Part shown: positions 1 through 35,486 of the stretch, piece by piece
Layout: the number at the start of each line of letters is the position of its first letter
Position numbering within the stretch: the stretch's first letter is position 1
Source: Fusobacterium perfoetens
GTDB taxonomy: Bacteria; Fusobacteriota; Fusobacteriia; Fusobacteriales; Fusobacteriaceae
DNA length: 35,486 nt
NCBI RefSeq assembly: GCF_021531475.1
Contig: NZ_JADYTX010000021.1
Coordinates: forward strand, 1-35,486
Direction of reading: 5' to 3'
Position numbers and translations under genes: made by a program
Notes under the pieces: generated by a model
What the model was told of the DNA's origin: nothing
The model's database searches: none
Seen by the model: only the letters and a program-made list of their open reading frames with translations

Positions 1-111
1 TCCTATGATATTAATTTTATCATAGAAAGCTATTAAAAGTTAGTATTATTTAATTTACAGAATCTTTTTCACAGGCTCATATAGAATTTAATTAATGTCA
101 AGAGAGTTTTT
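1..111. other. Non-coding tail downstream of zorD
   Basis: AT-rich stretch after the zorD stop with no ORF. It contains one perfect inverted repeat at 3-25 (8-base arms CTATGATA/TATCATAG around a 7-base loop). No T-run follows on either strand inside the window, so I do not call it a terminator. The neighbouring gene to the left is outside the window. Confidence 0.5.
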
Positions 112-3100
112 TTATTTTAATTTTTCTTGAAGTTCATTAAAAGTAACTTGGTATTTTTCTAGTAATAAACTCAAAATTTTTCTGTCAATTATTTCTATAT
201 TATTACTTTCTCTTTCTTTTAAAGAATTATAAACTTCTGAATTTGTAACAACAGCCACTTTTTTTATCTTTATATTTAATTCTTTTTCATAAATATTTTT
301 TCCAGATAAAACTTCTTCTAAAGCTGATTTGTCAATTTTATTTTTACTTTTTTTTACTTGAATAGCCATAAAATCATTTTCGCTCAATTGGATTAAACCA
401 TCAACTCCAAAGTCACCTGTTTTTTTGGTTAAAAATCCTTTTTTATTATATTTTTTTTCTAATAAAATTATCGCAGCAGCTTCTAAAAAATTCCAATCTA
501 AGATATCTAAAGTTTCGATATTGATAATTTTTTCTTGGGCGATATCTTTGTCTTTAAATTCATTAAAATCTGTTTCATCCATATCAATGGGAGCTGCTAA
601 AAAGAAATCTCTCAATAATTTTTTCTTTTTTATGATAATTTTATTTAATTTTTCTTCAGGAGAGCTAGTGTTTGTGAAATTAAATTTTTCTGATTCAATC
701 CATTCATCTACCGAATTAAATATTAATTTTCCATATGTTTCATCAGAGGAAATCAGAGGATAGTAAACAAAAACATCTTTTGTTTGTCCTAATCTATAAG
801 CTCTATCTGTTGCTTGTTCTTCTTTCGCAGGATTCCAATGTCTAGTATAATGAATTATATGATTTGCTTCTACTATATTTAATCCAACACCAGCGGCTTC
901 TGGAGATAAAATAATAATATTAAATCCTTTACTTTCTCTATAATTATCTAGTAACATTCTTCTTATTTCTGAAGAATCTTCTCCGTTTATAATATTTGGA
1001 TTAAATCCATACCATTCTTTAATAACTATAGATAATATTTTTTGCATTTTTTTATATTTGGTAAAAATAATTGCTTTTTCATTTTTTTGTTGGACTAAAT
1101 CCAAAATTTCTTTTGTGTTCTCTAGTTTTAAGCTTTCATTTATTAACTCTAAGTTACTTACATTAAGTTCATTTTTATTTTCAACAAGTTTTGGATGACT
1201 ACAAACCATTATCATTCTTTGAATTAGAGGTAAGACAGCATTTCCTTGCAATTTCATTTTATTGAACTGTTCTAATAACTCAGTTTGTTTTTTAGAGTAT
1301 TTTAAATGATGGTATATAATTATTTTTTTAGGAAAATATTTTCCTTGATGATTTAAAATATCTTTAGTTCTTCTTATGAAGTGTTCTCCTAGTTTAGATT
1401 TTAATTCATCATTTATTTCTGATAATTTATTTTCATCTTTATTTTTTGTTAAATATTTTTTCTTAAATTCTTTTAAAGAACCTAATAAACCTGGATTTGA
1501 AAAGTCAACTAAACACCATAGATCCAAAATTGAATTCTCAATAGGGGTAGCACTACAAGCAATTTTAAAATTCGCATTTTGGGTCTTTATAGCGGTTGTT
1601 ATAAGAGTATTTGGGTTTTTTATTTTTTGTGCCTCATCACAAATCATTACATCCCATTTATTTTTTCCTAGTTCAATATGATTTATTCTCAAAGTTTCAT
1701 ATGAAGTTAAAAGAATATTGGAGTTATTTATTCTTTCTTTTTTTTCTTTAGTCAGTTTTCCTTTTAATATTTCAACACTAAAAGTTTCTTTTTTAAAAAA
1801 TCTTTGAATTTCTCCTTGATTACTTTCTTTTTCGCTTTCATTAAACCAGTTTCTAATTAATGAAATCGGTACTACTATTAAAGCCTTTAAATTATTATTT
1901 TTTTCTTTTATCCAAGATAAAAAAGTTAAAATTTGAAGAGTTTTTCCTAGTCCCATATCATCTGATAATAAAACACCGTTTATGTTATTATTTTTGTGTA
2001 AATTTTGCATTATTGCTACCCCTTCTTCCTGATAAGGTAGCAATTTTATATTTTCTTTTAAATTTTTAGGTTGTATGTATTTATATTTACAGATCTGAGC
2101 ACTGTCTTTTTCTATATGTTCTAGTTCATCTATATTATCTTTTAAAAGTAGAACTTTTTTCTTTAATTTTTCTTCTGAATTTTTATTAAGTTCCTCAACT
2201 TCTTTTTCTTTGATAACTTCTTTTAAATATTCTTTATCAGTTACATTTTTTACATAAAAACCTTTGTATTCTATATATTCTTCGTTTGTTTTTTCCATTA
2301 ACTCTAATAGATTTTTTAAATCTTTTGCTTTTTTAAAATCTATAACTTCTTTACAAGAATTCTTTATTTTTAAAATTTCATTTTGTAAATCTTTTTCAGA
2401 AAGTAATAATTTTCTTTTTCCCTCTTCAGTATTAAATTCTATTAAAACTTTGTCTTTTATCTTTTTGCTTTCTTCTAATTTTTTTTCTAAATATTCCCTA
2501 TCATTTGGCTTTAATTTTATTTGTTCACCATCTATTGTATCTATATATGGTAATTCAAAAGAAAACCAATCAATGTCAACGTTATTTTGTGTTGGGTTAG
2601 TTCTATAATTTAAAAACCCTAAACCTTTTACTCTCGGTCCGTAATTATATTCTAATTCCTCTGTGTTCATTCTCTCATCTAAAAAAATAGAATTTTCTTT
2701 TTTTAAAAAATCTTTTTTAGAAATAAGGTTATTATTTTCTTTTACGACTGTTAGAGCTTCTAAAAGCTCATTGCTTAAAATTATTTGATGTTCTTTGTCA
2801 TCTATTTTTATGGTGTAGTTTTTTTTAAGTCCTGTTTTATTTTTAAATTCTTTTTTAAAAGCATCTATTATTTTTTGGTCTTGAAAGTTTTCAGAATCAG
2901 TTTTTAAAAGAGGAATAATTTCCATATTATTTAGATCTTTTTCCTCAAAATCTAGTTGTAAATTATTTATAAGATTAATTTCACCGATTTTTTCAATTTC
3001 TTTTCCTAAAATAATACTCTTTTTTGTTGCTAAGTTTTTAATTTTTTTTACTATCTTATATTGTTCTAAAGGGATTGTATTTTTAATACTATTTTCATTA

Positions 3101-3576
3101 TATTCTATTATATCTTTAACTAATTCATAATCATCTTTTTGCAGTAAAAATTTTTTTTCATCTTTTTCTCTTAAAATAATATTATTTTTTTCATATCTAT
3201 ATTTATTTTCTCCATCAATAAATAGAATATTATATTTTAAACCAGATTTATTTAAAAAATACGAGTCATTTTCTATTTTTAATATTCCGTAAAAATATTG
3301 AGGAAAACCAAAAAAATTTAAACTTTCTTCATCTAACTGGTAAATATTTTCATAGGGCAGTTTTAAATAATTTTCTTCTTTACTAATTGCAAAAACATCT
3401 GTATTTAATAAATATTCATACTCTTTTTGACTAAAATTACTTATTGAACACTTTTTATTGTTTTTAAAGATTTCTATAAGAATATAATCATCCTCATATT
3501 TTTTTTTAAACTCATATTTTATTTCTTTTGTATTTTTAAAAATTTTAGAAAAAATATTCTTTAACGCCATGTCCAT
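112..3576 (-). CDS. zorD: ZorD: SNF2-family helicase with C-terminal Mrr-like nuclease (Zorya type I)
   Basis: Effector of the Zorya type I anti-phage system, acting in the cytoplasm on phage DNA. The protein is 1154 aa. The first ~500 residues are lysine/glutamate rich and I recognise no domain there. A SNF2 helicase core follows: Walker A DDMGLGKT (K545), Walker B box DEAQ (D647-E648), SATPIEN, and motif VI near ATDRAYRLGQ. The last ~120 residues look like an Mrr-type PD-(D/E)xK nuclease: GDFGVDG with D1059, then AIQVKK with Q1073 and K1075, i.e. the Qxk variant of the motif. It is the last gene of zorABCD and overlaps zorC by 16 bases if the first ATG is used. A second ATG two codons later (3570) has better spacing (9 bases) from GGGAG, so the exact start is uncertain. 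Helicase plus nuclease with zorABC makes the assignment firm; substrate details are inferred from the family. Confidence 0.93.
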   Translation of the reverse strand: MDMALKNIFSKIFKNTKEIKYEFKKKYEDDYILIEIFKNNKKCSISNFSQKEYEYLLNTDVFAISKEENYLKLPYENIYQLDEESLNFFGFPQYFYGILKIENDSYFLNKSGLKYNILFIDGENKYRYEKNNIILREKDEKKFLLQKDDYELVKDIIEYNENSIKNTIPLEQYKIVKKIKNLATKKSIILGKEIEKIGEINLINNLQLDFEEKDLNNMEIIPLLKTDSENFQDQKIIDAFKKEFKNKTGLKKNYTIKIDDKEHQIILSNELLEALTVVKENNNLISKKDFLKKENSIFLDERMNTEELEYNYGPRVKGLGFLNYRTNPTQNNVDIDWFSFELPYIDTIDGEQIKLKPNDREYLEKKLEESKKIKDKVLIEFNTEEGKRKLLLSEKDLQNEILKIKNSCKEVIDFKKAKDLKNLLELMEKTNEEYIEYKGFYVKNVTDKEYLKEVIKEKEVEELNKNSEEKLKKKVLLLKDNIDELEHIEKDSAQICKYKYIQPKNLKENIKLLPYQEEGVAIMQNLHKNNNINGVLLSDDMGLGKTLQILTFLSWIKEKNNNLKALIVVPISLIRNWFNESEKESNQGEIQRFFKKETFSVEILKGKLTKEKKERINNSNILLTSYETLRINHIELGKNKWDVMICDEAQKIKNPNTLITTAIKTQNANFKIACSATPIENSILDLWCLVDFSNPGLLGSLKEFKKKYLTKNKDENKLSEINDELKSKLGEHFIRRTKDILNHQGKYFPKKIIIYHHLKYSKKQTELLEQFNKMKLQGNAVLPLIQRMIMVCSHPKLVENKNELNVSNLELINESLKLENTKEILDLVQQKNEKAIIFTKYKKMQKILSIVIKEWYGFNPNIINGEDSSEIRRMLLDNYRESKGFNIIILSPEAAGVGLNIVEANHIIHYTRHWNPAKEEQATDRAYRLGQTKDVFVYYPLISSDETYGKLIFNSVDEWIESEKFNFTNTSSPEEKLNKIIIKKKKLLRDFFLAAPIDMDETDFNEFKDKDIAQEKIINIETLDILDWNFLEAAAIILLEKKYNKKGFLTKKTGDFGVDGLIQLSENDFMAIQVKKSKNKIDKSALEEVLSGKNIYEKELNIKIKKVAVVTNSEVYNSLKERESNNIEIIDRKILSLLLEKYQVTFNELQEKLK

Positions 3577-4835
3577 ATTCTCCCTTCTGCCCTATATCCT
3601 AATTCTGACAACCTATATTTAAAAACTGTTTGCCAATTTGAAGAATGATTCCATCCGTTACTTATATTGAATTGTTTTAATGGAATTGCGTTTTTCCAAT
3701 TTTTTAACCTTTCTTTTACAATTATAATAGAATTATTATTATACCAACTTCTTATTATTAGTGAATTTACATTTTTTTTAGGATAAACATAAGTTGCATT
3801 TCCTTTTTTTCCAAATTCGATAACAGTATGATTTTCAAATTCCATTACTATAGCTTGAGCTAACTTTTCATAATAATCTATATTTTTTAAACAATATGCA
3901 TAACTTTTCCAAAAAATGGCTCTTTCAGGATCTTTAATTTCTTTGCCAAAAAATTCGTCCAATTTTTCTTGGAAAAACCACTTAGAAAAAATATTTTTTT
4001 CATTTTCATTAAAAAATAGCCAGGAATTATTTTTTTTCTGAATATCTCCGACTACATCTAATATTTCATAAAACCACATATTCGTATTTTCGTTGAAGTT
4101 TCCATGTTTGAAATAGGCATTTAGTATTTTTTTGTATAGTTCTATTTTATCCGAGTAATTTGTTATTTTTCTTTTAAAATTTTCTTTTATAACTTCATTT
4201 GTTTTTTTACTCTTCTTTATAACAATTATTTCTATATAATTTCTTATAATATTTTCAATAATATCATAAAATAATTCAGATTTTTTATCGATATAATATT
4301 CTAATTCATATTCTAATAAGTTAGAAAGATATTTATCCATATCTTTTAAAAATTTTCCACTTAAAAATGAAACAACCTTTTCATTATTTTGTTTCATTTC
4401 TAAAAATAATTTTGTCTTTTTAGAATAAGTTACATCTTTTAATTTATTAATTTTATCAGATATAGAAAAAATTATATTTTGAATTTCAGAGCTTTTATAA
4501 AATATTATAACAGAATCATAAAAAATGTCTAAATTAAAGAAGTCATTTTTAATAGATTCATTTTCTAATGTGTATTCTAATCTTTTTAAAAACTCCTCTA
4601 TACTTAGACTATATTTTTCTTTCAAAATAATTTTTACTTGTCCAATATTATAAAAAATTTTTAAAATATCATTCGTTTTTATTAGAGATTTGTTTAGTAA
4701 ATTTTCTATTATATATCTTAATTCAAAATCACTTATTTTAGATTTTTTTTCTCCCCATTCTAATTCGATATTTTCTACAGTTTTTTTAAGTTCTTTACAT
4801 TTATAAATATCAAGATTTAATTTTATTAACTTCAT
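3561..4835 (-). CDS. zorC: ZorC: EH-signature domain protein of Zorya type I
   Basis: Third gene of the Zorya cassette, 424 aa, soluble, no membrane segment or signal peptide. The N-terminal ~300 residues are helical and lysine/isoleucine rich with no motif I recognise. The conserved part appears to be the C-terminal ~100 residues: FENHTVIEFGKKGNATYVYP (H336, E340), then NGWNHSSNWQ (H397) and a final aromatic/basic tail ending in IWTWR. This fits the EH-signature domain that defines ZorC in type I systems. ZorC is thought to work with ZorD in recognising or processing invading DNA; its biochemical activity is not clear from sequence. The start overlaps the end of zorB by 26 bases and has no strong Shine-Dalgarno, so translation is probably coupled to zorB. 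The call rests mainly on position between a clear ZorB and a clear ZorD, supported by the C-terminal motif. Confidence 0.85.
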   Translation of the reverse strand: MKLIKLNLDIYKCKELKKTVENIELEWGEKKSKISDFELRYIIENLLNKSLIKTNDILKIFYNIGQVKIILKEKYSLSIEEFLKRLEYTLENESIKNDFFNLDIFYDSVIIFYKSSEIQNIIFSISDKINKLKDVTYSKKTKLFLEMKQNNEKVVSFLSGKFLKDMDKYLSNLLEYELEYYIDKKSELFYDIIENIIRNYIEIIVIKKSKKTNEVIKENFKRKITNYSDKIELYKKILNAYFKHGNFNENTNMWFYEILDVVGDIQKKNNSWLFFNENEKNIFSKWFFQEKLDEFFGKEIKDPERAIFWKSYAYCLKNIDYYEKLAQAIVMEFENHTVIEFGKKGNATYVYPKKNVNSLIIRSWYNNNSIIIVKERLKNWKNAIPLKQFNISNGWNHSSNWQTVFKYRLSELGYRAEGRIWTWR

Positions 4836-5592
4836 AAGATTTTACACCATTTTTTAAAATATTTCTAATTTCCTCATTAGCTTTTTCGTCATCTAATCTA
4901 AACTGAAATTCTACTCTTCTACTTTTACTTCTATTGATGCTTCCGTTAGAATTTTTTATTGGTAAAACCTCACTTCTACCATTAGCTGTAATTATTTTTT
5001 TTAATTCTTCTTTCCATTTAAATTCCGGCATTTCATCACTGTATATAAATTTAACAACATTTGAAGCACGCTTTTGAGATAAATCTAAATTATATAAATA
5101 TGTTCCTATATCATCAGTATGTCCTTCTATTACTATTTGAGTAACATATTTTCTTATATTTCTATCTCCTAAAAAAACTTCAACATATCTTGGAATAAAT
5201 TCTTTTAAAAACTCTTTTCCTTCTGGTTTTAATTCAGCACTTCCTAGATTAAAAAGAATTTTATCATCTAACTTTATATTTCCAGTTTTATTATCTATAT
5301 CTATTTTTAAATTTTCATTTTTAAATTTTTCTATAATAAGAGTTATTATAGTTTGTTTTATTCCAAGTACTTTTTCCAAACTATCACTTTTGTATTTTAA
5401 TTCTTGAACTTTTTTTTCTAAATTTCCCAAATTATTTATAAGCTCTTCTTTTTCTGCTAATTTTTTATTTACATTTAAAATTTGTAGAATAAATAAAAAT
5501 ATAAATATTATTAATGTTCCTGACATTAAATCTCCAATAGAGAGCCAGTAATTAAATTTTTCTTCATCATTTTCTCTATATTTATATTTCAT
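4810..5592 (-). CDS. zorB: ZorB: MotB/OmpA-like stator subunit of Zorya
   Basis: Inner-membrane, peptidoglycan-anchored partner of ZorA, 260 aa. A short cytoplasmic N-terminus leads into one membrane helix (about 15-41, from YWLSIGDLMSG). It carries D21 at the position of the proton-accepting aspartate of MotB-type stators. A coiled-coil linker (about 43-80) follows, then an OmpA-like peptidoglycan-binding domain with EGHTDD (156-161), LSQKRA (171-176), GRSE (205-208) and NRSKSRRVEF (220-229). The start codon lies 3 bases after the zorA stop, so the two are translated together. ZorA5-ZorB2 proton-driven motors are established for the family; that this copy is active is inferred from the intact aspartate and OmpA motifs. 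Confidence 0.95.
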   Translation of the reverse strand: MKYKYRENDEEKFNYWLSIGDLMSGTLIIFIFLFILQILNVNKKLAEKEELINNLGNLEKKVQELKYKSDSLEKVLGIKQTIITLIIEKFKNENLKIDIDNKTGNIKLDDKILFNLGSAELKPEGKEFLKEFIPRYVEVFLGDRNIRKYVTQIVIEGHTDDIGTYLYNLDLSQKRASNVVKFIYSDEMPEFKWKEELKKIITANGRSEVLPIKNSNGSINRSKSRRVEFQFRLDDEKANEEIRNILKNGVKSYEVNKIKS

Positions 5593-5595
5593 TTA

Positions 5596-7812
5596 TTATT
5601 TTTCCTCTCTTTCTTTTGAGATAGTGTTTTCTTTTAGTGCTTCTAATTTCTTATCAAAAGTTTCTATTTTTTCTTCTATTAATTTATTTTCTATTTTTAA
5701 AATATCAACTTGATTTTCAGTCATTTCTTTTGTTTCTATTATAACTTCTGAAAATTTAATTATCTTTTCATCAAAAGTTTGTAATGCTGAATTAAAACTT
5801 CCTATGGCAATAGAAAGATTTTTATCGTAATCTGTAAATAAATCTACTAATCCATTTTTAATTTCTTTTGTATAATCTACAGTTTGATTTTTTATGAAAA
5901 TATTATATTCATCAGAGCTTTGTTTTAATATACTTCTTAATTCAATAGATGTTTCTTTTAAATTTTCTTTATATTTTTCTAAGCTTTCTGATAATTTTTC
6001 TTGATATTGATCTAAATTCGTAGATAACTTTTCATTAATTCCTTTAAATGTCTCTTCATAATTAGACCATAATTCTTGAACTTCTTTTTCTGCGTAGAAT
6101 AACTCTTTTGAATTTTCTAAAAGGGTTGTAGCTACATTCATAACATTTTTATTTTCTTCTAAAATTTTTACATTATTGTTTTGAACAGATACTAATTCAT
6201 CTAACATTTCAGTTAATTGATTGCTTGTTTCAACATATTTTGTGCTTACTTTATCAACTTCTATTATTACTTTTTTAAAATCACTGTTAATTTTTTCTAT
6301 TGTTTCAGCAAAATTTTCTTTTAACTCTGAAGTTTCTTTAAGAATATCTAAATAGGATATTTTTAACTCTGAAAGTTTTTCTATCGAAATAGTTATTTCT
6401 TCTTTAAATTCTTTCATTTTTAAAGAATTATCAGAAAAAATTACAGATATTTGTCCTAAAGAATCGTTTATGTTTGCAATTAGTTCTTCATTAAAAATTT
6501 TTTCTAAAGATTGAGAAAGTTCAGTTTTAAAATTAGTGCCAACACTATTTGAAAAGTCTGAAATATTTGTACTTATCTCTTTAGCCATGGTTTCTATTTG
6601 ATTAGCTATTTTAGTTCCTACATTAGAGGAATAATCAGAAATATTTTTATTTAAATTTTCTGACATAATATTTATTTGACCTGATAATTCCTTTGCCATA
6701 TCATTATTAGACTCTTTTATATCGTTTAAAGATTTTATAATTATATCTATCGAATCTTCTTTTATGCTTTTTTTTGTCAAAGAATTTATCTTTCTTCTAA
6801 TTATAGTTATTGTTTTTTCTATATCATTAAAATGAATATTTATAAAGTTAGAAAGTACTAATGAATAACTTAGTCCAAATAAACTTGTATAAAAAGCTGT
6901 TTTTACTCCACTTAATAAACTTCCCACTCCTACTTCTATAGATTCCACATTACTTAAATCTAATTGAGATAATCCTGATGTTAAGCCATAAAATGTTCCT
7001 AACATTCCAAGTCCTACTAAAAATTGTGGCATATAATTAAATACTTTATAACTTATTTGTTGTTTATATATTACATCAAAATTAAAAAAATTATCTGAAT
7101 CTATGGTTTCGTATTTTTTTCCATCTTTAGTATAAAGTGTTTCTATATAGTTTCTCCATTCTTTTTTTATTATAGAATTATTTGGAAGTCCTTCGATTTT
7201 TTCATTTAGTTCACCATAATCTTCTGTATTTTCAAGAGTATCTCTAAAATTTTTTAAATTATTTATTTTCTTCTTATCTTTTATTAGTCTAATAAATATA
7301 CTTCCCCAAAATATTGATGACATTATTAAAAAGAATAATTCATTAGCAGACACTATATTTTTTTTATAAATAATTCCATTATATTCTTCTTTTAAGATAT
7401 TATCCTTTAAAAGTTCTTGATAGTCGCTTTCAAAGTAATTTTCTAAATATATTTTTTTTAAAAGATTTATATTTAGCTTTCTATTTAAGTAAATAATCTT
7501 AATTATATTTTTTTCTACTTCATTTAAAGAAGAAATATTTAATTCTTTATTAACAATTATATCATTTGAAGAGATCTCTATTTTTTTAGAATTGTTTAAC
7601 TTTTCTAAAGATTTATCAAATGATATTTTTTGTAAATATTCTTTTTTTAGTTGTTTTTTAGATTCATTATTAGAAACTAAAGATACTATTTTTTGCTTGT
7701 TAAAATTTCTTAGTTTTATTCCCCCGAAGCAAGTTAAAGAAATTCCAATAGTGATTATAAAAAAATAAATCAACTTAGTTCCATTATTTTTCAATATTTT
7801 TAGTTCTTTCAT
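5596..7812 (-). CDS. zorA: ZorA: MotA-like proton-channel subunit with long cytoplasmic coiled-coil tail
   Basis: Membrane motor subunit of Zorya, 738 aa. Four predicted membrane helices lie near 14-32, 157-177, 262-284 (MPQFLVGLGMLGTFYGL, the MotA/ExbB-like segment) and 298-325 (VGSLLSGVKTAFYTSLFGL). From ~330 to the end the protein is a long heptad-rich tail, as expected for the tail ZorA projects into the cytoplasm. The tail holds an imperfect repeat, NISDYSSNVGT (390-400) and NISDFSNSVGT (416-426), 26 residues apart. Unusual for a MotA-like protein is the ~125-residue segment between helices 1 and 2. Part of it (about 95-152) reads like a compact helix-helix-helix-hairpin unit. The start is set by AAAGGGG upstream of the ATG. 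It is the first zor gene, 34 bases after mnmH. Confidence 0.93.
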   Translation of the reverse strand: MKELKILKNNGTKLIYFFIITIGISLTCFGGIKLRNFNKQKIVSLVSNNESKKQLKKEYLQKISFDKSLEKLNNSKKIEISSNDIIVNKELNISSLNEVEKNIIKIIYLNRKLNINLLKKIYLENYFESDYQELLKDNILKEEYNGIIYKKNIVSANELFFLIMSSIFWGSIFIRLIKDKKKINNLKNFRDTLENTEDYGELNEKIEGLPNNSIIKKEWRNYIETLYTKDGKKYETIDSDNFFNFDVIYKQQISYKVFNYMPQFLVGLGMLGTFYGLTSGLSQLDLSNVESIEVGVGSLLSGVKTAFYTSLFGLSYSLVLSNFINIHFNDIEKTITIIRRKINSLTKKSIKEDSIDIIIKSLNDIKESNNDMAKELSGQINIMSENLNKNISDYSSNVGTKIANQIETMAKEISTNISDFSNSVGTNFKTELSQSLEKIFNEELIANINDSLGQISVIFSDNSLKMKEFKEEITISIEKLSELKISYLDILKETSELKENFAETIEKINSDFKKVIIEVDKVSTKYVETSNQLTEMLDELVSVQNNNVKILEENKNVMNVATTLLENSKELFYAEKEVQELWSNYEETFKGINEKLSTNLDQYQEKLSESLEKYKENLKETSIELRSILKQSSDEYNIFIKNQTVDYTKEIKNGLVDLFTDYDKNLSIAIGSFNSALQTFDEKIIKFSEVIIETKEMTENQVDILKIENKLIEEKIETFDKKLEALKENTISKEREEK

Positions 7813-7846
7813 TATATTTTTCCCCTTTATTTACTAAATAACTTTT

Positions 7847-8878
7847 TTATTCTTCAAATTCTTTTTCTTTTAAAAACTCTATGATTTTGTCAACAGCCTC
7901 ATCAATATTTTCATAATGAATATTTAAGTCATATTGATGTTTTCCAATACCGATATCGTAAAGAGGGTCGTAATATTCTTTCATTAGAACCTCACTAAGT
8001 TCAGCGATTTTTCCCTCCATAAGCATCGCATGATATCTTTTATATCTTTCTTTACTTATATATCTAGCTACTTTTAAAAGACATTCTTCTAAACTTTCAA
8101 TAGAGGCATTAGAATAATCTTCCATTATTATTTTTACTCTATTTTCCATAGTTGTACTTACAAAAATATGAAGTCCATTAATAATAGAGTCATAAATACA
8201 TTCAGGAACATAAATATCTCCTATTCTTTTACTTTCGCTTTCAACTAAGAAATATTTTTTTTCATTTTTTATAACAGCATCAAAAATTTCTCCATCAAAT
8301 CTTTTTTGGCTTTGTTTTCTCTCTTCACATAAAGCTCCAAAGAAAGATCCTTTGTGGTCAGCCATTTTTTCAAGATTAAGAACAGAGTATCCTTTTTCTT
8401 GTAATTTTTCAAGAATTTTGGTTTTTCCCTCTCCTGTTCTTCCGTGGATAACAATATATTTTATATCTTTATTTCTCTCTTCAATAGTGTTTAAAATAAA
8501 TTGTCTATATGCTTTATATCCACCTTGAAGTTTAAAAGTTTTATATCCAAGACTATTAAAAAGCACCTCTAAAGTCGTACTTCTCATACCACCTCTAGCA
8601 CAATAAAATACAAGTTTATCATATTGTTTTGAAAGCTCATTAATTTCTTTGAATATTATAGGCAATCTTTTTGAAATTTTTTCAATTCCAATTTCCTTGG
8701 CTTTTTCTTTGGAAACTCTTACATAGGCAGTACCAACTTCAGCTCTCTCGTCATCAAGAAGAGATGGAATATTGATAGCTCCAGGGATTGGTTCTTCTTT
8801 AAATTCTTTAGGACTTCTAACATCTATTAAAATATAGTTTTTTAATTTTAAAATATCTTCAAAATGGATCTCTCTCAT
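7847..8878 (-). CDS. mnmH: tRNA 2-selenouridine synthase (MnmH/SelU)
   Basis: Replaces sulfur by selenium in 2-thiouridine at the wobble position of certain tRNAs, using selenophosphate, via a geranylated intermediate in characterised homologues. The protein is 343 aa. It has an N-terminal rhodanese domain with FYCARGGMRS, whose C93 is the expected active-site cysteine. A P-loop domain follows with GRTGEGKT (146-153). Both halves and the length fit the family. Its presence implies that the organism makes selenophosphate (selD elsewhere). A good promoter lies at 8908-8936 and the ribosome site is GGTGAGG. The Zorya genes follow in the same direction after 34 bases, so mnmH probably heads a longer transcript. 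Confidence 0.95.
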   Translation of the reverse strand: MREIHFEDILKLKNYILIDVRSPKEFKEEPIPGAINIPSLLDDERAEVGTAYVRVSKEKAKEIGIEKISKRLPIIFKEINELSKQYDKLVFYCARGGMRSTTLEVLFNSLGYKTFKLQGGYKAYRQFILNTIEERNKDIKYIVIHGRTGEGKTKILEKLQEKGYSVLNLEKMADHKGSFFGALCEERKQSQKRFDGEIFDAVIKNEKKYFLVESESKRIGDIYVPECIYDSIINGLHIFVSTTMENRVKIIMEDYSNASIESLEECLLKVARYISKERYKRYHAMLMEGKIAELSEVLMKEYYDPLYDIGIGKHQYDLNIHYENIDEAVDKIIEFLKEKEFEE

Positions 8879-8907
8879 ATATACCTCACCTTTCTGATTT
8901 ATATTTT

Positions 8908-8936
8908 ATTATAAACCAAAATCTAAAGAATATCAA
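8908..8936 (-). promoter_or_regulatory. Sigma70-type promoter of mnmH (and probably zorABCD)
   Basis: Read on the minus strand: TTGATA (8931-8936), a 17-base spacer, TATAAT (8908-8913). This is near consensus and about 30 bases upstream of the mnmH start. It is the strongest promoter I can find ahead of the Zorya genes. Confidence 0.75.
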
Positions 8937-8956
8937 ATAAATAATGAAAATAACTA

Positions 8957-8985
8957 TTGCCAAAGTCTATTTTATGGGGTACAAT
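8957..8985 (+). promoter_or_regulatory. Distal candidate promoter of pckA
   Basis: TTGCCA (8957-8962), 17-base spacer, TACAAT (8980-8985): each box is one base from consensus. A start near 8992 would give pckA a leader of about 190 bases. Confidence 0.5.
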
Positions 8986-9081
8986 GTAGAGTGGACTAAA
9001 AATATACCACGACCAATAATTATTTTTTATGCAAAGTATATAAAAAATAAATAAAAAATATTAGAACAAAATTTAGAAATT

Positions 9082-9090
9082 TGCTATAAT
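9082..9090 (+). promoter_or_regulatory. Proximal extended -10 promoter of pckA
   Basis: TGCTATAAT is a perfect extended -10 element; the -35 region is poor (TTAGAA, 18 bases upstream). The predicted start falls near 9097, at the edge of the palindrome at 9098-9125. Confidence 0.6.
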
Positions 9091-9097
9091 AAATTTG

Positions 9098-9125
9098 TTG
9101 ATAAAAAATATTATTTTTTAATCAA
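9098..9125. repeat. Near-perfect palindrome at the pckA proximal transcription start
   Basis: Arms TTGATAAAAAAT and ATTTTTTAATCAA flank a 3-base centre, with one extra A in the right arm. It starts about eight bases after the extended -10 box, so it could be an operator or a hairpin at the 5' end of the RNA. AT richness makes chance inverted repeats common, which limits confidence. Confidence 0.4.
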
Positions 9126-9185
9126 AAAACGATTATTAATTATTCTAAATTTCTAAAAAATGGAAAGCGTTGAGGAGGTTACACT

Positions 9186-10862
9186 ATGGCTACAAAAACT
9201 TATTACAAAACAGAAGAAATAGGGGCTAATAAACCTGGATTTTCAAGAACACGTTCTATAATTGAAGCTGCTTTTTATGGAAACAACGTAACAAAAGTTA
9301 CAACATTAAAAGAAGCATACAAACTAGCTAAAGCTTCACCGGGAACAATAGTTACAGATATTCCTGTTTATAAAGGTGAAGAATTTGGATTAGAGCCAGA
9401 TACAAAAGTTTTACTATTCAACGATGGACCTATAACAGGACGTTTCGCTGCTGCTAGAAGAATAGTAGGAGACCCAGATATAGATAAAGCAAGACTTGAT
9501 AAAACTTTGATGAATGCTGTTTATTATACAAGATTCAAAAAACTTTATCATGCAGAAGTTTATATTGGACTTAACCCAGAATTTATGGTAAAAGCTCACC
9601 TTTTAATTCCTGAAGGAGACGAAAATATCATGTATTCTTGGATGTTGAACTTCCAATATTTATCAATAGAATATTTAAAAATGTATAAAAATTCAAGAGT
9701 TCTTCCAAAAGAATCTGACATCTATATTTTCTCAGATCCATTCTGGAAAGGAACTAGATATGTAGAAGCAGCTGACCCAGAATATTTAACATATTTTGAT
9801 CCAGAAAATAACTGTGCTGCAATCTTAGGAATGAAATATTTCGGAGAATTTAAAAAAGGAACTTTAACTTTAGCTTGGGCTATTGCTAACCGTCAAGGAT
9901 ATGTATCTTGTCATGGTGGACAAAAGAAATATACATTAAAAGATGGAAGAAATTATGTAGCATCATTCTTTGGATTATCTGGAACAGGAAAATCTACATT
10001 AACTCATGCAAAACATAATGGAAAATATGATGTAACAATTCTTCATGATGATGCTTTTATTATAAATACAGAAACTTGTTCATCAATAGCTTTAGAGCCA
10101 ACATATTTTGATAAAACAAATGACTATCCAGCAGGAAGTCCTGACAATAAATATCTATTAACAGTTCAAAACTGTTCTGCAACTTTAGATGAAAATGGAA
10201 AAGTTGTAATAGTTACTGAAGATATACGTAACGGAAATGGAAGAGCTATTAAATCTAAACTTTGGTCACCTAACCGTGTAGATAAAATAGAAGAACCAGT
10301 AAATGCAATATTCTGGTTGATGAAAGACCCAACACTTCCACCAGTAGTAAAATTAAAAGGAGCATCTCTTGCATCAGTTATGGGAGCTACTCTTGCTACT
10401 AAGAGAAGTAGTGCTGAAAGACTTGCTCACGGAGTTGACCCTAACGCTCTAGTAGTAGAACCATATGCAAACCCATTTAGAACTCATCCACTATCAGATG
10501 ACTATAATAAATTTAAAAAATTAGTTGGAGATAAAAATGTTGAGTGTTATATTTTAAATACTGGAGAATTTATGGGTAAAAAAGTTCAACCTAAAGATAC
10601 TCTAGGAATACTTGAAAAAATAGTTGATAGAGAAGCAGAATTTAAACCTTGGGGACCATTCTCTGATATAGAAATTCTTGAGTGGGAAGGATTTGTACCT
10701 AATTTAGAAGATCCAGAATATCTAGATGCTCTAAAAAATAGAATGAAAGATAGACTTGAATTTGTAAAATCAAGAGAAACATTTAAAGGTGGAAGAGATA
10801 GACTTCCTGAAGATGCTTTTGAAGCAATAGAAAAAGTTGTTAAAGAAATAAATGCTCTATAA
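9186..10862 (+). CDS. pckA: Phosphoenolpyruvate carboxykinase (ATP), divergent form
   Basis: Interconverts oxaloacetate plus ATP and PEP, CO2 plus ADP. In a fermenter it may run in either direction. The protein is 558 aa, slightly longer than the usual ~530-540. It shows the PEPCK P-loop GLSGTGKS (263-270) and an acidic pair in LHDDAF (D288-D289), plus a conserved DGPITGR segment (80-86). The familiar GRSPKDK substrate motif of the E. coli-type enzyme is not seen; around the equivalent place the sequence reads ITGRFAAARRI. The family is clear but this is a divergent branch. Ribosome site TTGAGGAGG precedes the ATG. The gene stands alone and ends at a strong terminator. Codon use and base composition are richer in G+C than the Zorya genes, consistent with high expression. 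Confidence 0.88.
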   Translation: MATKTYYKTEEIGANKPGFSRTRSIIEAAFYGNNVTKVTTLKEAYKLAKASPGTIVTDIPVYKGEEFGLEPDTKVLLFNDGPITGRFAAARRIVGDPDIDKARLDKTLMNAVYYTRFKKLYHAEVYIGLNPEFMVKAHLLIPEGDENIMYSWMLNFQYLSIEYLKMYKNSRVLPKESDIYIFSDPFWKGTRYVEAADPEYLTYFDPENNCAAILGMKYFGEFKKGTLTLAWAIANRQGYVSCHGGQKKYTLKDGRNYVASFFGLSGTGKSTLTHAKHNGKYDVTILHDDAFIINTETCSSIALEPTYFDKTNDYPAGSPDNKYLLTVQNCSATLDENGKVVIVTEDIRNGNGRAIKSKLWSPNRVDKIEEPVNAIFWLMKDPTLPPVVKLKGASLASVMGATLATKRSSAERLAHGVDPNALVVEPYANPFRTHPLSDDYNKFKKLVGDKNVECYILNTGEFMGKKVQPKDTLGILEKIVDREAEFKPWGPFSDIEILEWEGFVPNLEDPEYLDALKNRMKDRLEFVKSRETFKGGRDRLPEDAFEAIEKVVKEINAL

Positions 10863-10872
10863 TATAAAAATA

Positions 10873-10905
10873 GCCTGACTTACATAACGTAGGTCAGGTT
10901 TTTTT
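10873..10905 (+). terminator. Rho-independent terminator of pckA
   Basis: GCCTGACTTAC / GTAGGTCAGG stem (one G-U pair) around a short loop, followed by seven T. The stop codon of the convergent HNH-like gene lies in the T-run. Confidence 0.9.
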
Positions 10906-11545
10906 AAAATATATTACAAAATTCTTCAATATTTTCTATTTTATTTGTAAAAAAATAAATAATGCTAACATTACATTGAGGAAGAGTTATTGAAAAATAA
11001 TGGTCTTTCCAATAGAAAAAATCAAAGTTTTTTTGTTTAGGTTCTGATATTATAAGTGAATTTGTAGTTGCAGGCAAATCAAATAAATCATAAAAGAAAT
11101 TTTTAGGATTATTTTTCGGTTTATCCCAAAGTCCAATATTTGATTTTGACTTAGTATTTCTATGGCAAGCTTTTTCCACTCCAAAAATCTTAAACTTAAA
11201 ATCTAGATATTTTATCCAAAATATAATATCCTCTTTTTCAGAGATAGTAAAATTTTTGTTTTCTTTTTTTAAAATCTCTCTTATATGGTGTTCAAAATTT
11301 CCAAGTACAGAGGAGTTACAAGTCTTGCAACATGGAAGATAAGAAAGACGATAAGAATACAGAGTATCCTCTGGAGATATAAAAAAAGATTTTTTTACAT
11401 CATTTTCAAAAACCCATTTAGGTAAAAGATGTTCTTTTGTGATATTTTTGTTAGTACCACAGATAATACAACATTCCTTTCCATAATCTGAGATTTCAAA
11501 GTTTTTTTCTATTGATTGTAATAATGTTAAGATAGTCTGATTCAT
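10904..11545 (-). CDS. HNH endonuclease-like zinc-binding protein
   Basis: A 213-aa protein of unknown role. Residues 20-90 show CCIICG, then TKEHLLPKWVF, then CCKTCNSSVLGNFEHHIREIL: two CxxC pairs around a histidine and a closing N/H segment. This is the pattern of HNH (beta-beta-alpha metal) nucleases of the kind with an EH(L/I)LP motif. The rest is aromatic-rich and unrecognised. A longer reading frame begins at 11563, but AAGAGGAATT directly precedes the ATG at 11545, so I use that start. It is a single gene, convergent with pckA and downstream of the ABC-F terminator. It could be a stand-alone defence or mobile-element nuclease, but no partner gene is visible. Nuclease activity is inferred from the motif only. 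Confidence 0.7.
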   Translation of the reverse strand: MNQTILTLLQSIEKNFEISDYGKECCIICGTNKNITKEHLLPKWVFENDVKKSFFISPEDTLYSYRLSYLPCCKTCNSSVLGNFEHHIREILKKENKNFTISEKEDIIFWIKYLDFKFKIFGVEKACHRNTKSKSNIGLWDKPKNNPKNFFYDLFDLPATTNSLIISEPKQKNFDFFYWKDHYFSITLPQCNVSIIYFFTNKIENIEEFCNIF

Positions 11546-11614
11546 AATTCCTCTTTTTAGCATTTTCTTAAATTTTATAATATAAATTAAAAAAAATCAA
11601 TAGAATATTTTTAT

Positions 11615-11648
11615 AAAAAAAGCACCCAACTCTCTAAAGAATGGGTGC
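11615..11648 (-). terminator. Terminator of the ABC-F gene
   Basis: On the minus strand GCACCCA and TGGGTGC pair around a 13-base loop, then seven T. Confidence 0.88.
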
Positions 11649-11655
11649 AGATAAA

Positions 11656-13263
11656 TTATGCTTCTTCTTGTTCTATTTTCATTTGGATATAGTCGTCATA
11701 GCTCATTAGTTTGTCAACTATAGTTCCATCTGGTAATATTTCTATAATTCTATTAGCAACAGTTTGAATAAATTCGTGGTCGTGTCCAGCAAAAACTATT
11801 GTTCCAGGGAATTTTATTAAAGCTTTGTTTAGAGATGTAATTGATTCAAGGTCTAAGTGGTCTGTTGGGTTATCAAATAATAAAGCGTTTGCTCCAGACA
11901 TCATCATTCTTGATAACATACATCTTACTTTTTCTCCCCCTGATAAAACTTTAGCTTTCTTTAAAGATTCTTCTCCAGTGAATAACATTCTTCCTAAGAA
12001 TCCTCTTACATAAGAATCGTGTTGATCAGGTGAGTATGGTCTTAACCATTCAACAAGGTCTAAATCTACTCCCTCGAAGAAAGCAGAGTTATCTTTTGGC
12101 ATATAAGCGTGAGTTACTGTAACTCCCCAAGTAACACTTCCAGTATCTGGTTCTAAATCTCCAGCTAAAACTGATAAAAGAGTTGTTTTTAATATATCAT
12201 TGTCAGATATAATAACTACTTTATCTCCAGTGTTGATTGTGAAAGAAAGATTTTTGAAAATTTCAACACCATTTATTGATTTAGAAAGATTTTCAACTTT
12301 TAACATATTGTTTCCAGCTTCTCTATCTGGTTTAAACTCGATAAATGGATATTTTCTATTTGATACTTGCATATCTTCAAGTTGTAATTTTTCAAGTTGT
12401 TTCTTTCTTGAAGTAGCTTGTTTAGATTTTGCAGCGTTAGCAGAGAATCTAGCAATAAATTCTTGAAGTTCTTGTCTTTTTTGTTCAAGTTTTTTGTTTT
12501 TGTTAGCTATTAAACTTAACATAAGTTGGCTTGATTCATACCAGAAATCATAGTTTCCAACGAACATTTTAATTTTTCCATAGTCTATATCAGCAATGTG
12601 AGTACAAACTTTATTTAAGAAGTGTCTATCGTGAGATACAACTATAACGGTAGTATCATCTAAATCCATTAAGAAATTTTCTAACCAAGCCACAGCTTTA
12701 ATATCAAGTCCGTTAGTAGGCTCGTCAAGAAGTAATACATCTGGGTGTCCAAATAATGCTTGAGCAAGTAAAACTTTAACTTTTAAAGGTTCTTCTAAAT
12801 CTCTCATATAAGATTCGTGAAGATTAGCTTTTATTCCAAGTCCAGTAAGTAAAGTAGCAGCCTCTGATTCAGCGTCCCAACCATTTAATTCTGCAAACTC
12901 TCCTTCAAGGTCAGCAGCTCTCATTCCATCTTCTTCAGTAAAATCTTCTTTTGCATAGATAGCGTTTTTCTCAACTATAATATCCCATAATCTTTTATGT
13001 CCCATAAGAACAACATCTAAAACTTTTGAATCTTCAAAAGCAAAGTGGTTTTGAGATAAAACAGCCATTCTTTTATTTTTGTCTAAGATAACTTCTCCCT
13101 CAGTTGGAGTGATTACTCCAGAAAGAATTTTAACAAAAGTAGATTTACCAGCACCGTTAGCTCCAATTAATCCGTAGCAATTTCCAGGTGTGAATTTTAT
13201 GTTAACATCTTCAAAAAGTTTCTTGTCTGGAAATCTCATTGTTAGATTACTTGTAGAAATCAT
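11656..13263 (-). CDS. ABC-F family ATPase (YkpA/YbiT-like)
   Basis: Soluble duplicated ATPase of the ABC-F class, whose members act on the ribosome; this subgroup is thought to influence translation rather than transport. The protein is 535 aa with no membrane helices. NBD1 has Walker A GANGAGKS (34-41) and Walker B LLLDEPTNGLD (D180, E181). Its signature position reads DLEEPL (155-160) instead of LSGGx. A charged linker (about 255-300) joins NBD2. There Walker A is degenerate, SDNDILKT (353-360), the signature LSGGE (440-444) is intact, and the catalytic glutamate is N465 in FDNPTDHLD. One composite ATP site is therefore intact and one is not. AGGAGG precedes the ATG. Resistance function is not supported by context; a housekeeping translation factor is more likely. 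Confidence 0.9.
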   Translation of the reverse strand: MISTSNLTMRFPDKKLFEDVNIKFTPGNCYGLIGANGAGKSTFVKILSGVITPTEGEVILDKNKRMAVLSQNHFAFEDSKVLDVVLMGHKRLWDIIVEKNAIYAKEDFTEEDGMRAADLEGEFAELNGWDAESEAATLLTGLGIKANLHESYMRDLEEPLKVKVLLAQALFGHPDVLLLDEPTNGLDIKAVAWLENFLMDLDDTTVIVVSHDRHFLNKVCTHIADIDYGKIKMFVGNYDFWYESSQLMLSLIANKNKKLEQKRQELQEFIARFSANAAKSKQATSRKKQLEKLQLEDMQVSNRKYPFIEFKPDREAGNNMLKVENLSKSINGVEIFKNLSFTINTGDKVVIISDNDILKTTLLSVLAGDLEPDTGSVTWGVTVTHAYMPKDNSAFFEGVDLDLVEWLRPYSPDQHDSYVRGFLGRMLFTGEESLKKAKVLSGGEKVRCMLSRMMMSGANALLFDNPTDHLDLESITSLNKALIKFPGTIVFAGHDHEFIQTVANRIIEILPDGTIVDKLMSYDDYIQMKIEQEEA

Positions 13264-13303
13264 TTATAATTTTCCTCCTAATAAAAATTTAATCATTCGC
13301 TCT

Positions 13304-13331
13304 ATTATAACATAAAGAATAAAAAAAACAA
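13304..13331 (-). promoter_or_regulatory. Candidate promoter of the ABC-F gene
   Basis: Minus strand: TTGTTT (13326-13331), 16-base spacer ending in TGT, TATAAT (13304-13309), giving an extended -10 about 40 bases from the start codon. Confidence 0.6.
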
Positions 13332-13360
13332 AATATATTTTGTCAAAAATAAAAAAAATC

Positions 13361-13389
13361 TTGATGATATTTAAAAATAATGGTATCAT
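13361..13389 (+). promoter_or_regulatory. Promoter of the OYE-earP-efp operon
   Basis: TTGATG (13361-13366), 17-base spacer, TATCAT (13384-13389), about 37 bases before the ATG at 13427. Confidence 0.65.
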
Positions 13390-13426
13390 ATAAACCTATG
13401 AAAAATATAAAATTTGAAGAGGAATT

Positions 13427-14407
13427 ATGGTAAATATACTAACACCTTTAAAAATAAAAAATATAGAGATTAAAAATAGAGTTGTTCTTCCACCTCTTGT
13501 AAGATTTTCTATGATAGAAGATGACGGATATGTAACAGAAAAACTTCTTAAGTGGTACGAAAGTATCGCCCAAGATGGTGTAGGAATGATAATAGTTGAG
13601 GCTACCTGTGTAAGTTCTGACGGAAAACTTAGAGATAATCAACTTGGTATTTGGGACGATTCTTTTATAGAAGGACTTAGCAAAATAGCCGAAATTGGTA
13701 AAAAATATAAAATCCCTATGCTTATTCAAATTCATCACGCTGGTTTTGGAAAAAATATAAAAGATGTTGATGAAAAAATCCTTGATGATATTTTGGAAAA
13801 ATTTGTTGAGGCTTTTGTAAGAGCTAAAAAAGCAGGTTTTGACGGAATAGAAATCCACGGGGCTCACACTTATCTTTTATCACAGCTTAACTCAAGACTT
13901 TGGAACACAAGAGATGATAAATATGGTGGAGATTTTCAAAGAAGAATGTATTTCAATAAAACTTTGATTGAAAGGACTAAGTATCTTTTCGATGATAATT
14001 TTATTCTTGGGTACAGACTTGGAGGAAATGAGCCAACAATAGAGGATAGCACTGAGATAGCAAAATATCTTGAAAGTTTGGGATTAGATTTAATTCATAT
14101 TTCAAGTGGAATACCAGAAGAGAGATTTAGACAAGCTGCCAAAATAGATAATTTTCCAGAAAATTATCCAGAAGAAAAAGATTTTAATCTTGATTGGGTA
14201 ATATATATGGGGGTAGAGATAAAAAAACATCTTCATATACCTGTTATCGGAGTGAGAAATATAAGGACAGAGGAACAAGTGAGCTATCTTGTAGAAAATA
14301 ATCTTTTGGATATGGTAGCAGTAGGTAGAGCAATGATATTTACAAATCATTGGATGAGAAAAGCAAGAAAATCATATTTAAAGAGGGTAGAAAATGACAC
14401 CAAATAG
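13427..14407 (+). CDS. NADH:flavin oxidoreductase, Old Yellow Enzyme family
   Basis: FMN-dependent TIM-barrel ene-reductase, 326 aa, the short single-domain form without the C-terminal Fe-S/FAD domains of 2,4-dienoyl-CoA reductase. Family marks include the N-terminal LTPLKIKNIEIKNRVVLPP, IQIHHAG, IEIHGAHTYLLSQLNSR followed by DDKYGGDFQRRM, and the C-terminal phosphate-binding DMVAVGRAMI. The natural substrate cannot be read from the sequence. GAAGAGGAA precedes the ATG. It is the first gene of an operon and its end overlaps the earP start by 14 bases, so the three genes are co-expressed, though no functional link of an OYE to EF-P modification is known to me. Confidence 0.9.
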   Translation: MVNILTPLKIKNIEIKNRVVLPPLVRFSMIEDDGYVTEKLLKWYESIAQDGVGMIIVEATCVSSDGKLRDNQLGIWDDSFIEGLSKIAEIGKKYKIPMLIQIHHAGFGKNIKDVDEKILDDILEKFVEAFVRAKKAGFDGIEIHGAHTYLLSQLNSRLWNTRDDKYGGDFQRRMYFNKTLIERTKYLFDDNFILGYRLGGNEPTIEDSTEIAKYLESLGLDLIHISSGIPEERFRQAAKIDNFPENYPEEKDFNLDWVIYMGVEIKKHLHIPVIGVRNIRTEEQVSYLVENNLLDMVAVGRAMIFTNHWMRKARKSYLKRVENDTK

Positions 14408-15557
14408 TATAGATATTTTTTGTGATGTAATAGATAACTTTGGAGATATTGGAGTAGTTTACCGTTTTGCCAAAGAGATGAAAATATTATACAGTGATGC
14501 AAGAATAAGAGTTATTCTTAACAAACTTGATGAACTTGTAAAAATAAATAAAGAGGCAGAAAAAGTAAATATCCAAGATATTAACGGAGTAACATATATA
14601 TATGAAGATTTTTTCAAAAAAAACTTTTCTCAGTTTGGAGTTTCTGATATAATGATTGAGGCTTTTGGTTGCAATATCTTTGACGAGTATGTAGACGAGG
14701 CAAAAGAGAAATCAAAACTTTGGATAAATCTTGAATATCTTTCAGGAGAAAAATGGGTAGAAGATTTTCATCTTAACCAGTCTTTGATAAACTCTAAAAC
14801 TTTAAAAAAGATTTTCTATATGCCAGGATTTTCTAAAAAAAGTGGTGGGGTCTTAATAGATTCTGAATTTTTAAAAAATAAAGAATATGGTTTAAATCAT
14901 AGAGATGAGGTTTTAAAAGAATATTTTTCTGATATAGATTTTGAAGGAAAACTAGTTGGAACAGTATTTTCATATGAGAAAAATTTTGAAAATCTTTTGG
15001 ATACTTTAAATCAACAAGAAAAAGAAACAGTTCTTATTCTTATGGGAGAGAAAACTCAAAATAGTTTTAAAAAATTTTTTGAAAAAAATTCATCAGGGGA
15101 CTATATAAATTTTAAGAAATATGATAAAATATATCTGTATAATGCCAAATTCTTTTCACAAGAAGAATATGACAGGATTATACCAGCTGTGGATTTTAAC
15201 TTTACGAGAGGAGAAGACTCAATAGTTAGAGCAATAACAGTAGGTAAACCTTTCTTGTGGCATATATATCTTCAAGATGATAAAGTTCATATGACAAAAC
15301 TTAGAGCTTTCTTAGATAGATTTTTAGAAAGTGTTACTCTAAATAATGAAGAAAGACAAGTTATAAAAAAATATTTTAAACTTTTGGAAGATTATAATGA
15401 TAGAAGTTCGAATTCTTTTGAAAAAGGGAAAGAGGATTATAGAGTTTTCTTTGAGAAGTTTGATATTATAAATAAAGTTTGCAAAGAATACAGTGAGTTT
15501 TTAATAAACAACTGCAATTTAACAAAAAAATTATATAAATATATAAAAGAAATTTAA
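14394..15557 (+). CDS. earP: EarP: EF-P arginine rhamnosyltransferase
   Basis: Transfers rhamnose from dTDP-L-rhamnose to an arginine of elongation factor P, which EF-P of this type needs to rescue ribosomes stalled at polyproline. The protein is 387 aa, a normal length for this GT-B glycosyltransferase. It shows CDVIDNFGDIGV with D14 and D18, matching the two catalytic-region aspartates of characterised EarP, and TRGEDSIVRA with E274 next to GKPFLWHIYLQDD, the nucleotide-sugar pocket. GAGGG precedes the ATG. Directly downstream, 11 bases away, is efp, whose product has arginine at the acceptor position. Enzyme and target together make the assignment very secure. Confidence 0.96.
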   Translation: MTPNSIDIFCDVIDNFGDIGVVYRFAKEMKILYSDARIRVILNKLDELVKINKEAEKVNIQDINGVTYIYEDFFKKNFSQFGVSDIMIEAFGCNIFDEYVDEAKEKSKLWINLEYLSGEKWVEDFHLNQSLINSKTLKKIFYMPGFSKKSGGVLIDSEFLKNKEYGLNHRDEVLKEYFSDIDFEGKLVGTVFSYEKNFENLLDTLNQQEKETVLILMGEKTQNSFKKFFEKNSSGDYINFKKYDKIYLYNAKFFSQEEYDRIIPAVDFNFTRGEDSIVRAITVGKPFLWHIYLQDDKVHMTKLRAFLDRFLESVTLNNEERQVIKKYFKLLEDYNDRSSNSFEKGKEDYRVFFEKFDIINKVCKEYSEFLINNCNLTKKLYKYIKEI

Positions 15558-15568
15558 AGGGGGACAAA

Positions 15569-16132
15569 ATGAAATTTGCTCAAGAATTAAGACAAGGATC
15601 AACTATCAAAATAGGAAATGATCCATTTATCGTATTAAAGGCAGAGTACAACAAATCTGGAAGAAATGCTGCGGTAATGAAATTAAAAATGAAAAACTTA
15701 ATAGCTGGAAACATCGTGGATACTGTTTTAAAAGCTGACGAAAAAATGGACGATATCAGATTAGATAAAGTTAAATGTATCTATTCTTACAACGATGGAA
15801 CTAACTATATCTTCTCTAACCCAGAAACTTGGGATCAAATCGAATTATCAGCTGAAGATTTAGGAAACGCTTTAAACTACTTAGAAGAAGAAATGGAAGT
15901 TGAAGTTGTTTACTACGAATCTACTCCAGTTGCAGTAGAATTACCTACATTTGTTGAAAGACAAATCGAATACACAGAACCAGGATTAAGAGGAGATACT
16001 ACTGGTAAAGTATTAAAACCAGCTAAATTAAACACTGGATTTGAAGTACAAGTTCCTTTATTCGTTGAACAAGGTGAATGGATTAAAATAGACACTAGAA
16101 CTGACGAATATGTTGAAAGAATCAAAAAATAG
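15569..16132 (+). CDS. efp: Translation elongation factor P (EarP-modified type)
   Basis: Binds between the P and E sites and promotes peptide bond formation at proline stretches. The protein is 187 aa with the normal three-domain beta-barrel EF-P length. The domain I loop reads YNKSGRNAAV with R32 at the tip, the acceptor of EarP rhamnosylation; lysine-type EF-Ps (EpmA or DHS-like modification) have Lys here. The C-terminal domain motif GLRGDTTGKVLKPAKLNTG is intact. AAAGGGGG precedes the ATG and a strong terminator follows. Base composition is that of a highly expressed gene. Confidence 0.98.
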   Translation: MKFAQELRQGSTIKIGNDPFIVLKAEYNKSGRNAAVMKLKMKNLIAGNIVDTVLKADEKMDDIRLDKVKCIYSYNDGTNYIFSNPETWDQIELSAEDLGNALNYLEEEMEVEVVYYESTPVAVELPTFVERQIEYTEPGLRGDTTGKVLKPAKLNTGFEVQVPLFVEQGEWIKIDTRTDEYVERIKK

Positions 16133-16145
16133 TTTATAAATTTTT

Positions 16146-16172
16146 AAGGCTCGGAATTTCCGAGCCTTTTTT
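16146..16172 (+). terminator. Terminator of the earP-efp operon
   Basis: Perfect 9-base stem AAGGCTCGG/CCGAGCCTT with loop AATTT and a T-run. The A-rich left flank may let it also act weakly for the convergent recR. Confidence 0.93.
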
Positions 16173-16190
16173 CTATATTATGATTATTGA

Positions 16191-16784
16191 TTATAAAATT
16201 TCTCTACCCTCAAGAGCTTTTGCTATAGTGGCATTATCGGCGTACTCAATATTTCCTCCCATAGGAATACCGCTAGCAAGTTTTGATACAGTAACTCCAA
16301 AAGGTTTTAAAAGTTTTGTAAGATATAAAACAGTAGTTTCTCCCTCTAAATCAGAACTTAGAGCAAAAATAACTTCTTTTATATCATCAGTTGTAATTCT
16401 CTCCAAAAGAGATTTTATATTAAGTTTATCTGGTGTAACTCCATCAAGAGGAGCAATTTTTCCATTTAATATATGATAAACTCCGTTAAATTTTCCAGTT
16501 TTTTCAAGATTTATAATATCTCTTGAATCTTCCACCACACAGATAGTTTTGTGATCCCTTGTATTATCATCACAAATATCACAAGTATCATTTTCACTAA
16601 AGTTTCCACATACTTTACATTTTTTTACAAGAGTTTTGCAATCTTTTAGAGCTTTGGCAAAATCTTCAACAGTTTTTTCATCGGAGTTCATTATATAAAA
16701 AGCAAGACGTGTAGCCGATTTTCTTCCAATCCCGGGAAGTTTATTAAATTCATCTATTAAAATTTCTAAATGTTTTGCACTCAT
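16191..16784 (-). CDS. recR: Recombination mediator RecR
   Basis: Works with RecO/RecF to load RecA at gaps during recombinational repair. The protein is 197 aa, the normal length. It has an N-terminal helix-hairpin-helix (LPGIGRKSATRLAF), a C4 zinc finger at C56, C59, C68 and C71, and a Toprim domain starting at ICVVEDSRDI (E85, D87) with the C-terminal GIPMGGNIEYADNATIAKAL motif. GAAAGGAT precedes the ATG. It is convergent with efp and divergent from ftsY. Confidence 0.97.
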   Translation of the reverse strand: MSAKHLEILIDEFNKLPGIGRKSATRLAFYIMNSDEKTVEDFAKALKDCKTLVKKCKVCGNFSENDTCDICDDNTRDHKTICVVEDSRDIINLEKTGKFNGVYHILNGKIAPLDGVTPDKLNIKSLLERITTDDIKEVIFALSSDLEGETTVLYLTKLLKPFGVTVSKLASGIPMGGNIEYADNATIAKALEGREIL

Positions 16785-16884
16785 TTTTATCCTTTCATAA
16801 ATTTAAAAATAAAATATAATTTTCTTACATTTTATAATAGAAAAAAAATTTTTGCAATTTAATTATTGGAGAAACCACTATATA

Positions 16885-16913
16885 TTGAAAAAATGTGAAT
16901 TTTATGATAAGAT
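16885..16913 (+). promoter_or_regulatory. Candidate promoter of ftsY
   Basis: TTGAAA (16885-16890), 17-base spacer, TAAGAT (16908-16913), about 47 bases before the ATG. Confidence 0.6.
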
Positions 16914-16960
16914 AATGGAAAGAGAAAGAAGTAATTAGTATAAATGTTTTAGGAGGAAAG

Positions 16961-18181
16961 ATGGGATTTTTTGATAAACTTTTTGGTAGAAAAAAGAAAG
17001 AGGAAAAAGAAGAGATAATTGAGCAAAAAGAAGAGGTAGTTGAAAAAGTTTCTGAAGAATCTCAAATTAAAGAAGAAGTTTTAGTTGAAGAGGAGAAGGT
17101 TGTTGTTCAACCAGAGCCTACACCAGAAGTAGTAACTAAAGAAGAAATTAATATAGATGAAGAAAAAAAATCTGACGAGAAAGAAGGAAATTCTTTAGTT
17201 AAAGAGAATATTCAAGAAAGAGTAGAAGTTATTGAAGCACCGAAAAAAGAAGTGGAAGCAACTGAGAAGAAAGGTTTCTTTACAAGTCTAAAAGAAAAAC
17301 TATTTAGAACTAGAGAGGGACTTTTCAAAAAGATAAAAAACATCTTTTCTGGAAGAACTACTATTGATGCAGACCTTTATGAAGAATTAGAGGAACTTTT
17401 AATCCAATCTGATATTGGATTTGATATGACTGTAAAAATTGTTAGTGCTTTAGAAAAAGAAGTTGGAAAAAGAGGAATAACTAATCCAGAAGATATATAT
17501 GAAGTTTTAAAAGATGTAATGACAAAATTCTTAATTACAGAAGGGAATGAACTTGATATAGTTGATGGAGAGTTAAATGTAATCTTAGTTGTTGGGGTAA
17601 ATGGTGTTGGAAAAACAACTACTATTGGAAAATTAGCCAAAAAATACAAATCTCAAGGAAAAAAAGTTATAGTTGGAGCTGCAGATACATTCAGAGCTGC
17701 TGCAATCGAACAGCTTGAAGAATGGGGACAAAGAGCAGGAGTAGAAATAGTAAAGAAAGAACAGGGAAGTGATCCAGGAGCAGTTGTATTTGACGCTATC
17801 CAAGTAGCTCAAGATAAGAAAGCTGATCTACTAATAATAGATACTGCTGGAAGATTACATAACAAAAGCAATCTTATGAAAGAGCTAGAAAAAATCAATA
17901 ACATAATTCAAAAGAAATTAGGACATACTAGATATGAGTCTATCTTAGTAATAGACGGAACTACTGGTCAAAACGGACTTTCACAGGCAAAAATATTTAA
18001 CGAAGTTACAAAACTAACTGGATTTATCGTTACAAAACTTGATGGTACTGCAAAAGGTGGAATAGTTTTCAGTATTTCTGAAGAGATAAAAAAACCTATA
18101 AAGTACATTGGAGTTGGAGAAAAAATCGAAGATCTAAGGGAGTTTAATGTAAAAGACTACATCGATGCAATATTTGATTAA
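16961..18181 (+). CDS. ftsY: Signal recognition particle receptor FtsY
   Basis: SRP receptor GTPase that docks ribosome-SRP complexes at the membrane. The protein is 406 aa. The N-terminal ~105 residues are an acidic, Glu/Lys/Val-rich A domain preceded by an amphipathic MGFFDKLFGRKKK. The NG domain follows: N-domain helices, G1 VNGVGKTTT (near 212-220), DTFRAAA, G3 DTAGR (near 294), and G4 TKLDGTAKGG (near 358). AGGAGG precedes the ATG. The gene is monocistronic as far as can be seen; pta downstream has its own promoter. Confidence 0.97.
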   Translation: MGFFDKLFGRKKKEEKEEIIEQKEEVVEKVSEESQIKEEVLVEEEKVVVQPEPTPEVVTKEEINIDEEKKSDEKEGNSLVKENIQERVEVIEAPKKEVEATEKKGFFTSLKEKLFRTREGLFKKIKNIFSGRTTIDADLYEELEELLIQSDIGFDMTVKIVSALEKEVGKRGITNPEDIYEVLKDVMTKFLITEGNELDIVDGELNVILVVGVNGVGKTTTIGKLAKKYKSQGKKVIVGAADTFRAAAIEQLEEWGQRAGVEIVKKEQGSDPGAVVFDAIQVAQDKKADLLIIDTAGRLHNKSNLMKELEKINNIIQKKLGHTRYESILVIDGTTGQNGLSQAKIFNEVTKLTGFIVTKLDGTAKGGIVFSISEEIKKPIKYIGVGEKIEDLREFNVKDYIDAIFD

Positions 18182-18230
18182 AAATTTTTTTAGAAATTAC
18201 AATAATAGTTAACAAAAAAATAAAAAAATG

Positions 18231-18259
18231 TTGTAAATAGTCGGAAAATTTGTTAATAT
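18231..18259 (+). promoter_or_regulatory. Candidate promoter of the pta-ackA-nifJ operon
   Basis: TTGTAA (18231-18236), 17-base spacer, TAATAT (18254-18259). The predicted start, near 18266, leaves a leader of about 80 bases containing the palindrome at 18289-18303. Confidence 0.55.
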
Positions 18260-18288
18260 ATATGTGAAAGATTTTATGATGTGTTTAA

Positions 18289-18303
18289 TACTGTTTAACA
18301 GTA
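18289..18303. promoter_or_regulatory. 15-base palindrome in the pta leader (candidate operator)
   Basis: TACTGTT-T-AACAGTA, perfect 7-1-7 symmetry, about 25 bases downstream of the predicted transcription start and 45 before the start codon. A regulator is not assignable: it does not match FNR, Rex or Crp consensus as I know them. Confidence 0.45.
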
Positions 18304-18347
18304 AAATATCAAAAATAAGTTAAAGTGAACCTTAAGGAGGACTAAAA

Positions 18348-19361
18348 GTGAGTTTTTTAGGAAAAGTAAGAAAAAGAGCTTTACAAGCTTATAGTAGAAT
18401 CGTTCTACCAGAAGCAACAGATGAAAGAGTATTAAGAGCAACAGCTGAAATTTTAAAAGAAAAATTAGCACGTCCGGTATTAATTGGAAATCCAGAAAAA
18501 ATAGCTTTAGACGCTAAAGCTTATGAAATTTCTTTAGAAGGAGCTAAAATAGTAGATCCAGCTAACTTCGAAAGAATGGACGAATATGCTCATAAATTCG
18601 CTGAAATGAGAGCTAAAAAAGGAATGACTTTTGAAAAAGCTAAAGAAATATTAACAACAGATGTAAACTTTTTAGGAGCTATGCTTGTAAAAATGGGAGA
18701 TGCTGACGGAATGGTATCAGGATCTTTATCTCCAACAGCTAACGTATTAAGAGCTGGAATCCAAGTTATAGGAACTAAACCAGGAGTAAAAACAGTTTCT
18801 TCTGTATTCGTAATGGAATTAACTCAAAAACAAGATTTATTCGGAAGCGTATTATTATTTGGAGACTGTTCAGTAATTCCAAGACCAACTTCTGAACAAT
18901 TAGCAGATATCGCTACTTCAGCAGCTGAAACAGCTGAAACAATCGCAGGTATCAACCCTAGAGTAGCACTTTTAACATTCTCAACTAAAGGATCTGCAAA
19001 CCATGAGTGTGTAGACTTAGTTAAAAATGCAGGAGCTATCTTAAGAGAAAGAAAAGTTGGATTCAGATTTGACGATGAATTACAAGCTGACGCAGCTATA
19101 GTTAAATCAATAGGAGAAATCAAAGCTCCATTATCTGACGTATCTGGAAACGCTAACGTATTAATATTCCCAACTCTAGCAGCTGGAAATATCGGATACA
19201 AATTAGTTCAAAGATTAGCAGGAGCTAATGCTTACGGACCAATCATTCAAGGTCTAGCTTCACCTATCAATGACTTATCAAGAGGATGTTCTGCAGAAGA
19301 CATCGTAGTATTAACAGCTGTAACTTCAGCTCAAGCTTGTGCTATGTGTGGAGTAGAATAA
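18348..19361 (+). CDS. pta: Phosphate acetyltransferase
   Basis: Converts acetyl-CoA and phosphate to acetyl phosphate, feeding acetate kinase. The protein is 337 aa, the short Pta form without the N-terminal P-loop/DRTGG domains. Family marks include RIVLPEATDERVLRA at the N-terminus, DGMVSGSLSPTANVLRAG, and the C-terminal FPTLAAGNIGYKLVQRLAGA. The start codon is GTG, fixed by AAGGAGGACT just upstream. ackA follows after 69 bases with no terminator. Confidence 0.97.
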   Translation: MSFLGKVRKRALQAYSRIVLPEATDERVLRATAEILKEKLARPVLIGNPEKIALDAKAYEISLEGAKIVDPANFERMDEYAHKFAEMRAKKGMTFEKAKEILTTDVNFLGAMLVKMGDADGMVSGSLSPTANVLRAGIQVIGTKPGVKTVSSVFVMELTQKQDLFGSVLLFGDCSVIPRPTSEQLADIATSAAETAETIAGINPRVALLTFSTKGSANHECVDLVKNAGAILRERKVGFRFDDELQADAAIVKSIGEIKAPLSDVSGNANVLIFPTLAAGNIGYKLVQRLAGANAYGPIIQGLASPINDLSRGCSAEDIVVLTAVTSAQACAMCGVE

Positions 19362-19430
19362 TCAATTAACTTAATAAAAGATAAAAAAAGATAAGAAATC
19401 CATAAAAAAATATTATTGAGGAGTGTATTA

Positions 19431-20630
19431 ATGAAAGTATTAGTAATAAACTGTGGAAGTTCATCATTAAAATATCAATTATTAAATCCTGAAAATGGAG
19501 AAGTTTTTGCAAAAGGATTATGTGAAAGAATAGGTATCGAAGGTTCTAGAATGGAATATGAAGTACCAGCTAAAGATTTCGAAAAAGAATTCTTAAGTCC
19601 AATGCCTACACATAAAGAAGCATTAACTTTACTTATAAACACTTTAACTGACAAAGAAATCGGAGTTGTAGCATCAGTTGACGAAGTTGACGCTATCGGA
19701 CACAGAGTTGTTCACGGTGGAGAAGAATTCGCTAAATCTGTTTTATTAACTCCAGAAGTATTAAAAGGAATAGAAGCAAACAATGAGTTAGCACCACTTC
19801 ACAACCCAGCTAACTTAATGGGAATTGAAACTTGTATGGAACTTATGCCAGGAAAACCTAACGTTGGTGTATTCGACACAGCTTTCCACCAAACAATGCC
19901 AGCAAAAGCATTTATGTACGCATTACCATATGAGGATTATAAAGAATTAAAAGTAAGAAAATATGGATTCCACGGAACATCTCACAAATTTGTTTCTGAA
20001 GAATGTATAAAAGCATTAGGAAATCCAGAACATTCAAAAATAATCGTTTGCCACTTAGGAAATGGAGCATCTATATCAGCTGTTAAAGATGGAAAATGTA
20101 TAGATACGTCTATGGGACTTACTCCATTACAAGGTGTAATGATGGGAACTAGATGTGGAGACATCGACCCAGCAGCAGTTCTATTCATCAAAGGAAAAAG
20201 AAACCTTTCTGATAAAGAAATGGATGCAAGATTAAATAAACAATCAGGAATTTTAGGAGTTTATGGAAAATCTTCTGACTGCAGAGACATGGAAAATGGA
20301 GTTGCTGAAGGAGACGAAAGAGCAATACTTGCAGAACAAATGTTCATCTATAAAATTAGAGCTTATGTAGGAAACTATGCTGCTCAATTAGGTGGATTAG
20401 ATGCAATATGCTTCACTGGAGGAATCGGAGAAAATGCAGCAGGTGTAAGAGCTGGTGTAGTTGAAGGATTAGAATTCATGGGAGTTAAATTAAACCACGA
20501 AGTAAACTCAGTTAGAAAAAAAGGAACTGTTGATTTATCAGCAGCAGATTCTAAAGTTAAAATCTTCAAAATCCAAACAAATGAAGAATTAGCAATAGCA
20601 AGAGATACATTTGAAATAGTATCTAAATAA
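19431..20630 (+). CDS. ackA: Acetate kinase
   Basis: Makes acetate and ATP from acetyl phosphate, the main substrate-level phosphorylation step of this pathway. The protein is 399 aa from the ATG at 19431. An in-frame TTG upstream (19416) is less likely because TGAGGAG lies right before 19431 and the product then begins MKVLVINCGSSSLKYQL, as in the family. It shows the ASKHA kinase motifs GHRVVHGGE, HLGNGASISAV, MGLTPLQGVMMGTR and FTGGIGENA. Middle gene of pta-ackA-nifJ, with 63 bases and no terminator before nifJ. Confidence 0.98.
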   Translation: MKVLVINCGSSSLKYQLLNPENGEVFAKGLCERIGIEGSRMEYEVPAKDFEKEFLSPMPTHKEALTLLINTLTDKEIGVVASVDEVDAIGHRVVHGGEEFAKSVLLTPEVLKGIEANNELAPLHNPANLMGIETCMELMPGKPNVGVFDTAFHQTMPAKAFMYALPYEDYKELKVRKYGFHGTSHKFVSEECIKALGNPEHSKIIVCHLGNGASISAVKDGKCIDTSMGLTPLQGVMMGTRCGDIDPAAVLFIKGKRNLSDKEMDARLNKQSGILGVYGKSSDCRDMENGVAEGDERAILAEQMFIYKIRAYVGNYAAQLGGLDAICFTGGIGENAAGVRAGVVEGLEFMGVKLNHEVNSVRKKGTVDLSAADSKVKIFKIQTNEELAIARDTFEIVSK

Positions 20631-20693
20631 TTAATTAGCCAAAAACAAAACACAAAATAGATCAAACTTAAAAAAGTCAAGGGAGGAAACAAA

Positions 20694-23600
20694 ATGGCAA
20701 AAAAAATGCAAACTATGGATGGTAACCAAGCTGCGGCTTATGCATCATATGCGTTTACAGAAGTAGCAGGAATATACCCAATAACTCCATCATCACCAAT
20801 GGCAGAATATACTGACGAATGGGCAGCAAAAGGAATGAAAAACATATTTGATGTACCAGTTAAATTAGTAGAAATGCAATCAGAAGCAGGAGCTGCTGGA
20901 ACAGTTCACGGATCATTAGTAGCAGGGGCTTTAACTACTACTTATACTGCTTCTCAAGGGTTATTATTAAAAATACCTAACATGTACAAAATAGCAGGAG
21001 AATTATTACCAGGAGTTATTCACGTATCTGCTAGAGCACTATCAACTCACGCTCTATCAATCTTCGGTGACCACCAAGATATATATGCAGCTAGACAAAC
21101 TGGATTTGCAATGTTCTGTACTAACTCTGTTCAAGAAGTTATGGACTTAGCAGGAGTTGCTCACTTATCAGCAATCAAATCTAGCGTACCTTTCATGCAT
21201 TTCTTTGATGGATTCAGAACTTCTCATGAAATTCAAAAAGTTGAAGTTATGGATTATGAAGTATTCAAAAACTTAATCGATATGGAAGCTGTAGAAAAAT
21301 TCAGAAAAAGAGCTTTAAACCCTGAATTCCCAGTTTCTAAAGGATCAGCTCAAAACGATGACATCTACTTCCAAGGAAGAGAAGCTCAAAATAAATTCTA
21401 CGATGCAGTTCCAGATATCGTAAACCACTACATGGGAGAAATCTCAAAAGTAACTGGAAGAGACTACAAACCATTTAACTATGTAGGACATCCAGAAGCT
21501 GAAAGAGTAATCGTTGCAATGGGATCTGTTTGTGAAGCAGCAGAAGAAGTTGTTGATTACTTAGTAGCACAAGGAGAAAAAGTTGGTTTAGTAAAAGTTC
21601 ACTTATACAGACCATTCTCTTCTAAATATTTCTTCGACGTATTCCCTAAAACAGCTAAAAAAGTTGCTGTATTAGACAGAACTAAAGAATCAGGATCAAT
21701 CGGAGAACCATTATACTTAGACGTAAGAGCTCTATTCTACGGAATGGAAAACGCTCCAGTAATCGTTGGAGGAAGATACGGACTTTCTTCTAAAGACACT
21801 ACTCCAGCTCAAATCTTCGCAGTATATGATGAATTAACAAAAGACGAACCTAAAAATGGATTCACAATTGGTATCGAAGATGACGTTACATTCACATCTT
21901 TACCATTAACTAACCATACAGTTGTTTCTCAACCAGGACTAAAAGGATGCTTATTCTTTGGATTAGGATCTGACGGTACAGTTGGAGCAAACAAAAACTC
22001 AATAAAAATCATCGGAGACAAAACAGACTTATATGCTCAAGCTTACTTCGCATATGACTCTAAAAAATCAGGAGGAGTTACTAGATCTCACTTAAGATTT
22101 GGTAAAGAACCAATCAAATCTACATATCTATTAAACGCTCCTTCATTCGTTGCATGTTCAGTACCAGCTTATGTTGGACAATATGACATGATCAACAACT
22201 TAAAAGATGGTGGAACATTCTTATTAAACTGCGTATGGGATAAAGATGAAGTATTAACTCACATCCCTAACGACTTCAAAAAATTATTAGCTGAGAAAAA
22301 TGCTAAATTCTATATCATCAACGCAACTAAACTTGCTAAAGAAATCGGATTAGGAAACAGAACTAATACAATAATGCAATCTGCATTCTTCAAATTAGCT
22401 GACATTATCCCATTCGAAGAAGCTCAAGGATATATGAAAGATTATGCTAAAAAATCTTATGCTAAAAAAGGTGACGACATCGTTAAATTAAACTGGGACG
22501 CTATCGACGTTGGAGCTGACGGATTAGTTGAAATCGCTGTTGACCCAGCTTGGAAAGATTTAGCAGTTGAAGAAAAAGCATGTTCAGAAGAATGTTGTTC
22601 AGCTTGTGGATGTGGATGCGAAGATAAAACTAAAGCATATGCTGAAAAAATCTCTTATCCAGTTAACCACGTAAGAGGATATGACTTACCAGTTTCTGCA
22701 TTTGAAGGATATGAAGACGGAACTATGGAAAACGGATTAGCAGCTTACGAAAAAAGAGGAGTTGCAGTAATGGTTCCAGAATGGCAAATGGCTAACTGTA
22801 TCCAATGTGGACAATGTGCTTACGTATGTCCTCACGCAGCAATCAGACCATTCTTATTAGATGAAGCTGAAGTTGCAAATGCTCCAGAAATGGAATTAGC
22901 TAACCCTATCGGAAAAGGATTCGAAGGATTAAAATATAGAATGCAAGTATCAGTAATGGATTGTACTGGATGTGGATCTTGTGCTGAAGTTTGTCCAGCT
23001 AAAGAAAAAGCTCTAGTAATGGTACCTATCGATACAGCTAAAGAAAACAAAGAAGATGTAAAAGCTGAATATCTATACAGCAAAGTAACTTACAAAGATG
23101 GATTAGTTGCTAAAAACACAGTTAAAGGATCTCAATTTGCTCAACCATTATTCGAATTCAACGGAGCTTGTCCAGGATGTGGAGAAACTCCATACTTAAA
23201 AACAATAACTCAATTATTCGGAGAAAATATGATGGTAGCTAACGCAACTGGATGTTCATCAATTTACTCTGGATCATCTCCTTCAACTCCATACTGTAAA
23301 AACGCTGAAGGACACGGACCATCTTGGGGATCTTCATTATTTGAAGACAACGCTGAGTATGGAATGGGAATGCACGTTGCAGTAGAAGCTTTAAGAGATA
23401 GAATCCAAACTGAAATGGAAAAATCTATGGATAAAGTTGGAGAAGAAGTAGCTGCTCTATTCAAAAAATGGATAGAAAACAGAAATTCTTCTAAAGTAAC
23501 TAGAGAAGTTAAAGACCAATTAGTTCCAATGTTAGAAGCTTGTGGATGTGATGTAGCAAAAGAAATCTTAGCTCTAAAACAATACCTAGTTAAAAAATCT

Positions 23601-24257
23601 CAATGGATAATCGGTGGAGACGGATGGGCTTATGACATCGGTTATGGAGGATTAGACCACGTATTAGCAACTAACGAAGACGTTAACGTAATCGTTCTAG
23701 ATACAGAAGTTTACTCTAACACAGGAGGACAAGCTTCTAAATCAACTCCTACAGGAGCAATCGCTAAATTCGCTGCTGCTGGTAAAGCATTCAAGAAAAA
23801 AGACCTTGCTGCAATAGCTATGTCTTATGGACACATCTATGTAGCTCAAGTTTCTATGGGAGCTAACCAACAACAATACTTAAAAGCTATAGCTGAAGCT
23901 GAAGCTCACCAAGGACCTTCATTAATCATAGCTTATGCACCATGTATCAACCACGGAATCAGAAAAGGAATGAACAAATCTCAATTAGAGATGAAACTTG
24001 CTACTGAATGTGGATACTGGCCAATCTTCAGATACAACCCAGCATTAGAAGCAGAAGGTAAAAACCCATTAACAATAGACTGTAAAGAACCTAACTGGGA
24101 TAAATATGAAGAATACTTATTAGGTGAAGTAAGATATGCTACACTTAAAAAAGCTAATCCAGCTCAAGCTGATGAATTATTCAGAAGAAACAAAGCTGAC
24201 GCTCAAAGAAGATGGAAACAATATCAAAGAATGTTATCTATGGACTTCTCTAAATAA
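20694..24257 (+). CDS. nifJ: Pyruvate:ferredoxin (flavodoxin) oxidoreductase
   Basis: Oxidises pyruvate to acetyl-CoA and CO2 with reduction of ferredoxin/flavodoxin. The protein is 1187 aa, the single-chain form of normal length. The N-terminal domain binds pyruvate (GIYPITPSSPMAEYTDEW). Two 4Fe-4S motifs follow, CIQCGQCAYVC (C702-C712) and CTGCGSCAEVC (C757-C767). The proximal cluster ligands start with CPGCGE (C826, C829), NATGCSS and APCINHG, and the TPP site is GGDGWAYDIG (974-983). A short insert before the ferredoxin domain has six cysteines in 13 residues (C630, C634, C635, C638, C640, C642), not part of the usual cluster ligands. GGGAGG precedes the ATG. It is the last gene of the acetate operon and highly expressed by codon choice. 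Confidence 0.98.
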   Translation: MAKKMQTMDGNQAAAYASYAFTEVAGIYPITPSSPMAEYTDEWAAKGMKNIFDVPVKLVEMQSEAGAAGTVHGSLVAGALTTTYTASQGLLLKIPNMYKIAGELLPGVIHVSARALSTHALSIFGDHQDIYAARQTGFAMFCTNSVQEVMDLAGVAHLSAIKSSVPFMHFFDGFRTSHEIQKVEVMDYEVFKNLIDMEAVEKFRKRALNPEFPVSKGSAQNDDIYFQGREAQNKFYDAVPDIVNHYMGEISKVTGRDYKPFNYVGHPEAERVIVAMGSVCEAAEEVVDYLVAQGEKVGLVKVHLYRPFSSKYFFDVFPKTAKKVAVLDRTKESGSIGEPLYLDVRALFYGMENAPVIVGGRYGLSSKDTTPAQIFAVYDELTKDEPKNGFTIGIEDDVTFTSLPLTNHTVVSQPGLKGCLFFGLGSDGTVGANKNSIKIIGDKTDLYAQAYFAYDSKKSGGVTRSHLRFGKEPIKSTYLLNAPSFVACSVPAYVGQYDMINNLKDGGTFLLNCVWDKDEVLTHIPNDFKKLLAEKNAKFYIINATKLAKEIGLGNRTNTIMQSAFFKLADIIPFEEAQGYMKDYAKKSYAKKGDDIVKLNWDAIDVGADGLVEIAVDPAWKDLAVEEKACSEECCSACGCGCEDKTKAYAEKISYPVNHVRGYDLPVSAFEGYEDGTMENGLAAYEKRGVAVMVPEWQMANCIQCGQCAYVCPHAAIRPFLLDEAEVANAPEMELANPIGKGFEGLKYRMQVSVMDCTGCGSCAEVCPAKEKALVMVPIDTAKENKEDVKAEYLYSKVTYKDGLVAKNTVKGSQFAQPLFEFNGACPGCGETPYLKTITQLFGENMMVANATGCSSIYSGSSPSTPYCKNAEGHGPSWGSSLFEDNAEYGMGMHVAVEALRDRIQTEMEKSMDKVGEEVAALFKKWIENRNSSKVTREVKDQLVPMLEACGCDVAKEILALKQYLVKKSQWIIGGDGWAYDIGYGGLDHVLATNEDVNVIVLDTEVYSNTGGQASKSTPTGAIAKFAAAGKAFKKKDLAAIAMSYGHIYVAQVSMGANQQQYLKAIAEAEAHQGPSLIIAYAPCINHGIRKGMNKSQLEMKLATECGYWPIFRYNPALEAEGKNPLTIDCKEPNWDKYEEYLLGEVRYATLKKANPAQADELFRRNKADAQRRWKQYQRMLSMDFSK

Positions 24258-24303
24258 TTAAGCTTTATTAAAAGAGTATAATCTTAAATAATTAATAATA
24301 ATT

Positions 24304-24337
24304 TTGGGATCGATTATATCGGTCCCAATTTATTATT
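24304..24337 (+). terminator. Terminator or attenuator between nifJ and hemB
   Basis: TTGGGATCGA/TCGGTCCCAA stem (one G-U pair) with a 5-base loop, followed by an interrupted T-run. The weak tail may allow read-through into hemB, for which I see no strong separate promoter. Confidence 0.65.
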
Positions 24338-24353
24338 TAACAAGGAGATAAGA

Positions 24354-25334
24354 ATGTTTACAAGAACAAGAAGATTAAGACAGAATGGAATATTAAGAGA
24401 GATGGTAAGAAATATTACTATCAATCTAGACCAATTTATATACCCAATTTTTGTAGAAGAAGGGACAAATATTAAAGAAGAAATACCTTCTATGCCAAAT
24501 CAATATAGATATTCTATAGATATGCTTTCAGAAGAATTAAAAGAATTAAAAGACCTAGGAATAAAATCTCTTTTATTGTTTGGTATTCCTAAAATAAAAG
24601 ATGAAGTTGGAAGTGAAGCATACAACGATAATGGAATAGTTCAAGAAGCTGTAAGATATATTAAGAAAAACTTTCCAGAATTTTTGATAGTAACAGATGT
24701 TTGTATGTGTGAATATACTTCTCATGGACATTGTGGAATTTTGAATGGAAATGATGTAAATAATGATGTAACTCTAAATTATCTAGCTAAAATAGCTGTA
24801 TCTCATGTTAAAGCTGGAGCAGATATTGTAGCTCCTTCTGATATGATGGACGGAAGAATACAAGCTATAAGAGAAGCATTAGATAAGAATGGATATATTA
24901 ATACTCCTATAATGGCTTACAGTGTAAAATATGCGTCAAGTTATTATGGACCATTTAGAGATGCAGCTGATTCAGCTCCAAGTTTTGGAGATAGAAAAAC
25001 ATATCAAATGGATTTTAGAAATTCTAAAGATTATAAAAGAGAGGTCATAGCTGATACAGAGGAGGGAGCTGACTTTATAATGGTAAAACCAGCACTACCT
25101 TATCTTGATGTTATAAAAGTGGTATCAGAGGAAACAAATCTACCTGTGGTAGCTTATAATGTAAGCGGAGAATATTCTATGGTAAAAGCTGCTAGTTTAA
25201 ATGGTTGGGTAGATGAGAAAAAAATTGTTATGGAAAATATGTATGCTATAAGAAGAGCTGGGGCAGATATAATTATTAGCTATCATACAAAAGATATAGC
25301 AAAATGGGTACAAAATGGAGAGATAAAATTATAA
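24354..25334 (+). CDS. hemB: Porphobilinogen synthase (delta-aminolevulinate dehydratase)
   Basis: Condenses two 5-aminolevulinate molecules into porphobilinogen. The protein is 326 aa, the normal length. It has RTRRLRQN at the N-terminus, the three-cysteine zinc site in DVCMCEYTSHGHCG, APSDMMDGRI, AYSVKYASSYYGPFRDAA with one Schiff-base lysine, and MVKPALPYLDVI with the other. AACAAGGAG precedes the ATG. Its TAA overlaps the hemA ATG by one base (TAATG), so the pair is translationally coupled. In an anaerobe the pathway may serve cobalamin or sirohaem rather than haem; that is inference. Confidence 0.98.
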   Translation: MFTRTRRLRQNGILREMVRNITINLDQFIYPIFVEEGTNIKEEIPSMPNQYRYSIDMLSEELKELKDLGIKSLLLFGIPKIKDEVGSEAYNDNGIVQEAVRYIKKNFPEFLIVTDVCMCEYTSHGHCGILNGNDVNNDVTLNYLAKIAVSHVKAGADIVAPSDMMDGRIQAIREALDKNGYINTPIMAYSVKYASSYYGPFRDAADSAPSFGDRKTYQMDFRNSKDYKREVIADTEEGADFIMVKPALPYLDVIKVVSEETNLPVVAYNVSGEYSMVKAASLNGWVDEKKIVMENMYAIRRAGADIIISYHTKDIAKWVQNGEIKL

Positions 25335-26350
25335 TGGATATAAATAGTTTCGCTGTGATTGGAATATCTCATTTAGAGTATGATACAGAAAAAAGAGAAA
25401 GATTTATATCTAAAAAACCAGAAACTTTTATAAATGATTTGAAAGAGATGGGAATAATCAAAGGATATGTCAGTCTAATAACTTGTTTAAGAATAGAATT
25501 TTATTTAGATTTTGGAGATAATTCAATAGATACTTTTATTGAATCAGAAAAATTTAATAAATTCTTTCAAGGGGAAAATATTTTTATAAAAAAAGGGTAC
25601 GAAGCAGTTGAGTATCTTTTTAAAGTAGGTTGTGGATTTTACTCGGTAATAAAAGGAGAAGATCAAATACTTGCTCAGATAAAAAAAGGTTATCAAGATT
25701 CATTGGAGAAAAATATCAGTTCAAAATTTTTAAATGTTATATTTAATAAAGGGATTGAACTTGGAAAAAAGTTTAGAACAGAAAGTCAAATATCACATAA
25801 TGCCCTATCCCTAGAAGCAATCTCACTTAAATTTATAAAAGATGAGATTGAAAGTATTAAAGATAAAAAAGTTTTAATCTTGGGAATAGGAGATTTAGCA
25901 CAGAGTATACTGCATCTTTTAGTAAAAGAAGATGTAAAAAATATAACTATTACTAATAGAACTTATCATAAAGCTTTGGAAATAAAAAATATCTATGAAG
26001 ATGTCAGTGTAATAGGATTTGATAAGAAAAATCAAGCAGTGGCTAATTCAGATATTATAATAAGCGTTACTTCAGCACCACATCTAGTTTTAAAAAGAGA
26101 TGAATTGGAAAATTATTTAGACAAAGATAAAAGATATGTATTTTTAGATCTTGCAGTTCCAAGAGATATAGATGAAAGGTTGCAAGAGTTAGATAAGGTT
26201 TGTTTATTTAATTTAGATGATGTTTGGTCAGTTTATAATAAGAATGTTAAGAATAGAGAAGATATTTTAAATCGTTTTGAATATATGATATATGAGCAGA
26301 TAGAAAATTTGAATAAATGGTTTAGATGGAAAAATAAAATGGAGAGCTAA
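25334..26350 (+). CDS. hemA: Glutamyl-tRNA reductase, short form
   Basis: Reduces glutamyl-tRNA(Glu) to glutamate-1-semialdehyde with NADPH, the first step of the C5 tetrapyrrole pathway. It is 338 aa from the ATG that overlaps the hemB stop; an upstream in-frame ATG inside hemB (25304) is less likely because GGAGAG sits correctly for 25334. The catalytic domain has TCLRIEFY with C51 (the usual TCNR has Asn where this has Leu) and GEDQILAQIKKGY. The Rossmann domain has LGIGDLAQ (183-190) and TNRTYHKA. The protein stops about 30-40 residues after the NADPH domain, so most of the usual ~100-residue dimerisation domain is missing. The stop codon lies in the loop of a perfect terminator hairpin, so the short length is not a sequence-edge effect. 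Confidence 0.93.
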   Translation: MDINSFAVIGISHLEYDTEKRERFISKKPETFINDLKEMGIIKGYVSLITCLRIEFYLDFGDNSIDTFIESEKFNKFFQGENIFIKKGYEAVEYLFKVGCGFYSVIKGEDQILAQIKKGYQDSLEKNISSKFLNVIFNKGIELGKKFRTESQISHNALSLEAISLKFIKDEIESIKDKKVLILGIGDLAQSILHLLVKEDVKNITITNRTYHKALEIKNIYEDVSVIGFDKKNQAVANSDIIISVTSAPHLVLKRDELENYLDKDKRYVFLDLAVPRDIDERLQELDKVCLFNLDDVWSVYNKNVKNREDILNRFEYMIYEQIENLNKWFRWKNKMES

Positions 26351-26370
26351 TTAAAAACTCTCCATTTTTT
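26336..26370 (+). terminator. Terminator of hemBA overlapping the hemA stop codon
   Basis: AAAATGGAGAG/CTCTCCATTTT, 11 perfect pairs, with the hemA TAA in the loop and a T-run. Confidence 0.92.
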
Positions 26371-26373
26371 AGT

Positions 26374-26760
26374 TTAATTTTTATGTTTTTTCTTTAATTT
26401 TTCAAGTAGATCCTCTTTTACTGGTAAATCTTCAACATATAGTCTAGGAATAACTCTTTCCATAGGAAGAATACCAACTGACATTGCAATACCAGAAGGT
26501 AAAGACATTCTAAATGTCTTTAAGTAAGAAAGCATCTCATCAACATATTGTTCAGGGATAGTTAAAAGGAAGATACAATCTGTACCGGGCCAAGTATTAC
26601 AGTTTTTATGTTTTAATTTATCACTCCAAACAGTTTCAACTTTTCTATGAATTCCATAAAGGTAGAAACCAATCTCATCAAAGAACTCTTCAAGTCTTGC
26701 TTTTTGAGCCTCATTAATATAAACCATAAGCATTCTGTAGTGTAAAAACTCTTCTCTCAT
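26374..26760 (-). CDS. PG0541-family transporter-associated protein
   Basis: A 128-aa soluble protein. It has no signal peptide or membrane helix. Motifs I can point to are YGIHRKVETVWSDKLKHKNCNTWPGTDCIFLL and the LPSGIAMSVGILPMERVIP segment. It resembles the small PG0541-type proteins (PII-like in size) that accompany RND efflux genes in Bacteroidetes and Fusobacteria; the molecular role is unknown. It follows the RND gene after 167 bases that hold a strong hairpin, and its own ribosome site is TGAGGAGGG. It could sense a ligand or modulate the pump; this is guesswork from context. Confidence 0.75.
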   Translation of the reverse strand: MREEFLHYRMLMVYINEAQKARLEEFFDEIGFYLYGIHRKVETVWSDKLKHKNCNTWPGTDCIFLLTIPEQYVDEMLSYLKTFRMSLPSGIAMSVGILPMERVIPRLYVEDLPVKEDLLEKLKKKHKN

Positions 26761-26809
26761 AATAATTCTTCCCTCCTCAAGATATTTTAGTAATTAGTAT
26801 ATTTATGAA

Positions 26810-26849
26810 GGAAGAATAGATTTGATATTTATAATCAAATCCCTCTTCC
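26810..26849 (-). repeat. Intercistronic hairpin between the RND gene and the PG0541 gene
   Basis: Arms GGAAGA...GATTTGAT and ATCAAATC...TCTTCC pair (8 plus 6 base pairs around a small internal loop) with a 7-base apical loop. No T-run follows, so it looks more like an RNA-stability or processing element than a terminator. Confidence 0.55.
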
Positions 26850-26926
26850 AAAATTTTTAATAATATTTATTACTAATCTTTAGAATCTTTTATTTTAATA
26901 TTCTAACTAAAATTTATATTTCCTTT

Positions 26927-29900
26927 TTATTTTTTAGATTTTCTTTTTTCTTCATACATTTCAGCTTTTTTATCCATTTTTTCTCTTAGAGGAGCTATTA
27001 ATTTTTTAATAAATCCAAGAACTTTGTTGTTCATATCTTCAACCAAAGTATAAAGAACAGGGATAACTACTAGAGTTAATAATGTAGAGAATGAAAGTCC
27101 AAACATAACTGTTACAGCCATTCCTCTATAGATTTCAGAACCTTCTCCAATTCCTAAAGCAAGTGGTAACATACCAAATACAGTAGTCATTGTAGTCATT
27201 AGAATTGGTCTAAGTCTTGTTCTACAAGATTCAATAACAGCTTCAGCTCTCTCAACACCTCTTTCTCTTGTTATATTGATAAAGTCAATAAGAACGATGG
27301 CGTTGTTAACAACGATACCAGCTAGCATTATTATACCAACCATAACCATTATATCAATAGGTTGTCTAAATGTAACAAGTCCTATTAAGATACCAATGAA
27401 AGCTAATGGGAATGAACCTAAGATAATTACAGGTAACACAAAGTTTTCAAATTGAGATGCAAGTAGTGCATATATTAAGAATAATGATATTCCAAGAGCT
27501 GCTCCCAATTGTCCAGATGCGTCTTGTAAGTTTTCAGAATCTCCACCGAATTTATAAGAAACTGTACTAGGTGGGTTAGTTTCATTAAATGCTTTTACAA
27601 GTTCATTTTGAATAGCAACTAATCCAGGACCACCATCGTTAACAGAAACAGAAACTGTATAAATTCTATCTTGTTTATTAATTTCTGATGAACCTTCAAC
27701 CACTTTGATATCAGCTACGTCAGAAACTTTTACGAATTCATTATCACCAATTTTTATATTTAAGTTAGATAAATCTGATATACTACTTCTTAATTCTTTA
27801 GGAAGTCTTACTAAAATATCAATTTCTTCTGTACCAGTTTTAACAGTAGTAGTATTTCCTCTATCTCCTCCTAATATGAAGTAACTAATTGTTTGTCCAA
27901 CAGTGATAGGGTTGATACCATATGCTTGTATTTTTTCTCTGTTAAGAATAATTCTAGCTTCTGGGTTACCTGGGTCTAAAGATGAAGTAATATCAACAGC
28001 ACCTTCAAAGTTTTTAATCTTGTCAGCAACTTGTTTACCAATTTCTTTTAACTCATCATAGTTAGGTCCCATTATGTTAATTTCAACGTCTCTTTGAGGA
28101 GCACTCATAGCAAAGTTTTCTGATAAACTGATTCTTGTATCAGGAATTTTTTCTACAAGAGGTCTTATTCTATCAATGATTTCAAATACAGATGTATCTC
28201 TTGTATCTTTTTTACCAACGTCAACGTTTATAGATATAGTATTGTTAGTGATAAAGTCAAAGTAGTATTTTGTATCAGGATCTTCTTTAACAATATCTTC
28301 TATTTGATTAGCTATATCTTGAGATTTTGCTATATCAAGTCCATTTCCTAATTCGGCAACTATAGAATATCTTCCTTGGTCTTGTTTAGGCATGAATTCT
28401 ACTTTTAAGAAGTTCATACAAGTACCAACAGTAACAAAGAAAGTAACTATAGTGATAAGAACTACTTTTAATCTGTTAGTAACAGCCCAAGTGATGATAG
28501 ATAGATATTTAGCTTTAACACCAGCAAAGAATTTACCTTCACTTGTGATATTTACTTTATTACTTAAGAACTTACTAGCTATCATAGGCATTAAAGTTAA
28601 TGAAACTATTAAAGCTGCTAAGTTTGAGAATATAATTGAAAGTGACATGTCACGGAATATCTCTCTTGCAATACCAGGTATAAATAATATAGGTATAAAT
28701 ACAACCATTGTAGTAAGAGATGATGCAATGATAGACATTGTAACCTCAGTAGTACCGTTATCAGATGCTTCAATAACTGGAGAGTGTAACTCTGTCATAT
28801 GACGATAAATATTATCTATAACAACAACTGAGTTGTCTGTAAGCATTCCAACCCCAAGTGATAATCCCATTAAAGAGATAAGGTTGATACTTGTTCCACT
28901 AAATGAAAGGAATGCAAATGTAAACATAATTGATACTGGAAGAGCTAGAGATATAAGTAATGTAGCTCTTATATTTTTTAAGAATACTAATAAAACTATT
29001 GTTGCAAGAACAAGGGCTTGTAAAGCACTTGAACTGATACTTGAAATAGATTTTGTAATGTCTTCAGATGTATCAAGTAGTACTGTAAAATCAGTTCCTG
29101 GAGGCATTATAGGTTTTAAGTCTTCAAAGGCTTTATTAACACCTTTATTAAGATCTATTGTACTTCCGTCAGCAGATTTTTCTACTGCAACAACGATACC
29201 TTCTTTTTGGTTTAAGAATCCTAAGTCAGTAAAGTCTTCTGTAGTAAGAACTACTTCAGCTACGTCAGATACTCTTAATGAGTTACCATTACTATGGATT
29301 ACTAAGTTTTTAATCTCATCTATGTAGTTTGTTTCACCCATAAATCTACCAACGATTTGTTTGCTACCTGTGTTGATAGTACCTAGAGGTAAGTTTTTAC
29401 TAGAATAAGAGATTATATTATAAAGTTCCATAGGTGATAAATTATAAGCTGATAATTTATCAGGATTAATTTGTAATTGGATTTGTTTTTGTGGGTTGCC
29501 GAAAACCTTAACTTGTCCAATACCTTTTAAAGATTCTAGTCTTGGTTTTAAATATTCATCAACGAAACTTCCCATTTCACTTCTACTTTTACCAGTAAAC
29601 ATAGCAACCATTGTTAAGTTACCTGCTCCAGCTTCTACTTTTCTGGCAACTGGTGTATCGGCGTCATCTGGTAAATCGTTTGTGATTCTTGATATCTCTC
29701 TTTGGATATCTGTTACTTTATCGTCAGCATCAATACCGAAATCAAATTCTACAACAACAGTAGATTGACCGAAAGCTGATGTTGATGTTATCTTATCAAT
29801 ACCTTCAATGTTAGGTAAAACTTCTTCAATTTTTTTTGTTACTTGTGTTTCAACGTCTTCTGGAACAGCTCCATTCCAAGAAGTTGTAACTGTTACAACT

Positions 29901-30028
29901 GGAATATCCATATTGGGTAAAAGCTCAGATTTCATTGTTAACATAGCAATAAGTCCTATGAAAATCATAGAAATCATAAGCATTGTAGTTGCAACGGGTC
30001 TACGAATTGACAAACCTGCTAATGTCAT
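26927..30028 (-). CDS. RND-family efflux permease (AcrB/HAE1-like)
   Basis: Inner-membrane proton-driven pump of a tripartite exporter, 1033 aa, normal length. It starts with the family N-terminus SIRRPVATTMLMISMIFIG, has 12 expected membrane helices in two repeats, two large periplasmic loops, and helix-4 motif GMLTDNSVVVIDNI. There the proton-relay pair is D398-N399 rather than Asp-Asp, a variant common in non-proteobacterial relatives. Helix 10 has GIVVNNAIVLIDFIN. Substrates cannot be read from the sequence. The start is preceded by AGGAGGGA. It lies 13 bases after the membrane-fusion gene in the operon. Confidence 0.96.
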   Translation of the reverse strand: MTLAGLSIRRPVATTMLMISMIFIGLIAMLTMKSELLPNMDIPVVTVTTSWNGAVPEDVETQVTKKIEEVLPNIEGIDKITSTSAFGQSTVVVEFDFGIDADDKVTDIQREISRITNDLPDDADTPVARKVEAGAGNLTMVAMFTGKSRSEMGSFVDEYLKPRLESLKGIGQVKVFGNPQKQIQLQINPDKLSAYNLSPMELYNIISYSSKNLPLGTINTGSKQIVGRFMGETNYIDEIKNLVIHSNGNSLRVSDVAEVVLTTEDFTDLGFLNQKEGIVVAVEKSADGSTIDLNKGVNKAFEDLKPIMPPGTDFTVLLDTSEDITKSISSISSSALQALVLATIVLLVFLKNIRATLLISLALPVSIMFTFAFLSFSGTSINLISLMGLSLGVGMLTDNSVVVIDNIYRHMTELHSPVIEASDNGTTEVTMSIIASSLTTMVVFIPILFIPGIAREIFRDMSLSIIFSNLAALIVSLTLMPMIASKFLSNKVNITSEGKFFAGVKAKYLSIITWAVTNRLKVVLITIVTFFVTVGTCMNFLKVEFMPKQDQGRYSIVAELGNGLDIAKSQDIANQIEDIVKEDPDTKYYFDFITNNTISINVDVGKKDTRDTSVFEIIDRIRPLVEKIPDTRISLSENFAMSAPQRDVEINIMGPNYDELKEIGKQVADKIKNFEGAVDITSSLDPGNPEARIILNREKIQAYGINPITVGQTISYFILGGDRGNTTTVKTGTEEIDILVRLPKELRSSISDLSNLNIKIGDNEFVKVSDVADIKVVEGSSEINKQDRIYTVSVSVNDGGPGLVAIQNELVKAFNETNPPSTVSYKFGGDSENLQDASGQLGAALGISLFLIYALLASQFENFVLPVIILGSFPLAFIGILIGLVTFRQPIDIMVMVGIIMLAGIVVNNAIVLIDFINITRERGVERAEAVIESCRTRLRPILMTTMTTVFGMLPLALGIGEGSEIYRGMAVTVMFGLSFSTLLTLVVIPVLYTLVEDMNNKVLGFIKKLIAPLREKMDKKAEMYEEKRKSKK

Positions 30029-30041
30029 TTTTCCCTCCTAA

Positions 30042-31091
30042 TTATTTAGTTTCTTTAGTAGTTGTGCTTGGATTAGATTCGCTAATTTTGTTACCATCTT
30101 CAAGTCCGAATAGTCCTTTTACAACAACTTTATCTCCTGTTTTAATATCTTTAGAAGAAATAACAGTGTATTTAGAGTCTTGAGCTCCAGTTTGAACTTC
30201 AACTCTTCTTGCAACTCCATCTTTTACAACAAATATATAACTTAATAAGTCTCTTATGAATATACTTTCATCTGGTACAGACATAGCAGAAACTTTTCCA
30301 ACTGGAATAGTTACATAAGAGTACATACCATCTTTAATAAGATTGTCAGTATTTTTTACACCGATTTTTAATTTATATTTTTTAGTATTAGATTCAGCAA
30401 TTGGGTTGATTTCTAATATTTGTCCATCAAGAGTTTTTCCGATAGCAGGAATTTCTATTGATAATGGTCCACCAACTTTAACTTGTCCAAGCCATTCAGC
30501 AGGGAAACCAACATAAGATTCCATAAGTTCGTCATCAATTACTGTAAATATAGTAGCGTTTCCTTCTACTTCATTTCCAACTTTACCAAAAAGATTTCCA
30601 ACAACACCATCTATATCAGCTCTTCTAAATAATTTGTCATAATTATTTTTAGCTACATCAAAATTAGCTTTTGCAGTAGAATAAGCATTTTCATATTCTA
30701 CATATTCTAAGTATGATATAAGTTGTTCATCATATAATCTTTTGAATTTATTGTAGTTATTTCTAGCTACATTGTATAGAGATTTTGAAGAATTGTAAGT
30801 AGCTTCTGTGTCAGCATCAGAAAGTTTCATTACAACTTCACCTTTTTTAACATGTTCTCCATTTTTTTTGAATATTTGTTCTATTGTTCCACCTTTTTCA
30901 GTAGTGTGATCAACTTTGAATTCTGGTTCAAGTATAGCGTCACTTCTGAAAGTTTGGCTTAGTTCTCTTACTTGAACAGGTTCTGTTACAACGTATTTAG
31001 GTTTTTCAACTACCTCAACTTTTTCCTTTTTCTTTCCACACCCAAGGAACATAAATGCAGAAATTAGAGATAAACAAAGTATTTTTTTCAT
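30042..31091 (-). CDS. Efflux membrane-fusion (periplasmic adaptor) lipoprotein
   Basis: Links the RND pump to the outer-membrane channel. The protein is 349 aa. The N-terminus is a lipoprotein signal, ending MFLGC with Cys18 as the lipid-anchored residue. Lipoyl/barrel-sandwich halves flank an alpha-helical hairpin (about 85-145: NVARNNYNKFKRLYDEQLIS and YENAYSTAKANFDVAKNNYD), then a beta-barrel and a membrane-proximal domain (about 170-349). Ribosome site GGAGG is present and the gene is 40 bases after the outer-membrane factor gene. Confidence 0.95.
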   Translation of the reverse strand: MKKILCLSLISAFMFLGCGKKKEKVEVVEKPKYVVTEPVQVRELSQTFRSDAILEPEFKVDHTTEKGGTIEQIFKKNGEHVKKGEVVMKLSDADTEATYNSSKSLYNVARNNYNKFKRLYDEQLISYLEYVEYENAYSTAKANFDVAKNNYDKLFRRADIDGVVGNLFGKVGNEVEGNATIFTVIDDELMESYVGFPAEWLGQVKVGGPLSIEIPAIGKTLDGQILEINPIAESNTKKYKLKIGVKNTDNLIKDGMYSYVTIPVGKVSAMSVPDESIFIRDLLSYIFVVKDGVARRVEVQTGAQDSKYTVISSKDIKTGDKVVVKGLFGLEDGNKISESNPSTTTKETK

Positions 31092-31131
31092 ATATATCCT
31101 CCATTTAAAATTTTTAATATACTTAGGTTTA

Positions 31132-32415
31132 TTAGATTATAAGAGATCTATAAGTTTCAAATGCCAATAAATAATCAGTTTCAGCAGAATTATAATTCAT
31201 TTGAGCAGTTCTATATTGAGCTTCAGAATTTAGATAATCTTGAGTGGATAAAAGCCCAGCTTCATATCTCTTAGTATCTATTTGATAGTTTTCTCTAGAG
31301 GCTTCTAGGGAACTTCTCATAGCTTCTCTATATTTTTCAAGTCTTAAAACTTCGCTATAAGCAGTAGTTAAATTAATTTCGATATTGTCTTGAGTGATAG
31401 AATTGTTAAGTTCTTCTATTTTATAATTTTCTTTAGCCACTCTGTAAGCATCTATTCCGCTACCAAAACTAAATAGTTCCCAATCAACTTGAACTCCACC
31501 TCTCCATTCTTCATCATGGAAAACATCACTAGAATGAAGTCTTTCAGTTCCACCATAACTTGCAAAAGCAGAAACTTTAGGAAGATTATCACTGAAAGCT
31601 ACCATTTTTTCAGCCTTAGAATATTCTACTTTATTTTTAGCAATTAAAGCATTTAAACTTTGATTTTTAGCTGTTATCATATCTTTATCAAAGTTTATAT
31701 TTTCACTTAGATTTGTAGGGATAACTAAATCTTTTAAATCTATATCTTCTGATTCAGGAATTCCAAGTTCTGTTTTTAAATTTTTCTTTTCAGTGGCGAT
31801 AGAGCTTTGAACTTTAACTATTTGAGATTCGATATCAAGTAATGAGTATTCTGTTTTTAAAAGATCAGCTTTAATGATTAAACGTTCTTTTAATTTTTTC
31901 TCTTGTAGTTTCATTCTTGCTTCTAACTCTTTTTGTGAGCTTTTTAAAGCTTCTAAGTTATTTTCATATTTGATGATGTTACTATAAAGAGATATTACTT
32001 TTATTCTAGTATTAACTTTTTCTTTTAAGAAAGAGTAATCTAAAATATTTTTTTGAGCGTTAGCTCCCTTAATCCCACCAAGTATAGCTCCACCTTGGAA
32101 AAGAGGATAAGTAGCTATAATTTTACTAGTATATCCATCTTTACTAATATCTTCATGTTTTTCTGTTAATTTTCTTCCATACACAACATTTTTATGAGAG
32201 TGTTCATTTCTGCTGTATGTACCTTGGTAAGCAACAGTAGGTAAAGCATACTTAAATGCTTGAGAAAGATTAAGTTCTCCTATCTTTTTATTTCTTTCTG
32301 CGATTTGAATATTTTTGCTATTAGTAAGAGATAAATCAATTGCTTGTTCTAGATCAAGAGTTCTAGCAAAAGATGCAGCACTTAGTAATAGAAATATTCC
32401 CAGTGTTTTTTTCAT
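31132..32415 (-). CDS. TolC-family outer-membrane efflux protein
   Basis: Outer-membrane/periplasmic channel of the exporter, 427 aa. The signal peptide is MKKTLGIFLLLSAASFA with cleavage expected before RTLDLEQAI, the classic TolC mature start. Two outer-membrane-efflux repeats of long helices follow, including QAFKYALPTVAYQGTYSR and VDWELFSFGSGIDAYRVAK. AGAGGTGAT sits correctly for the ATG at 32415; a GTG four codons upstream (32427) is the other possible start and would spoil the signal peptide. It lies 29 bases after tetR. Confidence 0.95.
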   Translation of the reverse strand: MKKTLGIFLLLSAASFARTLDLEQAIDLSLTNSKNIQIAERNKKIGELNLSQAFKYALPTVAYQGTYSRNEHSHKNVVYGRKLTEKHEDISKDGYTSKIIATYPLFQGGAILGGIKGANAQKNILDYSFLKEKVNTRIKVISLYSNIIKYENNLEALKSSQKELEARMKLQEKKLKERLIIKADLLKTEYSLLDIESQIVKVQSSIATEKKNLKTELGIPESEDIDLKDLVIPTNLSENINFDKDMITAKNQSLNALIAKNKVEYSKAEKMVAFSDNLPKVSAFASYGGTERLHSSDVFHDEEWRGGVQVDWELFSFGSGIDAYRVAKENYKIEELNNSITQDNIEINLTTAYSEVLRLEKYREAMRSSLEASRENYQIDTKRYEAGLLSTQDYLNSEAQYRTAQMNYNSAETDYLLAFETYRSLII

Positions 32416-32444
32416 AAAGAATATCACCTCTTATATTTAAAATT

Positions 32445-33095
32445 TTATTTTCTTATTATTTTCATAGCGATTTTAGTTAAAAAATCAACTTCTTTTTTTA
32501 AATTAATGCTTTCTAAAGATTTTTTTACCTGTAAAGGTGTTGGATTTTTAGAAGAGTCATTATTATAACTAGAAACAAAAGGATTAAACTTTTGTTCATA
32601 AAAAGTGTCTACAAGATTACAAATGATAATAGAACATTTTTCTAATTCATCTTCATCTGCTACATCTATCACATCAAGATATTTTTCTAGGATTTTTTTC
32701 ACTCCTCTATATTTTAGAGGAGCATTTGCTCCTAAAAATTGTCTTATTTTCTTTCCTAAAGAGTTTATATTTTTTAGTAGATTCATAAGAAGTAGGAAAA
32801 ATTCAGGCTCTTTAGCTGGAACTGATAAAGCGTGTAAAAAATATTTTCTTAGAGTTTCTTCTAGTGAAGACTCCAAAGCTATAATTTCATTAACTTCTAC
32901 TTTAAGTTGAGAAATTTTGTTAAAGACAATTGCTAATATAAATTCATCTTTAGATTTGAAATAAGTATAGAAACTTCCCTTGGCTATTCCCATCTTTGAA
33001 GTGATGTCTTGAATACTTGTGTTAAGATACCCTTTTTCTATGATAAGTTTAGTACCAGTGGATATTATTTCCTCCCTTTTTTTACAACTTTTCAA
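32445..33095 (-). CDS. TetR-family repressor of the efflux operon
   Basis: Transcription factor, 216 aa. The N-terminal helix-turn-helix domain is KREEIISTGTKLIIEKGYLNTSIQDITSKMGIAKGSFYTYFKSKDE, typical of TetR; the C-terminal ligand/dimer domain is variable. The start appears to be TTG at 33095, preceded by GGGGGGAGAG; there is no ATG upstream of the HTH. It is the first gene of the efflux operon and its promoter is overlapped by two TGAC-N6-GTCA palindromes, so autorepression and repression of the pump are likely. The inducer is unknown. Confidence 0.93.
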   Translation of the reverse strand: MKSCKKREEIISTGTKLIIEKGYLNTSIQDITSKMGIAKGSFYTYFKSKDEFILAIVFNKISQLKVEVNEIIALESSLEETLRKYFLHALSVPAKEPEFFLLLMNLLKNINSLGKKIRQFLGANAPLKYRGVKKILEKYLDVIDVADEDELEKCSIIICNLVDTFYEQKFNPFVSSYNNDSSKNPTPLQVKKSLESINLKKEVDFLTKIAMKIIRK

Positions 33096-33111
33096 TTTTT
33101 TCTCTCCCCCC

Positions 33112-33125
33112 TGACTGTATGGTCA
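33112..33125. promoter_or_regulatory. TetR-type operator O1 of the efflux operon
   Basis: TGACTGTATGGTCA, a TGAC-N6-GTCA palindrome, lying just downstream of the -10 box, around the transcription start. Confidence 0.7.
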
Positions 33126-33137
33126 TTATCACAAAGT

Positions 33138-33166
33138 AGTATACTATAAAATGACCAATAAGTCAA
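33138..33166 (-). promoter_or_regulatory. Promoter of the efflux operon
   Basis: Minus strand: TTGACT (33161-33166), 17-base spacer, TATACT (33138-33143). The -35 box is inside operator O2 and the start lies at O1. Confidence 0.82.
33152..33165. promoter_or_regulatory. TetR-type operator O2 of the efflux operon
   Basis: TGACCAATAAGTCA, same TGAC-N6-GTCA design as O1, 40 bases away centre to centre (about four helical turns), overlapping the -35 box. Confidence 0.7.
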
Positions 33167-33335
33167 TGGATTTTTACAAAAATTTAACAGTGAAATATTA
33201 TTATAAATTAAAGAAAAATATAAGGATAGTATTTTGGAATAGAACATACAAAAAAATCAAAAAATATATTTTTTAACATATTTTACAATTCAAAATTTTA
33301 AAATATGTATTTAGTGTTATAAAATTAAAATTAGT

Positions 33336-33364
33336 AAAAAAGAGAGTAGAAAAATCCACTCTCT
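33336..33364 (-). terminator. Terminator of the rubrerythrin gene
   Basis: Minus strand: AGAGAGTGG/CTACTCTCT stem (one G-U pair) with a 6-base loop, then a T-run. Confidence 0.85.
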
Positions 33365-33400
33365 CAATGATTAAATTATGTCTTTAGAATAAGAATAAGA

Positions 33401-33937
33401 TTAATAGTTAACGGCTCTAACTCTAAAGTATGCTTGTGGGTGGTTGCATACTGGACATACTAGAGGAGCTTCAGTTCCAACGTGTAAGTGTCCACAGTTT
33501 CCACATTCCCAAACTTGGATATCTAATTTTTTGAAAACTTCTTTATTTTCAATATTAGCTAATAATTTTCTATATCTTTCTTCGTGTTCTTTTTCTATTT
33601 TAGCAACACCTTCCATAACTTTAGCTATGTCTTCAAATCCTTCTTCTCTAGCTTCTTTTGCGAAAGTTGCATACATATCTGTCCACTCATAATTTTCTCC
33701 AGCAGCAGCATCTTTTAAGTTTTCTACTGTAGAAGGCATTCCTCCATGAAGAAGTTTGAACCAAAGCTTAGCATGCTCTTTTTCATTGTTAGCAGTAGTT
33801 TCAAATAATTCAGCTATTTGTACATATCCTTCTTTTTTTGCTTTAGAAGCATAATATGTATATTTGTTTCTTGCTTGAGATTCTCCAGCAAAAGCAGTCC
33901 ATAGATTTTTTTCTGTTTTAGTTCCTTTTAATTCCAT
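33401..33937 (-). CDS. rbr: Rubrerythrin
   Basis: Non-haem di-iron peroxidase that reduces hydrogen peroxide in anaerobes. The protein is 178 aa. A four-helix di-iron domain has E-rich helices with ExxH pairs ([29 protein letters not shown]). A C-terminal rubredoxin-like domain follows with CGNCG and CPVC iron ligands. Length and domain order (di-iron then rubredoxin) are classical. AAGGAGGA precedes the ATG and it has its own promoter. The PerR-like gene lies just upstream in the same direction, which fits peroxide control. Confidence 0.96.
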
Positions 33938-33983
33938 AATATATTCCTCCTTGCAAGATAAAATGATGATTGCTCACATATAT

Positions 33984-34013
33984 ATTATACTCTATTAACT
34001 GAAGAAAAGTCAA
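33984..34013 (-). promoter_or_regulatory. Promoter of the rubrerythrin gene
   Basis: Minus strand: TTGACT (34008-34013), 18-base spacer, TATAAT (33984-33989). Confidence 0.75.
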
Positions 34014-34071
34014 ATAAAAAGGGATTAAAATAGTAAAAATAATAAAAAAATTTTTATAAAATTATAGGAAA

Positions 34072-34449
34072 TTATTCATTTTTACAATTTTTACAAATTC
34101 CATCAAAAAGAATATTAAATTTTTCTATAATAATATCTTGCTCTATAGAAATATTTTTTATAAACTTTTCTATTTCTATACTACTAATATCAGTTAAACT
34201 TCCACAAATTTTACATTTTAAATGAGCATGAGGTTTTAAGTTTTTATCAAATTTATCTACTTGCTCAGGAAGACTTACTTTTCTTATTTCGTTTGATTCT
34301 ACTAATTTTAATAGATTTCTATAAACAGTACCTAAACTTAATTTAGGATTATCTTTTTTTAGAGAGCTATAAATTATATCAGCTGTAGGATGTCCTTCAT
34401 GGGTTAGTATGTAATTTAAAATTAATTCTCTTTGTTTAGAATATTTCAT
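34072..34449 (-). CDS. Fur-family regulator, PerR-like
   Basis: Metal-dependent repressor, 125 aa from the ATG at 34449. A TTG five codons upstream opens the same frame, but AAAGGAG lies between it and this ATG. It has a winged-helix DNA-binding domain (LSLGTVYRNLLKL) and a dimer domain with two structural zinc pairs (C79/C82, C119/C122). The residues at the regulatory metal site read H20, D68, H74, H76, D87, matching the His/Asp set of PerR rather than the Glu-containing set of Fur. Neighbouring rubrerythrin supports a peroxide-sensing role. Zur or Fur function cannot be excluded, because the divergent QueD-family gene has an operator that also resembles a Zur box. Confidence 0.85.
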   Translation of the reverse strand: MKYSKQRELILNYILTHEGHPTADIIYSSLKKDNPKLSLGTVYRNLLKLVESNEIRKVSLPEQVDKFDKNLKPHAHLKCKICGSLTDISSIEIEKFIKNISIEQDIIIEKFNILFDGICKNCKNE

Positions 34450-34515
34450 ATAAACTCCTTTCAAAAAATATTTTTTAATTTTAAATATTTGTGAAGTTTA
34501 AGAATATTATATCAT

Positions 34516-34544
34516 GATAAATTAAAAAAGTCACTTATTTATTT
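34516..34544 (-). promoter_or_regulatory. Candidate promoter of the PerR-like gene
   Basis: Minus strand: GTGACT, 17-base spacer, TATAAT, some 70 bases upstream of the ATG. A short TATCATGATA palindrome overlaps the upstream edge of the -10 box and could be an autoregulatory site. Box positions are approximate to a base or two. Confidence 0.5.
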
Positions 34545-34618
34545 TATTATAATTTTTGTACTATTAATTGACTAAATAATTATCAATAAGATTCTTTAAT
34601 CAAAAAAAATATTTTTTG

Positions 34619-34647
34619 TTGACAAAACAAAAAATATATGATAACAT
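34619..34647 (+). promoter_or_regulatory. Promoter of the QueD-family gene
   Basis: TTGACA (34619-34624) is perfect; 17 bases later TAACAT (34642-34647) is a moderate -10. Transcription would begin at the left edge of the 27-base palindrome. Confidence 0.65.
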
Positions 34648-34652
34648 ATTTA

Positions 34653-34679
34653 TAATAATAGTAATCATTACTATTATTA
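34653..34679. promoter_or_regulatory. Perfect 27-base palindrome, candidate Fur/PerR/Zur-family operator
   Basis: Thirteen-base perfect arms around a single C (34666), with core TAGTAAT-C-ATTACTA in the 7-1-7 format of Fur-family boxes. It sits immediately after the -10 box of the QueD-family gene and next to the divergent Fur-family gene. The GTAAT-N-ATTAC core is closest to Zur boxes as I remember them; PerR boxes are TTATAAT-N-ATTATAA. Confidence 0.7.
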
Positions 34680-34705
34680 AAATTTAAAAATTAGGAGGTA
34701 GGAAG

Positions 34706-35269
34706 ATGAGAAGTATAACAACATTCGATTTACAATATGCACATAGATTTTATAAATTTAAAGGTGAAGCACAATATTTACATGGACATACTGGAGTTTT
34801 AACTATTGAAGTAGAAGATACTATTAACGAAGGAGTTAATATGGTATTCCCTTGTAATGAAATACAAAAAACAGCTTGGGATCTTTTAAAGAATTTCGAT
34901 CACGCACTTATTTTAAGAGAAGATGACCCTTTACTACCAGCTATATTAAAAGTATATGAAGAAACAGGAATAAAAGATGGACATCCACAAAATACTATGA
35001 AGGGAGCAGCATTTAAGACTGAACTTGCTACTGCTTATCCAGATTGTAGATTAGTGGTAACAAAAGAAACATTAACAGTTGAAGGAATGATTAAAATAGT
35101 TTATGATTTATTAAAAGACAAATTAAATATAGCAAAAATTACTTTTACAAGTGGAGTAAATGCTGCTTCTGAAGAATTTGTTACTAAAAATAATATAGAC
35201 CGTTGTCCTCTATGTGGAATATCATTAAATGAAAATGGTGTTTGTCCAAAATGTGGATATAAAAAATAA
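34706..35269 (+). CDS. QueD/PTPS-family protein with C-terminal zinc ribbon, catalytic cysteine absent
   Basis: Member of the 6-pyruvoyl-tetrahydropterin/6-carboxytetrahydropterin synthase fold, 187 aa. The zinc histidines are present (H13, H26, H28 in YAHRF and LHGH), as are the Asp-His pair (D65-H66 in NFDHAL) and the late glutamate (E126 in TVEG). The cysteine expected four residues before HGH in QueD is A22 here, so the standard QueD reaction is doubtful. Residues 167-183 form a CPLC/CPKC zinc ribbon not found in simple QueD proteins. AGGAGG precedes the ATG. The promoter carries a long palindrome and no other queuosine or folate gene is adjacent. It may be a metal-regulated paralogue with a changed reaction; the automatic name QueD should be used with care. 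Confidence 0.8.
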   Translation: MRSITTFDLQYAHRFYKFKGEAQYLHGHTGVLTIEVEDTINEGVNMVFPCNEIQKTAWDLLKNFDHALILREDDPLLPAILKVYEETGIKDGHPQNTMKGAAFKTELATAYPDCRLVVTKETLTVEGMIKIVYDLLKDKLNIAKITFTSGVNAASEEFVTKNNIDRCPLCGISLNENGVCPKCGYKK

Positions 35270-35304
35270 GGATATGAAAATAAATAAAGAATAAAAAATA
35301 AGTT

Positions 35305-35347
35305 TGAGGAGTTATAAATTTTAATGATTTATAACTCCTCATTTTTA
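35305..35347 (+). terminator. Terminator of the QueD-family gene
   Basis: Perfect 15-base stem (35305-35319 with 35327-35341) around a 7-base loop, followed by five T. Confidence 0.9.
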
Positions 35348-35369
35348 TATGAATATTATTTTAATTAAT

Positions 35370-35397
35370 AAAAAAACACTTGAGTTTCTCAAGTGTT
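35370..35397 (-). terminator. Terminator downstream of tRNA-Met
   Basis: Minus strand: AACACTTGAG/CTCAAGTGTT, ten perfect pairs with a 3-base loop, followed by a T-run. Confidence 0.88.
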
Positions 35398-35409
35398 ATC
35401 TTTATAAAA

Positions 35410-35486
35410 TGGTGCCTAGGAATAGATTCGAACTATCGACCGTACGGGTATGAACCGTATGCTCTAGCCAACTGAGCTACCTAGGC
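35410..35486 (-). tRNA. tRNA-Met(CAT), elongator type
   Basis: Complete 77-base cloverleaf on the minus strand ending at the window edge. Acceptor arms GCCTAGG/CCTAGGC, D-arm GCTC/GAGC, anticodon arm TACGG/CCGTA with loop TTCATAC (anticodon CAT), T-arm GATAG/CTATT (one G-T pair) with TTCGAAT, and encoded CCA. The G1-C72 pair excludes the initiator. The anticodon stem-loop resembles the Bacillus elongator; a lysidine-modified tRNA-Ile(CAT) is less likely but not excluded. Confidence 0.92.

What the first reader, a model, noticed from the sequence alone, without database searches (positions are those of the whole stretch)
7812..8936. Zorya genes appear transcriptionally attached to mnmH
Seen: only 34 bases separate mnmH from zorA, with no terminator and no good promoter, while mnmH has a near-consensus promoter. 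A defence cassette read through from a tRNA selenation gene could tie defence to selenium or translation status, or simply exploit a constitutive promoter.
Basis: partly seen in the sequence, partly recalled or inferred. Interest (0 to 1): 0.5.

Follow-up and report, generated by a model that had tools for sequence, protein, structure and literature searches.

The report
Zorya operon behind mnmH, terminator displaced
In this Fusobacteriaceae genome a complete anti-phage Zorya operon sits directly behind a tRNA-modification gene, at the place where related species carry that gene's transcription stop signal, so the defence genes are probably switched on by the neighbour's promoter; it looks like a local accident of genome rearrangement, not a sign of selenium control.

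Summary
mnmH (8878-7847, minus strand) is followed after 34 nt by zorABCD, with no terminator-like structure and no promoter-like site better than chance between them. mnmH has a TTGATA-17-TATAAT promoter whose place is kept in 4 of 4 genus genomes that share its divergent PEPCK-like neighbour. Comparison adds the likely cause. In 5 of 5 readable congeners a strong hairpin begins within 11 nt of the mnmH stop and a convergent gene follows (recQ in four, a GGDEF gene in G006); no Zorya is there. In this genome the hairpin and recQ lie on another contig, joined to other chromosomal genes, and homology behind mnmH stops 4 nt after its stop codon. So the chromosome was broken between mnmH and its terminator, and Zorya now stands there, lower in G+C than its neighbours and with a multicopy repeat on its far side. 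The likely consequence is read-through of zorABCD from the mnmH promoter. No defence cargo was seen at this place in the genus, and nothing supports control by selenium or translation status beyond an intact selenium pathway shared by all seven species. One genome; no transcript data. Ordinary in kind (divergent type I Zorya), informative as a traceable case of operon capture.

The parts
8908..8936 (-). mnmH promoter, TTGATA-17-TATAAT; probable source of zorABCD transcripts
   Evidence: 11 of 12; same place in G000, G001, G003 (11 of 12) and G004 (10 of 12)
7847..8878 (-). mnmH, tRNA 2-selenouridine(34) synthase, intact 343 aa
7813..7846 (-). 34-nt junction: no terminator; its last ~22 nt carry the zorA ribosome-binding site (AAAGGGG), similar by eye to those of other zorA genes; homology with mnmH flanks of relatives ends at 7843
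5596..7812 (-). zorA (738 aa), MotA/ExbB-like motor protein with long tail and an extra N-terminal hydrophobic helix plus ~120-aa segment
4810..5592 (-). zorB (260 aa), MotB-like with OmpA domain; Asp of WLSIGDLM aligned with that of 8qyd ZorB
3561..4835 (-). zorC (424 aa), EH_Signature, weak match
112..3576 (-). zorD (1154 aa), SNF2 helicase plus Mrr-type nuclease domain
1..78 (.). multicopy repeat beside zorD; 8 of its 10 other copies lie at contig ends (insertion-sequence-like)
9186..10862 (+). PEPCK-like gene, divergent neighbour of mnmH in G000, G001, G003 and G004

Best explanation
A complete, divergent type I Zorya operon stands at a chromosomal breakpoint between the mnmH stop codon and mnmH's own intrinsic terminator. 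mnmH lost its terminator, and zorA came to lie 34 nt behind it with little more than its ribosome-binding site. RNA polymerase starting at the conserved mnmH promoter should therefore run on into zorABCD, giving a constitutive mnmH-zorABCD transcript. Shown: gene order, 34-nt gap, missing terminator, the corresponding hairpin elsewhere in this genome and behind mnmH in relatives, promoter conservation. Inferred: that the hairpin ends mnmH transcripts in relatives, that read-through is the main source of zorABCD RNA, and that one rearrangement, perhaps helped by the repeat beside zorD, made the junction.
For: Hairpin starting within 11 nt of the mnmH stop in 5 of 5 readable congeners (G001, G002, G003, G005, G006; G004's contig ends inside mnmH), 0 of 50 shuffles of each giving one; none in the window. 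The built-in scan calls it in the mnmH direction in G005 and G006. In this genome recQ (77% identical to G003's; the other three matches, 24-41%, are weak) and the corresponding hairpin are on contig C2, followed by a DUF486 gene and a core block that in G001 and G003 stands elsewhere. Homology of the window with L031/L032 stops 4 nt past the mnmH stop; that of C2 stops in the last 5 bases of mnmH. Conserved mnmH promoter. zorABCD packed as an operon: 3-nt gap, then 26- and 16-nt overlaps. Zorya G+C 20.9-22.8%, eight other window genes 25.9-36.7%. In G005, G009, G014 and G056 the nearest gene before zorA is 154, 308, 182 and 220 nt away, not 34.
Against: No RNA data. One genome; no second strain of the species is held. 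The built-in scan, which allows no mismatch in the stem, calls the G003 hairpin and the C2 hairpin only in the recQ direction; in the mnmH direction G003's stem has one mismatch, accepted by my looser search and by the folds. In the wider family only 11 of 28 readable loci (30 examined; 48 of 61 genomes have mnmH) have such a hairpin, so outside the genus transcripts may often run past mnmH or end otherwise; Rho-dependent ending in the gap cannot be excluded. 3 of 4 other zorA upstream regions also score at chance, so a non-canonical zorA promoter could be missed here too. The far side of Zorya is lost at the contig end.
Confidence: 0.7

Rival explanations
1. zorA has its own promoter, weak or non-canonical, in the 3' part of mnmH or in the gap; adjacency to mnmH adds little.
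For: AT-rich region full of near-matches; best candidates TTGACA-15-TAAAAG at 7893 and TTGATG-18-TAGAGT at 7905. Other zorA genes also lack matches clearly better than chance in 3 of 4 cases.
Against: The best site in the last 334 nt scores no better than shuffles (61.5% reach it). A second promoter would not stop read-through, as no terminator was found between the genes.
Confidence: 0.23
2. The junction is selected: coupling to mnmH ties defence to selenium supply or tRNA wobble modification.
For: The selenium pathway looks intact: SelD with one in-frame TGA right after CSxGG in 7 of 7 genus genomes.
Against: The same promoter serves mnmH in G001 and G003, without Zorya there; no regulatory RNA family hit; 0 of 4 other readable ZorABCD loci of the phylum stand behind mnmH.
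Confidence: 0.03
3. The junction is an assembly artefact or contaminant.
For: Draft genome of 92 contigs, 1.2% contamination; contig ends 111 nt beyond zorD in a repeat.
Against: The displaced recQ and hairpin lie inside another contig, joined to other core genes, not at a contig end; two independent misjoins would be needed (inference). The repeat is on the far side of Zorya, not at the mnmH-zorA junction.
Confidence: 0.04

Closest known systems
Zorya type I (ZorABCD)
   Same: Four genes in order A-B-C-D; motor-like ZorA/ZorB, EH_Signature ZorC, SNF2 plus Mrr ZorD; PADLOC ZorD1 1076 bits, ZorB1 272.5 bits; matches ZorA and ZorB chains of 8qyd and related entries, and 8qy7 for ZorD (that 8qy7 is ZorD is recalled, its title says DEAD/DEAH box helicase).
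   Different: Below NCBIfam cut-offs: best ZorA model 94.5 of 100, ZorB1 76.5 of 400, ZorD 397.2 of 1500; ZorA has an extra N-terminal helix and segment; only 34 nt before zorA.
ZorABCD of congener G005 (L089)
   Same: Same gene set and order, ZorD 56% identical.
   Different: At another locus, behind a TetR gene, with 154 nt before zorA holding a TTGATA-19-TAGAAT site (5% of 300 shuffles reach it) and a hairpin that the scan calls only on the opposite strand, though Ts follow it by eye.
Core defence hotspots: P. aeruginosa cDHS1 (PMC10250203, passages seen) and E. coli hotspot #37, favoured by Zorya-carrying elements (PMC10121019, passages seen)
   Same: Defence cargo beside conserved genes, in cDHS1 pheS/pheT and ihfA.
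   Different: Those sites hold various systems in many strains; behind mnmH no cargo was seen in 5 of 5 readable congeners.

Membership tests
Zorya type I | zorA-zorB-zorC-zorD in one operon-like row | tested here: met
Zorya type I | ZorA MotA/ExbB-like motor protein with long tail | tested here: met
   PADLOC ZorA1 122.9 bits, PDB 8qyy E 2e-13; NCBIfam ZorA_2 94.5 bits, under its cut-off of 100
Zorya type I | ZorB with membrane Asp and peptidoglycan-binding domain | tested here: met
   OmpA 46 bits over its cut-off of 27.2; Asp aligned with 8qyd ZorB; NCBIfam ZorB1 equivalog cut-off not reached
Zorya type I | ZorC EH_Signature protein | tested here: inconclusive
   Pfam 27.0 bits against 27.5; PADLOC ZorC1 E 4e-07
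Zorya type I | ZorD SNF2 helicase with nuclease domain | tested here: met
   SNF2, Helicase_C and Mrr_cat above Pfam cut-offs; PADLOC ZorD1 1076 bits; NCBIfam ZorD cut-off not reached, 397.2 of 1500
Zorya type I | anti-phage activity | not testable with these tools
   none
Defence hotspot downstream of mnmH | variable defence cargo at the same place in relatives | tested here: not met
   Nearest downstream gene in 5 of 5 readable congeners is recQ (4) or GGDEF (1). Of 10 nearest downstream genes scanned across the family (2 of them congeners'), only recQ (helicase cross-match) and one weak WYL match hit PADLOC; genes further out and the other family genomes were not scanned.
Operon captured by read-through from a host gene | host terminator absent between host gene and cargo, present in relatives | tested here: met
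   for the scan's opposite-strand call
Operon captured by read-through from a host gene | continuous mnmH-zorA transcript | not testable with these tools
   no RNA data

The most novel reading that the evidence does not exclude
Zorya operons can travel nearly promoterless, with conservation starting about at the zorA ribosome-binding site, and acquire expression by landing between a housekeeping gene and its terminator, so that the host gene's promoter sets the level of a defence system that seems to damage host DNA when over-expressed and to protect poorly when expressed too little.
Probability: 0.12. Interest if true: 0.55.

Novelty: new member of a known kind. Interest (0 to 1): 0.3.

Why it matters
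Level of expression seems to matter for Zorya. In PMC11890865 (passages seen) type I Zorya under its native promoter did not protect against phages Mav or Alma when the over-expression tests were repeated, and over-expression gave signs of single-strand breaks in host DNA. A case in which the donor of the promoter, the lost terminator and the place it went can be pointed to makes 'who drives an acquired defence operon' directly testable. It does not reveal a new system.

Tried and rejected
Hotspot idea: not borne out in the genus nor in the family sample. Selenium or translation coupling: the pathway is there but nothing links it to zorA. Simple insertion of a small cassette between mnmH and its terminator: not supported, since the hairpin-recQ unit in this genome adjoins a DUF486 gene and a core block found elsewhere in G001/G003, so a larger rearrangement is involved; its kind cannot be resolved with a draft. 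Search of named genomes with mnmH gave no relative; with the ZorA alignment one, L097. The 28-nt junction was not found in viral contigs. A first terminator count misread loci on the minus strand and is replaced. The windowed identities of zorA upstream regions (free end gaps, AT-rich) do not discriminate, so that only the ribosome-binding site is shared is judged by eye. Literature, listings only unless said: no paper held both 'mnmH' and 'anti-phage'; 'Zorya' with 'Fusobacterium' gave one unrelated dental paper; others (15 of 92 listed; 5 of 5; 7 of 7; 1 of 1; 8 of 87 listed) showed no title or abstract start on read-through of Zorya from a host gene. Passages were read in PMC11890865, PMC12458937, PMC10250203 and PMC10121019. 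A structure prediction of the ZorA N-terminal segment was poor (mean pLDDT 44.3) and is not used.

Full report
Setting. The window is contig C21 of a 2.02-Mb draft in 92 contigs, 99.99% complete. One relative in its family, G048, has a contig of the same number and length (C137, 4909 nt) as record CAMTIW010000137.1, titled uncultured Fusobacteriaceae bacterium, so the family is taken as Fusobacteriaceae. Seven genomes of the genus are held; 7 of 7 have mnmH.

Observation. mnmH (7847-8878, minus) and zorA (5596-7812, minus) are 34 nt apart. MnmH passes NCBIfam's cut-offs. The four following genes match ZorA, ZorB, ZorC and ZorD in PADLOC, ZorD1 at 1076 bits and ZorB1 at 272.5, with SNF2 and Mrr domains in ZorD and OmpA in ZorB. 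NCBIfam's Zorya models for A, B and D are matched but not to cut-off, and ZorC is borderline (27.0 of 27.5 bits in Pfam), so this is a divergent type I Zorya. Spacing is tight: 3-nt gap, then 26- and 16-nt overlaps.

Promoter and terminator. TTGATA-17-TATAAT at 8936..8908 is the only 11-of-12 site of the 11 kb scanned. In the four genomes that share the PEPCK-like divergent neighbour the same site is kept: 11 of 12 in G000, G001 and G003, 10 of 12 in G004. In G002, G005 and G006 the upstream neighbour differs and the site is another one. In the last 300 nt of mnmH plus the gap nothing rises above shuffles (weights recalled, E. coli-like). No terminator-like structure lies in 7700-9180, none is found by a looser search, and the junction has no stable fold.

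What relatives show. In G001, G002, G003, G005 and G006 a strong hairpin with a T-rich tail begins within 11 nt of the mnmH stop and a convergent gene follows. That gene is recQ by Pfam in G001, G002, G003 and G005 and a GGDEF gene in G006, where recQ lies about 3.6 kb further on. G004's contig ends inside mnmH. In none of the five does Zorya lie there; in the genus a ZorD above 800 bits is found only in G000 and G005, the latter at another locus. The built-in terminator scan calls the hairpin in the mnmH direction in G005 and G006 but in G003 only in the recQ direction, because one mismatch interrupts the stem; in the folds it is a long hairpin either way. G001 and G002 were not put through that scan at this place.

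The displaced terminator. In the window's genome recQ (77% identical to G003's) is on contig C2, and next to it stands the corresponding hairpin, followed by a DUF486 gene and a block of core genes. That block is collinear with G001:C1 and G003:C2 over more than 8 kb but has other neighbours there, and DUF486 lies about 79 kb away from it in both. Homology between window and L031/L032 ends 4 nt after the mnmH stop; homology between C2 and the same loci ends in the last 5 bases of mnmH. The two pieces thus meet at one breakpoint between the stop codon and the hairpin. Because mnmH-hairpin is the state in 5 of 5 readable congeners, the window's genome is the derived one.

Origin of the cassette. 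zorABCD is 20.9-22.8% G+C against 25.9-36.7% for eight other window genes. On its far side, 33 nt after zorD, a repeat begins. Its first ~78 nt occur in 10 other places in the genome (8 at 98% identity or more, one 95%, one 82%); 8 of the 10 are at contig ends, as unresolved insertion sequences are. No transposase was identified among the open frames listed beside the internal copy on C12 (by eye). In the phylum, 7 of 98 genomes have a ZorD above 800 bits with this one profile; more distant Zorya may be missed. Upstream of zorA could be read in four besides the window: G009, G014, G005 and G056, with 308, 182, 154 and 220 nt to the nearest gene; none stands behind mnmH. By eye the zorA leaders share little beyond the ribosome-binding site. 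G046 and G048 have the genes on contig fragments and could not be read for this.

Wider family. Of 30 mnmH loci examined (48 of 61 family genomes have mnmH), 28 were readable, the window's included, and 11 have a strong hairpin (0 or 1 of 50 shuffles do). In 5 of the 20 loci fetched a co-directional 191-aa gene overlaps the end of mnmH; the one scanned is VanZ-like below Pfam's cut-off. So a hairpin right behind mnmH is the rule in this genus but not in the family, and mnmH sharing a transcript with a following gene may not be unusual.

Mechanism. The simplest reading is constitutive read-through from the mnmH promoter. Selenium: SelD with an in-frame TGA right after CSxGG occurs in 7 of 7 genus genomes, so MnmH can probably be supplied, but nothing makes its promoter selenium-responsive, and the promoter is the same in G001 and G003 without Zorya there. 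In PMC11890865 (passages seen) type I Zorya from its native promoter did not protect against Mav or Alma, and over-expression was accompanied by signs of host DNA nicks; a change of promoter may therefore matter.

Verdict. The thing is ordinary in kind and unusually clear in detail.

Noticed in passing
window 7342-7812 (ZorA N-terminus); L097:6-1265; L086:8644-11328: ZorA here has an extra N-terminal hydrophobic helix and ~120-aa segment before the motor core (window residue 168 aligns with residue 31 of the solved ZorA). In G009 and G048 the segment is some 230 aa longer and looks by eye like several degenerate helix-turn-helix-like modules; by ExbB-like topology (recalled) it would be periplasmic. 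BLAST found no self-repeat and the model was poor (pLDDT 44.3), though residues 116-175 showed a three-helix plus hairpin layout.
   Followed up: partly
window 1-78: Repeat with 10 other copies in the genome, 8 at contig ends (insertion-sequence-like); the internal copy at G000:C12:35707-35780 has no obvious transposase beside it.
   Followed up: partly
window 8957-8985 and 9186-10862: Divergent PEPCK-like gene with a promoter-like site (TTGCCA-17-TACAAT) in a stretch conserved in relatives and about 200 nt of leader; above Pfam's PEPCK cut-off (83.8 of 26.5 bits) but far below NCBIfam's (135.4 of 369).
   Followed up: no
window 14394-16132: EarP, an EF-P arginine rhamnosyltransferase (Pfam 317.5 bits over 25; NCBIfam 296.3 under 347), directly followed by EF-P in a Fusobacteriaceae genome.
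   Followed up: no
window 26927-33095: AcrB-type efflux pump, outer-membrane efflux protein and TetR regulator in one row.
   Followed up: no
L087:1731-12404: Two different ZorA/ZorB pairs starting about 8 kb apart in G014.
   Followed up: no
L090:8498-13096: A 1532-aa ZorA-like protein in G020 with a very long tail, repetitive by eye.
   Followed up: no
L047:4115-5148: mnmH of G008 is split into two open frames.
   Followed up: no
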